DNA of 64,000 bases from Citrobacter sp. Cu233 (GTDB lineage: Bacteria > Pseudomonadota > Gammaproteobacteria > Enterobacterales > Enterobacteriaceae), in contig NZ_JAOWIF010000021.1 in assembly GCF_030332225.1 (NCBI RefSeq), forward strand, positions 64,001 through 128,000, read 5' to 3'. The notes below the pieces were generated by a model. The model had not been told where the DNA came from. It saw nothing but the letters and a program-made list of their open reading frames with translations, and did no database searches. The translations under genes and the position numbers were made by a program. Below, one piece after another: positions 1-64,000 of this stretch; the first letter of the stretch is position 1, and each line of letters begins with the position of its first letter.

Positions 1-2147
1 GCAAACAGTTCGCGCACAGGCGTAAACACGCCGGTGTAGGTTGCCGGGTTGGAACGCGGCGTACGACCAATCGGGCTTTGGTCAATGTCGATCACTTTGT
101 CGAAATGTTCCAGACCCTGGATATCCCGGTATGGCGCGGGCTCTGCCAGCGTGGCGCCGTTAAGCTGAGTCTGGGCAATCGGGAACAATGTGTCGTTAAT
201 CAGCGTCGACTTCCCGGAACCGGACACGCCGGTAATACAGGTAAACAGGCCCACCGGCAGCGTCAGGGTGACATCTTTCAGGTTGTTGCCGCGTGCGCCG
301 GTCAGCTTCAGCACTTTTTCCGGGTCAGCCGCAACGCGTTGTTTTGGCACTTCAATTTTGCGTTTACCGCTTATGTACTGGCCGGTCAGCGACTCAGGCA
401 CCGCCATGATATCTTCCAGCGTCCCTTCGGCCACAACCTGACCACCGTGAACGCCTGCTCCAGGGCCAATATCGATAACATGATCGGCGGCGCGAATGGC
501 ATCCTCATCGTGCTCAACCACAATCACGGTGTTACCCAGATTGCGCAGATGGATAAGTGTTCCGAGCAGACGTTCGTTATCGCGCTGATGCAAACCGATT
601 GACGGTTCATCCAGCACGTACATTACACCGACCAGACCGGCACCAATCTGGCTTGCCAGACGAATACGTTGTGCTTCGCCACCGGAGAGCGTTTCTGCTG
701 AACGGGACAGCGTCAGATAGTTCAGGCCTACGTTGACCAGGAACTTAAGGCGGTCGCCGATCTCTTTGAGGATTTTCTCGGCAATCTTCGCCCGTTGACC
801 TGCAAGTTTCAGGTTGTTGAAGAAATCCATTGCATGGCCGATGCTCATGTCGGAAATCGCAGGCAATGGCGTATTCTCGACAAACACATGACGAGCTTCC
901 CGGCGCAGACGGGTTCCGTCACAGCTGGCGCAAGGTCTGTTGCTGATAAACTTGGCTAACTCTTCGCGGACTGCACTGGATTCCGTCTCTTTATAGCGAC
1001 GTTCCATATTGTGCAATACACCTTCAAACGGGTGGCGACGTACTGACGTATCGCCGCGATCGTTCATGTATTTGAATTCGATATTCTCTTTTCCGGAACC
1101 GTATAGCACCACTTTGTGAACCGCAGGATTCAGGCTGGCCCACGGGGCTTCTACATCGAATTGATAGTGCTCAGCCAGAGACTTAAGCATCTGGAAGTAA
1201 TAGAAGTTACGGCGATCCCAGCCACGAATCGCCCCACCTGCCAGCGACAGCTCCGGATTTTGGATCACGCGGTCCGGGTCGAAGTACTGTTGTACGCCAA
1301 GACCATCGCAGGTTGGACACGCGCCAGCCGGGTTGTTGAACGAGAACAACCGTGGCTCCAGCTCGCGCATGCTATAGCCACAAATAGGGCAGGCGAAGTT
1401 GGCGGAGAAGAGCAGCTCTTCTGCTTTCGGATCATCCATATCAGCGACCACCGCCGTACCACCGGAAAGCTCCAGTGCGGTCTCAAACGATTCAGCCAGT
1501 CGCTGGGTGAGATCGTCACGTACCTTGAAGCGGTCAATCACCACTTCGATAGTGTGTTTCTTTTGCAGCTCAAGTTTAGGTGGATCGGAAAGGTCGCACA
1601 CTTCACCATCAATACGCGCGCGGATATAGCCCTGGCCTGCCAGGTTTTCCAGCGTTTTGGTGTGCTCACCTTTACGTTCTTTAATTACTGGTGCCAACAA
1701 CATCAGGCGCTTGCCTTCTGGCTGTGACAGGACGTTGTCCACCATCTGGCTGACAGTTTGCGCCGCCAGTGGCACGTCGTGATCCGGGCAGCGTGGCTCG
1801 CCAACGCGGGCATACAGCAGGCGCAGATAATCGTGAATTTCGGTAATTGTCCCAACCGTGGATCGCGGGTTATGCGACGTCGATTTCTGCTCGATTGAGA
1901 TGGCAGGAGAGAGCCCCTCAATGTGGTCGACGTCCGGTTTTTCCATCAGCGACAGAAACTGACGTGCGTACGCGGAAAGGGATTCAACGTAACGACGCTG
2001 CCCTTCGGCATACAAGGTGTCGAAAGCGAGCGAAGATTTGCCTGAGCCCGAAAGCCCGGTGACGACAATCAGCTTGTCGCGCGGGATGACGAGGTTGATG
2101 TTTTTGAGATTATGGGTGCGGGCGCCCCGAACTTCGATCTTATCCAT
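1..2147 (-). CDS. uvrA: UvrABC excinuclease subunit A, N-terminal part (cut by window edge)
   Basis: UvrA is the damage-recognition ATPase of nucleotide excision repair; it loads UvrB on damaged DNA. Seen here are about 715 residues of the usual 940. The protein begins [17 protein letters not shown], has a first Walker A (GLSGSGKSS), zinc-binding CPxC/CPTC pairs, an ABC signature (LSGGEAQRI) followed by the Walker B DEPSIGLH, and a second Walker A (GVSGSGKST) near the left edge. The gene continues leftward out of the window. It is divergent from ssb, and the 251-bp gap holds a LexA box, so SOS induction is expected. Identity is secure; the C-terminal quarter cannot be judged. Confidence 0.97.
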
Positions 2148-2230
2148 TCATCTTTCCCGGATTAAACGCTTTTTTGCCTGGCTGCATGGTGCTACCGGCG
2201 ATCACAAACGGTTAATTATGACACAACCTA

Positions 2231-2250
2231 ACCTGAATGGATATACAGTA
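2231..2250. promoter_or_regulatory. LexA (SOS) box between uvrA and ssb
   Basis: CTG at 2233-2235, ten A/T-rich bases, then CAG at 2246-2248. Read on the minus strand it is TACTGTATATCCATTCAGGT, a near-consensus LexA operator at the same relative place as the known E. coli uvrA SOS box. It lies about 85 bp upstream of the uvrA start and 150 bp upstream of ssb, so it could repress both. Confidence 0.9.
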
Positions 2251-2398
2251 TTGGAATGCAAAACACAGGCGTCTGTGCAACAATGTCTGGCTGAGGTTGT
2301 TTACTGGAATCAACTACGCAACGTAGTAAAAGCGCTATTGGAAATGCTACAATCCCGCGCTTACACTTATTCAGTAACGTTTTTCAGGAGACACGATC

Positions 2399-2923
2399 AT
2401 GGCCAGCAGAGGCGTAAACAAGGTGATTCTCGTCGGTAATCTGGGCCAGGACCCGGAAGTACGCTATATGCCGAATGGTGGCGCAGTTGCCAACATTACG
2501 CTGGCTACTTCCGAATCCTGGCGTGATAAAGCGACCGGCGAAATGAAAGAGCAGACTGAGTGGCACCGTGTTGTGCTGTTCGGCAAACTGGCGGAAGTTG
2601 CCAGCGAATATCTGCGTAAAGGTTCTCAGGTCTATATTGAAGGCCAACTGCGTACTCGCAAATGGACCGATCAATCCGGCGTAGAAAAATACACCACTGA
2701 AGTCGTTGTTAACGTTGGCGGCACCATGCAAATGCTGGGTGGTCGTCAGGGCGGCGGCGCACCGGCAGGTGGTGGTCAGCAGCAGGGTGGTTGGGGTCAG
2801 CCTCAGCAGCCACAGGGCGGCAACCAGTTCAGCGGTGGCGCACAGTCTCGCCCGCAGCAATCCGCTCCGGCAGCACCGTCTAACGAACCGCCGATGGACT
2901 TCGACGACGATATTCCGTTCTAA
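2399..2923 (+). CDS. ssb: Single-stranded DNA-binding protein
   Basis: SSB binds ssDNA as a tetramer and recruits replication and repair partners. The 174-residue product has an N-terminal OB fold (about residues 1-112, opening [20 protein letters not shown]), a Gly/Gln/Pro-rich linker, and the acidic tip MDFDDDIPF that docks partner proteins. The start follows a CAGGAG Shine-Dalgarno sequence. It is divergent from uvrA across a LexA box. Length and both ends match enterobacterial SSB; nothing is unusual. Confidence 0.98.
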
Positions 2924-2948
2924 TCCCTCTGCTTTATTTCGTAAATCA

Positions 2949-2990
2949 GGGTTGCCCCAGTGTCGGGGTAACCCCATTCCTTTCTGTTAT
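2949..2990 (+). terminator. Probable rho-independent terminator of ssb
   Basis: A 10-bp stem (GGGTTGCCCC at 2949-2958 with GGGGTAACCC at 2965-2974, offset by one and including one G-U pair) and a 6-nt loop lie 26 bp after the ssb stop, followed by a pyrimidine-rich tract with several Ts. It may also limit yjcB transcription from the other side. Confidence 0.6.
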
Positions 2991-3271
2991 CAGTTCAACA
3001 CCATCGGCCAGTCTGGCGGAGTATGGCTCATCACGTCGAGCATCACGGATTCGATGTTATTCCAGATCGTGGATACATCGACCAGGGTGATACCGAGTAA
3101 TCCGGTTGCAAACCAGCAGGCAAAAACAAGCCCTAAACCGCTACTGATAACGGCCAGTCCAACATAATCTGATTTACGAAAACGAATATTGAGTGTACTG
3201 GCTAAAAACATCAGTACTGCGCTAAGCAGTTGCCACCGCAGAAGAACCACGCCAGTTGTTATTGTTGCCAT
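2990..3271 (-). CDS. yjcB: YjcB family small membrane protein
   Basis: A 93-residue hydrophobic protein beginning MATITTGVVLLRWQLLSAVL, matching the conserved enterobacterial YjcB in sequence and position (between ssb and pdeC). Two hydrophobic segments, about residues 8-27 and 36-62, suggest an inner-membrane protein with two helices. No biochemical function is known to me. It is convergent with ssb and stands alone. Confidence 0.85.
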   Translation of the reverse strand: MATITTGVVLLRWQLLSAVLMFLASTLNIRFRKSDYVGLAVISSGLGLVFACWFATGLLGITLVDVSTIWNNIESVMLDVMSHTPPDWPMVLN

Positions 3272-3821
3272 GAAAAACGTCCTCAGAAAGTCTTGATGCC
3301 CAGGACAGCGCGGGGTTGTTCACAGGGGGTGTGGTACTCTGGCTACCGAGGGCAATAACATGAATGAAACAATGTTTCTGTTACATCATTTCTGTGAACT
3401 ATATCACAACTGTTCGTTTGTTCACCAGTATCTGACGTTATTTTTGCCTGTCTTTACCCATTGTTATTATGTGGTTATTATGATTCATAAACGAATAATA
3501 AATTATGCGTTATGTAAGATGCATTCATGTTGCTTGTTTTCTTTATCCGAAATTAATCGTTAAAAAAGTTAATGTGTTTTATACGTGCCGTCAGTATAAC
3601 GCGTGTAAAACATTACTCCTTCTTGATAATGATGTTGCAAAATAAGCGTAACTTTAAGTTTGCCTTACGGGAAAATAATATCATCATCCACTATTATCAG
3701 ACTTTTACATAGAGACGTCTGTTGATAATGTTGATAGATTCATGAAACTTAACCAGCTGGTGTTTATAGCATCCTGCCTTGATGGGTACTGGCATATACG
3801 AAACAGGGATATAGGGCTGAC
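3272..3821. other. Intergenic region yjcB-pdeC, 550 bp
   Basis: A divergent, strongly A/T-rich spacer between yjcB and pdeC that must contain both promoters. A 67-codon ORF at 3360-3563 has a composition typical of noncoding DNA (rich in Cys, His, Phe, Tyr) and I do not call it. No convincing sRNA, operator or terminator was recognised. The length exceeds what two promoters need, so regulatory sites for pdeC are likely. Confidence 0.5.
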
Positions 3822-5408
3822 ATGAATCTCAGTGCGCAAAGCAAGATGCTGAAGCTCCTCGGCACGCTTACGGTGGTATTGCTCCCCGTGGTGCTGGCGC
3901 TATGGTTTGCTCATATCCGGGCGATGTCCGAAACCCGCACTCAACTCCACTCTTTTGCTCAACTGGTGTTAAATAAAACGGAACTGGTGATCCAGCAAGC
4001 TGATTTAGCGCGTGATATGGCTCAACTGTATCAGGGCAAGATGTGTACCCCTGCACATCAGAAAAGTATGCTGAATATTATTCGCGGGCGTTTATATATC
4101 AGCGAGCTAATTTATGCACAGGCTGATCATTTTTTGTGCTCTACGTCGATGGCGCCGTCAGTTCCCTATATTATGCCAACCGCTGACTATAAACGTACGC
4201 CGGACGTTTCGATCTATTACTATCGCGATACGCCTTTTTTCTCTGGCTACAACATGACGTATATGCAAAGAGGAAACTACGTCGTTGTCATTAACCCATT
4301 ATCTTACAGCGAAGTCATGTCAGATGACCCTGGCCTATTGTGGGGCGTCTATGACACGATAACGGATACTTTCTTCTCCGCCAGCAATCAGTCGCATGTT
4401 AAGCAATTTCTGCCACTGGTGCGCGGTAAAGCCTCTACCTTCCAACTGGACGATCGGTTCTATACCATCGTTCGCTCTGAGAAACGCCCGATCGCGATTA
4501 TTGTTTCGACTACCAGCGATCGCGTCCATCAAAATTTCTATCACGAAGCCGCACTAACGATCCCCTTTGGGGTGATCTGCAGCATTCTGATGCTGTTGAT
4601 GTGGTGGCGCACGCGCCAGCAATACCATTCCCCTCGTCGTTTGTTAAGACGTGCACTGGAAAAACGCCAGCTACGCCTGCATTACCAGCCGATCATCGAT
4701 ATCAAGAATGGTCAATGTGTGGGGGCCGAGGCGCTGATGCGTTGGCCAGGTTGTAAAGGTGAGGTCATGAGCCCGACGGAATTTATTCCGCTGGCTGAAA
4801 AAGAAGGCATGATTGAAAGGATCACGGATTACGTGGTCGAAGAAGTGTTCAATGATTTAGGGTATTTTCTTTCTGCGCATCCCCAGATTTATATCTCAAT
4901 TAACCTCTCAGCTTCTGATTTCCATTCATCCCGTCTGATTGCCCTGATCGCTGAGAAAGCGCGTGATTACTCAGTGGCTGCTCAGCAAATTAAAGTCGAA
5001 GTGACGGAGCGTGGATTTATTGATGTGCAGAAAATGACCCCGGTAATCCAGGCATTCCGTCAGGCAGGTTATGAAGTGGCATTTGATGATTTTGGGACGG
5101 GATATTCCAATCTGCACAATCTGGCGGCACTGAACGTGGATATTCTGAAGATTGATAAATCTTTTATTAGTACGCTGGCGACCAACAGTACCAGCCACCT
5201 GATTGCCGAACATATCATCGAGATGGCGCAAAGCTTACAGCTGAAGACAATTGCTGAAGGGGTGGAAACGGCAGATCAAATTGAATGGCTGCTTGAGCGT
5301 GGCGTTCAGTATTGTCAGGGGTGGTACTTTGCCAAAGCGTTACCGCCGCAGGAGTTTATGCACTGGCTACAGCGCTCGCCCGCCATACTGACGCAGAGCG
5401 GGCAATAA
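3822..5408 (+). CDS. pdeC: CSS-motif cyclic-di-GMP phosphodiesterase PdeC (YjcC)
   Basis: Hydrolyses c-di-GMP to pGpG at the inner membrane. The 528-residue protein has TM1 (about 13-32), a periplasmic CSS domain, TM2 (about 246-263) and a C-terminal EAL domain (about 275-520). The EAL signature is intact as GAEALMRWPG (Glu303), with the later motifs DDFGTGYSNL and EGVE. In the family, periplasmic cysteines form a redox-controlled disulfide; here Cys at about 75 (KMCTPAH) and Cys106 are present, but the CSS triplet reads Cys-Ser-Thr. It is convergent with soxS, two bases apart. The start is supported by an AGGG sequence upstream. Identity is strong. Confidence 0.93.
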   Translation: MNLSAQSKMLKLLGTLTVVLLPVVLALWFAHIRAMSETRTQLHSFAQLVLNKTELVIQQADLARDMAQLYQGKMCTPAHQKSMLNIIRGRLYISELIYAQADHFLCSTSMAPSVPYIMPTADYKRTPDVSIYYYRDTPFFSGYNMTYMQRGNYVVVINPLSYSEVMSDDPGLLWGVYDTITDTFFSASNQSHVKQFLPLVRGKASTFQLDDRFYTIVRSEKRPIAIIVSTTSDRVHQNFYHEAALTIPFGVICSILMLLMWWRTRQQYHSPRRLLRRALEKRQLRLHYQPIIDIKNGQCVGAEALMRWPGCKGEVMSPTEFIPLAEKEGMIERITDYVVEEVFNDLGYFLSAHPQIYISINLSASDFHSSRLIALIAEKARDYSVAAQQIKVEVTERGFIDVQKMTPVIQAFRQAGYEVAFDDFGTGYSNLHNLAALNVDILKIDKSFISTLATNSTSHLIAEHIIEMAQSLQLKTIAEGVETADQIEWLLERGVQYCQGWYFAKALPPQEFMHWLQRSPAILTQSGQ

Positions 5409-5410
5409 TC

Positions 5411-5734
5411 TTACAGGCGATGACGGTAGTCACTGGGAGTACGATCAAACTCGCGGCGGAACACGCGTGAGAACGTTTGTTGCGACACATAGCCGAGATC
5501 CATCGCGATATCGAAAATAGGTCGTTCGGTCGTCCGTAGTTCCACGGCGGCTAACAAAAGTCGGCGCTGGCGGATATAGTCACCCAACGTCTGACGCATC
5601 ACCGTGCGGAACATCCTCTGTAAATACCACTTCGAGTAACCTGATTTTTTCGCCACCGCCTCAATGTTCAGCGGTTGATCGATATGTTCATCAATCCATT
5701 CAATAAGGGTCTGAATTATCTGCTGATGGGACAT
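5411..5734 (-). CDS. soxS: Superoxide response transcription activator SoxS
   Basis: An AraC/XylS-family activator with no ligand domain: 107 residues carrying two helix-turn-helix units (SGYSKWYLQRMFR and LGYVSQQTFSRVFRR). It activates superoxide and antibiotic-stress genes (sodA, zwf, acrAB, micF in E. coli). Its promoter overlaps the SoxR box in the 86-bp divergent gap to soxR, so transcription should depend on oxidised SoxR. Length equals the E. coli protein and the sequence is nearly the same. Confidence 0.97.
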   Translation of the reverse strand: MSHQQIIQTLIEWIDEHIDQPLNIEAVAKKSGYSKWYLQRMFRTVMRQTLGDYIRQRRLLLAAVELRTTERPIFDIAMDLGYVSQQTFSRVFRREFDRTPSDYRHRL

Positions 5735-5791
5735 AGGGCTGCCTCTTTCTCAGTATTCGATTCGTCGTTTTGTCTGTGGGCGAGTATAATT

Positions 5792-5809
5792 CCTCAAGTT
5801 AACTTGAGG
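5792..5809. promoter_or_regulatory. SoxR-binding site in the soxS/soxR promoter
   Basis: A perfect 18-bp palindrome, CCTCAAGTTAACTTGAGG, in the soxS-soxR gap. It matches the known SoxR operator, which sits between the -35 and -10 of soxS; MerR-type regulators untwist such an over-long spacer when activated. Confidence 0.95.
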
Positions 5810-5820
5810 TAAAGCGATTT

Positions 5821-6279
5821 ATGGAAAAGAAATTACCCCGGATAAAAGCGCTGCTCACGCCAGGTGAAGTCGCAAAACGTAGCGGTGTAGCGGTATCAAC
5901 TCTGCACTTCTATGAAAGCAAAGGGTTAATCAGCAGCATGCGCAACAGCGGCAATCAGCGTCGATACAAACGTGATGTGTTGCGTTATGTCGCGATTATC
6001 AAGATTGCCCAGCGTATCGGTATACCATTGGCGACGATTGGCGACGCGCTAGGGGTATTACCCGAAGGACATTCGCTCAGCGCCAAAGAGTGGAAACAGC
6101 TCTCGTCGCAATGGCGTGAAGAGCTGGACCGGCGTATTCATACCCTGGTGGCGTTGCGTGATGAACTGGATGGATGCATTGGCTGTGGTTGTTTGTCGCG
6201 TAGTGATTGTCCGTTACGTAACCCGGGCGACCAGCTTGGCGAGCAGGGAACCGGGGCGCGCCTGCTGGAAGATGATTGA
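5821..6279 (+). CDS. soxR: Redox-sensing [2Fe-2S] activator SoxR
   Basis: A MerR-family regulator of 152 residues: an N-terminal winged helix ([20 protein letters not shown]), a dimerisation helix, and the C-terminal cluster motif C-x2-C-x-C-x5-C ([12 protein letters not shown]) that ligates the [2Fe-2S] centre. Oxidation by redox-cycling compounds turns it into an activator of soxS. It is divergent from soxS. All four cysteines are present, so it should be functional. Confidence 0.97.
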
Positions 6280-6310
6280 TGGGTTTAAAATATGTGCCGA
6301 CTATTACGGA

Positions 6311-6450
6311 TATAAAACTAAAGCGCCACAGAGGGCGCTTTAGTTTGGTTCCGGTCTTTGTCTTTCACTCTATCCCGCTGGTTCACGGGAGGGTTTCCCC
6401 CGACATCAACACCCCTCAATCGAGCACATTAGGGGAGGTTCCGGCTTGTG
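6311..6450 (-). ncRNA. ryjA: Possible RyjA small RNA
   Basis: In E. coli, RyjA is a short RNA transcribed toward the 3' end of soxR. The equivalent place here has a minus-strand terminator at 6317-6344. The DNA upstream of it contains inverted repeats (TCAACACCCCT near 6405 with AGGGGAGG and GTGTTGA near 6430-6456) that would fold into an extended hairpin. The 5' end is a guess from the E. coli RNA length; the promoter was not identified. Confidence 0.4.
6317..6344 (-). terminator. Strong hairpin after soxR; minus-strand terminator
   Basis: A perfect 11-bp stem (ACTAAAGCGCC / GGCGCTTTAGT) with a 6-nt loop. On the minus strand it is followed by TTTTATAT, a good terminator for a leftward transcript; on the plus strand it is followed by TTGGTTCC and may also stop soxR. 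In E. coli the small RNA RyjA ends just beyond soxR in this orientation. Confidence 0.7.
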
Positions 6451-6616
6451 TTGATAAGATAAGTGTATGCCACCCTCGTCTATTTACCAGCCAATTGATG
6501 ATTTTTTAGCCGAAAGATTTTCCGCATCTTCATCCATTTTTTTGTGCGAGTGAACGTGAAAGGTCACTGTCGAGGTTGTGATAACTGCGCGAAATTTGTT
6601 GCCAGATTGCGCATTG

Positions 6617-6632
6617 ACGATAACGTTTGCGC
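6617..6632. promoter_or_regulatory. Candidate PurR operator upstream of ghxP
   Basis: ACGATAACGTTTGCGC matches 13 of 16 positions of the PurR consensus ACGCAAACGTTTGCGT, including the central CG step. It lies 256 bp upstream of the ghxP start. The gene downstream is a purine permease, which makes PurR control plausible. Confidence 0.5.
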
Positions 6633-6759
6633 ATCGACTGGCTATTTCTTGTGCGTTATAAGAAGAAATGAGTAAAAAGCGGCAAAGTTCAGTTGAAAAC
6701 CGGCACATGATCGCTAGATAATCGTTTGCTTTTTTTTACCACCCGTTTTTTATGCGCGG

Positions 6760-6775
6760 AGCTAAACGTTTGCTT
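6760..6775. promoter_or_regulatory. Second candidate PurR operator upstream of ghxP
   Basis: AGCTAAACGTTTGCTT keeps the central AAACGTTT of the PurR site and its outer A and T; it lies 113 bp upstream of the ghxP start. With the site at 6617-6632 it forms a pair 143 bp apart. The 6280-6887 gap shows no other gene I can support; a 74-codon minus ORF at 6484-6708 looks random. Confidence 0.45.
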
Positions 6776-6887
6776 TTTTGCGACACCCCTACTGACGCAA
6801 ACCTGGCACAGGGAGAAAACGTTAAGCAGGCAGTGGATTGTCCAGCACGCATAATGACGAAAAATAAACTCTCAGGGGATGTTTTCT

Positions 6888-8237
6888 ATGTCTACGCCTT
6901 CAGCGCGTACCGGCGGTTCACTCGACGCCTGGTTTAAAATTTCGCACCGTGGCAGTACCGTTCGACAGGAAGTCGTTGCCGGATTAACGACGTTTCTGGC
7001 GATGGTCTACTCTGTTATCGTGGTTCCAGGAATGCTGGGTAAAGCCGGTTTCCCGCCAGCCGCTGTATTTGTGGCAACCTGCCTGGTAGCCGGTGTCGGC
7101 TCTATTGTGATGGGCCTGTGGGCGAACCTGCCGCTGGCGATTGGTTGCGCCATTTCGTTGACGGCGTTTACCGCATTCAGCCTGGTGCTGGGGCAGCATA
7201 TTAGCGTGCCTGTTGCGCTGGGCGCGGTGTTCCTGATGGGTGTTTTGTTTACCATCATTTCCGCGACAGGTATCCGTAGCTGGATCCTGCGCAACCTGCC
7301 ACAGGGTGTTGCGCACGGTACAGGTATTGGTATCGGCCTGTTCCTGCTGCTGATTGCGGCAAACGGTGTGGGTCTGGTCATTAAGAACCCGCTGGACGGC
7401 CTGCCGGTTGCGCTGGGTGACTTCGACACCTTCCCGGTAATTATGTCGCTGATTGGTCTGGCGGTGATTATTGGTCTCGAAAAACTGAAAGTACCGGGTG
7501 GCATTCTGTTGACCATTATTGGTATTTCCGTTGTTGGTCTGATTTTCGATCCCGCGGTGCATTTTTCCGGTATCTTCGCCATGCCTTCTCTGAGTGATGC
7601 TGAAGGTAACTCTCTGATTGGCAGCCTGGACATTATGGGGGCGCTGAACCCTGTCGTTCTGCCGAGCGTGCTGGCGCTGGTTATGACTGCGGTCTTCGAT
7701 GCGACCGGAACCATCCGCGCGGTTGCGGGTCAGGCGAATCTGCTGGATAAAGACGGTCAGATTATCGATGGCGGCAAAGCGTTAACGACTGACTCCCTGA
7801 GCAGCGTGTTCTCTGGTCTGGTAGGGGCAGCTCCGGCAGCGGTTTACATTGAATCTGCAGCGGGGACCGCGGCAGGTGGTAAAACCGGTCTGACGGCGAT
7901 CACTGTAGGTGTGTTGTTCCTGCTGATCCTGTTCCTTTCTCCGCTCTCTTACCTTGTTCCTGCTTACGCAACGGCACCGGCGCTGATGTATGTTGGTTTG
8001 CTAATGCTGAGCAACGTGGCGAAAATCGACTTTACCGACTTCGTCGATGCGATGGCGGGACTGATTACTGCCGTCTTTATCGTGCTGACCTGTAATATTG
8101 TTACCGGCATTATGATCGGTTTTGCCACCCTGGTCATTGGCCGTATTGTTTCGGGTGAATGGCGCAAACTGAATATCGGAACGGTGGTGATTGCCGTGGC
8201 GCTGGTAGCATTCTATGCGGGCGGTTGGGCTATTTAA
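6888..8237 (+). CDS. ghxP: Guanine/hypoxanthine:proton symporter
   Basis: NCS2-family (AzgA-like) purine permease in the inner membrane, 449 residues and about 12-14 membrane segments, orthologous to E. coli YjcD/GhxP. Features include [22 protein letters not shown] near the N-terminus and the conserved [14 protein letters not shown] and [15 protein letters not shown] segments of the substrate site. I place the start at 6888 ([10 protein letters not shown]) rather than the in-frame ATG at 6879, because an AGGGG Shine-Dalgarno at 6874-6878 is spaced correctly and the length then equals the E. coli protein. Two PurR-like sites lie upstream and a terminator follows. Confidence 0.95.
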
Positions 8238-8260
8238 TCCCGATACGCTCTTGATCCTGA

Positions 8261-8290
8261 AAACGGGTGGCTTTTGCCGCCCGTTTTGAT
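8261..8290 (+). terminator. Rho-independent terminator of ghxP
   Basis: An 11-bp stem (AAACGGGTGGC / GCCGCCCGTTT, one G-U pair) with a TTTT loop, followed by TGATTTTC, 24 bp after the ghxP stop codon. Confidence 0.8.
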
Positions 8291-8395
8291 TTTCAGAACA
8301 CATCCCGTTGTCTTTTGCGTTACTCTGAAGAAGATAGAATTGAGGCACGACGCCTCTCATCACCAATCATAAGAAACATCGCAAACAGGGAACGC

Positions 8396-10042
8396 ATGGA
8401 AATCTTTTTTACCATACTCATCATGACCCTTGTGGTCTCGTTGTCGGGGGTATTTACTCGCGTATTGCCCTTTCAGGTCCCTTTGCCCCTTATGCAGATA
8501 GCCATTGGCGCGTTGCTGGCGTGGCCGACGTTTGGTTTGCATGTGGAATTTGACCCTGAACTGTTTTTGGTTCTGTTCATCCCGCCGTTGCTGTTTGCCG
8601 ATGGCTGGAAGACGCCAACGCGGGAGTTTCTGGAGCATGGACGAGAGATCTTCGGTCTGGCACTGGCGCTCGTACTGGTTACGGTGGTCGGCATTGGTTT
8701 TATGATTTATTGGCTGGTCCCGGGGATTCCGCTGATCCCCGCTTTTGCGCTGGCCGCAGTGCTGTCGCCAACCGATGCCGTTGCCCTTTCTGGCATTGTA
8801 GGTGAGGGGCGTATACCGAAGAAAATCATGGGTATCCTGCAGGGCGAAGCGTTGATGAACGATGCGTCTGGCCTGGTATCGCTGAAATTTGCTGTGGCCG
8901 TGGCAATGGGGACGATGGTGTTTACCGTCGGCGGTGCGACGGTTGAGTTCTTCAAGGTAGCGATTGGCGGCATCCTGGCGGGTTTTGTCGTCAGTTGGTT
9001 GTATGGACGCTCTCTGCGCTTTCTTAGCCGCTGGGGGGGTGATGAGCCAGCAACGCAAATCGTTCTGTTGTTCCTGCTGCCGTTTGCTTCTTATCTGATT
9101 GCCGAACACATCGGTGTTTCCGGGATCCTCGCGGCGGTCGCAGCCGGGATGACGATAACCCGTTCAGGCGTAATGCGTCGTGCGCCATTGGCGATGCGTT
9201 TACGTGCTAACAGCACATGGGCAATGCTGGAGTTCGTCTTTAACGGCATGGTCTTCCTGTTGTTAGGACTGCAATTACCGGGGATTCTGGAGTCTTCGCT
9301 GGTGGCGGCAGAAGCCGATCCGAACGTTGAAACCTGGATGCTGTTTACCGATATCGTGCTGATTTACGTGGCGCTGATGCTGGTGCGTTTTGGCTGGCTG
9401 TGGACGATGAAAAAATTCAGTCTGCGCTTCCTGAAGAAAAAACCAATGGAGTTTGGCTCCTGGACAACGCGTGAAATCCTGATCGCCTCCTTTGCGGGGG
9501 TTCGCGGGGCGATTACGCTTGCCGGTGTGCTCTCCATCCCGCTGCTGTTGCCGGATGGTAGCGGCTTCCCGGCGCGCTACGAACTGGTATTCCTGGCGGC
9601 GGGCGTGATCCTGTTCTCGCTGTTTGTTGGCGTGGTGATGCTGCCGATTCTGCTGCAACACCTGGAAGTGGCGGATCACTCACAGCAACTGAAAGAAGAA
9701 AGGATTGCCCGCGCTGCGACGGCGGAAGTCGCGATTGTCGCTATCCAGAAAATGGAAGAGCGTCTGGCGGCGGACAGCGAAGAGAATATTGATAATCAAC
9801 TGCTGACCGAAGTGAGCTCTCGTGTAATCGGTAACCTGCGTCGTCGCGTCGATGGACGTAACGATGTGGAAAGCTCATTACAGGAAGAGAACCTTGAGCG
9901 ACGTTTCCGCCTGGCGGCGCTGCGTTCGGAACGAGCAGAACTTTATCACCTGCGCGCCACGCGCGAAATCAGTAATGAAACGCTGCAAAAACTGCTGCAC
10001 GACCTGGATTTGCTGGAAGCGTTACTGATCGAAAATCAATAA
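8396..10042 (+). CDS. yjcE: CPA1-family Na+/H+ antiporter-like membrane protein YjcE
   Basis: A 548-residue monovalent cation:proton antiporter-family protein. About 12 membrane segments fill residues 1-420, with the conserved transport-core motif PTDAVALSGIVGEGRIP and GVRGAITLAGVLSIPLL; the last ~120 residues are a hydrophilic, helical cytoplasmic tail (LKEERIARAATAEVAIVAIQ...). The start at 8396 (MEIFFTILIM) has a CAGGGA Shine-Dalgarno and matches the E. coli protein; longer in-frame starts lack support. Transport activity has not, to my knowledge, been shown in detail. A REP element follows. Confidence 0.93.
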   Translation: MEIFFTILIMTLVVSLSGVFTRVLPFQVPLPLMQIAIGALLAWPTFGLHVEFDPELFLVLFIPPLLFADGWKTPTREFLEHGREIFGLALALVLVTVVGIGFMIYWLVPGIPLIPAFALAAVLSPTDAVALSGIVGEGRIPKKIMGILQGEALMNDASGLVSLKFAVAVAMGTMVFTVGGATVEFFKVAIGGILAGFVVSWLYGRSLRFLSRWGGDEPATQIVLLFLLPFASYLIAEHIGVSGILAAVAAGMTITRSGVMRRAPLAMRLRANSTWAMLEFVFNGMVFLLLGLQLPGILESSLVAAEADPNVETWMLFTDIVLIYVALMLVRFGWLWTMKKFSLRFLKKKPMEFGSWTTREILIASFAGVRGAITLAGVLSIPLLLPDGSGFPARYELVFLAAGVILFSLFVGVVMLPILLQHLEVADHSQQLKEERIARAATAEVAIVAIQKMEERLAADSEENIDNQLLTEVSSRVIGNLRRRVDGRNDVESSLQEENLERRFRLAALRSERAELYHLRATREISNETLQKLLHDLDLLEALLIENQ

Positions 10043-10047
10043 ACAGT

Positions 10048-10084
10048 GGTAGGCCGGATAAAGCGTTTACGCCGCATCCGGCAC
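10048..10084. repeat. REP element after yjcE
   Basis: GTAGGCCGGATAAAGCG...CGCATCCGGCAC, the typical enterobacterial REP palindrome, fills the gap between the convergent genes yjcE and the LysR regulator. Confidence 0.85.
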
Positions 10085-10975
10085 TTACGATTCTTGCGTT
10101 AACCAAAACCCTTCGCAGCATGTCAGCCACGCCTGAGCGCTGTGCGACAGATACACACCTTCGCGCCAAATCATGCCGAGTTGCCAGCGTAAATCGCTCT
10201 CCAGAGGGATCCAGCGTAGCGTCTGTTTATCCAGCCGTTGGCAAATTGGCTCCGGTAAAATGGCGATACCGACCCCGGCTTGTACCATGGCTGCCAGAAA
10301 ATCCCACTGCCCGCTACGTACCGCGATGCGGGGTTTTACATCGTGCTGGTTAAACAATTCCAGTAACTGACGGCTGAGGGCGAAATCTTCGTTGTAGATA
10401 AGCAGTGGATGTTCCGCCAGCGCCTCGGGGGAAATGGATTCGCAGGTTGTCCACTGGCCCGAGCGCGGGACCAGCACGCAGAGCGGATGACTGAAAAGCG
10501 GCAAGGTTGCCAGTCCACTCTCTTCTTCGACCGGAAGTGCCGTCATTGCGACATCCAAATCACCGTTCATTACTGCCTGCTGGACGGTTAAGCCGCCAAA
10601 CTCTGATACTTTAAGTTCAACGCCGGGATAACGCTGGCGAAACAGGCTGATAGGACCTGCCATCAACATACCGACCATTGGCGGGATACCAAGGCGCAAT
10701 AGCCCTTTGTTCAGGTGGTTAATGTCGCTAAGTTCGGCTTCAAGCTGGCGAAACTCGGCCAAAATCGCCAGACCGCGTTCAAAAACAACCTGCCCGGTAT
10801 CGGTCAGCAACAGCCGTCGTCCGTCGCGGATTAACAGCGTGCAGTTCAGCTCATCTTCAAGGTTCTTCAACATTTTGCTGATGGTGGGTTGGGTGACAAA
10901 AAGCTTCTCCGCTGCGCGGGTAAAGCTCTGCTGACGCACCACCTCAACAAAATATCGCAGCGTTCTGATATCCAT
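10085..10975 (-). CDS. LysR-family regulator, divergent from LrgA/LrgB genes
   Basis: A 296-residue LysR-type regulator: N-terminal winged HTH (residues about 1-60, LRYFVEVVRQQSFTRAAEKL, TQPTISKMLKNLE) and a substrate-binding effector domain (about 90-290). It is divergent from the LrgA/LrgB pair across a 101-bp gap, the usual arrangement for a LysR regulator and its target, and resembles the CidR-cidAB organisation of Gram-positive bacteria in layout. The effector is unknown; acetate or pyruvate is my inference from the CidR parallel and the actP/acs genes next door. K-12 has no such gene here. Confidence 0.88.
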   Translation of the reverse strand: MDIRTLRYFVEVVRQQSFTRAAEKLFVTQPTISKMLKNLEDELNCTLLIRDGRRLLLTDTGQVVFERGLAILAEFRQLEAELSDINHLNKGLLRLGIPPMVGMLMAGPISLFRQRYPGVELKVSEFGGLTVQQAVMNGDLDVAMTALPVEEESGLATLPLFSHPLCVLVPRSGQWTTCESISPEALAEHPLLIYNEDFALSRQLLELFNQHDVKPRIAVRSGQWDFLAAMVQAGVGIAILPEPICQRLDKQTLRWIPLESDLRWQLGMIWREGVYLSHSAQAWLTCCEGFWLTQES

Positions 10976-11030
10976 GATTATTCCTTAAGACTATGCCTGC
11001 AATGAGTTTAATTCATTTCAGTCCTGGACG

Positions 11031-11057
11031 GGCGCTCTCTATACTGGCGCTCTCTAT
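11031..11057. repeat. Tandem 12-bp direct repeat in the LysR-LrgA promoter gap
   Basis: GGCGCTCTCTAT occurs at 11031-11042 and again at 11046-11057, one 15-bp period apart, ending 19 bp before the LrgA-family start codon. It lies in the divergent regulatory gap, so it could be a regulator site or part of a duplicated promoter -10/+1 region; TCTCTATACT and TCTCTATTTT both resemble -10 elements. Confidence 0.6.
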
Positions 11058-11076
11058 TTTTTAAGGACATACCCTC

Positions 11077-11487
11077 ATGGCTGTGGCGATAAGCCGCGTG
11101 ACGCCTGCTGTCATTCACCGACTCCAGATACCTGTCCAGGTACTGTTGTACGCAGGTTTATTTGTATTTGCTCAATATCTTGTCTCCTGGCTGCATTTAC
11201 CGCTTCCCGCCAATCTGGTTGGGATGGTGCTGATGTTGGCGCTGATTGTCTGTCGGATTATCCCGCTGAGCTGGATACGCGCCGGTGCCCGCTGGTTACT
11301 GGCTGAAATGCTGCTGTTTTTTGTTCCAGCGGTGGTGGCCGTCGTCAACTATACGCAGCTGCTGTTAGTCGATGGCTGGCGTATTTTTGCTGTCATTGCG
11401 ATAAGCACGCTGATGGTTCTCGGCGCAACCGCGTGGGTTGTGGATAAAGTGTATCGCTATGAAATGAGCAGGTTAAACCGTGAGTAA
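11077..11487 (+). CDS. CidA/LrgA family holin-like membrane protein
   Basis: 136 residues with four hydrophobic segments (about 22-40, 44-60, 72-92, 97-120), typical of the CidA/LrgA family (E. coli YohJ is the K-12 member). In other bacteria these work with an LrgB/CidB partner; roles proposed include holin-like control of lysis and, for some pairs, pyruvate or small-acid transport. The start has a TAAGGA Shine-Dalgarno. It overlaps the next gene by 8 bp, implying one transcript and coupled translation. Confidence 0.88.
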   Translation: MAVAISRVTPAVIHRLQIPVQVLLYAGLFVFAQYLVSWLHLPLPANLVGMVLMLALIVCRIIPLSWIRAGARWLLAEMLLFFVPAVVAVVNYTQLLLVDGWRIFAVIAISTLMVLGATAWVVDKVYRYEMSRLNRE

Positions 11488-12169
11488 CTTCCAGCTAAGC
11501 GTGCTGTGTCTGGTGATTACGCTGGGGATCTATTTTGCCAACAAGCGTCTGTATCGCCGTTTTCGCAAATTGCCGCTGATGCCGCTGGTTCTCACGCCCG
11601 CGTTACTGGTGCTGATGCTGGTCTTCGGGCATATCTCCTGGCAAAACTATATTGGCGAATCACACTGGCTGCTGTGGCTATTAGGTCCCGCGACCATTGC
11701 CTTCGCAGTTCCGGTTTACGATAACCTCGCGGTGATTAAGCGTCACTGGATGTCGTTGACGGCGGGGGTCATCACGGCGACGCTGGTGGCTGTCACCAGT
11801 TCCGTATGGTTGGCGCGCCTGTTTATGCTGCCTGATGAGATCCAACGTAGCCTGGCGGTACGTTCCGTCACCACGCCTTTTGCGCTGGCAGCGGCAGAAC
11901 CCTTGGGCGGGCAGCCGGATCTGGTGGCGTTGTTTGTGGTCGTGACCGGTGTATTCGGTATGGCAGTCGGCGATGTGTTGTTTTTACGACTCTCTATCCG
12001 CGAAGGTATGGCTAAAGGGGCTGGGTTTGGCGCAGCATCGCACGGTGCAGGTACGGCTCGCTCTTATGAGCTGGGCCAGCAGGAGGGCGTGGTTGCCAGC
12101 CTGGTGATGATGCTCTCGGGGGTAGTGACAGTATTGGCAGCACCACTGGTTGCCAGAGTTATGTTCTGA
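11480..12169 (+). CDS. LrgB/CidB family membrane protein
   Basis: 229 residues, LrgB family, with about 7-8 membrane segments and the conserved block RSVTTPFALAAAEPLGGQPDL followed by FGAASHGAGTARSYELGQ. It is the partner of the overlapping CidA/LrgA gene. The pair is a second, YohJK-like set placed beside acetate uptake and activation genes. Convergent with actP, from which it is separated by a very stable hairpin. The family is sure; the physiological role is not. Confidence 0.9.
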   Translation: MSNFQLSVLCLVITLGIYFANKRLYRRFRKLPLMPLVLTPALLVLMLVFGHISWQNYIGESHWLLWLLGPATIAFAVPVYDNLAVIKRHWMSLTAGVITATLVAVTSSVWLARLFMLPDEIQRSLAVRSVTTPFALAAAEPLGGQPDLVALFVVVTGVFGMAVGDVLFLRLSIREGMAKGAGFGAASHGAGTARSYELGQQEGVVASLVMMLSGVVTVLAAPLVARVMF

Positions 12170-12181
12170 GGTTTGGCGACA

Positions 12182-12205
12182 TCCTCCGGCCCGAAGGCCG
12201 GAGGA
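12182..12205 (-). terminator. Stable hairpin between lrgB-like gene and actP
   Basis: A perfect 10-bp stem TCCTCCGGCC / GGCCGGAGGA with loop CGAA. Read from actP on the minus strand, the loop is UUCG closed by C-G, an exceptionally stable tetraloop. There is no T-run on either strand, so it may act mainly as an mRNA 3'-end barrier or as a shared terminator for the two convergent genes. Confidence 0.6.
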
Positions 12206-12214
12206 AAAGAGAGA

Positions 12215-14175
<1,961 letters not shown>

Positions 14176-14190
14176 CACAGAGCTCTCCAG

Positions 14191-14321
14191 AGGTCCCCCT
14201 GCGTCTTTCGTGCTACAGGTTCGTTGGCCGCACTCGCCCACCCCAGTTACATAGTGAACTATGCTCCTGGAGATGTGCTCGTTTTCCGCCTTCCTGTAAC
14301 ACGAAATCCTTTGGGGGAGGT
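14191..14321. repeat. ERIC (IRU) repeat immediately upstream of yjcH
   Basis: A roughly 130-bp imperfect palindrome. Its centre, CACCCCAGTTACATAGTGAA and ATGCTCCTGGAGATGTGCTC, aligns with the ERIC core (CACCCCAGTCACTTA... GCTCCTGGGGATTCAC). Its outer arms, CCCCCTGCGTCTTTCGTGCTACAGG and the complement of CCTGTAACACGAAATCCTTT, match the ERIC terminal arms. It sits inside the acs-yjcH-actP operon, ending only a few bases before the yjcH Shine-Dalgarno. Confidence 0.85.
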
Positions 14322-14332
14322 TTTTTATATTT

Positions 14333-14456
14333 CCCTCTCCCATGCAGAGAAAGGGTAGGGGGTATTGTTTATTTTGCCGGAGGACGGCTAAAGCCTTATC
14401 GGGCCTACAAGGGATGCTGAACCTGTAGACCCGATAAGCAGCGCGCCATCGGGCAT
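14333..14456. repeat. BIME/REP-type repeats between acs and yjcH
   Basis: Next to the ERIC element lies a short hairpin (CCCTCTCC ... GGGTAGGG, 14333-14360) and then REP-like palindromes: GCCGGAGGACGGCTAAAGCC, TTATCGGGCCTAC, GTAGACCCGATAAGC and GCGCCATCGGGC (14372-14456). With the ERIC copy, almost all of the 294-bp acs-yjcH gap is repeat DNA. Confidence 0.75.
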
Positions 14457-14469
14457 TTCACGGTTATGG

Positions 14470-16428
14470 TTATGATGGCATCGCGATGGCCTGCTTCTCT
14501 TCGAGCAGTTTCTCTACCACGCCAGGATCGGCGAGGGTCGAGGTATCGCCCAGATTACTGGTATCGCCCGCCGCGATTTTACGCAGAATGCGGCGCATGA
14601 TTTTGCCGGAGCGGGTTTTCGGCAGTGAGTCGGTCCAGTGCAGCACGTCTGGCGTTGCCAGCGGGCCAATTTCTTTTCGTACCCAGTTGCGAACTTCGGC
14701 GTACAACTCAGGTGATGGCTCTTCGCCGTGATTCAGCGTGACGTAGGCGTAAATGGCCTGGCCTTTAATATTGTGTGGAATCCCCACCACGGCGGCTTCG
14801 GCAATCTTTGGATGTGACACCAGCGCCGACTCGATTTCAGCGGTGCCCAGACGGTGGCCGGACACGTTCAGCACGTCGTCCACGCGCCCGGTGATCCAGT
14901 AGTAACCGTCTTCGTCACGGCGTGCGCCGTCGCCGCTGAAGTACATATTTTTGAACGTGGAGAAGTAGGTCTGTTCAAAGCGATCGTGATCGCCAAACAG
15001 GGTTCTTGCCTGACCCGGCCAGGAGTCGGTGATCACCAGGTTGCCTTCGGTCGCACCTTCCAGCGGGTTGCCTTCGTTATCAACGATGGCTGGTTGTACG
15101 CCAAAGAATGGACGCGTTGCCGAACCGGCTTTCAGCTCGGTTGCACCCGGCAGTGGGGTGATCATGAACCCCCCGGTTTCGGTCTGCCACCAGGTGTCGA
15201 CGACCGGGCATTTTTCGTTGCCGATCTTTTTCCAGTACCACTCCCATGCTTCCGGGTTAATCGGCTCGCCAACAGAGCCTAAAATACGCAGTGATGAACG
15301 GTTAGTGCCTTCAATCGCCTTATCACCTTCTGCCATCAGGGCGCGGATAGCCGTTGGCGCAGTATAGAGGATTGTGACCTGGTGCTTGTCCACGACCTGT
15401 GACATACGCGCCGGGGTCGGCCAGTTAGGTACGCCTTCAAACATCAGCGTGGTGGCACCGCAGGCCAGCGGGCCGTACAGCAGGTAGCTGTGGCCGGTAA
15501 CCCAACCCACATCAGCGGTACACCAGTAGATATCGTCCTGATGGTAATCAAACACATACTTAAAGGTCGTTGCCGCGTAAACCAGATATCCCCCCGTGGT
15601 GTGCAGCACGCCTTTTGGCTTACCGGTTGAACCAGAGGTATACAGGATAAACAGCGGATCTTCCGCGTTCATCTCTGCCGGCTGATGTTCAGGGCTCGCT
15701 TTTTCAATAAGATCGGACCACCACAGATCGCGGCCTTCCTTCCAGTCCGTTTTTCCGCCGGTGCGTTTGAGGACAATGACATGCTCAACCGTCTTCACAT
15801 TCGGGTTTTTCAGCGCATCATCCACGTTCTTTTTCAGCGGGATACCGCGTCCGGCACGTACGCCTTCATCGGCGGTGATCACCAGACGTGAATTGGAATC
15901 GATAATACGTCCGGCAACGGCTTCTGGTGAGAAACCGCCAAAGATGACCGAATGTACAGCGCCAATACGGGCGCAGGCCAGCATGGCAACCGCGGCTTCC
16001 GGGACCATTGGCATATAAATAGCCACGACATCGCCTTTTTTAATCCCCAAATCCAGAAGGGTATTAGCAAAACGGCAGACATCGCGATGCAGTTCGCGAT
16101 AGGTAATGTTTTTACTCTGGGTAGCATCATCGCCTTCCCAGATAATGGCGGTGCGATCGCCGTTTTCCTGTAGGTGGCGATCAAGACAGTTTGCTGCCAG
16201 ATTCAGCGTGCCGTCTTCGTACCATTTAATGGATACGTTACCAGGGGCAAAAGAGGTGTTCTTTACCTGGCTGTACGGCTTGATCCAATCAAGAATTTTT
16301 CCCTGCTCGCCCCAAAATGTGTCGGGGTCGGTAATGGACTGTTGGTATTTCGCTTCGTACTGCTCCGGGTTTATCAGGCAACGGTCCGCAATATTTGCGG
16401 GAATAGCGTGTTTGTGTATTTGGCTCAT
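14470..16428 (-). CDS. acs: Acetyl-CoA synthetase (AMP-forming)
   Basis: Converts acetate, ATP and CoA to acetyl-CoA via acetyl-AMP in the cytoplasm. 652 residues, ANL superfamily: adenylate loop [23 protein letters not shown] (A5), [16 protein letters not shown] hinge (A8), and the C-terminal catalytic lysine in [11 protein letters not shown], the site acetylated to switch the enzyme off in enterobacteria. Start has a strong AAGGAG site. First gene of acs-yjcH-actP, divergent from nrfA as in E. coli. Length is identical to the E. coli enzyme. Confidence 0.98.
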
Positions 16429-18297
<1,869 letters not shown>

Positions 18298-18341
18298 CCC
18301 CATTCCGCCTCGTAAGGGGCGGATAACTCAACGGAGTGAAT

Positions 18342-18908
18342 ATGAGCGTATTACGTTCGTTATTAACTGCTGGGGTGCTGGCGTCAGGTCTGTTCTGGAG
18401 CCTGAGCGGGATAACCGCCACGCCAACACCGCAGGAGTCAGAACAACGCTGGACGGTCACCCAACAGCGTAACCCGGATGCGGCGTGCCTTGATTGTCAC
18501 AAGCCGGATACCGAAGGTATGCATGGTAAACATGCAGAAGTCATCAACCCCAATAATAAACTGCCGGTTACCTGCACCAACTGTCACGGCCAGCCGTCGC
18601 CGAAGCACCGTGAAGGGGTGAAGGATGTGATGCGCTTTAACGAGCCGATGTACAACGTGGAGCAGCAGAACAGCGTCTGTATGTCCTGTCACCTGCCTGA
18701 GCAGTTGCAAAAAGCGTTCTGGCCGCACGATGTTCACGTGACGAAAGTAGCGTGCGCCAGCTGTCACTCACTGCATCCGAAGCAAGACACGATGCAGACG
18801 TTAAGCGATAAAGGACGGATCAAGATTTGCGTCGATTGCCACAGCGATCAGCGTAACAATCCAAACTTTAACCCGGCGTCGATTCCCTTGCTTAAGGAGC
18901 ATCCATGA
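18342..18908 (+). CDS. nrfB: Pentaheme c-type cytochrome NrfB, electron donor to NrfA
   Basis: 188 residues with a signal peptide ([20 protein letters not shown]...) and five CxxCH motifs (CLDCH, CTNCH, CMSCH, CASCH, CVDCH). It carries electrons from the NrfC/NrfD membrane quinol dehydrogenase to NrfA. I use the ATG at 18342 behind GGAG; an in-frame GTG six bases earlier is less likely. It overlaps nrfC by 4 bp. Confidence 0.97.
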
Positions 18909-19576
18909 GTTGCTCTCGTCGCCAGTTTATCACCGGCGTCAGCGCGCTAGTGGCTGTTAGCGGGACGGCGGGACGCGTCGTAGCGAAGACGTTAAACATT
19001 AATGGCGTGCGTTACGGCATGGTACATGATGAGTCATTATGCATCGGTTGTACCGCGTGCATGGATGCCTGTCGGGAAGTTAACAGCGTACCGGAAGGCG
19101 TCTCGCGTCTGACGATCATTCGCAGTGAACCGCTGGGGACGTTTCCCGATGTGAAGTATCGTTTCTTCCGTCACTCGTGCCAGCACTGCGATCACGCGCC
19201 CTGTGTTGACGTCTGTCCGACGGGGGCATCGTATCGCGATGCCGCCAGCGGCATTGTGGATGTGAACCCGGATTTGTGCGTCGGTTGCCAGTATTGCATC
19301 GCCGCCTGTCCTTATCGCGTGCGCTTTATTCATCCGGTCAGCAAGACGGCGGATAAATGCGATTTTTGCCGCAAAACCAACCTGAAAGCGGGCAAGCAGC
19401 CCGCCTGCGTGGAGTCATGTCCGACGAAAGCGCTGACGTTTGGTAATCTGGACGACCCCAACAGCGAAATCTCGCGGTTGTTGCACCAGAAAAATACCTA
19501 CCGTTACAAGCTGGCGCTGGGCACGAAACCGAAGGTCTACCGCGTTCCCTTTAAATATGGGGAGGTGAGCCAATGA
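18905..19576 (+). CDS. nrfC: Ferredoxin-like [4Fe-4S] protein NrfC
   Basis: 223 residues: a twin-arginine signal ([17 protein letters not shown]) for folded export, then four cysteine clusters for [4Fe-4S] centres ([41 protein letters not shown]...CVESCP). It passes electrons from NrfD-oxidised menaquinol to NrfB on the periplasmic face. ATGA overlaps with both nrfB and nrfD indicate tight coupling. Confidence 0.97.
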
Positions 19577-20529
19577 CACCCGCTTCTGCATTTCATTTTG
19601 AATCACTGGTGTGGGACTGGCCCATTGCCATCTATCTGTTTCTGATAGGCATATCTGCCGGGCTGGTGACGCTGTCGGTATTGTTACGACGGCTGCACCC
19701 GGAAGCGGGCGGTGCTGACAGCACGTTGCTGCGCACCACGCTGGTACTGGGACCGGGAGCCATTATTCTTGGTCTGCTGATCCTGGTATTCCACCTGACG
19801 CGTCCATGGACTTTCTGGAAGCTGATGTTCCACTACAGCTTCACCTCGGTGATGTCGATGGGGGTCATGCTGTTTCAGTTGTACATGGTGGTGCTGGTGC
19901 TGTGGTTGGCAAAAATCTTTGAAAAAGAGGTGATTGCCCTGCAACAGCGGTTCGTGCCGCGACTGACGATCGTGCCAAAACTCCTGACGCTAATCGCACC
20001 GTTCCATCGGTTGCTTGAAACGGTGATGCTGGTGCTGGCGGTTCTGCTCGGGGCCTACACCGGATTCCTGCTGTCGGCGTTGAAATCCTACCCGTTCCTG
20101 AATAACCCGATCCTGCCGGTGCTGTTCCTGTTCTCCGGGATTTCCTCCGGTGCGGCGGTGGCGCTGATCGCTATGGCGCTGCGTCATCGCAGTAACCCGC
20201 ATAGCACCGAGGCGCACTTTGTCCACCGTATGGAAACGCCGGTGGTGTGGCTGGAAATCTTCCTGCTGGCGGCGTTCTTTGTCGGGCTGGCGCTGGGTGA
20301 TGACGGCAAAATGCGCGCGCTGGTGGCAGCACTGGGCGGCGGGTTCTGGACCTGGTGGTTCTGGCTGGGTGTGGCCGGGCTTGGACTGATCCTCCCGATG
20401 CTGTTGAAACCGTGGGCTAATCGTAGCTCAACGTTTCATGGTGTACTGGCGGTATGTGGTGCCAGCCTGACTGGTGTTTTACTGCTGCGTTTCTTTATTT
20501 TGTATGCAGGACAGCTAACCGTTGCGTAA
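19573..20529 (+). CDS. nrfD: NrfD membrane quinol dehydrogenase subunit
   Basis: 318 residues, PsrC/NrfD family with eight predicted membrane helices, for example WPIAIYLFLIGISAGLVTLSVL near residues 16-37 and LETVMLVLAVLLGAYTGFLLSAL in the middle. It anchors NrfC and oxidises quinol. Length and position agree with E. coli NrfD. Confidence 0.96.
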   Translation: MTPASAFHFESLVWDWPIAIYLFLIGISAGLVTLSVLLRRLHPEAGGADSTLLRTTLVLGPGAIILGLLILVFHLTRPWTFWKLMFHYSFTSVMSMGVMLFQLYMVVLVLWLAKIFEKEVIALQQRFVPRLTIVPKLLTLIAPFHRLLETVMLVLAVLLGAYTGFLLSALKSYPFLNNPILPVLFLFSGISSGAAVALIAMALRHRSNPHSTEAHFVHRMETPVVWLEIFLLAAFFVGLALGDDGKMRALVAALGGGFWTWWFWLGVAGLGLILPMLLKPWANRSSTFHGVLAVCGASLTGVLLLRFFILYAGQLTVA

Positions 20530-20537
20530 GGTGATAT

Positions 20538-22265
20538 CTGGACGTCTTCCTTCCTGAAGCCGGTTTTCTGGCTCTGTTGTTAAGTTTCGGGGTTAACGTG
20601 TTGACCCCGCTTGCCGCGCTGGTGGGGCTCCGCCGGCGCTGGCAGGGTGTGATGCAGCTGGCCTGCGTGGGAACGTGGACGCAATTTATGCTACAGCTGA
20701 TCGCCTTTGCCATTCTGGTCTTCTGTTTTATGACCAGCGACTTCTCGGTCGTCTATGTTGCTCAGCACAGCTATAGCCTGCTGCCGTGGGGATTAAAACT
20801 GGCGGCGGTATGGGGCGGTCATGAAGGTTCATTGCTGCTGTGGGTGCTGTTTCTTTCCGGCTGGAGTGCGCTGTTCGCTTTACGTTATCGACGTGAGTCT
20901 GATGCACTGTTCCCGCTGACGCTCAGCGTCCTGTCAATGATGTTGGCCTTACTGCTGCTGTTCGTGGTGGTGTGGTCCGATCCGTTCGTGCGTATCTTCC
21001 CGCCAGCTATTGAAGGGCGCGACCTGAACCCGATGCTGCAACACCTGGGGCTGATCCTGCATCCACCGCTGCTGTATCTGGGCTACGGTGGTCTGATGGT
21101 GGCGGCTGGGGTGGCGCTGGCTTCGCTGCTGCGTGGCGGCTTTAGCGCAGAAACTGCATGGGTCTGCTGGCGCTGGGCTTTACCCGGCTGGTGTGCGTTG
21201 ACGCTGGGCATCATCCTTGGTTCCTGGTGGGCGTACTGCGAACTGGGTTGGGGCGGCTGGTGGTTTTGGGACCCGGTGGAAAATGCCTCTTTATTACCCT
21301 GGCTTTCTGCCAGCGCATTGCTGCACAGTTTGTATGTCTCGCGCCAGCGTGGGCTCTTCCGTCACTGGTCGCTGCTGCTGGCAATCGTCACGCTGATTTT
21401 ATCGCTGCTGGGTACGTTGATTGTGCGTTCCGGCATCCTGGTGTCTGTTCATGCTTTCGCACTGGATAATGTCCGTGCCGCGCCACTGTTTGCACTATTT
21501 TCTGTCTTAAGCCTGGCGTCGCTCGGGCTGTACGCCTGGCGGGCACAGGATGGTCGCCAGACTGCGCGTTTCGGCGGCTGGTCGCGCGAGATGTTAATTC
21601 TGGTTGCGTTACTGCTGTTTTGCGCGGTGCTACTGATCGTACTGATCGGCACGCTCTATCCCATGATTTACGGTCTGTTTGGCTGGGGGCGACTTTCGGT
21701 TGGCGCGCCGTACTTTAACCGTGCCACGTTGCCGTTTGGGTTATTGATGCTGGCGGTCATCGTTATCGCAACCATCAGAAGTTGGAAAGGATCGCTACGA
21801 AGCCAGCTTCCTGCCCTGTTAGCGCATAGTGGGGTACTGGTTTTCGCGGCGGGGATCGTGTTTTCCAGCGGCAGCCGCCAGGAGATTAGCCTGAATCTGA
21901 GCCCGGGCCAGCAGGTTGAGCTGGCTGGTTATCTCTTCCGTTTTGAGCGCCTCGATCTGGAAGCAAAAGGAAATTACACCAGTGAAAAAGCACTAATTAC
22001 GCTGTGGCAGAATGAAAAACGTATCGGCAGTCTGCAACCGGAGAGACGCTTCTATGCCGCGCGTCGCCAGCAAATGATGGAGCCGGGTATCCGCTGGAAC
22101 CTGCTGCATGACTGGTATGCGGTAATGGGCGAAAAAACCGGACAGGACCGCTACGCGATGCGCCTGTACGTGCAAAGCGGTGTGCGCTGGATTTGGGGAG
22201 GAGGACTGCTGATGGTGCTCGGCGTACTGCTCAGCGGTTGGCGGGGGAGGACGCGCGATGCGTAG
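20538..22265 (+). CDS. nrfE: Heme lyase subunit NrfE (CcmF-like), probable non-AUG start
   Basis: A CcmF-family integral membrane heme lyase that attaches heme to the CWSCK site of NrfA with NrfF and NrfG. It contains the heme-handling tryptophan-rich motif WGGWWFWDPVENASLL and conserved histidines in WGGHEGS and LGLILHPPLLYLGYG. The frame is closed upstream by TGA at 20532-20534. The family N-terminus ((M)xPExG in CcmF) is matched by DVFLPEAGFLALLLSFG, encoded from 20541. The only candidate initiator before that is CTG at 20538, four bases after AAGGTG; the next allowed start, TTG at 20577, would delete this motif. With CTG the protein has 575 residues. nrfF overlaps by 8 bp. Confidence 0.88.
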   Translation: MDVFLPEAGFLALLLSFGVNVLTPLAALVGLRRRWQGVMQLACVGTWTQFMLQLIAFAILVFCFMTSDFSVVYVAQHSYSLLPWGLKLAAVWGGHEGSLLLWVLFLSGWSALFALRYRRESDALFPLTLSVLSMMLALLLLFVVVWSDPFVRIFPPAIEGRDLNPMLQHLGLILHPPLLYLGYGGLMVAAGVALASLLRGGFSAETAWVCWRWALPGWCALTLGIILGSWWAYCELGWGGWWFWDPVENASLLPWLSASALLHSLYVSRQRGLFRHWSLLLAIVTLILSLLGTLIVRSGILVSVHAFALDNVRAAPLFALFSVLSLASLGLYAWRAQDGRQTARFGGWSREMLILVALLLFCAVLLIVLIGTLYPMIYGLFGWGRLSVGAPYFNRATLPFGLLMLAVIVIATIRSWKGSLRSQLPALLAHSGVLVFAAGIVFSSGSRQEISLNLSPGQQVELAGYLFRFERLDLEAKGNYTSEKALITLWQNEKRIGSLQPERRFYAARRQQMMEPGIRWNLLHDWYAVMGEKTGQDRYAMRLYVQSGVRWIWGGGLLMVLGVLLSGWRGRTRDA

Positions 22266-22665
22266 TATCTGCGGTTTTATCATCCTGTTTTTCATCACTT
22301 TCTCGACGCATGCCCAGGTTGTGGACACCTGGCACTTTGATAACCCGCAACAGCAGGAAAAAGCCCTGTCTATTGCCAGCCAACTGCGGTGTCCGCAGTG
22401 CCAAAACCAAAACTTACTGGAATCCAATGCGCCGGTGGCGGTCAGTATGCGTCATCAGGTTTACAGCATGGTTGAAGAGGGTAAAAACGAAGCAGAGATC
22501 ACTGCCTGGATGACCGCGCGTTACGGTGATTTCGTTCGTTATAATCCCCCTCTGAATGAGCAAACGCTGTTTCTGTGGGCGCTACCGTGCGTGTTATTGC
22601 TGCTGGTGGGCGTGGCGATTTGGCGGGTGAGATCGCACCAGCGTACCGAGGAGGACGAGCGATGA
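22258..22665 (+). CDS. nrfF: Cytochrome c assembly protein NrfF (CcmH-like)
   Basis: 135 residues: a signal peptide (to THA|QV, about residue 19), the thioredoxin-like thiol motif [19 protein letters not shown] typical of CcmH/NrfF, and a C-terminal membrane helix ([19 protein letters not shown]). It probably keeps the NrfA CWSCK cysteines reduced and presents the apoprotein to NrfE. It ends in an ATGA overlap with nrfG. Confidence 0.95.
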
Positions 22666-23282
22666 GTCAGTCTGAACGCGCCGTGGCACCGTTCCGCCCG
22701 ATGCCAGTGAAACGGCTGGCCGCAGCGGCTGTACTGATGGTTACTGCCTGCATTGGGGCTTATCTGATGACGCCAAAATGGCAGGCTGTCCGCCAGGAGC
22801 AAACACGACTGGCCGATCCATTACACGCGTTCTCTGATGAAAATGTTCAGGAAAAACAGCTGCTTTCCTTGCAGGCACAGATCCGTGCTACTCCACAGGA
22901 CGGTGTGTTATGGGCGCAACTGGGGGAATATTATCTTTGGCAAAATGCGTATCACAATGCACTGCTGGCCTATGAGCAGGCGCTGCGTTTTCGGGGGGAA
23001 AACGCCGAAATCTACTCGGCGTTGGCGACGGTATTGTATTACCAGGCCGGGCAGCATATGACGCCGCAAACGCGCGAAATGATCGATAAATCCCTGGCGC
23101 TGGACGGCAATGAAGTCACCGCGCTAATGCTGCTGGCTTCCGATGCGTTTATGCAGGCTGATTACGTACAGGCGATTTCAATGTGGCAAAAAGTAATGGA
23201 TTTAAACTCGCCAAGGGTGAATCGTGCGCAGTTGATCGACTCCATTAATATGGCGAAGTTGTTGCAGAATCGGCAAAAATAA
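22662..23282 (+). CDS. nrfG: TPR protein NrfG of the NrfA heme lyase
   Basis: 206 residues: an N-terminal membrane anchor (about 17-34, [18 protein letters not shown]) and tetratricopeptide repeats ([63 protein letters not shown]). In E. coli NrfG binds the NrfA C-terminus to aid heme attachment at the Lys-coordinated site. I place the start at 22662 behind GAGG, overlapping the nrfF stop. Confidence 0.94.
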
Positions 23283-23627
23283 ATTTGTTTTTTTTGTGAT
23301 TTGCATCATTTTGCCTGTTTAAAAAACAGGCAGTTGAACAAGTGGACAAAAAAAACTCATGGCAGAACTTCTTCATTTTTTATCAAATAAAAATTCTTTT
23401 ATAACAAAAAGTTATTCATGATTACCGACATAAACTCGCGTTTTTATGCATAATTTCAGCTAAACCCCCTGTTCTGAAAGGCTTGCGCGAGATAGCGTGC
23501 AAATGATAATGATAATAAGCGTTAAAAAACTCTATAAACGAACGCAACACAAATCATACCCTTTCAGTATGTACTGTTCTTGCATTTTTATATGCGGAAT
23601 AGCGCTCCATCGAGGAAGTCCGTTGTT
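23283..23627. other. nrfG-gltP intergenic region with hairpin and GATAAT repeats
   Basis: An 8-bp stem GCCTGTTT / AAACAGGC at 23313-23331 follows nrfG; it has no T-run after it, so termination is uncertain. A tandem GATAATGATAAT at 23505-23516 resembles half of a Fur box. The rest is A/T-rich and must contain the gltP promoter. No credible ORF is present. Confidence 0.5.
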
Positions 23628-24938
23628 ATGAAAAATTTGAAAGTCAGCCTGGCATGGCAGATCTTAATCGCCATGGTGCTGGGCATTTTGCTAGGGAGTT
23701 ACCTGCACTATCATAGTGACAGCCGCGAATGGCTGGTATTAAACCTGTTGCAACCGGCGGGTGATATTTTTATCCACCTGATTAAAATGATCGTCGTGCC
23801 CATTGTGATTTCCACGCTGATTGTGGGTATCGCCGGGGTGGGGGATGCAAAACAGCTGGGCCGTATTGGCGCTAAAACCATTATCTATTTCGAAGTGATC
23901 ACTACCGTGGCGATTATCCTCGGTATTACGCTGGCGAACGTATTCCAGCCAGGTACCGGCGTTGATATGTCGCAGCTGGCGACCGTGGATATTTCGAAAT
24001 ATCAAAGCACAACGGCAGAAGTGCAGAGTCATGCACATGGCCTGATGGGCACAATTTTGTCACTGGTGCCGACCAACATCGTTGCGTCAATGGCGAAAGG
24101 CGACATGCTGCCAATTATCTTCTTCTCGGTGCTGTTCGGTTTAGGTCTGTCTTCTCTGCCTGCCACGCACCGTGAGCCGCTGGTTACCGTGTTCCGCTCT
24201 ATCTCCGAAACCATGTTTAAAGTGACCCACATGGTCATGCGTTATGCGCCGGTCGGTGTCTTTGCGCTGATCGCCGTCACGGTCGCAAACTTTGGCTTTG
24301 CCTCCTTGTGGCCGCTGGCGAAGCTGGTGCTGTTGGTGCATTTTGCCATCCTGTTCTTTGCACTGGTGGTGCTGGGTATCGTGGCGCGTGTCTGTGGTCT
24401 GAGTATCTGGATCCTGATTCGTATCCTGAAAGACGAGCTGATTCTGGCGTACTCTACCGCCAGCTCTGAGAGCGTGCTGCCGCGAATTATTGAGAAGATG
24501 GAGGCCTATGGCGCACCGGCATCAATCACCAGTTTTGTGGTGCCGACCGGGTATTCATTCAACCTGGATGGTTCGACGCTGTACCAGAGTATCGCGGCTA
24601 TCTTTATTGCCCAGCTGTACGGTATTGACCTGTCATTGTGGCAGGAAATCGTGCTGGTACTGACGCTGATGGTAACCTCGAAAGGGATTGCAGGCGTGCC
24701 GGGCGTATCGTTTGTGGTGCTGTTGGCGACGCTGGGCAGTGTGGGGATCCCGTTGGAAGGTCTGGCATTTATCGCCGGTGTTGACCGTATCCTCGATATG
24801 GCACGTACCGCGCTGAACGTGGTGGGTAACGCGCTGGCGGTGCTGGTGATTGCCAAGTGGGAACACAAGTTTGACCGTAAGAAAGCGCTGGCTTATGAGC
24901 GCGACGTGCTGGGCAAATTTGAAAAGACCGCTCAGTAA
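23628..24938 (+). CDS. gltP: Glutamate/aspartate:proton symporter GltP
   Basis: A DAACS-family (EAAT-like) inner-membrane transporter of 436 residues with eight membrane helices and two re-entrant loops: HP1 carries the STASSESVLPR serine-rich motif, TM7 GYSFNLDGSTLYQSIAAIF, and HP2 the SKGIAGVPGVSFVVL loop. It imports L-glutamate and L-aspartate with protons. The start at 23628 gives MKNLKVSLAWQIL as in E. coli; an upstream in-frame alternative at 23580 is not supported. Confidence 0.96.
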   Translation: MKNLKVSLAWQILIAMVLGILLGSYLHYHSDSREWLVLNLLQPAGDIFIHLIKMIVVPIVISTLIVGIAGVGDAKQLGRIGAKTIIYFEVITTVAIILGITLANVFQPGTGVDMSQLATVDISKYQSTTAEVQSHAHGLMGTILSLVPTNIVASMAKGDMLPIIFFSVLFGLGLSSLPATHREPLVTVFRSISETMFKVTHMVMRYAPVGVFALIAVTVANFGFASLWPLAKLVLLVHFAILFFALVVLGIVARVCGLSIWILIRILKDELILAYSTASSESVLPRIIEKMEAYGAPASITSFVVPTGYSFNLDGSTLYQSIAAIFIAQLYGIDLSLWQEIVLVLTLMVTSKGIAGVPGVSFVVLLATLGSVGIPLEGLAFIAGVDRILDMARTALNVVGNALAVLVIAKWEHKFDRKKALAYERDVLGKFEKTAQ

Positions 24939-24945
24939 CGATTAA

Positions 24946-24983
24946 CAGATTGCCGGGTAAGCATAGCGCCATCCGGCAATCTG
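24946..24983. repeat. REP element between gltP and yjcO
   Basis: A palindrome with a perfect 11-bp outer stem, CAGATTGCCGG / CCGGCAATCTG, and the REP internal sequence GTAAGCATAGCGCCAT. It fills the gap between the two convergent genes and may stabilise or terminate both messages. Confidence 0.85.
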
Positions 24984-24989
24984 CCAGTA

Positions 24990-25673
24990 CTAGCCATTCG
25001 TTAACTTATCAAACTCCTCGCAACCGGTATCAAACCCTTCCGTACAGCTCAGATTTAACCAGTGCAACGCCTTTTGCTTATTCTTCTCAATAAAACCCTG
25101 CTCACCGTTTAAGAACATCATCCCGGCCCAGTATTCGGAATACCCGGTGCGAGAAATGGCGGAGCTGCGTTTGAAATACCACGTCGCTTTGTCATCGTCA
25201 GCGGGAATGCCTACGCCATTGGCGTAAATCAGCCCGAGCAACATTTGCGCATCGACAGCGGAGTCGTTCTCCAGGTTTTCCGAGGCGTTTTGCAGCAATG
25301 TAATCGCTTTGGGGTAATCTGTGCGCCCGGCCTGCGTGTTCACCAGAATTCTTGCCAGCGTAATTTCCCCCGCCTTACTGCCCGCCTGGGTCGCTTTTTC
25401 GGCCAGCGTTTTGGCTTGTGGATAATCCAGACTGACCGGGTTGGTTATCTTAATTTGTGCCAGTAAGGCCCAGGCATCCGCATCACCGCTGTCGGCTGCT
25501 TTTTGCGCCCAGTATTCGGCTTTGCTCAAATCGCCTGAACTAAACCAGGTATCAGCGAGAAAGTATTGTGCGCGTCGGTCTCCAGATTCGGCTGCCTTCA
25601 GAAACTGACTGCCAGGCTCTTCGGCATGAACAAAGCCTGTTATTAGCAACATCAAGGCGAAAAGTCGTTTCAT
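24990..25673 (-). CDS. yjcO: Sel1-repeat protein YjcO, exported
   Basis: 227 residues with a Sec signal peptide (MKRLFALMLLITGFVHA|EE) and four to five Sel1/TPR-like repeats, for example AESGDRRAQYFLADTWFSSG, AADSGDADAWALLAQ and ANGVGIPADDDKATWYFKRS. Such solenoids mediate protein-protein contacts; the partner is unknown to me. Closely related to E. coli YjcO (229 residues). It is downstream of fdhF, separated by a terminator. Confidence 0.9.
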   Translation of the reverse strand: MKRLFALMLLITGFVHAEEPGSQFLKAAESGDRRAQYFLADTWFSSGDLSKAEYWAQKAADSGDADAWALLAQIKITNPVSLDYPQAKTLAEKATQAGSKAGEITLARILVNTQAGRTDYPKAITLLQNASENLENDSAVDAQMLLGLIYANGVGIPADDDKATWYFKRSSAISRTGYSEYWAGMMFLNGEQGFIEKNKQKALHWLNLSCTEGFDTGCEEFDKLTNG

Positions 25674-25725
25674 CTTATATTTAGATTTAGAGTAGGGAAT
25701 GGACAGTATAGAGAGATTATTGGCA

Positions 25726-25754
25726 TAAAAAAACGGCCTCCGAATGGAGGCCGT
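25726..25754 (-). terminator. Rho-independent terminator of fdhF
   Basis: A perfect 9-bp stem ACGGCCTCC / GGAGGCCGT with a 4-nt loop; on the minus strand it is followed by TTTTTTTA. It lies 10 bp after the fdhF stop codon. Confidence 0.92.
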
Positions 25755-25764
25755 AGAGACAAGC

Positions 25765-27912
25765 TTAACCCATTGCGCTTTCGCGCAGGCTGGCTTTCAG
25801 CTTGGTGTACTCATCAATCACATACTGTTCGGCAGCACGCTGATCGGCAATGCGTTCAACATTAACGGCACAGTATTTGTACTCCGGCGTTTTGGTAATC
25901 GGGCTTAAGTTCTCGGTTACCAGTTCATTACATGCACCAATCCACCATTGATAGGTCATGTAAATCGCGCCTTTGTTCGGGCGATCGCTCACTGCCGCAC
26001 GGGTGATAACTCTACCTTTGCGAGAGTTAACCCACACCAGATCTTCATCCTGAATACCCAGGCGTTCAGCGTCAGCTGTGTTGATCTGGGCATAGCCCGG
26101 CTCATCTGCCAACGCTGCCAGTGCCGCACAGTTACCGGTCATAGAACGGCAAGAGTAGTGGCCGACTTCACGCACCGTTGACAGTACCATTGGGTACTCT
26201 GGGGTGAGTTTGTCGATTGGCGCTACCCAGTCACAAGTGAAGAACTGCGCCAGGCCGTTCGGGGTGTCGAACTTCTCTTTGAAGAGGTAAGACGTACCTT
26301 GGTCGGCATCTGAGGTGTCGCGGCAAGGCCACTGGATATAACCCAGTTCGCCCATCTTCTCGTAAGTGGCACCGTAGAAATCCGGGCACAGATGACGCAA
26401 CTCGTCCCAGATTTCCTGGGTGTTGTTGTAGTGCATCGGGTAACCCATACGGGTGGCAATTTCACTGATAATCTGCCAGTCCGTTTTCAGATCCCACTTC
26501 GGTTCAACAGCTTTAAAGAAGCGCTGGAAGCCACGGTCAGCCGCGGAGAATACGCCTTCATGTTCGCCCCATGACGTAGACGGTAAAATAACGTCTGCGG
26601 CAGCGGCGGTTTTGGTCATGAAGATATCCTGCACGATGACCAGTTCCAGATCTTCAAAGCCTTTGCGCACTGCGGAGAGTTCAGCATCGGTCTGTAATGG
26701 ATCTTCACCCATAATGTAGGCCGCACGCACTTCGCCATGGGCCGCACGGTGCGGCAGCTCGCTGATGCGATAGCCGGTATGTGCAGGCAGGCTTTCCACG
26801 CCCCAGGCTTTGGCGAATTTCTCGCGGTTAGCCGGATCTTTCACGTACTGATAGCCCGGATAGGTATCCGGCAGCGCCCCCATGTCACATGCGCCCTGAA
26901 CGTTGTTCTGGCCACGAACCGGGTTAACACCGACGCTTGGCTTACCGAGGTTACCGGTCAGCATTGCGAGGCTGGTCAGTGAGCGCACGGTTTCCACGCC
27001 CTGATAGAACTGGGTAACACCCATGCCCCACAGGATGGCTGCGCTTTTCGCCGAAGCATACATACGTGCAGCCTGACGGATATCCTGAGCGCTAACGCCA
27101 GTAATATCTTCGACGGACTCCGGCGTGTAGCCTTCGACAATCTTGCTGTACTCTTCGAATCCTTCCGTACGCGAGGCGACGAATGCCTGGTCGTACAGTT
27201 TTTCTTCGATGATGACATGACCCATAGCGTTAAGCAGCGCGATATTCGAGCCGTTTCTCAACGCGATGTGCATGTCGGCAATACGCGCAGTTTCAATTTT
27301 GCGCGGATCGCAGACGATAATTTTCGCCCCGTTGCGTTTAGCGTTGATCACGTGATTCGCCACGATAGGGTGGGAATCCGCCGGGTTATACCCGAAGATG
27401 AACACTAAATCTGTGTTATCAATTTCATTGATGGCATTACTCATTGCGCCGTTACCGACCGATTGGTGCAGACCTGCAACCGAAGGGCCGTGTCAGACGC
27501 GAGCGCAGCAGTCAACGTTATTGGTACCAATAACGGCGCGCGCAAATTTTTGCATTACATAGTTGGTTTCGTTACCCGTACCGCGAGATGAACCGGTCGT
27601 CTGAATGGCGTCCGGGCCATACTTCGCTTTGATGGCGCTCAGGCGATCGGCGACGTAATTAAGCGCTTCATCCCAGGAAACGGATTCCAGTTTGCCGCCA
27701 CGCTGGCGACGGATCATTGGGGTTTTCAGACGAGGGGTCAGGATCTGGGTATCATTGATAAAATCCCAGCCATAGTAGCCCTTCAGACACAGGGTACCCT
27801 GGTTGGTTTTCCCCTGCGCCGCTTCAGCCCGGACGATTTTGCCGTTATCGACCACCAGGTTGATTTTGCAACCTGATGCGCAATATGGGCAAACCGTGAC
27901 GACTTTTTTCAT
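25765..27912 (-). CDS. fdhF: Formate dehydrogenase H, selenocysteine-containing
   Basis: Oxidises formate to CO2 in the formate hydrogenlyase complex. 715 residues if the in-frame TGA at 27493-27495 is read as selenocysteine 140 (context VDCCARV-U-HGPSVAG, same as E. coli). The N-terminal [4Fe-4S] motif is CPYCASGCKINL...CLKGYYG; the Mo-bisMGD domains follow (for example GVNPVRGQNNVQGACDMGA) through a C-terminal molybdopterin-binding domain. A SECIS hairpin directly follows the TGA and a sigma-54 promoter with FhlA-like upstream site precedes the gene. A naive reading would split it into two ORFs; it is one intact gene. Confidence 0.98.
27452..27495 (-). promoter_or_regulatory. SECIS element for fdhF selenocysteine insertion
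   Basis: On the minus strand the UGA is followed by a stem-loop whose arms are CGGTTGCA and TGCACCAATCG-like sequence around the apical loop GGTCT (27470-27474). This is the SelB-binding loop known from E. coli fdhF; the sequence is almost identical to it. Confidence 0.9.
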
Positions 27913-27963
27913 CGGTCTCGCTCCAGTTAATCAAATCGCGCATACGCGCTTGTCGCTTTCGTT

Positions 27964-27980
27964 ATGCATCTTTTATGCCA
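27964..27980 (-). promoter_or_regulatory. Sigma-54 promoter of fdhF
   Basis: On the minus strand TGGCATAAAAGATGCAT gives the required GG-N10-GC spacing (GG at -24, GC at -12), 52-68 bp upstream of the start codon. It agrees with the RpoN/FhlA-dependent control known for E. coli fdhF. Confidence 0.88.
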
Positions 27981-28048
27981 TGTTTTTATCAGGGGCATTC
28001 GCCGATAATACGGGCGAATTTTGCGCAAAACCCTGACGAAAAACAGCC

Positions 28049-28065
28049 TGTCGTCATATTTGACG
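28049..28065 (-). promoter_or_regulatory. Candidate FhlA upstream activating site for fdhF
   Basis: TGTCG at 28049-28053 and TGACG at 28061-28065 flank an A/T-rich centre, resembling the TGTCG-Nx-TGACA signature of FhlA sites. It is about 100 bp upstream of the predicted start point, as in E. coli. The 288-bp gap also has to contain the promoter of the divergent response regulator. Confidence 0.55.
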
Positions 28066-28200
28066 TGACGAATCTTCAATACGTGACGCCCCGGCAGTGT
28101 GACCGCGGTTATGTTTCCCACATGTCCTTGTGCCTTATCACTGTCACTCTGTGCAGAATCAATCACACTCATTTAAGTTGGCCAGAAATGGGGAGGAACG

Positions 28201-28932
28201 ATGAAGCCAGCCATACTGGTTGTGGATGATGACGAGGCAATCTGCACACTGCTCCAGGATGTGCTGAGTGAACACGTCTTTGCGGTGACCGCCTGTCATA
28301 CCGGACAGGACGCGCTGCGTTGCATTGATACTCAGCCGGATATCGCGCTGGTATTGCTGGACATGATGTTGCCCGATATTAATGGCCTGATGGTGCTTCA
28401 GCAGGTGCAAAAAATAAGGCCAGGATTACCGGTGGTGATGCTGACAGGGTTAGGTAGCGAATCGGATGTGGTCGTGGGGCTGGAAATGGGGGCTGATGAT
28501 TATATCGGCAAACCGTTCAATGCGCGGGTACTGGTGGCGCGGGTAAAAGCCGTGCTCAGGCGTGTCGGTGTTTTAACACCCGAAAGCAGTGGTCCACACA
28601 CCACGGGGTTATCCTTTAATGGCTGGCATCTGGACACCGCAGGTTGTCAGTTACGTAATCCTCAGCAGTTGAAGGTGGACCTGACGCAGGGCGAATACAG
28701 TCTGCTGCTGGCGCTGGCACAGAACGCCCGTCGGGTGCTGAGTCGCGAACAACTGTTAGAATTCACGCGCAGTGACAGCGTTGAGGTGTTTGACCGCACT
28801 ATTGATGTGTTAATCATGCGACTACGGCGAAAGATAGAGACTAACCCGCATCAGCCGATGTTGATTAAAACCCTGCGCGGGCTGGGTTATGTTTTTGCCG
28901 CCGACGTGCAGCATCACGATAAGGCGGCGTAA
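28201..28932 (+). CDS. OmpR-family response regulator of the sugar locus
   Basis: 243 residues: a receiver domain (about 1-120) with acid pocket Asp9-Asp11, phospho-acceptor Asp54 (VLLDMMLPDINGL) and the conserved lysine in DDYIGKPF, and a C-terminal winged-helix DNA-binding domain (about 140-235, SREQLLEFTRSDSVEVFDRTIDVLIMRLRRKIE). It ends exactly where the convergent kinase gene ends (no gap). The likely partner is the hybrid sensor kinase at 35161-37425 on the other side of the sugar operon; this pairing is inferred from position. Confidence 0.9.
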   Translation: MKPAILVVDDDEAICTLLQDVLSEHVFAVTACHTGQDALRCIDTQPDIALVLLDMMLPDINGLMVLQQVQKIRPGLPVVMLTGLGSESDVVVGLEMGADDYIGKPFNARVLVARVKAVLRRVGVLTPESSGPHTTGLSFNGWHLDTAGCQLRNPQQLKVDLTQGEYSLLLALAQNARRVLSREQLLEFTRSDSVEVFDRTIDVLIMRLRRKIETNPHQPMLIKTLRGLGYVFAADVQHHDKAA

Positions 28933-29934
28933 TCAGGCATCAGTCATTGCGGTTTTTAACTCTGCCAGCGTTTTGGCGCCGTCTATTGCGTTGGCGCACA
29001 GCAAACTGGCCCGTGCGCAGGCGTGTGCCAGTCTGACGCTATCCGTCAGTGACCAGCGTTCGTGGCAGCCATACAGAAAACCGGCGCAAAACGCATCCCC
29101 CGCGCCGACGCTGCCGACGATCTCTTCCTGGGCCAGTAATTGTGAGGGTATCCAGGTGCCAGCCTGATCAGGAGCTTCACCCCATGCGCCTTCCGGACAG
29201 TGGATCACCACCCGCTGGCGCACGCCTGCGTCCAGGAGTTCGCGGGCGGCTGTCGCGATGTGCGGAATATGCAACTCGCCGTTGGGCTGGCGGATCTCCA
29301 GTCCGCTGAATTCCCCGGCCTCCAGTTCATTGATCACCAGATAGTCGAGATGGCGCAGCGCTGGCATCACCAGTGGCTGGTAGCGTGGATCGCCTTTGCG
29401 TGAGACCAGATCCAGCGATGTTTCAAAGCCGTTGTCGCGCATTTGCGCCAGCAGCCGTGCGCTACGAGTGCCAAATTCCACATCCGGCATATCCAGACTA
29501 TCGAGCAGCAGCAGATAGCCGAGATGGAAGATTTTCATCGAGGTATCCAGCAGCTCAAACGCAGGCAGATCGAGTAGCCGATTGGCGCCCGGTGAGTGAA
29601 AAAAGGTGCGCTGGCCGCTGGGATCGGTCATCACCTGCGACATCGACGTGGGGGCTGATGTCGTGCGCTGAACATGCTGGCGATTAACGTGATACTGTTC
29701 CAGCATCGCCATGATGTAGTCGCCATCGCTGTCCTTGCCAATTAAGCCCACTGCCTGCAACGGTAGCCCGGTGTGCATTTTTGCCAGCGTGAGCAACACG
29801 TTCAGCGGAGCCCCCCCTGTTGCACGTTCGCTACGGGTGATCTCCGCCAGCCAGCCGCGTTCTGGCCACTGCACAATCTGATGTACATGATCGACCAGCA
29901 TATTTCCTGCGGCGATAATGCCTTTACGTTCCAT
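28933..29934 (-). CDS. PfkB-family sugar kinase
   Basis: 333 residues, ribokinase/PfkB fold: substrate-binding N-terminal region (GNMLVDHV, TGGAPLNVLLTLAKMH) and the C-terminal PfkB signature GSVGAGDAFCAGFLYG with the catalytic Asp. It is the last gene of the leftward sugar operon and overlaps the aldolase gene by one base (TGATG). In this context it probably phosphorylates the ketose released by the isomerase, possibly at C1 to feed the class II aldolase; the actual substrate is not decidable from sequence. Confidence 0.9.
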   Translation of the reverse strand: MERKGIIAAGNMLVDHVHQIVQWPERGWLAEITRSERATGGAPLNVLLTLAKMHTGLPLQAVGLIGKDSDGDYIMAMLEQYHVNRQHVQRTTSAPTSMSQVMTDPSGQRTFFHSPGANRLLDLPAFELLDTSMKIFHLGYLLLLDSLDMPDVEFGTRSARLLAQMRDNGFETSLDLVSRKGDPRYQPLVMPALRHLDYLVINELEAGEFSGLEIRQPNGELHIPHIATAARELLDAGVRQRVVIHCPEGAWGEAPDQAGTWIPSQLLAQEEIVGSVGAGDAFCAGFLYGCHERWSLTDSVRLAHACARASLLCANAIDGAKTLAELKTAMTDA

Positions 29935-30794
29935 CAGATCTGCCCCGCGCTACCAAAAATACGCATCTGTTCAGAAACGGTATCGGTAATGGCTTCCTCA
30001 ATACTCAGCAGCAGTTCGGCGAATTCGTCGTACAGCGGCTGGCGATTAGCCATACGCGACTCTACCGCAGCCAGTGCCGCCTGCGACATACCGGTGTAGA
30101 AGTTGATTTTGTGAATGCCAAGCTCGATTGCCCGGCGGAAATCGTCGTCGCTAATGCCGGAGCCGCCGTGGAGTACCAGCGGAATTGCCGCCTGCTGGCG
30201 AATCGCGTCCAGACGGGGAAAATCGAGTTGTGGCACGCCTTTGTACTTGCCGTGTGCATTGCCAATAGCAACGGCCAGCGCATCAATACCGGTTCTGTCG
30301 ACGAAGTCCCGTGCCAGCATGGGGTCGGTAAACAATGATTCATCAGCATGACCGTACAACGCGCCGCCTTCATCGCCACCCACCGCGCCGAGCTCAGCTT
30401 CCACCGATACACCCACCGCATGACACATCTTCACGACTTCGCGGGTTTGACGGATATTTTCTTCGTATTCCAGCGTGGAACCATCAAACATGACCGAACT
30501 GAAGCCTAAGCGTAGCGCCCGAACCACTGACTCAAAGTGCAGACCGTGATCAAGGTTTAGCACCACCGGAATGTCATGCCTGGCGGCTTCGAACTTGACC
30601 GCTTCGACAAGGGAATCCAGCGAGATATATTTAAAATGCACTTCGGCAATGTTGATAATGAAAGGCGAACGTTCCTGTTTTGCGGCGGCAAACAGCGCGC
30701 GCAGGAAGTGTGAGTCCAGTACGTTAAATGCCCCTAAGGCATAGCGGTGCTCGCGGGCATGGGCAAGCCCATCGGCGAGGGAAATTAACGGCAT
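29934..30794 (-). CDS. Class II ketose-bisphosphate/ketose-phosphate aldolase
   Basis: 286 residues, FbaA/GatY/KbaY family of zinc-dependent aldolases. The catalytic and metal motifs are present: VVLNLDHGLHFE (Asp, His), VEAELGAVGGDEGG, ALAVAIGNAHGKY (His), LVLHGGSGISDDD (His) and KINFYTG. It should cleave a ketose 1-phosphate or bisphosphate to dihydroxyacetone phosphate plus an aldehyde. Start has GGAG upstream. It lies between isomerase and kinase genes, so it probably performs the last dedicated step of the pathway. Confidence 0.9.
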   Translation of the reverse strand: MPLISLADGLAHAREHRYALGAFNVLDSHFLRALFAAAKQERSPFIINIAEVHFKYISLDSLVEAVKFEAARHDIPVVLNLDHGLHFESVVRALRLGFSSVMFDGSTLEYEENIRQTREVVKMCHAVGVSVEAELGAVGGDEGGALYGHADESLFTDPMLARDFVDRTGIDALAVAIGNAHGKYKGVPQLDFPRLDAIRQQAAIPLVLHGGSGISDDDFRRAIELGIHKINFYTGMSQAALAAVESRMANRQPLYDEFAELLLSIEEAITDTVSEQMRIFGSAGQI

Positions 30795-30808
30795 AATACG
30801 CTCCTTGG

Positions 30809-31492
30809 TTAACGGAACAGGCGGTACTCGTTACACAGCACCAGATGCGCCGGTTCGTCTTCTTCAATGTCGTTATAGCGGGCTATTGGTTGCAGAAAAT
30901 GGTTATCGTGGTCGTCGTCATTGACGGAAGAAACTTCACCGACCAGCACGTCACCAAACCCTTCTTCAGCCCAGAAGCTGTGATACAGACCGGGCGTCAG
31001 ACAGATGCTTTCCCCTGGTGCCAGGCGTAACTGGCTACCTGCAGCATGGGTTTGTCGGCAACCATCAATGACCACATTGACGTCGCTGTCCTCCGTTTGT
31101 TCTCTGATACCGGCGTTCCACAGTTCGATAATCAGATTGCCGCCGCCACGATTGATGATGTCTTCACGCTTGCGCCAGTGAAAATGCATCGGCGTAAGCT
31201 GGGCATCGCGAACATGCATGATTTTCTCTGCGTAGCATTTCTCGTATGGCATACCTTTTGGCGAGCCATTACGCAGGGTAAACAGCGTTAAGCCCTGAGC
31301 GGCGAAATTGTTGCCGCCAAATGCGGTGACATCCCAACCCAATTTAAGGTCAAAGACTTCGCTCCAGGCGGAAGCATCAAGTTTTCGCCATTGCGTGGGC
31401 GGGAAACTGGCGAAAGCGGGGAGATGCACGTCGTGCTGGGAAAAAAACTGGCGTGTGTGGCCAAGAATTTCGTTTATTGCGGAGCGTTTCAT
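30809..31492 (-). CDS. D-lyxose ketol-isomerase (cupin fold)
   Basis: 227 residues, D-lyxose isomerase family. Metal-binding cupin residues are visible in THMHFHWRKREDIINRGGGN-like sequence (TPMHFHWRKREDI, two His and Glu) and in LTPGLYHSFWAEEG (His). It closely resembles the structurally characterised sugar isomerase encoded by z5688 of E. coli O157:H7, reported to interconvert D-lyxose/D-xylulose and D-mannose/D-fructose. I place the start at 31492 (MKRSAINEILGH), giving the family length; a longer reading enters the REP hairpin. The gene is followed directly by the aldolase. Confidence 0.9.
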   Translation of the reverse strand: MKRSAINEILGHTRQFFSQHDVHLPAFASFPPTQWRKLDASAWSEVFDLKLGWDVTAFGGNNFAAQGLTLFTLRNGSPKGMPYEKCYAEKIMHVRDAQLTPMHFHWRKREDIINRGGGNLIIELWNAGIREQTEDSDVNVVIDGCRQTHAAGSQLRLAPGESICLTPGLYHSFWAEEGFGDVLVGEVSSVNDDDHDNHFLQPIARYNDIEEDEPAHLVLCNEYRLFR

Positions 31493-31515
31493 GGGCAGAA
31501 TTCTCCTTATATCAT

Positions 31516-31546
31516 GCCGGACAGGGCATTTTTGCCGCCATCCGGC
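31516..31546. repeat. REP hairpin inside the sugar operon
   Basis: GCCGGACAGGGCATTTTTGC...GCCATCCGGC between the binding-protein gene and the isomerase gene. Hairpins here often raise the mRNA level of the upstream gene; the upstream product is a periplasmic binding protein, normally needed in excess. Confidence 0.75.
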
Positions 31547-31560
31547 GTTGTTGTGGCGGG

Positions 31561-32502
31561 TTATTTCACCGTCCAACCCTTATAGCTGCCGACGTTGTTT
31601 TTATCGATCATCGTCACCGGGATCAGCACGGGCTCTTTCGGTGCGGGTTTCCCCTGTAATATGTCATAGCCGATTTCGACCGCTTTGGCAGCCATGACCT
31701 GCGGATCTTGTGCCGGGGTCGCCACAAATAATGAGTTTTCGCGCTTCAGCGCTTCTTCACCGTCCGGCGAACCGTCTACGCCAACAATAAAGAACTCGCT
31801 ACGTTGCGCCTGTTTTGCCGCCAGATCGGCACCGATCGCGGTAGGATCGTTAATGGCGAATACGCCGTCGATCTTCGGATTAGCCGCCAGCAGGGCGGTC
31901 ATGATCTCCAGACCGCCTTCACGACTGCCCTTGGCGTTCTGATTATGCGACAGCACCTTGATGTCCGGGTGGCGTTTGAACTCGGTCTGGCAGCCTTCCA
32001 CGCGGTTCTGTACGGCGGAAACCGGTGGCCCGTTGATGATCACCACGTTACCTTTCCCTTTCAGGCGGTCGGTAATGTATTTACAGGCCATTTCACCGGC
32101 CTGGGTGTTATCGGAGGTGATGGTGGCGTCTGCGCCTTCCGCTGCCACGTCAACGGCGACCACCACAATGCCCGCGTCTTTCGCGCGTTTGACCGCCGGG
32201 CCGATGCCTTTGGAGTCTGCCGCGTTAAGAATGATCATGTCCACTTTGGCGGCAATAAAGTTGTCGATCTGCGAGACCTGCTGTCCCAGATCGTAACCGC
32301 TGGAAACCAGCGTCACTTTAACGCTATCGCCTGCCAGCTTGCGTGCTTCCAGCTCCGCGCCTTTGGTTATCTGCACGAAGAACGGGTTGGCAAGATCGCC
32401 CACCGTGACGCCGATTGATTTCAGTTCTTTTGCCTGCACATATGGCGTCGCGGCAAGCAGTGCGCCAGCACAGAGCGCGGTAACTAATGGCTTCAAACGC
32501 AT
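31561..32502 (-). CDS. Periplasmic sugar-binding protein of ABC importer (RbsB type)
   Basis: 313 residues: Sec signal peptide (MRLKPLVTALCAGALLAATPYVQA|KE) and a periplasmic-binding type 1 fold (IGVTVGDLANPFFVQITKGAE; INDPTAIGADLAAKQAQ; FIVGVDGSPDGEEAL). It should deliver the sugar to the permease/ATPase encoded upstream in the same operon. The ligand is presumably the substrate of the isomerase (D-lyxose or a relative). A REP hairpin follows. Confidence 0.92.
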   Translation of the reverse strand: MRLKPLVTALCAGALLAATPYVQAKELKSIGVTVGDLANPFFVQITKGAELEARKLAGDSVKVTLVSSGYDLGQQVSQIDNFIAAKVDMIILNAADSKGIGPAVKRAKDAGIVVVAVDVAAEGADATITSDNTQAGEMACKYITDRLKGKGNVVIINGPPVSAVQNRVEGCQTEFKRHPDIKVLSHNQNAKGSREGGLEIMTALLAANPKIDGVFAINDPTAIGADLAAKQAQRSEFFIVGVDGSPDGEEALKRENSLFVATPAQDPQVMAAKAVEIGYDILQGKPAPKEPVLIPVTMIDKNNVGSYKGWTVK

Positions 32503-32534
32503 GTTGTATTCCTCGTAGCTGTAGGGTTTTGTTG

Positions 32535-33530
32535 TTATGCACTTTGATGATGCCGGGTACGGTATTTGTCGATCAGCACCGCTATGATGATCACCGCCCC
32601 TTTGATCACCAGTTGCCAGAAATAAGACACGCCCATCAGCGTCATGCCGTTATTGAGCGTGGCGATAATCAGCGCACCCACCAGCGTGCCGGTAATGGTG
32701 CCGATCCCGCCGACAAAACTGGTGCCGCCGAGGATCACTGCGGCAATGGCGTCCAGCTCATAACCCATGCCTAAGTTACCGTTGGCGCTATACAGCCGGG
32801 AGGCGCTCATCACCCCGCCAAGACCTGAGAGCAAACCGCTCATGCCATAGACGAACAGCAGCACCAGCCATACTTTGATACCGGTTAAGCGTGCTGCCTG
32901 CATATTGCCGCCAACCGCGTAGATATGGACGCCGAGCGTCGTGCGGCGCAGAATGAACCAGCACACCACCACCACCGCCAGTGCAATCACCACCAGCCAC
33001 GGTACCGGACCGAGATAGTTGTTGCCGATCCACTCAAAGCTGATGTTGGAGTTGATCACCGTTGTGCCATCCGCCAGCAGGTAGGCCGCGCCGCGTAACG
33101 CGGTATAAGTCCCTAGCGTGACGATAAACGGCGGCAGTCCGGCGAAGGCGACCAGTGCGCCATTAAACAGCCCCAGTACCAGGCCGAGCATCAGCGCTGC
33201 CGGAATCGACAGCATGGCCAGCTCAGGAATAAGAGAAACGACCATCGCCGCAACGGCAGTGGTGCCGAGAATTGAACCGACGGAGAGATCGATCCCACCG
33301 GTGAGAATGATGAACGTCATGCCCGCCGCCAGCACAATGTTGATCGATGCCTGACGGGTAATATTCAGCAGGTTGCTCTCCGTAAAAAAGTTTGGCGCGA
33401 TAAAGCCAAATACCGCCACAATCAGGATCAGAATGGGTAAGATGCCGACCGTTTGCATCAGATCGCTCATCAACATTTTTTTTGCGGAGGCGGATTTCGC
33501 CACCTGCCGGGGAGGGGTTGAATTATTCAT
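32535..33530 (-). CDS. Sugar ABC transporter permease (RbsC type)
   Basis: 331 residues, branched-chain/ribose permease family with 8-10 membrane helices. The family segment [23 protein letters not shown] is intact and [23 protein letters not shown] occurs near the C-terminus. It overlaps the ATPase gene by 8 bp. A single permease gene implies a homodimeric channel. Confidence 0.93.
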
Positions 33531-35046
33531 GGGGCACCGCCTGATGATGGGAGTCGTTCACGCCGGTTGCAAGCGTCATAATATTTTCCTGGGTAATGCT
33601 TTTCCCGTCCAGCTCGCCAGCAATACTGCCTTCCCGCATGACATATACCCGATCGCTCATGCCGACCACTTCCGGCAATTCACTGGAGATCATCAGGATC
33701 GCCACGCCTTTGCGTGCCATATCGTTCATGATCCGGTAGATCTCGCTTTTGGCACCGACGTCCACGCCGCGCGTGGGTTCATCGAGGATTAAAATGCGGG
33801 GGCCAATCGCCACCCAACGCGAGATGAGTAATTTTTGCTGATTGCCGCCGGACAAGCCGCCCGCGCGGACCTGCGCATGCGGCACGCGAATGTTGAGCAA
33901 CTGGATGGCGTCATCGGAAATGGCCTGCGCTTTTTTGCGATCGAGCATGCCCCAGTTGGCGTCACGCTCCAGCGTCGCCATGGTGATGTTCTCTGCCGCC
34001 GCCAGTTCCAAAAACAGCCCCTGTTCTTTGCGGTTCTCGGTCAGAAAGCCAATGCCGTGGTCAATGGCTTCACGCGGGGAGTGGATAACCACTGGCTCGC
34101 CGTCGACTTCAATCATGCCGCCGATCGCTTTGCGTACGCCAAAAATCAGCTGCGCCAGTTCGGATCGCCCGGCGCCCACCAGACCCGCAAGGCCGACAAT
34201 TTCCCCGGAACGCACTAATAAACTGCACGGCTGCACTTTGTTGCCGTCAGTCAGGTGATGCACGTTCAGGCGCGCTTTGCCGAGCGGGATATCGCGCTCT
34301 TTGTTGAACAGATCGCTTAACGGGCGGCCAACCATCATGCGCACCAGTTCCGAAGCATTAAGCTTGTCGCGGGTCAGGTTACCGACATACTGCCCATCGC
34401 GCAGTACGCTGACGCGATCGGAGAGTTCATAGACTTCTGCCATACGGTGGCTGATATAGATAATCGCCATGCCTTCATCGCGCAGGCGCATGATCAGTTC
34501 AAACAGGCGGTGCGTCTCACGCGAGGAGAGGGCAGCGGTGGGTTCATCCATGACCAGGATACGGCTGTTACGGTGCAGGGCGCGGGCGATTTCGACCTGC
34601 TGCTGCTCGGCAATGGTCAGCGTCATGACCCGGTCGCTGGCCTTAAACTGGGCACCGAGTCGGTCGATAACCTTCTGCGACTGCGTCACCATCTCTTTAC
34701 GCTGGACCAGACCACCGCGCGACAATTCACTGCCGAGGAAGATATTCTCCGCCACCGTCAGATTTGGTGCGAGTTGCATCTCCTGATAAATCAGGGTAAT
34801 GCCTGCACTTAACGCATCCTTGGGTCCACGAATATGAAAAGGTTGTCCGTCAATCAGGATCTCGCCGCTGGTGGCGGTATAGGCCCCCGCGAGGATCTTC
34901 ATCAGGGTGCTTTTCCCCGCGCCGTTTTCGCCCATCAGGGCATGGATCTCACCCGGCCAGACCGTTAAATCGACCCCTTTCAGCGCGTAAAATTTGCCAA
35001 ACGCTTTGGCAATGTTGCGCATTTCCAGAACCGGTGTCCTGCTCAT
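33523..35046 (-). CDS. Sugar ABC transporter ATPase with two nucleotide-binding domains (RbsA type)
   Basis: 507 residues with two fused ABC domains. The first has Walker [10 protein letters not shown], signature [15 protein letters not shown] and Walker [11 protein letters not shown]; the second has a degenerate Walker A region (GLVGAGRSE), signature [14 protein letters not shown] and Walker [12 protein letters not shown]. This is the RbsA/XylG pattern. It is the first gene of the leftward operon, with AGGAG before the start, and is divergent from the sensor kinase. Confidence 0.94.
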
Positions 35047-35160
35047 AGCGGATCTCCTGCGGGGTGGCCGATATCAGCAGTCCATCACAGGAATGTAAAT
35101 GCAAAATGTCAGAAGCCGTTCATATTTGTCATATTGCGATTTTTCTTCATGGGGCGTGAT

Positions 35161-37425
35161 ATGCCGCAACCAGGACATCTCTTTTTCGCCAGTGCGCGCG
35201 GGCGATTACTGTTTTTCAACCTGCTGGTGGTGGCTGTTACGTTGATGGTCAGCGGCGTAGCGGTGCTGGGTTTTCAGCATGCCAGTCAGATTCAGGAGCA
35301 GGTGCAACAGCAAACGGTTGATGACATGACCGGCAGCATGAATCTGGCGCGCGATACGGCAAATGTAGCAACGGCGGCGGTGCGACTGTCGCAGGTGGTG
35401 GGGGCGCTGGAATACAAAGGTGAAGCGGAACGTCTGCAGGAGACCCAGCGGGCGCTGAAGCATTCACTGGAACAACTGGCTGCTGCGCCGCTGGCACAGC
35501 AGGAGCCGGGGCTGGTCGAGCGTATTATTCAACGCAGCAATGAACTGCAAAGCAGTGTGGAAGGTATGTTGCAGCGCGGACAGCGGCGGCATCTGGAGCG
35601 TAACGCGCTGCTCAGTTCGCTGTACCAGAATCAAAGCTACTTACGCCATCTGCAAAAACTCACCGGCGCGCAGGATGACACGTTGCTTACGCAGATGGAC
35701 CGCCTGATCGTCGCTGCCATTGAGACGCCCGCACCGCGCTCGGTAATCAAACAACTGGACGGCGTGATGCCCGCGCTGCCTCTGCAAGCCAGTAACCTGC
35801 TGATTAGCCGCATTCTCAACGATTTCAATCAGGAACTGCATAAGCTGGAACCGCTTTCTGCCGCACTGGAACAAAGCGACCTGGCGATCAACTGGTATAT
35901 GTTTCATATCAAAGCGCTGGTAGCGATCCTCAACAGTGATATCAACCAGTATGCTTCGCAGGTGGCGTTAATCTCCGAACAGCGGGTGGCGCAAAGCCAC
36001 CAGGAGTTACAGTCCGGCGCGTTGTTTATTCTGGCCTTTGCGCTGCTGGCGGTGGTGATCACCGGTTTTGCTGGCTGGTATATCTACCGCAATCTTGGCT
36101 CCAACCTGACGGCTATCTCGCGCGCGATGACCCGCCTGGCGCATGGGGAATCAGATGTCAGCGTCCCGGCCCTGCAACGGCGTGATGAACTGGGCGAACT
36201 GGCCCGCGCCTTTAGCGTGTTTGCCCGCAATACGGCGTCGCTCGAGCACACCACCCGGCTACTGAAAGAAAAAACCACCCAGATGGAAATCGATCGCACC
36301 GAACGCCAGGGGCTGGAAGAAGCACTGCTACACAGCCAAAAGCTGAAAGCGGTAGGGCAACTGACCGGCGGATTAGCGCATGATTTCAATAACCTGCTGG
36401 CGGTGATTATCGGCAGTCTGGATCTGGTGAATCCGGATTCGCCCGATGCGCCACGGATCAACCGGGCGCTAAAAGCGGCTGAACGTGGGGCGATGCTGAC
36501 CCAGCGACTGCTGGCCTTTTCACGCAAACAGTCTTTGCATCCGCACGCGGTAGAGCTGAAAACGCTGCTGGAGAACCTGGGCGAACTGATGCGCCATTCG
36601 CTACCTAACACGTTTATGCTGGAAATCGAGGCCCAATCGCCCGCCTGGCCGGCGTGGATTGACGTCAGCCAACTGGAAAACGCCATTATCAATCTGGTGA
36701 TGAACGCTCGTGATGCGATGGATGGGCAGGCCGGTATGATTAAGATCCGCTCGTGGAATCAGCGTGTTACGCGTAGCGATGGTCGCAAACAGGACATGGT
36801 GATGCTGGAAGTGGCTGACCAGGGCAGTGGCATGTCACAGGAAATTAAGGCACAGGTCTTCGAACCGTTCTTCACGACCAAACAAACCGGTAGTGGGAGT
36901 GGACTGGGGCTGTCGATGGTGTACGGCTTTGTGCGTCAATCTGGCGGTCGCGTAGAGATCGAAAGTGCGCCAGGGCAGGGAACCACTGTCAGGCTACAGC
37001 TTCCTCGTGCCATTGTGCCGGTGCAAGTTCCGGTCGAACCGATAGCAGAGCATCCAGCGACCAGCGGTGAGAAGCTGGTTCTGGTGCTCGAAGATGAGGC
37101 CGATGTGCGTCAGACGTTGTGCGAACAATTACATCTTTTGGGCTACCTGACGCTCGAAGCCGCTAACGGCGAACAGGCAATGCATATGCTGGCGGCTTCA
37201 GCAGAGATTGATATTCTTGTCAGCGACTTAATGTTGCCAGGCGGATTGAGTGGCGCGGATGTGGTCAATCATGTCCTGAAGCATTATCCGCAACTGAATA
37301 TTCTGCTGATTAGCGGTCAGGATTTACGTCCGGCGCATAATCCGGCGCTGCCGGATGTGGCGCTATTGCGTAAACCGTTTACCCGAGGGGAACTGGCCCA
37401 GGCGCTGCGACGCGCACGTAATTGA
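35161..37425 (+). CDS. Hybrid sensor histidine kinase flanking the sugar operon
   Basis: About 755 residues from the ATG at 35161 (ATG at 35149 and TTG at 35134 are alternatives; none has a strong Shine-Dalgarno). Order: TM1 (about 17-40), helical periplasmic sensor, TM2 (about 288-310), HAMP (about 310-360), HisKA with phospho-acceptor His407 (GGLAHDFNNLLAVI), HATPase_c (NARDAMDG, DQGSGM, GSGSGLGLSMVYG), and a C-terminal receiver with Asp689 (VSDLMLPGG) and Lys in LRKPF. There is no HPt domain. It is divergent from the ABC genes; its probable output regulator is the OmpR-type gene at 28201. The receiver may tune the kinase rather than relay. Confidence 0.9.
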   Translation: MPQPGHLFFASARGRLLFFNLLVVAVTLMVSGVAVLGFQHASQIQEQVQQQTVDDMTGSMNLARDTANVATAAVRLSQVVGALEYKGEAERLQETQRALKHSLEQLAAAPLAQQEPGLVERIIQRSNELQSSVEGMLQRGQRRHLERNALLSSLYQNQSYLRHLQKLTGAQDDTLLTQMDRLIVAAIETPAPRSVIKQLDGVMPALPLQASNLLISRILNDFNQELHKLEPLSAALEQSDLAINWYMFHIKALVAILNSDINQYASQVALISEQRVAQSHQELQSGALFILAFALLAVVITGFAGWYIYRNLGSNLTAISRAMTRLAHGESDVSVPALQRRDELGELARAFSVFARNTASLEHTTRLLKEKTTQMEIDRTERQGLEEALLHSQKLKAVGQLTGGLAHDFNNLLAVIIGSLDLVNPDSPDAPRINRALKAAERGAMLTQRLLAFSRKQSLHPHAVELKTLLENLGELMRHSLPNTFMLEIEAQSPAWPAWIDVSQLENAIINLVMNARDAMDGQAGMIKIRSWNQRVTRSDGRKQDMVMLEVADQGSGMSQEIKAQVFEPFFTTKQTGSGSGLGLSMVYGFVRQSGGRVEIESAPGQGTTVRLQLPRAIVPVQVPVEPIAEHPATSGEKLVLVLEDEADVRQTLCEQLHLLGYLTLEAANGEQAMHMLAASAEIDILVSDLMLPGGLSGADVVNHVLKHYPQLNILLISGQDLRPAHNPALPDVALLRKPFTRGELAQALRRARN

Positions 37426-37494
37426 GATTCCTCCGCTACTCGCGTCAAAGCACTTTGATTACCGTGGAGCCAGTTTCTTTATGAGGCTGGTTTG

Positions 37495-37824
37495 ATGAAA
37501 CGCTCCCCGACGCTCTTTTTATTCAGTTTGCTGATGTTGACGACGATTTCGGCGCATGCAGACATTATTGATGACGCCATTGGCAATATTCAACGTGCCG
37601 TCAGCGATGCTTATAACCCGGATAACAATCGGGATTATGACGACTCACGTGATGATGGCTGGCAGCGTCAGATGAGTGACGATCGCCGCAGGCAATATAA
37701 TGATCGCCGGCGCCAGTTTGAAGACCGCCGCCGTCAGTTAGACGATCGCCAGCGGCAGCTCGATCAGGAACGGCGTCAACTGGAAGATGAAGAGCGCAGA
37801 ATGGAAGAGGACTACGATCGCTAG
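37495..37824 (+). CDS. yjdP: YjdP, exported Arg/Asp-rich protein
   Basis: 109 residues: signal peptide (MKRSPTLFLFSLLMLTTISAHA|DI) and a highly charged helical C-terminal half built of repeated DDRRRQ/EDRRRQ/DDRQRQLDQERRQLE units, probably a single coiled coil. Orthologue of E. coli YjdP, which adjoins phnP; function unknown. Start at 37495 follows GAGG and gives the E. coli length. Its TAG stop overlaps the stop codon of the convergent SDR gene. Confidence 0.85.
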   Translation: MKRSPTLFLFSLLMLTTISAHADIIDDAIGNIQRAVSDAYNPDNNRDYDDSRDDGWQRQMSDDRRRQYNDRRRQFEDRRRQLDDRQRQLDQERRQLEDEERRMEEDYDR

Positions 37825-38564
37825 CCACGTCCAACAAATGGCATTTCATTCGCCATGATAGTTAATTCGAGCACATTCGTGGTTGTCGGTAAGGCGGCTA
37901 TCATTTGGATTGCCGCAGTGACATCAGCCACATCCATCACGGGTTCGACTCGCATATTCCCATCTGCTTGCTGAACGCCTTCAGACATGCGTTCCGACAT
38001 CTGCGTTCGCGCATTACCAATATTGATTTGTCCGCAAGCGATATTAAATTTTCGACAATCGAGGGCGATCGACTTGGTTAAACCCGTTATCGCGTGTTTC
38101 GAAGATGTATAAGCGGCGCTGAACAGGCGAGGTGTGACAGAAGAAATAGACGCATTGTTAATGATCCTTCCCCCCATTGGTCGCTGCTGTTTCATCAATC
38201 GGATTGCTTCTCTGGAGCAAAGAAAACTGGCGTGCACATTGATATTAAATACGCGCAACCACTCTTCAACGCTGATCTCTTCTACAGATTTGCTGGGGCT
38301 ATTAATTCCGGCATTATTAAACAGCAGATCCAACCGACCAAATCTGTGTTGAATGTGTTGGAACAGGCGTTCAACCTCGGCGGGATTGGTGACATCCGCG
38401 TTGATTGCGACAAAACGCTCTGGGGATGAATAACCCTCATTAAGAATGAGTTGTTCCGCATGGCGGGCGACAATAATCACAATGTAATCCATCTGGCGCA
38501 GCGCTTTTGCTGCCTCATAACCAATGCCTTTACTTCCGCCAGTAATAAGAGCCACTTTCTGCAT
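37821..38564 (-). CDS. Short-chain dehydrogenase/reductase, divergent gene of catabolic island B
   Basis: 247 residues, classical SDR: NAD(P)-binding GGSKGIGYEAAKAL, NNAGI motif, and the catalytic Ser...Tyr-x3-Lys in SISSVTPRLFSAAYTSSK. The start at 38564 is preceded by GGAGGATCT, an excellent ribosome site; longer readings are not supported. It faces away from the crotonase operon across the 309-bp gap containing a 22-bp palindrome, so both are probably controlled together. Substrate unknown; oxidation of a hydroxyl in the island's catabolic route is a reasonable guess. Confidence 0.88.
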   Translation of the reverse strand: MQKVALITGGSKGIGYEAAKALRQMDYIVIIVARHAEQLILNEGYSSPERFVAINADVTNPAEVERLFQHIQHRFGRLDLLFNNAGINSPSKSVEEISVEEWLRVFNINVHASFLCSREAIRLMKQQRPMGGRIINNASISSVTPRLFSAAYTSSKHAITGLTKSIALDCRKFNIACGQINIGNARTQMSERMSEGVQQADGNMRVEPVMDVADVTAAIQMIAALPTTTNVLELTIMANEMPFVGRG

Positions 38565-38660
38565 AGATCCTCCTGATTCATAGCACATTGTTTGTTTTTA
38601 CGAATGACTTCTCTGAAAGCATATTGGATACGACGTGATAAAAATGTTATGTCGATCACT

Positions 38661-38682
38661 ACTTACTTACTAGTAAGTAAGT
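38661..38682. promoter_or_regulatory. Perfect 22-bp palindrome, probable TetR operator of island B
   Basis: The half-site ACTTACTTACT is followed by its exact complement AGTAAGTAAGT (38661-38682). It lies between the divergent SDR and crotonase operons, 97 bp from the SDR start and 28 bp before a small ORF. Perfect palindromes of this length are typical of TetR-family operators, and the island ends with a TetR-family gene. I found no second copy in the window. Confidence 0.65.
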
Positions 38683-38709
38683 ATAAATATAAACGCAGAA
38701 GGGAAACCG

Positions 38710-38877
38710 ATGACAAAACCCTGGTCGTCCAATGGCGCAGGCTTATCGGATCTATGGCGTGTTCATAATTTTTTGAATTTATTTGATATTTTGTCTGATA
38801 AGGTGCCGTCCGGCAATAAAACAGGGCGCTTTGTCAGCAATCTGAGAATGTTTTTTCTACACAGGAACAGACAATGA
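38710..38877 (+). CDS. Small ORF (55 aa) coupled to the crotonase gene
   Basis: An uninterrupted ATG-to-TGA frame, MTKPWSSNGAGLSDLWRVHN... ending FFLHRNRQ. It has a GAAGGG sequence 8 bases upstream and ends in an ATGA overlap with the crotonase start (ATG 38874). The sequence is basic and does not resemble any protein I know. It could be a leader peptide that couples translation to the operon, the remnant of a longer gene, or chance in an A/T-rich leader. It is the first ORF after the 22-bp palindrome. Confidence 0.4.
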   Translation: MTKPWSSNGAGLSDLWRVHNFLNLFDILSDKVPSGNKTGRFVSNLRMFFLHRNRQ

Positions 38878-39626
38878 ACAATCAAATTGTAGTGTATCGA
38901 CACGGGGCGATTGCCGAAGTGGTGATCAATCGGCCGGAAAAAATGAATGCCATGACGCCAGAAATGAGCGAAGTACTGGCGCGTTGTTTTACACAACTCA
39001 ATGATGATGAAGAGATCCGTGTAATACTACTTCGTGGCGAAGGCGAGCGGGCATTTTGCGCGGGTAGCGATTTAAAGGCGCTGGATAGTTACCCCTCCGC
39101 GGCCAATTTCCGCCAGCGTATCGATTACGGCACAACGGTACGTCGCGCCCGCAAACCGGTGGTTGCCGCCCTGAGAGGTTGGGTATTGGGCGGTGGTCTG
39201 GAAATGATGCTGGCGGCAGATATTCGTATTGCTGGCCATAGCGCCAAATTTGGCGCACCGGAGGTTATCCGTGGCTGGGTTGGAGGGGGCGGCGCATCAC
39301 AATTTCTTCCCCGTTTAGTCGGGTACGGTCAGGCGATGCGTTTACTGTTAAGTGGCGACAATATTGATGCGCAGGAAGCCTGGCGTATTGGGCTGATCGA
39401 ATATTTGGTGGCTGATGATGAGGTTAATGACGTTGCGATGATCTTGTGTCAGAAGTTGGCTGAGCATAATCCACTGGCGGTACAGGCAGTGAAAAGCGCT
39501 GTGCGGGGTGCATTGTCTATGCCGCTTGAAGCGGGGATGCAATATGAAAATGAGCTTACGACACTCTGTTTTGCGGTGGGTAATTACCAACAAGGAACGG
39601 CTGCATTCAGTAAACAGCGGCCATAG
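38874..39626 (+). CDS. Enoyl-CoA hydratase/isomerase (crotonase) family enzyme
   Basis: 250 residues. Oxyanion-hole segments are present as FCAGSDLKAL and GWVLGGGLEMMLAADIRIAG, and both usual catalytic glutamates have equivalents (GGGLEM and FGAPEVIRGWVGGGG). It should act on a CoA thioester: hydration, isomerisation or C-C cleavage. It opens the rightward operon of island B (crotonase, transporter, CoA-transferase and more), suggesting that the substrate is degraded as a CoA ester. Confidence 0.88.
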   Translation: MNNQIVVYRHGAIAEVVINRPEKMNAMTPEMSEVLARCFTQLNDDEEIRVILLRGEGERAFCAGSDLKALDSYPSAANFRQRIDYGTTVRRARKPVVAALRGWVLGGGLEMMLAADIRIAGHSAKFGAPEVIRGWVGGGGASQFLPRLVGYGQAMRLLLSGDNIDAQEAWRIGLIEYLVADDEVNDVAMILCQKLAEHNPLAVQAVKSAVRGALSMPLEAGMQYENELTTLCFAVGNYQQGTAAFSKQRP

Positions 39627-39768
39627 GGTATTTGTTTGCAAAGATAAATTATTGTGCAATCACATCGGCACACTAATCAATCGGATGGTAAAAAAAATGT
39701 AAGGCAAAACGATCTTCTTATTATGCTGTGAAGAAGAACATCTTACCCTATATGCAGGAGAATGTTCT

Positions 39769-41127
39769 ATGAGTCAGGCATCATCACAAGAATACAGGGC
39801 GAATAAAAATGTCAAACGTGCAATTTTTGCGTCGACATTGGGAACAATAATTGAATGGTATGATTATGGTCTGTATGCAGCCGCTTCCGGTTTAATTATT
39901 AATAAACTGTTCTTCCCGGAGATGAGTCAACTTGGGGGAACGCTGGCTGCATTTGCTACATTCGCTATTGGTTTTATTATCAGACCCATTGGCGGTGTGG
40001 TTATTTCTCATATTGGTGATAAATTTGGACGCAAACCGGCGCTTATTTTCTGTATTTCCATTATGGGGATCGCCACCGTTGGTATCGGTATTCTTCCGAC
40101 CTGGCAGACCATAGGCATATGGGCGCCGATATTGCTTATTTTCTTACGAATGTTACAAGGTTTCGGCGCAGGGGCGGAACTGGCCGGAGCGATTACGTTA
40201 GTTGCAGAGTATACGCCAATTCACCGACGCGGATTTTTTACGTCTATTCCCAATACCGCAACAAACTTTGGCGTACTCATTGCCACAATGACCTTTTTGG
40301 CCTTTTCGTGGGTGCCGGAAGAAACTTTATTGGGATGGGTATGGCGTATTCCGTTCCTGATTTCTGTGCTGCTGTTCGGCGTTGCGTTGTACATTCGCGC
40401 GAAGCTGGATGAAACCCCCGAATATGTCCAGGCAATGGAAAAAGCGCACAGTCAGAAACAACAGCAAAAAGCGCCGATCCGTCAGCTATTTAAAGAAAGC
40501 CCGCGTGAACTGCTGTGTGGTTTTTTTGCGATGGGAGGACACCAGGCTTTGACATATGTACTCAATACGTTTGCGCTAAGCTATATGATTAATACCCTGG
40601 GGATGCCTAAATCTGACGGGCTTATGGTATTAATTATCGCACTTTCATTTACTCTCATCTGCGGCCCAATCGGCGGCTGGTTATCTGATCGTTTTGGTAG
40701 TGCGAGAATATATATCTGCGGTGCATTATTTGCTCTTTGTTTTGTTTATCCCCTCTTTTATTTGGTCGATACCAAAGATACTTTACTGGCAACGCTGGGC
40801 GTCAGCATTATTTATGGTATCAGTTGGGGATGTACCGGCGGAGCGCAAGGCGCATTTTTATCTAACCTTTTCCCCACAAAATACCGTTTTTCAGGTATTG
40901 CGATGTGCAGGGAATGTTCAGGTGCTGTTATTGGTGGGCCGACGCCCTTTATTGCAACCGCATTAGTTGCACTGGCTGATGGCAGGCCGACCTGGGTTAT
41001 GGTTTATTTAGGATTCTTTTGCCTGCTCACTGCCGTTTCTGTCGGATTGGGGCAACACTTATCACGGCATCACAAGACAGAGCTGGTTTCATCGCCAATA
41101 AATGGGAAACAAATCTCATCAATTTAA
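39769..41127 (+). CDS. MHS-family (ShiA/KgtP-like) metabolite:proton symporter
   Basis: 452 residues, 12 membrane helices, major facilitator superfamily. The N-terminal GTIIEWYDYGLYAAASGLI and RPIGGVVISHIGDKFGRKPAL are hallmarks of the metabolite:H+ symporter subfamily (ShiA, ProP, KgtP, YhjE), which carries organic acids and zwitterions. AGGAG lies 8 bp upstream of the start. In island B it is the probable importer of the organic-acid substrate; shikimate-like acids would fit the shikimate-dehydrogenase homologue downstream. Confidence 0.88.
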   Translation: MSQASSQEYRANKNVKRAIFASTLGTIIEWYDYGLYAAASGLIINKLFFPEMSQLGGTLAAFATFAIGFIIRPIGGVVISHIGDKFGRKPALIFCISIMGIATVGIGILPTWQTIGIWAPILLIFLRMLQGFGAGAELAGAITLVAEYTPIHRRGFFTSIPNTATNFGVLIATMTFLAFSWVPEETLLGWVWRIPFLISVLLFGVALYIRAKLDETPEYVQAMEKAHSQKQQQKAPIRQLFKESPRELLCGFFAMGGHQALTYVLNTFALSYMINTLGMPKSDGLMVLIIALSFTLICGPIGGWLSDRFGSARIYICGALFALCFVYPLFYLVDTKDTLLATLGVSIIYGISWGCTGGAQGAFLSNLFPTKYRFSGIAMCRECSGAVIGGPTPFIATALVALADGRPTWVMVYLGFFCLLTAVSVGLGQHLSRHHKTELVSSPINGKQISSI

Positions 41128-41268
41128 TATTGTCGAAATTTAATTAACGCTAAACGAAATAATTCTACAGCTGCGGGTATTTCAATTCTGCCTCTTTGCG
41201 ATGGGCGTTTCTTCGGCGTCAATATACAGGTGTGGATTTATTTCAATGTTTTATTATGGAGAATTATT

Positions 41269-42876
41269 ATGCGAATTGTTACAGCGGATGAAGCCGTTTC
41301 GTTGTTATGTGACGGCGATACTCTGATGATCAGTGGGTCTGGTGCGGGGCATGCTACGCCAGAGGCATTGCTGGAAGCGCTGGAGCGTCGTTATCAGGCG
41401 CAGAATTCCCCCCGACAACTTACTGCGTTTCATCCGGTTGGTCTGGGCGATCGTACCTTTCGCGGGGCGTCGCGATTGGCATACCCTGGTTTATTAAAAC
41501 GGGTCGTCTGCGGCACGCTGGTTGATTCCCCGCCGCTGGCGAAAATGGCGCTGAATAATGAAATTGAAGCCTGGACATTGCCGCAGGGCGTACTCTCACA
41601 ATTGACCCGAGAAATGGCCGCCGGCCGGCCTGGCCTGATAAGCCATGTCGGGCTGCATACCTTCGTCGATCCTCGTCAACGCGGCGGTCGGCAAAGCGAG
41701 TGCTGTTCTGAGGAACTCGTTAGTCTGATAGAAATTGCCGGTAAGGAGTGGCTTTATTACAAGCCTTTTCACGTTGATATCGCATTTTTACGCGGCACGA
41801 CGGCGGATGAAGACGGCAATATCACCATGGAGCAGGAAGCTATTTTTGGCGACATGCTGTCGATGGCTCAGGCTACCCGGCGCAACGGTGGGTTAGTGAT
41901 AGTCCAGGTAAAACGCATTGCCAAACGCGGTACGTTACCCGCCAAAAGCGTCAAAATTCCGGCAATGCTGGTGGATTTGGTGGTTGTCGATCCCGGGCAG
42001 TCAGTCACCTACCAAAGTCCAAATGACCCGGCCTTTACCGGAGAACTGCGCATTCCGCTTGATGGATTCCCGGTACTGCCGCTGGATGAGCGTAAAATCG
42101 TCGCCCGCCGCTGCGCGATGGAATTGCAGCCTGGGGCGGTATGCAACGTTGGCTCGGGGATCTGTACGGGTATCGGTCTCGTCGGCGCTGAAGAGAATAT
42201 TCTCGACCAGATCGTCCTCACTAACGAGCAGGGGCTGATCGGCGGCGCGCCAGCCGCAGGTCTGGACGCTGGCGCGGCGCGTAATTATAGCGCGATGATC
42301 GATCAACCTTATCAATTCGATTTCTACGACGGCGGCGGCATTGATATCGCCTTCCTGTCAGCGGCAGAAATTGACGGCGGCGGTAGCGTCAACATCAGCC
42401 GTTTCGCCAATAAGCTGATTGGCGTGGGCGGATTTATCAATATTAGCCAGAATGCGAAAAAAATGGTCTTCGGTGGCACCTTTACCGCCGGAGGGCTTCG
42501 CGTAGCCTGTCAGGGCGGGCAGTTGCGGATTATGCAGGAAGGCGCGCATCAAAAATTCGTCAGCCAATTACAGCAGGTTTCCTACAGCGGTCCTTACGCC
42601 AGTCAGCGTGGTCAGGTCACGCTGTTTGTGACCGAACGCGCGGTATTCCAGGTGAAGGACGGTGAACTCGAGTTAATTGAAATCGCGCCGGGCATTGATC
42701 TGGAACGCGATATTTTGCAGCAAATGCGTTTTCGTCCTCGTATCGCAGCCGAACTGAAGTTGATGGACGCCAGGCTCTTTTCGCCGGAACCGATGGGATT
42801 GTCTGCGGAGATGGCGGTTAAACCCCGCTCATGTCACCCGCGACTGGCGTCATTATCCTCAAAGGTACAACCATGA
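41269..42876 (+). CDS. Family I CoA-transferase, fused alpha-beta (YdiF type)
   Basis: 535 residues joining both halves of a family I CoA-transferase, as in acetate CoA-transferase YdiF. The expected catalytic glutamate is Glu320 in LTNEQGLIGGAP, and the glycine-rich MISGSGAGHATPEALLEALE opens the first half. It should move CoA from acetyl-CoA or succinyl-CoA to the pathway acid, activating it without ATP. Start at 41269 follows GGAG; a longer reading at 41230 lacks support. It overlaps the next gene by 4 bp (ATGA). Confidence 0.88.
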   Translation: MRIVTADEAVSLLCDGDTLMISGSGAGHATPEALLEALERRYQAQNSPRQLTAFHPVGLGDRTFRGASRLAYPGLLKRVVCGTLVDSPPLAKMALNNEIEAWTLPQGVLSQLTREMAAGRPGLISHVGLHTFVDPRQRGGRQSECCSEELVSLIEIAGKEWLYYKPFHVDIAFLRGTTADEDGNITMEQEAIFGDMLSMAQATRRNGGLVIVQVKRIAKRGTLPAKSVKIPAMLVDLVVVDPGQSVTYQSPNDPAFTGELRIPLDGFPVLPLDERKIVARRCAMELQPGAVCNVGSGICTGIGLVGAEENILDQIVLTNEQGLIGGAPAAGLDAGAARNYSAMIDQPYQFDFYDGGGIDIAFLSAAEIDGGGSVNISRFANKLIGVGGFINISQNAKKMVFGGTFTAGGLRVACQGGQLRIMQEGAHQKFVSQLQQVSYSGPYASQRGQVTLFVTERAVFQVKDGELELIEIAPGIDLERDILQQMRFRPRIAAELKLMDARLFSPEPMGLSAEMAVKPRSCHPRLASLSSKVQP

Positions 42877-43709
42877 AGCCGATGGTCATTAATGGCAGCA
42901 CCCGGCTGTATGGCATCGCAGGCGACCCGGTTGCCCAGGTCAAAACCCCGGAGCTGTTGAATTCATTTTTTCAGCAAACCGGCATTAATGCGGTCTGCGT
43001 ACCGCTACAGGTGGCGACGAGCGGGTTTGAAGCCAGTCTGCGCGGCGTAATGCAGTTGAGTAATCTGGATGGTCTGGTGATCACCGTCCCGCATAAAGTC
43101 CGCGCCTGTGCGCTGACGGAATCCCTTTCTGCAGAGGCGCAGCGCGTGGGAGCCGTCAATGTACTACGTCGTTGTGAAGATGGCGGATGGCATGGCGATA
43201 TGTTTGACGGAACGGGGCTTATTGTTGGCCTGCTCAGGCAGGGCTTTGTACTGAAAGGGCAGCATGTTAAGCAACTCGGCGCTGGCGGGAGCGGCGCTGC
43301 CGTTGCGTTTGCTCTGCTGGCGGCGGGAGCGGCGTCTGTCACTCTGTGCGATCCTGACGACAACGCGGCGCAGGCGCTGGCACAACGCATTAACGCCAGC
43401 TATTCGCAACACCCCGCTCGCGTCAGCGACGCCCCGGCTGAACTGGTGGGCATTGACCTGCTGATCAACTGTTCCCCCATAGGTATGAAACCTGATGACG
43501 GCCTGCCTGCGCCATTCGCTGACTTCAGTCCATCGTTGCAGGTCGTGGATATCATTATGCACCCTGCTGAAACCCCTCTGCTTGCCCATGCCCGACGTGC
43601 GGGCTGTCATGCTGTCAATGGCAAACCGATGATTGAGGGACAACTGGCGGAGTTTATTCATTTCTTTGGTTTGGCCGATAAGGAGTCGCTATGCGCCCGC
43701 TCACGCTGA
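42873..43709 (+). CDS. Shikimate/quinate dehydrogenase-like protein (AroE/YdiB family)
   Basis: 278 residues with both AroE domains. Catalytic pair: Lys75 (TVPHK) and Asp112 (GDMFDGTG, for GDNxDGxG). The N-terminal substrate motif, SxS in AroE, is changed to Val-Lys-Thr (AQVKTPELL). The nucleotide loop is GAGGSGAAVAFALLAAGA, with strand-2 end LCDPD, whose acid residue favours NAD over NADP. A catabolic NAD-dependent dehydrogenase for a shikimate/quinate relative is likely, not biosynthesis. Start by ATGA overlap with the CoA-transferase. Confidence 0.85.
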   Translation: MKPMVINGSTRLYGIAGDPVAQVKTPELLNSFFQQTGINAVCVPLQVATSGFEASLRGVMQLSNLDGLVITVPHKVRACALTESLSAEAQRVGAVNVLRRCEDGGWHGDMFDGTGLIVGLLRQGFVLKGQHVKQLGAGGSGAAVAFALLAAGAASVTLCDPDDNAAQALAQRINASYSQHPARVSDAPAELVGIDLLINCSPIGMKPDDGLPAPFADFSPSLQVVDIIMHPAETPLLAHARRAGCHAVNGKPMIEGQLAEFIHFFGLADKESLCARSR

Positions 43710-44554
43710 CTCCGCAACATCTTTCCCTGAACACTGCCACGTTAGGGCCTGGCGCGTCGCTGCATGATGCCGTTCAGGGATGTGTGAAATACGGTTTTGG
43801 CGGCATCGCTCCCTGGCGCGACAAAGTGGCGGAAATCGGCTTATCCCAGGCCAGTCGTCTGATTCGTGATGCGGGATTACAGGTGAGCGGATTGTGCCGT
43901 GGCGGAATGTTTTCTGCTGCCAGTCGTACTGAACGTGAAAAAATTCGTGCGGATAATCTGCGGGCGATTGACGAAGCCGCAGCGCTGGATGCTGCTTGTC
44001 TGGTGCTGGTGGTCGGTGGTTTGCCTGCCGGTTCCAGAGATCTGGACAACGCCCGACAGCAGGTTGAAGACGGCATCGCCGATATGCTGGAACATGCGCG
44101 CATGGCAAATGTTCGCCTGGCGATTGAACCGTTGCACCCAATGTATGCAGGCGATCGCGCCTGCATCAACACACTGGCGCAGGCGCTGAGTTTGTGCGAA
44201 CGGTTGGGGGCCGATGTTGGTATTGCCGCTGACGTTTACCACATCTGGTGGGATCCCGATATTGTCACGCAACTTCAGCGAGCAGCCAATATGCAGCGTC
44301 TGCTGGCTTTTCATCTCAGTGACTGGCTGGTGCCTACCCGCCACCTGTTGACCGATCGCGGCATGCCGGGCGATGGCGTCATCAATCTTTCTCATTTATG
44401 TCAAACCGTTGCCGACACTGGTTATCAGGGGCTTTATGAGGTGGAGATTTTCTCTGCGGAAAACTGGTGGCGACAACCGGTAGATACAACCTTAAGCACT
44501 CTCGTTACACGCCTGGAACATCTTAATAATACAGGAGATCGTCATGAAGATTGA
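43691..44554 (+). CDS. TIM-barrel sugar isomerase/epimerase family protein (AP-endonuclease-2 fold)
   Basis: 287 residues, xylose-isomerase-like TIM barrel (IolE, hydroxypyruvate isomerase and 3-dehydroshikimate dehydratase share this fold). Probable metal ligands: Glu in AIEPLHPMYAG, Asp/His in IAADVYHIWWDPD, His in LAFHLSDWL, Glu in GLYEVEIF. AAGGAG before the start; overlaps the previous gene by 19 bp. Isomerase, epimerase or dehydratase action on the dehydrogenase product would fit; the family cannot be narrowed by eye. Confidence 0.83.
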   Translation: MRPLTLTPQHLSLNTATLGPGASLHDAVQGCVKYGFGGIAPWRDKVAEIGLSQASRLIRDAGLQVSGLCRGGMFSAASRTEREKIRADNLRAIDEAAALDAACLVLVVGGLPAGSRDLDNARQQVEDGIADMLEHARMANVRLAIEPLHPMYAGDRACINTLAQALSLCERLGADVGIAADVYHIWWDPDIVTQLQRAANMQRLLAFHLSDWLVPTRHLLTDRGMPGDGVINLSHLCQTVADTGYQGLYEVEIFSAENWWRQPVDTTLSTLVTRLEHLNNTGDRHED

Positions 44555-45932
44555 TAATACGCTGACGCCTCATGATTTGCTGCCCGCGATTGAACGTATG
44601 TGGGACGCCTCTGCCGGGAAAATCATTGCGATTGACGCCAGCGCCGATCGTACCAAAGGCGCACCTGTACATACCATTGCCGGACGTTATCAACCAAAAG
44701 GGTGGACGGACTGGACGCAGGGTTTTGAGTACGGCAGCGCGTTATTGCAGTTTGACGCTACAGGCGAGCGCTCGTTTCTGGAAACGGCGCTGGCGCGTAT
44801 TCGTCACGATATGCCGCAGCACATCACTCATTTCGGCGTACACGATCATGGCTTTAATCAAATCAGCACTTATGGGCAGTTACTGCGCCTGATGGCGGAA
44901 GGAAAACTGCCGACAGACCCGGGCGTCAGGGACTATTACCAGTTAGCCGTTCGCTGTTCCGGGGCGGTACAGGCCTATCGCTGGACCGATCTGGGCGATG
45001 GACAGGGATACATCCACTCTTTCAACGGCGCGCATTCATTATTCATTGATACCTTACGTACCCTACGCACGCTGCTGTTGGCGCACAGCCTGGGGCATGT
45101 CATGAAAATTGAGGGTGATGTGGCGATCTCTTTGTTGGATCGGGCGCTGACGCATGCGCTCACCAGCGCGCGCTACTGCATTTTCTATGGCGAAGGGCGG
45201 GATATTTACGACATTCGCGGCAGAACGGCGCACGAAGCTATCTTCAACCCGCGTAACGGCGCATTCCGCTGCGTGGGGACACAGCAAGGGTATTCGGGTT
45301 TCTCTACCTGGACTCGTGGTTTGAGTTGGGCCATGTGCGGTTTCGCGGAAATACTGGAATATCTCCAGGTATTGCCTGCAGAAAAATGGCAAACAGAACG
45401 GGATAAACCCACCACGATGGCGACGCTGGAAAAGGCCGCTGCCGCTGTGTGTGATTTTTATCTCGATTTTACTCTGTGGGACGGTATCCCCTACTGGGAT
45501 ACCGGCGCGCCAGGTCTGGCGACGGTGGATGCGCCCTACGATCGTGAATCTGATCCTGAAAATGCAGTCGAACCCGTGGACAGCTCCGCGGCGGCGATTG
45601 CGGCGCAAGGCTTACTTCGGTTTGCGGCCTGGCTTCGCGCCAGCGGGCACACGGGCGCAGATCGTTATCATCAGGCCGGGTTGTCGGTGCTGAGAACGCT
45701 ACTGGATGACCGCTACCTGAGTCTGGACAGGCAGCACCAGGGGCTTTTGCTGCATAGCCAGTATCATCGGCCCAACGGTTGGGACTACGTGCGTTCCGGG
45801 CATAAAAACCCGTTCGGCGAAGCGACTATGTGGGGAGATTACCATCTGCGCGAGCTGGCGCTTTATGTTCAGCGTCTGGCCAACAACGAACCCTATGTCG
45901 CTTTTTTCAGCGCGGCAGGAGGTGAGCAATGA
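44544..45932 (+). CDS. GH88-like glycoside hydrolase (unsaturated glucuronyl hydrolase family)
   Basis: 462 residues forming an (alpha/alpha)6-barrel protein of the GH88/GH105 group; recognisable segments are GFEYGSALLQFDATGE, HFGVHDHGFNQISTYGQLLR, GYIHSFNGAHSLFIDTLRTL and WDGIPYWDTGAPGL. GH88 enzymes hydrate the C4-C5 double bond of unsaturated uronic acids, releasing the aglycone. There is no signal peptide, so it acts on an imported small molecule in the cytoplasm. ATGA overlap with the next SDR. Confidence 0.83.
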   Translation: MKIDNTLTPHDLLPAIERMWDASAGKIIAIDASADRTKGAPVHTIAGRYQPKGWTDWTQGFEYGSALLQFDATGERSFLETALARIRHDMPQHITHFGVHDHGFNQISTYGQLLRLMAEGKLPTDPGVRDYYQLAVRCSGAVQAYRWTDLGDGQGYIHSFNGAHSLFIDTLRTLRTLLLAHSLGHVMKIEGDVAISLLDRALTHALTSARYCIFYGEGRDIYDIRGRTAHEAIFNPRNGAFRCVGTQQGYSGFSTWTRGLSWAMCGFAEILEYLQVLPAEKWQTERDKPTTMATLEKAAAAVCDFYLDFTLWDGIPYWDTGAPGLATVDAPYDRESDPENAVEPVDSSAAAIAAQGLLRFAAWLRASGHTGADRYHQAGLSVLRTLLDDRYLSLDRQHQGLLLHSQYHRPNGWDYVRSGHKNPFGEATMWGDYHLRELALYVQRLANNEPYVAFFSAAGGEQ

Positions 45933-46711
45933 GTTCGTTATGTTCCATTCGTGTCGCCCTGATCACCGGAGGGCGTCGGGGAATTGGTCTTGCCATCGCC
46001 AGACGGCTGGCAAGAGATGGTTATCACATTGCGATTACCGGTAGCGGTGATGCTGACGACGCCACGCACGCCGCTATAGCGCAGCTGGAAAACTGCGGTA
46101 TACAGGCCGGTTATTTCGCCAGCGATATCGCCGATATTACGCAGCATGACCTGCTGCTTGATCGGGTCGAGCAACAACTGGGAGCCGTTTCCGTGCTGGT
46201 TTCCAATGCCGGTATTGCACCGCCTGAAAGGCTTGATGTACTTGAAACCTCCGGGGCTAATTTCGACTCGGTGATGAACACCAACCTGCGCGGGGCGTTT
46301 TTTCTCTCCCAGGCAATGGCCCGACGAATGCTTACCCGCCCGACTGCCGAAGGTGAACGCAGTATTGTCTTCATCACTTCTTGTTCTGCGGAAATGGCGT
46401 CGGTCAATCGGCTGGAGTACTGCATCTCGAAAGCCGGATTGTCAATGGTCGCTCAGGGGCTGGCAACACGGCTTGCGGCGGACGGCATCGGCGTTTTTGA
46501 AATCCGTCCAGGCATTATCCGCACCGATATGACCGCCAACGTGAATGAAAAATATGACCGCTTGATCGGCGAAGGAACGGTGCCCGCCCGACGCTGGGGA
46601 AAAGGCGATGACATCGCTGCGGCGGTTAGCATGGTGCTGAAACCAGATGCGTTTTTCGCCACTGGCTCAGTCATTCACGCTGACGGCGGATTAACATTAC
46701 AACGTCTTTAA
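45929..46711 (+). CDS. Short-chain dehydrogenase/reductase (FabG-like) of island B
   Basis: 260 residues, classical SDR: ALITGGRRGIGLAIARRLA cofactor loop, SNAGIAPPE, catalytic Ser (ITSCSAEMAS), Tyr-x3-Lys (LEYCISK) and PGIIRTDMTA. This is the second SDR of the cluster and is translationally coupled to the GH88 gene. It could oxidise a 3-hydroxyacyl-CoA or an alcohol on the ring or sugar portion of the substrate. Confidence 0.88.
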   Translation: MSSLCSIRVALITGGRRGIGLAIARRLARDGYHIAITGSGDADDATHAAIAQLENCGIQAGYFASDIADITQHDLLLDRVEQQLGAVSVLVSNAGIAPPERLDVLETSGANFDSVMNTNLRGAFFLSQAMARRMLTRPTAEGERSIVFITSCSAEMASVNRLEYCISKAGLSMVAQGLATRLAADGIGVFEIRPGIIRTDMTANVNEKYDRLIGEGTVPARRWGKGDDIAAAVSMVLKPDAFFATGSVIHADGGLTLQRL

Positions 46712-46729
46712 GACGCAGGGAGACAGCGT

Positions 46730-47203
46730 ATGGATAAGATTTTACCCGCGACGGAAAAGCGGCTGTCGGCTGGTGAGTATGGTTACGACAGTTTGCAGCC
46801 TGGCGATTACTGGCACACCTCAGCCATTACTGTGACAGAAGCGCATATTGTTGCCTTTGCTGGCATTACAGGCGATTTTTTTGATGTGCACATGGACGAC
46901 GAGTTTGCCCGTCAGCAGGGGTTTCCTGGCCGTATTGCTCATGGCTTATTAGGATTAGCGCTGACCGATGGTTTGAAAACCCGTTGCACGGTGCGGTTGC
47001 GCGGCATCGCGACATTAGGCTGGAACTGGTCATTCTGCGCACCTTTACTGCCCGGTGACCGTATTTCCGCACGCATCTGTGTTGTGAAAAAACGCCCAAC
47101 GAAGAATAGCGAGCGCGGGATTGTTACGTTCGCGTTGCAAGTCATCAACCAGCAGGACGTCGTTATTCAGCAGGGCGAAACGTTACTTATGATGCAATAC
47201 TGA
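46730..47203 (+). CDS. MaoC-family (R)-specific hydratase-like protein
   Basis: 157 residues, hot-dog fold. The MaoC hydratase-2 motif is ITGDFFDVHMDDEFA: the catalytic Asp and His are kept while the usual Asn-Pro is Phe-Asp. It is the last enzyme gene of the operon, 18 bp after the SDR, with GGGAG before the start. Together with the crotonase gene it gives two hydratases in the operon, hinting at two distinct hydration or dehydration steps. Confidence 0.85.
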   Translation: MDKILPATEKRLSAGEYGYDSLQPGDYWHTSAITVTEAHIVAFAGITGDFFDVHMDDEFARQQGFPGRIAHGLLGLALTDGLKTRCTVRLRGIATLGWNWSFCAPLLPGDRISARICVVKKRPTKNSERGIVTFALQVINQQDVVIQQGETLLMMQY

Positions 47204-47401
47204 TACATCTATAAGAGGGCGCGATTCGCTTACTGTGCGCTCTCTTTTTCTTCACCAACATGTCTTCTGACGTTGCTTCTGTCAGAGTTTTTGCTATCTC
47301 CCTGAAAAAGTGCTAAAGATTTTACGCCGATATCAGCTGTTCAGGCGCTGTATTCAAATTATGATGAAGTTGAATATCGGAGCCAGACTCAGGGAGGGAT
47401 T

Positions 47402-48055
47402 GTGTCAATACCAGATCAGAAACAGAGTGCGACAGTAAACAGCACCATGCAGGATAAGATCAAAGAACTTACTCGTAACTTACTGATTGCGCATGGCTAC
47501 CATAAAACAACGTTCGGCGTGATTGCCAAAGCGTTACAGGTGACGACGACCAATATTCATTACCACTTCGGTAATAAAAATAACCTTGTTGAGATTGTGG
47601 TCAGTGAATATGTCGCTGAAGCCAAAAAAAAACAAAGCACTATTTGGCTGGATAAAACCACAACGCTGGAACAAAAAGTGTCTAATGTGGTGGCATATAA
47701 CTACCAGCTTTACAAAAAATATAATCCGGATGGCGAGGGATGTCATCCGTGGAGCCTTATTGGTCGGTTACGTCTGGAAAAGGATGTACTTACAGAAGAA
47801 ATGTGCCGTTCTCTTGCATCATTTACTCAACTTATGCAGGATGTTATTGGTCAGGCCGTTGAATACGCCTGGCAGCAGGGGCAATTAAAAGCGGATACGC
47901 CGCGTCAGGATCTGGTCCTGCTTCTCACTCATCTGGTAGACAGCTCATCGGTTTTTGCGCAAGACTCGGGAAGCTTTAGCCGACTTGAACAATTCTTCAA
48001 TGCCTTCTGCCGCGTGGTTCTGTCCATGTATATGGTTAAACCTTCCGCAAATTGA
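47402..48055 (+). CDS. TetR-family transcriptional regulator of island B
   Basis: 217 residues: N-terminal HTH (LLIAHGYHKTTFGVIAKALQ, VTTTNIHYHFGNKNNLVEIVV) and an all-helical ligand domain. The start is GTG at 47402 behind AGGGAGG. Separated from the MaoC gene by 198 bp, it may have its own promoter. It is the only regulator in island B and the natural candidate for the 22-bp palindrome at 38661-38682. The inducer is unknown. Confidence 0.88.
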   Translation: MSIPDQKQSATVNSTMQDKIKELTRNLLIAHGYHKTTFGVIAKALQVTTTNIHYHFGNKNNLVEIVVSEYVAEAKKKQSTIWLDKTTTLEQKVSNVVAYNYQLYKKYNPDGEGCHPWSLIGRLRLEKDVLTEEMCRSLASFTQLMQDVIGQAVEYAWQQGQLKADTPRQDLVLLLTHLVDSSSVFAQDSGSFSRLEQFFNAFCRVVLSMYMVKPSAN

Positions 48056-48130
48056 TTCCGCAGAGGCATGGCGTTGACGCTTCCGGCAGTTACTGTCATT
48101 CGCGCCTGAACTCTCTGTCGGCATAACCCG

Positions 48131-48889
48131 TTAATCCATCACAATCGCCATGCCGTCGTATCCGGCTTCGAATCCTTCCGGCAGCGGGTTATCCATGAGC
48201 CAGACATCGAACTGATGGCTGATGTGCGTCAGGATCACTCGTGGGCAGCGGATCACCTCGTTGAGGGCGATGACGGTATTTACATCGCTGTGATTGCGTG
48301 GCGGCTCGGCGCGTGGGGCGTGGCTGCAGTCGATGATAATCACGTGAGGTTGGTTATTGTGGAGAAACTTCAGCGTCTTGTCGGGAAGCCCGGCGGTATC
48401 GGAGAGCCACGCCACGCGGCTGTGCGCTGTTTCCAGCAAATAGCCAAACGTCAGCTTAGAGTGGTTGAGCGGCAGTGGCGTGACCTGTAATCCCTGCAAA
48501 TCTAACACCACAAACGGCGCGACGGTCTGGCTAAAATCGAGAATACCGGGGTGCTTAAACAGATCGTCGCAGCCCTGTTCATCCGGTGGGCCGTACACCG
48601 GGATCGTTTTCCCCACCCCCCAGCGCAGCGGAAACAGTCCCTGTACATGATCCATATGATAGTGAGTGAGCAAGAACTGCTGGAAACTGCCTGCCGGCCA
48701 GTCGTCCATCAGATGTGGGATCCCTGCATCCAGAAGCGTTACCGTGTCGTTGAATTTGACCACGCCACTGCAGGGGCGCCGGCGGTATTGCGCCTGTAAA
48801 CGAGCTCGCTGGCAGGCGGCACAGTCGCAGCCAAAAGCCGGTACCAACTGTGCGCCGCCGGTTCCTGTAAGCGTAATGGTCAGACTCAT
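48131..48889 (-). CDS. phnP: Phosphoribosyl cyclic phosphodiesterase PhnP
   Basis: 252 residues, metallo-beta-lactamase fold. Metal ligands are in [13 protein letters not shown] (HxHxDH) plus WLSDTAGL (Asp) and later ILTHISH; an additional zinc-binding group is in [12 protein letters not shown]. It opens 5-phospho-alpha-D-ribose 1,2-cyclic phosphate to ribose 1,5-bisphosphate, a late C-P lyase step. Last gene of the phn operon, convergent with the island B TetR gene. Confidence 0.95.
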
Positions 48890-48898
48890 TGCATCCCC

Positions 48899-49333
48899 CT
48901 ACAGCGGCTTGGTAAAGCGAAAATGGCTCTGCGTATAACCTTCGCGGCGGTAAAAACGATGCGCATCAAGGCGCTGCGTGCTGGTAGAAAGCTCAGTCAT
49001 TTCCGCACCCGCTTCGCGCGCGGTGGCTTCGGCCCAGGCCAGTAACTGGCTGCCTACCTTTAACCCCCGCGCCTGTGGCATCACTACCAGTTCCTGAATC
49101 TCACCGATCCAGTTAGCGTGGTGCAGATGAAACTGCAAATGCAGACCGATCAACCCGATGACCTGTCCGTCAAGCAGCGCCAGTTGGTAATGCATATTGG
49201 GGTCTTGCAGATTTGCTATATACCCGGTGCTAAAGGCCTGGTGGTCGAACTTACCCTGCTTCAGTTCGCAGACAAGCGCGTAAACCGCATCGGTGTCGTA
49301 CAGCGTAGCGCGGCGTAATTCACAGACAGACAT
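48899..49333 (-). CDS. phnO: Aminoalkylphosphonate N-acetyltransferase PhnO
   Basis: 144 residues, GNAT fold with acetyl-CoA loop in [20 protein letters not shown]. It acetylates aminoalkylphosphonates before C-P bond cleavage. It overlaps the end of phnN by 14 bp and is 9 bp from phnP. Same length as the E. coli protein. Confidence 0.94.
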
Positions 49334-49874
49334 GTTTCTTCTCCTTGCGTCCCATCAGGGTGAGCAGTGTATCGACTGACTGTAGCAAACTTCCATCGTT
49401 ATTCAGGACGTGGCAGTCGTAAGGCGCGTAGCGAGCCGCGCGTTCAAGGCGGGCGGCGATTTCTGTTTCGCTTTCCCGCCCGCGCGCCTGCAAACGTTGG
49501 CGTAAAATTGCCGGAGAAACCTGTAAGCAGATGGGCATTAAAGCCGTGCCATAACGTGATTGCGCCTGCGGCAGATGGGCGCGTGAACCGTTGACCACCA
49601 CATCAAAACCGGCATGTAGCCAGAGGTCAATCTCCACGCCGACGCCGTAGTACAAACCGTTTGCATGCCAGCTTAGCGCCAGCAGGTTTTGCCCGGCGCG
49701 GGTAAAAAACTCCTGTTCACTGAGGGCGATGTGGTTTTCATTCCCGGCATTGGCCGCCCGGGTGATGTAACGATGTGCTACCAGCAATTGTGCCGGTTCC
49801 TGTAGGCGGAGTTCCGCCAGCAGACTGTCCTTTCCTGAGCCGGATGGCCCCATCAGCCAGATCAGTTTACCCAT
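49320..49874 (-). CDS. phnN: Ribose 1,5-bisphosphate phosphokinase PhnN
   Basis: 184 residues, guanylate-kinase-like P-loop protein ([19 protein letters not shown]). It phosphorylates ribose 1,5-bisphosphate to PRPP, linking phosphonate breakdown to nucleotide precursors. It follows phnM with a 2-bp gap and overlaps phnO. Confidence 0.95.
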
Positions 49875-49876
49875 AG

Positions 49877-51013
49877 TCAGAATACCCTTTTGCCCTGACG
49901 CCAGACGTGATCGATATGAATGTTGCCGCCTTTGCGGTGTGCCAGCACCAGATCCGCGCGTTTTCCTTCGGCAACCACGCCACGGTCGTCAAGATTCAAC
50001 GCCCGCGCTGGATTACGAGTCACCAGACGAATAGCCTGTGGAAGTGTAAAACGGTTGGTATCGTCATCCGCGACACGAAATGCTGCGTCGAGCAGGCTGG
50101 CGGGGTAGTAATCGGAAGAGAGGATATCCAGTAGCCCCAGTTCGGCCAGCTTATGGGCTGCTACGTTGCCGGAGTGCGAACCGCCTCGCACGATATTCGG
50201 CGCGCCCATCAGCACGTTCATGCCATGCTGGCGTGAGGCTTCGGCGGCTGCGAAAGTCGTGGGAAATTCGGCGATCACGCTGCCAAGTTGATGCGATTCA
50301 AGGACATGGTCATGCGTGGCGTCATCGTGGCTCGCCAGTGCAATCTGCCGTTCACGGCACATCTGTGCGATGGCGGTGCGGTTGGGTTGTGACCAGCGGG
50401 CCGCCAGGGCGAGTTGCTCTTCTTCATAGCGGGCCATCTGCTCGTCGGTCAGCGAATACTTGCCCTGATAGTACTCGCGGTACTTCTCACGGTTGGCGAA
50501 CTGACGCTGGCCCGGTGAGTGATCCATCAGTGACACCAGCGTCACTGGCTCACGGCCGACCAGCTTTTCAAACAGCGGCAGGGTGGTGTGGTGTGGCAGC
50601 TCGCAGCGCAGATGCAGACGGTGTTCGGCACGGTTGACCCCGCGCTTTTGTGTCTCTTCCACCGCATTGATCATTTTTTCCAGGTTTTCCAGACGGTCGC
50701 CACCGTCTCGCACATCGCCAATCGCTACCGCGTCCAGCACGGTGGTAATACCGCTGGCAACCATTAAAGCATCGTGGCTGCTCATCGCCGAGTGGGCAGG
50801 CCAGTCTACTTTTGGGCGTGGGGTAAAGAACTTGTCGAGGTTATCGGTATGCAGTTCAATAAGCCCCGGCAGCAGCCAGCCGCCTTCACCGTCCAGCGCG
50901 TCAGGTAAGCTGCTCTGGCTTTCGGCAAAAGTGCGAATAACCCCGCCTTCAATCTCCAGCGATCCTTGCACCACGTCATCTTCCAGCACCAGCTTTACAT
51001 TGTTGATAATCAT
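49877..51013 (-). CDS. phnM: Alpha-D-ribose 1-methylphosphonate 5-triphosphate diphosphatase PhnM
   Basis: 378 residues, amidohydrolase fold with metal site motifs [14 protein letters not shown], a later [11 protein letters not shown] and the C-terminal [11 protein letters not shown]. It removes pyrophosphate from the ribose 5-triphosphate intermediate to give the PhnJ substrate. ATGA overlap with phnL. Confidence 0.96.
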
Positions 51014-51690
51014 GCTGTTATTCCCATCAGATGCAGACGATCCGCCACGCGCTCGCGTACGGTCTCATCGTGAAAAATACCGACAATGGCCGCGCCGCGG
51101 GCTTTGGCTTCTTCAATCAGTGCCACCACGGCATCGCTGTTTTTGCTGTCCAGTGACGCGGTAGGCTCATCGAGCAGCAGAATGGGGTAATCGACAATAA
51201 AGCCCCGGGCAATGTTAACGCGCTGCTGTTCACCACCGGAAAAGGTTGATGGCGCGAGATGCCATAAGCGATCAGGAACATTCAGGCGGGTGAGCAGGCT
51301 CGCGGCTTTGGCTGCACATTCCTCACGAGATACGCCCAGATCCAGCAGTGGCTGCATCACCACATCCAGCGCGGAAATCCGTGGGATCACGCGCAGGAAC
51401 TGACTTACCCAACCGATAGTTGAACGACGGATCTCCAGCACTTTACGGGCCGGAGCCTGCACCAGATCCACCCATTCACCGCGATGGCGAATATGGATAT
51501 GTCCTTCATCTGGCAGGTAGTTGGCGTACAGCGAACGCAGCAGCGTGGATTTTCCGCTGCCGGAATGGCCGTGCAGCACGACGCACTCGCCGTTTTTTAC
51601 TTCCAGGGTGGCGTTGTGGAGCACCGGCAGACGCACGCCGTTTTGCTGATGCAGCACAAAGGTTTTACTGACGTTTTCTACGCGAATCAT
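51010..51690 (-). CDS. phnL: ABC-type ATPase PhnL of the C-P lyase complex
   Basis: 226 residues: Walker [14 protein letters not shown], signature [14 protein letters not shown], Walker [13 protein letters not shown]. No membrane partner is encoded; with PhnG-K it works in ribosylation of the phosphonate rather than in transport. It is 9 bp from phnK and overlaps phnM. Confidence 0.95.
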
Positions 51691-51699
51691 TTGAGCCTC

Positions 51700-52458
51700 T
51701 TAGTTCTGCAGTACGGACGATACCAGCAACTGGGTGTACGGGTGATGCGGGTCGTCGAGCACGCGGTCGGTCAACCCACTTTCCACCACCTGACCTTGCT
51801 TCATGACCAGCAAACGGTCCGCCAGCAGACGCGCCACGCCCAAATCATGGGTGACAATCACCACCGCCAGATCCAGTTCCACCACCAGGCTACGCAGCAG
51901 GTCCAGCAACCTGGCTTGTACCGAGACGTCCAGGCCGCCGGTCGGTTCATCCATAAATACCAGTTTGGGATGGGTGACGAGGTTGCGGGCGATCTGCAAA
52001 CGCTGCTGCATGCCGCCGGAAAAGGTGGTCGGCAGATCGTCGATACGCGAGGCGGGGATTTCCACCTGTTCCAGCCAGCGCTGGGCGGTGGCGCGGATGC
52101 CGCCGTAGTGGCGTGCGCCGGTGGCCATCAGGCGTTCACCAATATTACCGCCAGCCGAAACCTGGCGGCGCAGGCCGTCCATCGGGTGCTGATGTACCAC
52201 GCCCCATTCCGTGCGCAGCAGGCGGCGACGATCGGCTTCGCTCATGCCGTACAGCGAGCGGTTCTGATATAAGATCTCACCGTTTTGTGGCGTCAGCCGT
52301 GAAGAGATAGATTTCAGCAGCGTAGTTTTACCGGAACCGGATTCCCCAACGATGCCCAGCACTTCGCCAGGCCACAGGTCAAAAGAGACATTGCTGAAGC
52401 CTTTGCCCGGCGCGTAGAGATGGGTCAGGTTGTTGACTGAAAGCAGCGGTTGCATCAT
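51700..52458 (-). CDS. phnK: ABC-type ATPase PhnK of the C-P lyase complex
   Basis: 252 residues: Walker A GIVGESGSGKTTLL, signature FSGGMQQRLQIARNL, Walker B LVFMDEPTGGLD. In E. coli PhnK binds the PhnGHIJ core. The start at 52458 (MMQPLLSVNN) forms an ATGA overlap with phnJ and gives the E. coli length; an ORF reading further upstream is only overlap with phnJ. Confidence 0.95.
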   Translation of the reverse strand: MMQPLLSVNNLTHLYAPGKGFSNVSFDLWPGEVLGIVGESGSGKTTLLKSISSRLTPQNGEILYQNRSLYGMSEADRRRLLRTEWGVVHQHPMDGLRRQVSAGGNIGERLMATGARHYGGIRATAQRWLEQVEIPASRIDDLPTTFSGGMQQRLQIARNLVTHPKLVFMDEPTGGLDVSVQARLLDLLRSLVVELDLAVVIVTHDLGVARLLADRLLVMKQGQVVESGLTDRVLDDPHHPYTQLLVSSVLQN

Positions 52459-53303
52459 TTGCTGAGGGCCTCGCTCTGTTGGCGGCAATAGTCGGTGTCG
52501 GAGCAGACAAACATGCGTTTGCCGCTGTCATCGAGCACCACTTCGTCGAGATAGCTGTGGGTTGAGCCGCAGATGGCGCAGGGTTCATCCCAGCTCTGCA
52601 CGCTAAACGGGTGATCGTCGAAATCGAGGCTTTCCACCCGCGTATACGGTGGGACGGCATAGATACGTTTTTCGCGGCCTGCACCGAACAATTGCAGGGC
52701 TGGCATCCTGTCCATCTTCGGGTTGTCGAATTTCGGGATGGGTGACGGGTCCATCACGTAGCGGCCGTTAACCTTCACCGGATAGGCGTAGGTGGTGGCG
52801 ATATGGCCGAAGCGGGCGATATCTTCATACAGTTTTACCTGCATGATGCCGTACTCTTCCAGCGCGTGCATGGTGCGGGTTTCCGTTTCGCGCGGTTCGA
52901 TAAAGCGCAGCGGCTCGGGGATCGGCACCTGGAAGATGATTATCTGATCTTCCGTTAGCGGTGTTTCCGGGATGCGGTGGCGGGTCTGAATTAGCGTGGC
53001 GTCTTCTGTGCGTTCGGTGGTGTTAACGCCGGTTACGCGCCTGAAGAAGTTGCGGATCGACACGGCGTTGGTGGTGTCATCCGCGCCCTGGTCAATCACC
53101 TTCAGCACGTCAGCTTCACCAATTACGCTGGCAGTAAGCTGGATACCGCCCGTACCCCAGCCGTACGGCATTGGCATTTCGCGTCCGCCAAATGGCACCT
53201 GATAGCCGGGGATGGCCACCGCTTTCAAAATTGCGCGACGGATCATGCGTTTGGTCTGCTCATCAAGATAAGCAAAGTTGTAGCCGGAGAGGTTAGCGGT
53301 CAC
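52455..53303 (-). CDS. phnJ: C-P lyase radical SAM-like subunit PhnJ
   Basis: Cleaves the carbon-phosphorus bond by a [4Fe-4S]/SAM radical mechanism. 282 residues; the C-terminal cysteine set C-x2-C...C-x5-C is present (CAIC ... CSDTDYC). I place the start at GTG 53303 (V/M-TANLSGYNF), with GGAGG just upstream and 11-bp overlap with phnI. The frame is open 63 codons further upstream, but this is shadow of phnI. Confidence 0.94.
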   Translation of the reverse strand: MTANLSGYNFAYLDEQTKRMIRRAILKAVAIPGYQVPFGGREMPMPYGWGTGGIQLTASVIGEADVLKVIDQGADDTTNAVSIRNFFRRVTGVNTTERTEDATLIQTRHRIPETPLTEDQIIIFQVPIPEPLRFIEPRETETRTMHALEEYGIMQVKLYEDIARFGHIATTYAYPVKVNGRYVMDPSPIPKFDNPKMDRMPALQLFGAGREKRIYAVPPYTRVESLDFDDHPFSVQSWDEPCAICGSTHSYLDEVVLDDSGKRMFVCSDTDYCRQQSEALSK

Positions 53304-54360
53304 GGTCGGCCTCCTGTTGCAGGCGTTTAAGCAGTTCCAGTTCGGCCTGGAAATCGACGTAATGGGGGAGTTTGAGGTGCGAAACAAAACCCGCCGCCTC
53401 GACGTTATCCGCATGCGCCAGTACGAACTCTTCGTCCTGCGCCGGTCCCGTAACCGTTTCATCGTAGTCGGGTGCCTGTAGGGCGCGGTCAACCAGTGCC
53501 ATCGCCATCGCTTTACGTTCGCTCATGCCGAACACCAGCCCGTAACCGCGGGTAAAATGGGGCGCGTCGTTTTCCGGCGCGACAAAGCCGTTAACCATTT
53601 CACATTCAGTCATCAGCAGTTCGCCGACGTTTACCGCAAACCCCAGCTCTTCCGGTACTGTTTCCAGTTCAACATAACCGCTGCGGATCTCTGCGGCGAA
53701 CGGATGGTTGCGCCCGTAGCCCCGCTGGGTGGAGTAGGCCAGTGCCAGCAGGTAGCCTTCGTCACCACGCATCAGCTGTTGCAGTCGCGAAGCGCGTGAG
53801 CAGGGATAAACGGGTGGTGTGCGGGTGATGTCATCAGGCTGAGCGCCGTCGTCCTCTTCGCGCTTTGCCAGTCCTTGATTTGCCAGCAGAGAAAAGACGT
53901 GCGGAGAGGTGTCCTGCGTATTTTCAGCGCTGCGCAGCGGTGGCGTTTCACCATTGGCCAGCAGGGTAAAATCCAGCAGGCGATGGGTGTAATCGTAGGT
54001 GGGTCCTAACAATTGCCCGCCGGGAATGTCCTTGTAGACGGCAGAAATTCGGCGTTCCAGGCGCATCTCGGCGCTGTTAACCGGTTCGCTGACGGCCAGT
54101 TTTGGCAGTGTGGTGCGATAGGCGCGTAGCAGAAAGATGGCTTCGACGTTATCGCCGCTGGCCTGTTTTAGCGCCAGTGCCGCCAGCTCGCGGTCGGCAA
54201 TGCCGCCTTCGGTCATCACCCGGTCGACGGCCAGGTTCATCTGTTGTTCGATTTGTGCCACGCTCAGTTCAGCAATGCTCTCATCGCCCCGGCGTCGGCT
54301 TTCCTGCAGTGCATGGGCGTTGGCTATCGCCTTTTCGCCCCCTTTGACGGCGACGTACAT
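53293..54360 (-). CDS. phnI: C-P lyase nucleosidase subunit PhnI
   Basis: 355 residues ([18 protein letters not shown]...). PhnI forms the C-P lyase core with PhnG, H and J and replaces the base of ATP with the phosphonate to yield ribose 1-phosphonate 5-triphosphate. Conserved runs include RRISAVYKDIPGGQLLGPTY and PHFTRGYGLVFGMSERKA. The ATG at 54360 shares its A with the phnH TGA. Confidence 0.96.
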   Translation of the reverse strand: MYVAVKGGEKAIANAHALQESRRRGDESIAELSVAQIEQQMNLAVDRVMTEGGIADRELAALALKQASGDNVEAIFLLRAYRTTLPKLAVSEPVNSAEMRLERRISAVYKDIPGGQLLGPTYDYTHRLLDFTLLANGETPPLRSAENTQDTSPHVFSLLANQGLAKREEDDGAQPDDITRTPPVYPCSRASRLQQLMRGDEGYLLALAYSTQRGYGRNHPFAAEIRSGYVELETVPEELGFAVNVGELLMTECEMVNGFVAPENDAPHFTRGYGLVFGMSERKAMAMALVDRALQAPDYDETVTGPAQDEEFVLAHADNVEAAGFVSHLKLPHYVDFQAELELLKRLQQEADRDR

Positions 54361-54944
54361 CAGCACACCTCCACATGGGTGGTTCGCGGAATAGCCAGCA
54401 GTCGTTCACCACAGGTGAGGATCAGATCGACCCCCAGCGGGAACGGATGTGGGCGTTCGGTAAGTTCGTGAATCAGACATTCCGGTAGCTGTGGCGCGAT
54501 CATGCGTTCTTCGGCGATACCCGCGCCGGTCAGACGCAGCATGCGTCCACCGCTTAAGCCAGATACCTGCACAATCAGCGTGGCGCTGGTCTCTGGCGCG
54601 ACGGCGGAACCGGCGGAGAGGGCGTTAAGCTGTTCGCTGCTGATGCGCTCGTCAGCGACAGCAAAGGCGGCCTGTTGCGGCTGGTCTACCAGCGGTGCGT
54701 TGGTGTGAAAACGCAGATTCTGTCGGGCGATATCGTTATCTATCGAGGGTGCCAGCCAGACCGGCGTGTCGCCATCGACCAGCGTCAACAGCACGCTGGT
54801 AGTGGCCAGACCCAGTGGCTGCCAGCCATGTTTCAGTTGATGCAGGGCGACAATGACGCCGGGTTCACTCATGGCCTTCAGCAGGCGACGAAAGCTCTGT
54901 TGGGCATCCTGAACAGGTAAATTAAAGGCGGTTTGTAAGGTCAT
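54360..54944 (-). CDS. phnH: C-P lyase core subunit PhnH
   Basis: 194 residues, a structural subunit of the PhnGHIJ complex with a fold related to PLP-dependent transferases but without the cofactor. The N-terminal [29 protein letters not shown] is family typical. It overlaps phnG by 4 bp and phnI by 1 bp. Confidence 0.95.
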
Positions 54945-55393
54945 GCGTTATCTCCGCGTACCAGCGTGAAGAAGTCGACCCGGCTGGCATTGACTTCGGC
55001 ACGGCGTGCGCGAATCAGCGCCTCGCGTTCCGCTTCCAGCGGGGCAATTAAGGTTTCCATTAGGTTCTGGAAATGCGTTTGTTCCTGCAGCAATGCGTCA
55101 ATTACCGCGCACTGCTCGGCATGTTGTTTGTTGCGTCCCAGCAGGTAGCTGTAGCCCAGCGTGCCGCTTTTCAGGCGAATAACCGCGCGGGTGAGCGTGG
55201 TGTCGCCAGCAAAGAAACGATTACCGGTGCCGCCCATGCGGGCCTGTATCTGCATCAGCCCGCTTTCCGGGGCGCGAATAAGCGCATAGTCCGGCGTCAG
55301 TTTGAGCGCCTTGATACGCGCATTCAGGGCATCGGCATTGCTGTAAGCCAGCGCGCGCATCCAACGCTGGCGAGTGGCGGTATCGAAATGCAT
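54941..55393 (-). CDS. phnG: C-P lyase core subunit PhnG
   Basis: 150 residues ([21 protein letters not shown]...). Works with PhnI in forming the ribosylated phosphonate. It directly follows phnF without a gap and ends in an ATGA overlap with phnH. Length equals E. coli PhnG. Confidence 0.95.
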
Positions 55394-56119
55394 TCAGTGC
55401 TCCATGGTGAATTCGATCATGTCGGCACGGGTCAGGCTGACGGAATATTCCGCGGCCTGTTCTTCGCCTTCACGGTGGTTCAGGGTGCGCACGCACAGCA
55501 GCGGCGCCATGTTGGGGATTTCCAGCACTTTGCTCTCTTTGGCCTGTGCGCGGCGGGCGCTGATACGCGTTTGCGTGCGTAGCAGCGTCAGGCCCGACTG
55601 TTCGCGCAGATAGTCGTGCAGCGAGCCGTGGTTAAAGCCCTGCAATAGCGGCCAGAGAGTGAGGTCGGAAAAATAGTGGTCGATTTGGCACAGGGCGATG
55701 CCGTTGACCCGGCGCAGGGTGCGCAAATGGATGACGTTATCGCCCTCCTTAATGCTCAGCGCATCAGCAATGGGGCTGGAAGCCGGACGCAGTACCGCCA
55801 GCAGTTTTTCGCTGGTGGGGTGGCTGCCCTGATCCAGCAGGTTCTGGCTGAAGCGTGCCTGGGCATTCAACGGGTAGTCGAACGGGCGCATCAGCACCAG
55901 AACCCCCACGCCCTGACGACGCTGCACCCAGCCGCGCTCAACCAGTTGATCGATAGCGCGGCGCAGAGTGTGGCGGTTTACCTCGTAACGCGCGGCCAGT
56001 TGATGCTCGGCGGGCAGGTAATCACCGCAGCGATAATGTTGACGAAGCTCCTGCTCAAGTCTCGCGGCAATCTCCTGATAACGCGTCGGATAACTGGTCG
56101 GATGTGTAGACAAGTGCAT
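55394..56119 (-). CDS. phnF: GntR/HutC-family regulator PhnF
   Basis: 241 residues: N-terminal winged HTH (QELRQHYRCGDYLPAEHQLAARYEVNRHTLRRAIDQL) and a C-terminal UTRA ligand-binding domain. Presumed regulator inside the phn operon. The start at 56119 (MHLSTHPTSYPTRY) matches the E. coli protein; a TTG three codons upstream is possible. Confidence 0.93.
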   Translation of the reverse strand: MHLSTHPTSYPTRYQEIAARLEQELRQHYRCGDYLPAEHQLAARYEVNRHTLRRAIDQLVERGWVQRRQGVGVLVLMRPFDYPLNAQARFSQNLLDQGSHPTSEKLLAVLRPASSPIADALSIKEGDNVIHLRTLRRVNGIALCQIDHYFSDLTLWPLLQGFNHGSLHDYLREQSGLTLLRTQTRISARRAQAKESKVLEIPNMAPLLCVRTLNHREGEEQAAEYSVSLTRADMIEFTMEH

Positions 56120-56139
56120 AGCAATCAATGCCTCGCTAG

Positions 56140-56919
56140 TCAGATAAAGTGCTTACGCAAACGCTGGGAGAGGAAATCCAGCAGACTGACGGTGACGATG
56201 ATTAACACCATCAGGGCACAGGTTTGCTGGAACTGGAAACCGCGAATCGCTTCCCATAAGGTCACGCCGATACCACCGGCTCCCACCATCCCGACCACCG
56301 TGGCCGAACGAACGTTGGACTCAAAGCGATACAGCGAGTAGGAGATGAGCAGCGGCATGACCTGTGGCAGGACGCCGTAAAGAATCTCTTCAATCTTGTT
56401 GGCTCCGGTGGCGCGAATGCCTTCTACCGGACCGGGTTCAATGGCTTCTACCGCTTCGGAAAGCAGCTTGGAGAGCACCCCGGTGGTATGGATAAACAGC
56501 GCCATCACCCCGGCGAACGGACCCAAACCAACGGCGACGACAAACAGCATGGCGAAGACCATTTCGTTGATGGCGCGACAGGCATCCATCAGGCGACGCA
56601 TCGGCTGGTAAATCCACCACGGCACGAGGTTATCGGCGCACATCAGGCCGAACGGAATCGACAACACCACGGCGAGGGCAGTACCCCAAACGGCGATTTG
56701 CAGCGTGACGGCCATTTCACCGAGATAGTCCTGCCACTGGCTGAAGTCAGGTGGGAAGAAGTCGGCAGCGAAGGTTGCCATATTGCCGGAATCCTGGATC
56801 AGCGTGAGCGGGGCCATTTCGGCGCCTTTCCACGAGACCACCAGCACGGCGAGAAGAATGGCCCAGCTCAGCAGCGAGAACCAGCTACGCTTGGGCGGGG
56901 CGACGGTGATGGTTTGCAT
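56140..56919 (-). CDS. phnE: Phosphonate ABC transporter permease PhnE, intact
   Basis: 259 residues with five to six membrane helices and the ABC-permease EAA-like loop ([23 protein letters not shown]). E. coli K-12 carries an 8-bp insertion that disrupts phnE; here the frame is open from [13 protein letters not shown] to the end, so phosphonate uptake should work. The start follows GGAG. A REP/BIME lies between phnD and phnE. Confidence 0.95.
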
Positions 56920-56938
56920 ATTTAGCTCCATTATTCTG

Positions 56939-57012
56939 TATTGCCGGATGGCGGCTTTGCCTTATCCGGCCTACGTTCGTAGGCCCGGTAAGCATCGCGC
57001 CACCGGGCAATC
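56939..57012. repeat. BIME (two REP palindromes) between phnD and phnE
   Basis: TTGCCGGATGGCGGC...CCTTATCCGGCCTACG followed by CGTAGGCCCGGTAAGC...GCGCCACCGGGCAA: two inverted REP units facing each other in the phnD-phnE gap. The hairpins may protect the phnCD part of the message, keeping binding protein in excess over permease. Confidence 0.85.
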
Positions 57013-57014
57013 CG

Positions 57015-58031
57015 TTATTGCACCGCTTTGGTCACGCTGGTCATTGCACCCAGCGCTGCAGTCAGGCGGTCGAGATCATCAAGCTGTGCTTTCAGAGCCG
57101 ACGTTTTGCTGGTTTTTTCTTCTGCATTCAGGCCTTTGTTGTCCTTCACGCCCTGCATCTCTTTAAACAGTGCAAGTTGGCGAATCGGGACCAGTTGCAG
57201 ATCGCTGGAGGCGCGGAACGGTGCCCAACCCAGGCGTTCTAGCACGGTTTTCTGCTCCGGCGTTTTGCCGTAGTTCATGAAGAAGTCGTACACCTTGTCC
57301 TTGGTGGCTTCAGAGAGGTTCTTACGCCAGACGATCGGATCGCCTGGGATCAGCGGTGACTTCCAGATAACCTTCAGTTCTTTCAGCTTGTCTGGTGCGG
57401 AGGTTTTCAGCTTGTCGAGGTTTTCGGTGTTGTTGGTAGCCACATCCACCTGTTTGTTGGCGACGGCCAGGGCGTTGGTTTCGTGTCCGGCATTGACGGT
57501 GCGTTTGAAGTCGGTGGCGGAGATGTTGTTTTTCGCGAAGACGTAGTAACCAGGGACGAGGTAGCCTGAAGTGGAGTTGGGATCGCCGTTGCCGAAGGTC
57601 AGATCCTTACGTTTGGCGATCAGATCGTTCAGGTTGTTGATCGGGCTGTCCTTGTTAACGATCAGTACGCTCCAGTACCCTGGAGAGCCGTCGGCAGCGA
57701 CGGTCTGGGCAAAGACCTGTCCGTTGGCGCGATCCACCGCTTCCATTGCTGAGAGGTTGCCATACCAGGCGATATCGACTTTGTTAAAGCGCATTCCCTG
57801 GATGATCCCGGCGTAGTCCGGAGCAAAGAAGGCGTTCACTTTTACGCCCAGTGATTTTTCCATATCTTTCAGGAACGGTTCCCACTGTGGCTTCAGGTTT
57901 TGCTGTGATTCAGTTGAAATAATGCCAAAGTTCAGCGCTTTTTCTTGTTCTTCGGCATGCGCCGGGCTTAACAAGGTACTGATGCTGAACATGCTGGTGA
58001 ACGCCAGCGCGGCAACGGCCTTATAGCTCAT
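57015..58031 (-). CDS. phnD: Phosphonate-binding periplasmic protein PhnD
   Basis: 338 residues: signal peptide (MSYKAVAALAFTSMFSISTLLSPAHA|EE) and a type 2 periplasmic-binding fold (LNFGIISTESQQNLKPQWEP; GNGDPNSTSGYLVPGYY phosphonate-site loop). It captures phosphonates such as 2-aminoethylphosphonate for PhnE/PhnC. A BIME follows the stop codon. Confidence 0.96.
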   Translation of the reverse strand: MSYKAVAALAFTSMFSISTLLSPAHAEEQEKALNFGIISTESQQNLKPQWEPFLKDMEKSLGVKVNAFFAPDYAGIIQGMRFNKVDIAWYGNLSAMEAVDRANGQVFAQTVAADGSPGYWSVLIVNKDSPINNLNDLIAKRKDLTFGNGDPNSTSGYLVPGYYVFAKNNISATDFKRTVNAGHETNALAVANKQVDVATNNTENLDKLKTSAPDKLKELKVIWKSPLIPGDPIVWRKNLSEATKDKVYDFFMNYGKTPEQKTVLERLGWAPFRASSDLQLVPIRQLALFKEMQGVKDNKGLNAEEKTSKTSALKAQLDDLDRLTAALGAMTSVTKAVQ

Positions 58032-58096
58032 GTTTTTTCCTCAACGAGTCATTGTTCCAGGCTATTTCACTTGTCAGCCTGGTCTTTTCAGTTCAA

Positions 58097-58885
58097 TTAA
58101 GCAGCCTGCGCGTTCTGTTCGACGCGGTTCATGCTGCGGTAGAGATGATCAAAACGATCGTTATCGAAGTGCTGGCTGCTGCCATCAAAGAAGACGTTGC
58201 CCTGACGCAGCGCGACAATGCGTTCGCAGTAGCGCAGGGCGTAATCCACCTGATGCAGCGTGACGACCACGGTAATACCGTCGGTCTGGTTGATGTCGCG
58301 CAGGGTGTCCATCACGATGCGCGCCGATTCCGGGTCCAGCGAGGCAATGGGCTCGTCGGCGAGGATCACTTTGGCCTGCTGCATTAGCGCGCGGGCGATG
58401 GCGACGCGCTGCTGCTGTCCGCCGGAGAGCGTGGAAACGCGCTGATAGGCAAAGTGCGCCATACCCACGCGGGTCAGCGCCTGTAACGCGCGCTGCTTCT
58501 GTTCCTGGCTAAACCAGCTAAAGCAGGTGCGCCAGAACGGTGTGCTACCGAGCGCGCCAATCAGCACGTTCTCCAGCACGGTCAGGCGGTTCACCAGATT
58601 GAACTGCTGGAAGATGTAGCCGGTGTGGGCACGGCTTTTGCGGATGTCGCGCGCCAGTCGGCCTTCACGTTGAACGGTACGGCCTAATAGCTCGACGTGA
58701 CTGCCCGGTGATTTATCACCGGTAATCAAGCCGCTTAAATGACGTAAAAGGGTGGATTTGCCGGAGCCTGATGGCCCAAGCAGAGCCACCATCTCACCGG
58801 CACAGATATTCAGATCAACCGCATTAAGCGCCTGATGTTGATTGAAGGATTTGGAGAGTTTCTCGACGCGAATAACCGTTTGCAT
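58097..58885 (-). CDS. phnC: Phosphonate ABC transporter ATPase PhnC
   Basis: 262 residues: Walker [17 protein letters not shown], signature [15 protein letters not shown], Walker [14 protein letters not shown]-loop VTLHQVDYA. First gene of the phnC-P operon, preceded by a candidate Pho box. Powers phosphonate import with PhnD and PhnE. Confidence 0.96.
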
Positions 58886-58929
58886 GATGCGGCCTCCCTA
58901 AAAAAGTGGCCCCATCGTGGCGGATTAAT

Positions 58930-58947
58930 GTGACGTTTTCGTTAAAG
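58930..58947 (-). promoter_or_regulatory. Candidate Pho box of the phn operon
   Basis: On the minus strand CTTTAACGAAAACGTCAC matches 12 of 18 bases of the PhoB consensus CTGTCATAAAACTGTCAC, including the second GTCAC direct-repeat half. It is 45-62 bp upstream of phnC and aligns with the place of the E. coli phnC Pho box, so induction by phosphate starvation is expected. Confidence 0.6.
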
Positions 58948-59017
58948 GAAAGTTACTTGGCGATGAAGAGTTGAGCGATATTTGATGACAGTCCGGGAGG
59001 ACGAGCCTCCCGTTACA

Positions 59018-59467
59018 TCACTCGGTAGGGGGTTGCTGTTGCTTGACGACGTTGATCATCCACGGCACGCCGTACTGGTCGGTCACTTTACCGAAACCAT
59101 GTGCCCAGAAGGTCTCCTGCCAGTCCATTTCAATTTGTCCTTGTGCGGCCAGGTTATCAAACCAGCGCTTCCCTTCATCGACATTTTGCGTGTCGAGAAC
59201 CAGCGTGAAGCCGGAGTAGTGGGCTTTTCCGGTGGCGACGCTATCGCTCATCATAATGTCGCTGCCCGCAATACGTAGGTTGGCATGGGCGATGGCGGTA
59301 TCGGGGAATTTCATTCCGGAAGGGCAACCTTCTTCGCTGTCCTGCGCCGATTTGGGCATTTCACCGAAGTTGATTTTGTAGAGAAGTTCAGCGCCTAATG
59401 TTTTTTGGTAGTACGCAATGGCGTCAGCGCAGTTGCCTGCGAATGAGATGTAGGGACTTAACGGCAT
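59018..59467 (-). CDS. yjdN: VOC-family protein YjdN (PhnB)
   Basis: 149 residues, glyoxalase/bleomycin-resistance (VOC) fold with PhnB-type sequence (MPLSPYISFAGNCADAIAYYQKTLG; YSGFTLVLDTQNVDEGKRWFDNLA; FWAHGFGKVTDQYGVPWMINV). Historically named phnB but not needed for C-P lyase; function unknown. Start at 59467 follows GAGGT. It is on the same strand just upstream of phnC, with a small GC hairpin (58994-59012) between. Confidence 0.92.
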   Translation of the reverse strand: MPLSPYISFAGNCADAIAYYQKTLGAELLYKINFGEMPKSAQDSEEGCPSGMKFPDTAIAHANLRIAGSDIMMSDSVATGKAHYSGFTLVLDTQNVDEGKRWFDNLAAQGQIEMDWQETFWAHGFGKVTDQYGVPWMINVVKQQQPPTE

Positions 59468-59526
59468 GATCTTTACCTCGGGTAAGAGAAGCCAGTTAAG
59501 TGTAGATGCCGTGTACAAAAATAAAC

Positions 59527-59554
59527 CAGGCGGGAAGTATGGGCTTCCCGCCTG
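59527..59554 (-). terminator. Terminator of yjdM
   Basis: A perfect 11-bp stem CAGGCGGGAAG / CTTCCCGCCTG with a 6-nt loop; on the minus strand the following bases are GTTTATTTTTG. It lies between yjdM and yjdN and would stop yjdM transcription. Confidence 0.8.
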
Positions 59555-59563
59555 ACAAATGAT

Positions 59564-59598
59564 CTGATGTAGGCGCTGATAAGCGCAGCGCCATCAGG
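59564..59598. repeat. REP-like palindrome between yjdN and yjdM
   Basis: CTGATGTAGGCGCTGATAAGCG and CAGCGCCATCAG form a REP-type structure in which the outer GCCGGAT arm is replaced by CTGAT. It adjoins the yjdM terminator. Confidence 0.6.
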
Positions 59599-59607
59599 CA
59601 AGTGAAA

Positions 59608-59943
59608 TCAGTTCTTTTTCACAAACTCGGATTTCAGCTTCATTGGACCAAAGCCATCAATTTTGCAATCGATGTTGTGGTCGCCTTCAACCAGGCGGAT
59701 ATTCTTCACTTTGGTACCGATCTTCAGCATGGAAGAGCTACCTTTTACCTTCAGATCTTTTACTACGGTAACGCTGTCGCCATCGGCGAGCAGGTTACCG
59801 TTAGCATCTTTAACGATCAGTTCGTCGCTGTCCTGAGCGGGTTCAGCGTCGTTCCATTCGTGAGCGCATTCCGGGCAGATGAACATGCCGTTATCTTCGT
59901 AAGTGTATTCGGAGTTGCATTGTGGGCAGTGTGGTAATGACAT
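59608..59943 (-). CDS. yjdM: Zinc-ribbon protein YjdM (PhnA)
   Basis: 111 residues: an N-terminal zinc ribbon ([30 protein letters not shown], two CxxC pairs) and a C-terminal beta-rich PhnA domain ([20 protein letters not shown]). Often called alkylphosphonate-utilisation protein, though a role in phosphonate metabolism is not established in enterobacteria. Start at 59943 gives the E. coli length; a longer frame to 60054 is unlikely. Confidence 0.93.
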
Positions 59944-60485
59944 GTGGATTTCCTCAAAAGTCAGCAGGGGCAAAAGCGCCCAAAAGTTGGCAGATTGCCG
60001 AAAAAGGCCGCAATTATACATAAAATCCCTGCTTTTGTCGGGGCTACAGGCCAATTATGCGCAACTATCTGTTGTGGCGTCGGGTTGCTTTCACGTCTAT
60101 GAAAACCAGAAGGAATATTTTTTAAGGGAAATTGCTACGTTTAGTTATTTAAGATAAGGTGAGGCGAAACACCCGATATTCATAGGTAACATGGCTTACA
60201 GGATAGCTAAGTCATTGTGAGTGAATACTTTGCGACCCCTTAATTTTGGTAGGGGAATTAAGCTGGCATTCTTTAAAACTGAACTACTCTGTTTATCTTT
60301 CTTACTTAATATAGTCAGTGAGAGGCATCAGGCCAGCAGTTATACGATAAATTTTATTTTAATAATATCAGCTGGTTGTTTTAATTTTAATTATTTCCAC
60401 ACGTAATTATAAAAGCCGAAGATCTATAAATAAAACGATTTGGCTAAATAAAAGTAATGCTATTTGCGTTAAGGAAAGATTTTCC
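59944..60485. other. Divergent yjdM-crfC intergenic region, 542 bp
   Basis: A/T-rich spacer with the promoters of yjdM and crfC. Short frames within it look random. No operator, repeat or RNA gene was recognised. The spacer is unusually long for this gene pair and its function is open. Confidence 0.5.
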
Positions 60486-62843
60486 ATGTACACACAGACA
60501 ATTTATGAATTAAGTCAGGAAGCTGAACGCTTACTGATGCTCTCTCTTGAACATCTCCGGCAATTGCAGAAATTGCCAATGACCTCGGCGAATGATGTCA
60601 TGGTGAAAAAAGGAGAGCATAGTGGACAGGTTGTTCAGCCCCTGCATTTCAGCGCTCGTGGCATGGATGTCCAGCAGGCAACGCTCAACAATGAACTGCG
60701 AAAGATTACCCGTCTGGAAATGGTTCTGGCTATCGTCGGTACGATGAAGGCGGGAAAGTCGACGACGATTAACGCGATTGTCGGAACCGAGGTTTTACCT
60801 AATCGTAATCGCCCGATGACGGCGTTACCGACCCTTATCCGCCATACACCGGGACAGAAAGAGCCGGTGCTGCATTTTTCGCATGTCGCGCCAATTGACG
60901 CCTTAATGAAAGTATTACAGCAGCGCGTGCGGGAATGCGATCGTCAGCGTTTGGCTCAGGCGCTGGAAATAGACAAGGATATGAATGCCCTGCTTCAACA
61001 TATTGAAAACGGCGTGGCATTTGAACGGTATTATCTTGGTGCACAACCCATTTTCCATTTTCTCAAGAGCCTGAACGATCTGGTGCGTTTGTCTAAAGCG
61101 CTGGAGGTGGATTTTCCGTTTACCGCCTATGCTGCAATTGAACATATTCCGGTTATTGAGGTTGAGTTCGTGCATCTGGCCGGGCTGGCCAGTTATCCGG
61201 GACAATTGACGCTGCTGGATACACCCGGGCCGAATGAGGCCGGACAACCACACTTACAACAGATGCTCAATGAACAGCTGGCCCGGGCTTCAGCGGTACT
61301 GGCGGTGATGGATTATACCCAACTGAAGTCGATTTCGGATGAGGAAGTCCGTCAGGCCATTATGGCGGTTGGAAAATCAGTACCGCTGTATGCACTGGTT
61401 AACAAATTCGATCAGAAAGACCGCAACAGCGATGATGAAGAGCAGGTGCGGGCGTTAATTTCCGGCACGTTGATGAAAGGCGGTATTACGCCTGAACGTA
61501 TTTATCCGGTCTCCTCAATGTGGGGATATCTGGCCAACAGGGCACGCCATGAACTAGTGAACAATGGGCGCTTGCCGGATCATCAGGAGCAGCGCTGGGT
61601 CCAGGACTTTGCCGAAGCGGCACTCGGCAGGCGCTGGCGTACCACCGATCTTGATGATAAAGAACATATTCGACATGCCGCCGATCTGCTTTGGGAAGAC
61701 TCACTATTTGAACAACCGATTCAGAAAGTGATCCATGCTGCCTACGCTAATGCCTCACTGTATGCGCTCCGCTCGGCATCACACAAGCTATTGAACTATT
61801 CGCAAAGCGCACACGAATATCTGGAATTTCGCGCCCACGGCTTAACCGTAGCCTATGAGCAGTTGCGGATGAACATCGCGCATATTGAAGATGACATGCA
61901 ACAGTTGCAGATAAGCCAGGCGCGGGTGGGTGACGAGGTCAGTCACGAGGTTGAGCTGGCACTGGAGGCTGCTGCCGGCTATCTGAATCAGCAGCAGACC
62001 GAGATTCTGTGCGGTATTAATACGTTCTTTGTTAAAGAAAACGTGCTGATGATGTCACAACATGGCATGGGGGCTGCCATTGCGACGGCGGAAATGGCCG
62101 GTGATATGCTGGTGTTGCATGACGAGGGGCAAGCGAAAATTGTGTTAGATAAAATCCGCTCCTCCTGCGAGGTTGTCCTGCTGGCGGCGCAGGAGAGTAT
62201 CAGCCGGGATCTGGCGCTGCGTTTTGAGGAACTTGAATCGACGCTATCCCGGGCGCTGAATGACGCTATGCGGCCTATTGAGCAACGGGTGAAAGAGGAT
62301 CTGAACCATGCCGGATTTCGGGCGCGGATCCGTTTTCCTGCTTTTCATGCGTCGATGTTTAATTTCAATACACGTCAGTTGTTTAACGAGGCTATTGAAC
62401 AGGATATCCCGGCGGATAATGCCTCGTCCACCGGCGGTGTTGTACGTGACACGTTCTCACGTTGGTTGAATCAGCCAAACTGGGGATGGAATGATTACGT
62501 CGAAACAAAAACGCGTTATCTCATTGATATGGGCGCGTTGCACAAGAACCTTGTCCATTATGTCACTCAGTTTTGCCAACAAATTCGTAAAGCTTTAGTT
62601 GCTCAGGTCGATATTTCCGTTACGGCAGGCATGGCCACGTTTTTTGCTGATTTTTCACTGTGTCTGACACAATTGCAGACGAGCCTGCGCGAGAGTCTGA
62701 CCCTGCGCCAGCAAAATGAATCGGCGGTGAACGCAATGAATGAACAATTGCAGCATCGTATTGCGACGGCGGCATGGATTTATGAAGATTCCCGCTTGCT
62801 GCGTGACGATATCCACACCCTTTTTGCAACCGAGCATACATGA
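60486..62843 (+). CDS. crfC: Dynamin-like GTPase CrfC (YjdA)
   Basis: 785 residues (742 in E. coli K-12 as I recall). Dynamin-type G domain: G1 GTMKAGKST at 85-93, G2 Thr region (NRPMTALPTLIRH), G3 LLDTPGPNEAG, G4 LVNKFDQKD; the C-terminal two thirds are long helices, expected for the stalk/coiled-coil. In E. coli CrfC binds the DNA polymerase sliding clamp and affects nucleoid positioning after replication. The N-terminal 80 residues diverge more than the rest. ATGA overlap with yjcZ shows co-expression. Confidence 0.92.
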   Translation: MYTQTIYELSQEAERLLMLSLEHLRQLQKLPMTSANDVMVKKGEHSGQVVQPLHFSARGMDVQQATLNNELRKITRLEMVLAIVGTMKAGKSTTINAIVGTEVLPNRNRPMTALPTLIRHTPGQKEPVLHFSHVAPIDALMKVLQQRVRECDRQRLAQALEIDKDMNALLQHIENGVAFERYYLGAQPIFHFLKSLNDLVRLSKALEVDFPFTAYAAIEHIPVIEVEFVHLAGLASYPGQLTLLDTPGPNEAGQPHLQQMLNEQLARASAVLAVMDYTQLKSISDEEVRQAIMAVGKSVPLYALVNKFDQKDRNSDDEEQVRALISGTLMKGGITPERIYPVSSMWGYLANRARHELVNNGRLPDHQEQRWVQDFAEAALGRRWRTTDLDDKEHIRHAADLLWEDSLFEQPIQKVIHAAYANASLYALRSASHKLLNYSQSAHEYLEFRAHGLTVAYEQLRMNIAHIEDDMQQLQISQARVGDEVSHEVELALEAAAGYLNQQQTEILCGINTFFVKENVLMMSQHGMGAAIATAEMAGDMLVLHDEGQAKIVLDKIRSSCEVVLLAAQESISRDLALRFEELESTLSRALNDAMRPIEQRVKEDLNHAGFRARIRFPAFHASMFNFNTRQLFNEAIEQDIPADNASSTGGVVRDTFSRWLNQPNWGWNDYVETKTRYLIDMGALHKNLVHYVTQFCQQIRKALVAQVDISVTAGMATFFADFSLCLTQLQTSLRESLTLRQQNESAVNAMNEQLQHRIATAAWIYEDSRLLRDDIHTLFATEHT

Positions 62844-63724
62844 CTAACGTGTTACTGGAAGGCCCAGGGCGGACGCTGGAGTGCGTCTACCCGAAGTTTA
62901 TGGTCGATCTGGTTCAGGGAGATGAAACCAAACGTTCCGGCGGTTTTCTGCAGCAGCAGCGGTTGCGTGCGCGCCTGACGCAGGAAGTGTTATCCCAGAC
63001 GCAACTGCGGGCATGGGTGATGGCGGGGGTATCCAGCGAACACCTGGTGATGCGCCTTAAGCTGGTGGAAAAGCTGGCGGGTACTATCGATCCTGGTCAC
63101 CTGGCGCTGGCACGTATTGCCGAGCGACTGGTGTTTTTACAACAAACTGAACAGCCACGCGGCCAATCAACTCCCGGCGTGATGCAGCAATTAATGTCAC
63201 TGGCGGACGGGTTTGCCCAACGTAGCGCATATAAAGAGAAAGCGCTGACGCAACGTGGGCTGACCGTGCAGGCAGGCGAACACAGTGAACAGATTTTTAC
63301 TCGCTGGCGGGCTGGGGCGTATGACGGCTGGTCATTACCCGGACGCTGCTTTGTTGCGCTGGAGGAACTGCGCTGGGGTGCCTTTGGTGATGCCTGTCGG
63401 CTGGCGAATGCCGATGTTGTGTCGATGCTAAAAGACAATTTACGCACAATGGCTGCCCAGACGCTGGCACACAGCGTGAATGCGGCACCTACTACGCGCC
63501 ATTATTATCATCAATGGCTGAGTTCACCTGCAGTTGGGGGTTCGAGCGAACATAACGATCTGCTGAGTTGGCTGGGTGACTGGTGTGATGCACAGCGCCA
63601 TCCGGTGAGCTGGTCGGTGACGCAGCGTTGGCAGAATGTGGCGTTGGGGATGCCGAGGCTGTGTTCGGCAAAGCGACTGGTTGATGCGATGGTTGAAGAG
63701 ATTTTTGCACCGTCCCCCCTCTGA
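62840..63724 (+). CDS. yjcZ: YjcZ, CrfC-linked protein of unknown function
   Basis: 294 residues (MTNVLLEGPGRTLECVYPKFM...), orthologous to E. coli YjcZ. No signal peptide or membrane helix; mostly helical and rich in Gln, Leu, Arg. I recognise no catalytic motif. It starts inside the last codons of crfC (ATGA) without its own Shine-Dalgarno, so translation is probably coupled and the two proteins likely act together. Convergent with kdgT. Confidence 0.88.
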   Translation: MTNVLLEGPGRTLECVYPKFMVDLVQGDETKRSGGFLQQQRLRARLTQEVLSQTQLRAWVMAGVSSEHLVMRLKLVEKLAGTIDPGHLALARIAERLVFLQQTEQPRGQSTPGVMQQLMSLADGFAQRSAYKEKALTQRGLTVQAGEHSEQIFTRWRAGAYDGWSLPGRCFVALEELRWGAFGDACRLANADVVSMLKDNLRTMAAQTLAHSVNAAPTTRHYYHQWLSSPAVGGSSEHNDLLSWLGDWCDAQRHPVSWSVTQRWQNVALGMPRLCSAKRLVDAMVEEIFAPSPL

Positions 63725-63762
63725 ATCACTGAGAAGGGACGGCGAGTGATGTGTAGCCCGAC

Positions 63763-64000
63763 TTAGTGGTGCAGCGAGTCTGCCGGTGTGGTTGCCGTTT
63801 CTGCGGCGACCGGCGCTTTGTTAAACCGTTTGGCGTACAGTGCCGTGATAATTGGCACCAGAATCGCAGTCACTATCACGCTGGCAGCGACCAGAGCAGT
63901 TGCCGAAGCGGCAACCGGTTCAAATGCCGGGTTAATCTGGGCGATGATGACTGGGTTCGCCACTGCAGCGCCAGCCGCAGAAGAGGCGGCGACACCTGCC
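63763..64000 (-). CDS. kdgT: 2-keto-3-deoxygluconate permease KdgT, C-terminal end (cut by window edge)
   Basis: The last 78 residues of a KdgT-family symporter: [20 protein letters not shown], then a membrane helix ([27 protein letters not shown]) and a hydrophilic tail ending ADSLHH. This matches the C-terminal part of E. coli KdgT, an inner-membrane transporter for a pectin breakdown product. The gene continues to the right of the window. Confidence 0.88.

Follow-up and report, generated by a model that had tools for sequence, protein, structure and literature searches.

Which substrate could require CoA-thioester enzymes and a putative hydrolase of unsaturated uronides within one gene cluster? 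This question is raised by a locus of Citrobacter sp. Cu233, where ten open reading frames, all open at the positions given below, occupy 37821..48055 of the window, that is, the whole 64,000-nt stretch analysed. We propose, with a probability of about 36%, that the island imports and degrades a uronic-acid compound through a CoA thioester and a GH88-like enzyme, ending in 2-keto-3-deoxygluconate, and that it is TetR-regulated and was transferred.

Layout, conservation and probable transfer of the island

The features are the following:

37492-37824, yjdP, inside the block shared with strain 14EC007
37821-38564, minus strand, SDR1, divergent short-chain dehydrogenase (PF00106, 6.7e-49)
38662..38681, no strand, perfect 20-bp palindrome CTTACTTACTAGTAAGTAAG, predicted TetR operator, between SDR1 and crotonase
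38874-39626, plus strand, crotonase-family enoyl-CoA hydratase (PF00378, 3.5e-55)
39769-41127, plus strand, MHS-type MFS metabolite:H+ symporter (TIGR00883, 379 bits, 443 needed)
41269-42876, plus strand, fused family I CoA-transferase, YdiF-type (YdiF 2ahu, 6.4e-146)
42873-43709, plus strand, AroE-like dehydrogenase (nearest 4k28)
43691-44554, plus strand, PF01261 TIM barrel, SMc04130 type (3ju2, 8.5e-102)
44544-45932, plus strand, GH88-clade protein (predicted fold that of GH88; D101, D169)
45929-46711, plus strand, SDR2, NF009386 family (326.9 bits, cut-off 250)
46730-47203, plus strand, MaoC hydratase (PF01575, 2.8e-21)
47402-48055, plus strand, TetR regulator (PF00440, 7.7e-10)

The family matches agree with those of the earlier note, which had also placed the genes between yjdP and phnP; both flanking genes are confirmed, yjdP being named in the homologous record. 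The start-stop overlaps that it reported from the CoA-transferase to SDR2 are present as well, and measure 4 bases between the CoA-transferase and AroE-like genes, 19 between the AroE-like and TIM-barrel genes, 11 between the TIM-barrel and GH88-like genes, and 4 between the latter and SDR2. A sigma-70 scan gave 6 sites against 11 in shuffles, i.e. fewer than in shuffled sequence, and terminator-like sites numbered 15 against 12. The lack of a thiolase and an acyl-CoA dehydrogenase, already remarked upon, was borne out: none of the ten island proteins matched a family model of thiolase, acyl-CoA dehydrogenase, thioesterase or lyase, and ordinary beta-oxidation is ruled out because matches to the first two are absent.

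Regarding regulation, the 14-base core of the predicted operator occurs once per genome in six of the ten genomes searched, each time at the cluster, while a copy with two mismatches at 47467, inside tetR, is no more than shuffles give. A TetR relative ends the cluster in five other genomes (G020, G085, G333, G057 and G135) and is split in G392. A single TetR regulator likely controls the island.

From crotonase to TetR, nine genes stand in the same order in another enteric genus and, apart from losses, in further genera, which rules out a chance grouping. The co-occurrence that the earlier note had wished to see examined was found: the GH88 gene is present in 8 of 392 family genomes, and the island stretches fetched from family genomes have an identical gene order except for losses and decay. 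SDR1 was seen in just two places, the window and the Escherichia-type copy, and the fetched stretches of seven other family genomes had no match to it. SDR1, which is also divergent, is thus accessory, and the ten-gene unit first described is reduced to a conserved unit of nine genes, crotonase to TetR.

The block at 37420..48221 shares 93.1% identity with the Escherichia-type strain 14EC007 (blastn, window against L001; 93.5% for 37420-48055 by megablast), whereas the pieces shared outside it are 79-85% identical (blastn); the phn genes of the window are about 79% identical to those of E. coli. Because of this difference between block and flanks, the island probably moved between genera. The GH88 gene was found on none of 72,556 plasmids at E 1e-30. 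Four RefSeq records labelled 'E. coli' also have island matches. Their proP stretches are 99-100% alike among themselves and 80-90% identical to those of the other 5361 'E. coli' records (90-95% for one record), which rules them out as true E. coli. Given this divergence and the E. albertii name on P0001, a protein 97% identical to the GH88-like protein, they probably represent that other lineage, E. albertii.

The GH88-like protein and its partners

The GH88-like protein reached 26.1 bits on PF07470, against a gathering cut-off of 26.6 in Pfam, and P0001 carries this domain. A structure comparison of its predicted fold gave that of the unsaturated glucuronyl hydrolases (UGLs). D101 and D169 correspond to D88 and D149 of UGL and are invariant in 22 sequences, and a signal peptide was not apparent by eye. 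The clade is present in many phyla, usually with an SDR2 relative adjoining.

We examined 81 loci of this clade, namely the best 80 of at least 585 together with L015; several have short flanks, L031 and L047, although labelled as two phyla, belong to a single lineage (85-91% identical), and L016 is probably genome G333. The usual further partner is a TIM barrel, a cupin or an FMN enzyme, and no locus combines two of the three. The probability of this exclusivity, 1.5e-9, was computed as if the loci were unrelated and disregards kinship, since many of the TIM and FMN loci are Bacteroidota. TIM barrel and CoA-transferase occur together in the window and in L018, hence they are not exclusive alternatives.

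One of the known systems close to the island is the UGL pathway (UGL, KduI, KduD, KdgK, Eda). The island resembles it in the GH88 fold with its catalytic Asp pair and in the SDR, and relatives of KDG kinase and KDPG aldolase adjoin the GH88-clade gene in six loci. However, the island has a TIM barrel in place of KduI and adds CoA enzymes, no polysaccharide lyase was seen in a sample of GH88-clade neighbours, and in structure alignments the identity of the clade with UGLs of known structure is only about 17-26%. The TIM barrel has no KduI match among profile models, and SDR2 scores 127.7 bits as KduD where TIGR01832 requires 338.9; true KduI and KduD are encoded elsewhere in the host genome. 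Replacement by KduI and KduD as the cause of TIM/SDR2 loss in some islands is weakened, because KduI-family genes stand beside KduD both in genomes whose island has TIM and SDR2 (G000 and G020, the two on which the KduI model was run) and in genomes whose island lacks them (G333 and G392). It is weakened further because both islands without TIM and SDR2 have an SDR2-TIM pair elsewhere in the genome.

The SMc04130-type TIM family is widespread and has solved structures, and no function was found by our searches. Some relatives are paired with Gfo/Idh and DUF993 proteins, with no GH88 seen nearby; two DUF993 proteins had no NCBIfam match, and we found no paper on SMc04130 or on DUF993. SMc genes neighbouring SMc04130 are named in two papers, one of them PMC12542648.

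Regarding the CoA enzymes, E320 of the CoA-transferase aligns with E333 of YdiF, which we take to be the active-site Glu of family I. A second YdiF-type gene, 46% identical, lies elsewhere in the genome of the window. In alignments, E110 and E130 of the crotonase, 20 residues apart, occupy both catalytic Glu positions, presumably those numbered Glu144/Glu164, and MaoC has a GDFFDVH motif at residue 48 and its catalytic residues.

A possible route and its alternatives

In the route that we propose, the acid would be imported by the MHS carrier and CoA would be placed on its C6 carboxylate by the CoA-transferase. Since C5 and C4 are the alpha and beta carbons of such a thioester, the crotonase, perhaps with MaoC, may remove the C4 hydroxyl as water, as with any 3-hydroxyacyl-CoA. 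The CoA-transferase would then pass the CoA to the next substrate molecule, so that no thiolase would be needed; we infer this shuttle, which resembles carnitine metabolism, from the missing thiolase, acyl-CoA dehydrogenase and thioesterase matches. The GH88-like enzyme would hydrate the enol ether of the 4,5-unsaturated uronide, freeing the partner group, and the TIM barrel and SDR2, as counterparts of KduI and KduD, would convert the product by isomerisation and reduction into 2-keto-3-deoxygluconate, with host Eda and a host kinase completing the breakdown. The AroE-like enzyme may perform a redox step on a ring hydroxyl, because elsewhere its slot is held by a Gfo/Idh dehydrogenase. We regard the lyase-free part of this route, in which uronyl-CoA is dehydrated by the crotonase, the CoA is passed on and a cytoplasmic GH88 opens the product, as a tentative and rather doubtful proposal.

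The carnitine CoA shuttle consists of CaiB and CaiD. The island shares with it a CoA-transferase, a crotonase and a carrier without beta-oxidation genes, but its transferase is of family I (YdiF type) and CaiB of type III, its substrate would be a sugar acid, and MaoC and the redox enzymes are extra. The E. coli ydi cluster, which contains ydiB, aroD and ydiF, likewise joins an AroE-family dehydrogenase to a YdiF-type CoA-transferase; however, the island has no match to aroD or to an acyl-CoA dehydrogenase, and has GH88, TIM barrel, crotonase and MaoC. No publication on the whole gene combination was found by titles and abstract openings, in line with the earlier note, which knew of no named pathway.

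Whether CoA activation serves the GH88 step at all can be questioned, because two genomes with the CoA-transferase, G1052 (78% complete) and G967, yielded no GH88 of the island clade. In the alphaproteobacterium G1052, a separate unit is made up of the CoA-transferase (65%), MaoC (60%), TetR (44%), an operator-like palindrome, AtuA/DUF4387 genes and a transporter that by eye is of the TRAP type. In Rhizobium sp. WL3 the CoA-transferase (64%) has a MaoC-like gene, an AroE-like gene and a TctCBA transporter close by, and GH88 gave no match there. Both arrangements speak for a possible, albeit somewhat unlikely, alternative: GH88 frees a hydroxy acid from an unsaturated uronide, and the CoA-transferase, crotonase and MaoC hydrate or dehydrate the CoA ester of this partner group. 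Nevertheless, the ten proteins include no match to an enzyme that would finish the acyl-CoA, be it a thiolase, an acyl-CoA dehydrogenase, a thioesterase or a lyase. Furthermore, in L184 a CoA-transferase (42%) and a crotonase interrupted by two stops adjoin TIM and SDR2 without GH88, and this connects CoA with the sugar-acid side of the pathway.

The CoA-transferase is present in only 5 of the 81 GH88 loci, so the double bond must arise otherwise at most of them; most others have Gfo/Idh with TIM or cupin. Gfo/Idh relatives lie near 46 of the 81 (35 with TIM, 9 with cupin, 0 with the FMN enzyme), and the order Gfo-TIM-GH88-SDR2 of L018, L020 and L022 matches AroE-TIM-GH88-SDR2 of the island. 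The best NCBIfam model for the Gfo/Idh protein of L020 is, weakly, levoglucosan dehydrogenase (68 of 650 bits). These data would fit an elimination assisted by redox, in which the AroE-like enzyme, or Gfo/Idh at other loci, would turn a ring hydroxyl into a ketone, with elimination by the TIM barrel and hydration of the enol ether by GH88 to follow, and with a separate role for the CoA enzymes. Systems of 3-keto elimination for levoglucosan and C-/O-glycosides (PMC7676230, PMC10628242) also combine a dehydrogenase with an eliminating enzyme on a sugar ring, but the consulted parts of these papers mention neither GH88 nor SDR2 nor CoA enzymes. We consider this explanation unlikely: a ketone at C3 promotes departure of the C1 substituent, so that a UGL-type enzyme, whose residues are conserved in the clade, would find no 4,5 double bond; GH88 and SDR2 occur in the absence of both Gfo and TIM at several loci (e.g. 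L017, L021, L048 and L077); and the CoA-transferase and crotonase are left unexplained.

The earlier note leaned towards a cyclitol acid of the quinate/shikimate type, or its glycoside, which the MHS carrier would import, the AroE-like enzyme would oxidise and the CoA enzymes would process. The dehydrogenase does belong to the AroE family and keeps the catalytic Lys and Asp (VPHKV at 72, MFDGTG at 110), and the second-best model of the MHS carrier is the shikimate transporter (314 of 538 bits). A distant TIM/SDR pair (39%, 31%) of G967, at L186, lies near a 2-keto-4-pentenoate hydratase-like protein and a dehydroshikimate-dehydratase-like PF01261 + Glyoxalase_5 protein, presumably the architecture of QuiC-type dehydroshikimate dehydratases. 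However, the AroE-like protein reached none of 17 curated NCBIfam shikimate dehydrogenase models (best 157 of 252 bits), and it has QVKTP where the shikimate/quinate dehydrogenases compared have HSxSP, the first Ser being replaced by Val and the second by Thr. These serines bind the substrate carboxylate. No paper on AroE-like subclasses was found. As models of dehydroquinase and dehydroshikimate dehydratase find no match within the island, the TIM barrel of the island and the L186 protein align only at 5e-4, hence not as close relatives, and a carbocycle lacks the enol ether needed by GH88 chemistry, this cyclitol-acid route is quite improbable. Thus the co-inherited unit of uronide-type and CoA-type enzymes stands, but quinate or shikimate is the less likely substrate.

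Meaning for the origin of unsaturated uronides

Polysaccharide lyases are usually assumed to be the source of unsaturated uronides. A GH88 clade of many phyla, with lyase-free sampled neighbours and recurrent redox, isomerase and CoA partners, suggests another source. The island offers a compact system for finding the substrate, since it is small, brings along a regulator and a predicted operator, and probably jumped genera, and it suggests testable functions for the widespread SMc04130-type TIM-barrel family. If true, the lyase-free route would represent an equivalent of the carnitine shuttle for sugar acids, and bacteria of many phyla would have it among several exchangeable ways of feeding one conserved GH88/SDR module.

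Gene layout, GH88-like protein and predicted operator

Open reading frame and family model searches confirmed that ten open reading frames lie between yjdP and phnP and belong to the families named in the earlier note. The CoA-transferase, AroE-like, TIM barrel, GH88-like and second SDR (SDR2) genes form a tight five-gene chain with overlaps of 4, 19, 11 and 4 bases; MaoC starts 18 bases past SDR2 and TetR lies 198 bases beyond MaoC. Upstream of this chain are the crotonase and the MHS carrier. The gaps here measure 142 and 141 bases, and a simple consensus-only scan listed no terminator-like site in them. SDR1 is divergently oriented. Another sugar-type island lies upstream, all its genes being named by eye from ORFs:

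Window 28201-37425: response regulator, PfkB kinase, ketose-bisphosphate-aldolase-like and isomerase-like genes
Window 28201-37425: periplasmic binding protein, permease, ATPase and hybrid sensor kinase genes

In L001, the locus of the Escherichia-type strain 14EC007, als and rpiB genes are found on the same side of yjdP as this second island.

Regarding the GH88-like protein, it has at least 8000 homologues, since every one of the 8000 scored candidates was below E 1e-10. Unsaturated glucuronyl hydrolases (UGLs) were the top matches to its predicted model (22-row alignment, pLDDT 82) in both structure programs, and D101 and D169 occupy the positions of the catalytic D88 and D149 of UGL. No signal peptide was apparent by eye (MKIDNTLTP...) and therefore we took the protein as cytoplasmic.

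Between SDR1 and crotonase there is a perfect 20-bp palindrome, CTTACTTACTAGTAAGTAAG. A scan of five intergenic stretches for 20-base palindromes with no more than one mismatched pair gave no other. When three mismatches were allowed, 18 bases of this palindrome matched the window at a single place and had no match in 100 shuffles, and a two-mismatch copy of its 14-base core inside tetR (47467) is at the shuffle level. This core was found 5' of crotonase, exact, in the fetched loci L001, L015, L110, L111 and L114, and occurred with at most two mismatches in L112, L113 and L115. Furthermore, ACTKACTAGTMAGT is present in 6 of the 10 genomes searched, in a single place per genome and always at the cluster, its exact form not being found in the other four (G333, G392, G135 and G967). 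In the alphaproteobacterium G1052 it sits between a CoA-transferase (65%) and a MaoC (60%), followed by a TetR (44%). Such a distribution is what would be expected of a TetR regulator dedicated to the cluster and acting at a predicted operator of its own.

Neighbours of the GH88 clade and of the CoA enzymes

We surveyed the neighbours within 6.5 kb of 81 GH88-clade genes, namely the best 80 loci in named genomes plus L015, the GH88 locus of G020. Relatives of SDR2 (62 of 81), Gfo/Idh (46) and TIM (39) were the commonest of those counted, followed by cupin and FMN oxidoreductase (12 each), Eda and KdgK (6), and CoA-transferase and crotonase (5 each, one crotonase, in L064, at 29%). No locus had two of TIM, cupin and FMN enzyme, the expected overlaps being 5.8, 5.8 and 1.8, and 18 loci had none of them, some with short flanks. 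Gfo/Idh co-occurs with TIM (35) or cupin (9) and never with the FMN enzyme. This PF00724 enzyme (L058 11425-12870 and relatives) adjoins GH88 in loci that lack both TIM and the usual Gfo/Idh; in 9 of its 12 loci another gene of the Gfo/Idh family (query GfoSec) is near. In L018, L020 and L022 the order Gfo-TIM-GH88-SDR2 is the same as AroE-TIM-GH88-SDR2 in the window, which puts the AroE-like gene in the position of the dehydrogenase. A Pfam scan covered 95 of 139 chosen neighbouring ORFs; AraC regulators came first, and the top 25 of the 111 families by frequency included no polysaccharide lyase.

The CoA-transferase was found near GH88 in G020 and Sodalis sp. dw_96 (L016), in L018 (61%, plus MaoC at 29%) and in the L031/L047 pair (41-42%, plus crotonase at 38%). 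One and the same gene region, at 85-91% identity, occurs in the metagenome bins of L031 and L047; the two bins are labelled Alphaproteobacteria and Anaerolineae, so one of these labels is likely to be wrong. A second locus in G392, L184, has SDR2 (40%), TIM (47%), a crotonase broken by two stops (24%) and CoA-transferase (42%), together with genes for an FAD protein and an MFS carrier, and no GH88 match. When 398 phylum genomes were searched strictly, the only relatives besides the window's own enzyme were at 46-52%; among 337 class genomes, 2 carried a relative at 65%.

The proposed chemistry and its alternatives

The chemistry as a whole is inferred from families and neighbourhoods. The lack of thiolase and acyl-CoA dehydrogenase speaks against a use of CoA for chain shortening. 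When a uronide carries the thioester at C6, C5 is the alpha and C4 the beta carbon, thus the C4 hydroxyl is at the site of water removal by crotonases. In D-glucuronate H5 and O4 are cis and C4 is of S type, and crotonases catalyse syn elimination of (3S)-hydroxyacyl-CoA; the two fit, as a consistency argument. The product would be a 4,5-unsaturated uronide, the type of substrate opened by UGL-type enzymes. TIM and SDR2 go together: both are missing from the G333 and G392 islands and an SDR2-TIM pair lies elsewhere in both genomes (45% and 56%). An exit via 2-keto-3-deoxygluconate is the simplest interpretation, since Eda and KdgK relatives adjoin GH88 in six loci; KduI, KduD and Eda were found in the window's genome.

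However, the CoA-transferase is absent from most GH88 loci, therefore other modules must serve there, and the CoA set also occurs without GH88, which counts against a uronide CoA route. G1052, where no GH88 was found, has the CoA-transferase with MaoC, TetR, a TRAP-type carrier and AtuA/DUF4387. In Rhizobium sp. WL3 a member of the CoA-transferase subfamily is near MaoC-like and AroE-like genes. In L163 (119-7903), AtuA and DUF4387 adjoin a TRAP-type carrier together with CoA-transferase, MaoC and TetR, and there is an operator-like palindrome that closely resembles that of the island. On the WL3 plasmid (L101) CoA-transferase, MaoC-like, TctCBA carrier, AroE-like and FAH-family genes adjoin tetronate genes, the AroE-like gene being thus together with a CoA-transferase outside the island.

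The uronide reading is also weakened by plasmids of Erwinia, Palleronia and Sinorhizobium on which TIM relatives accompany Gfo/Idh and DUF993 and no GH88 match lies nearby. These sets (L096, L097 and L100, with SMc04130-type TIM, on large plasmids) are accompanied in Palleronia by a tripartite tricarboxylate carrier and in Erwinia by an MFS carrier; they probably represent an acid pathway, and our searches gave no name for it. The cyclitol acid of quinate/shikimate type proposed in the earlier note is kept as a less likely alternative substrate, since in L186, a locus of G967, a dehydroshikimate-dehydratase-like gene has a distant TIM/SDR pair nearby. Judging by titles and abstract openings, in a search mostly outside the subscription literature, we found no paper on this gene combination.

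Distribution, decay and probable transfer

The GH88 gene was found in 8 of 392 family genomes (E below 1e-60). G020 has the nine genes from crotonase to TetR in the same order as the window. Upstream of them it carries another crotonase, an MFS carrier and a further TetR; downstream are genes that by eye resemble mrcB and hrpB. In G138 the cluster runs from crotonase to MaoC at the contig end, with the AroE and SDR2 matches split, and in G085, G057 and G135 (L111, L114 and L115) it is decaying through stops or splits. No SDR1 match was found in the stretches fetched from the seven other family genomes that have the GH88 gene.

Among 5426 genomes labelled E. coli, the whole block was found in one and TetR alone in three; in ML35, the one of these three that we read, an IS200C element adjoins TetR. 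The proP genes of the four carriers are at least 99% identical, whereas those of the remaining E. coli-labelled genomes are mostly at 80-90%, therefore the carriers are not typical E. coli. These RefSeq records, 14EC007, ML35, D1 and 19KM2326N (L001, L002, NZ_CP010134 and NZ_CP151038), form one proP lineage and are probably mislabelled E. albertii.

Finally, the block is 93.1% identical between the window and L001, whereas other pieces common to both are at 79-85%; the phn genes are largely deleted in L001, and those of the window are at about 79% to the best-matching E. coli records. This difference in sequence identity points to a movement of the block, yjdP included, between genera.
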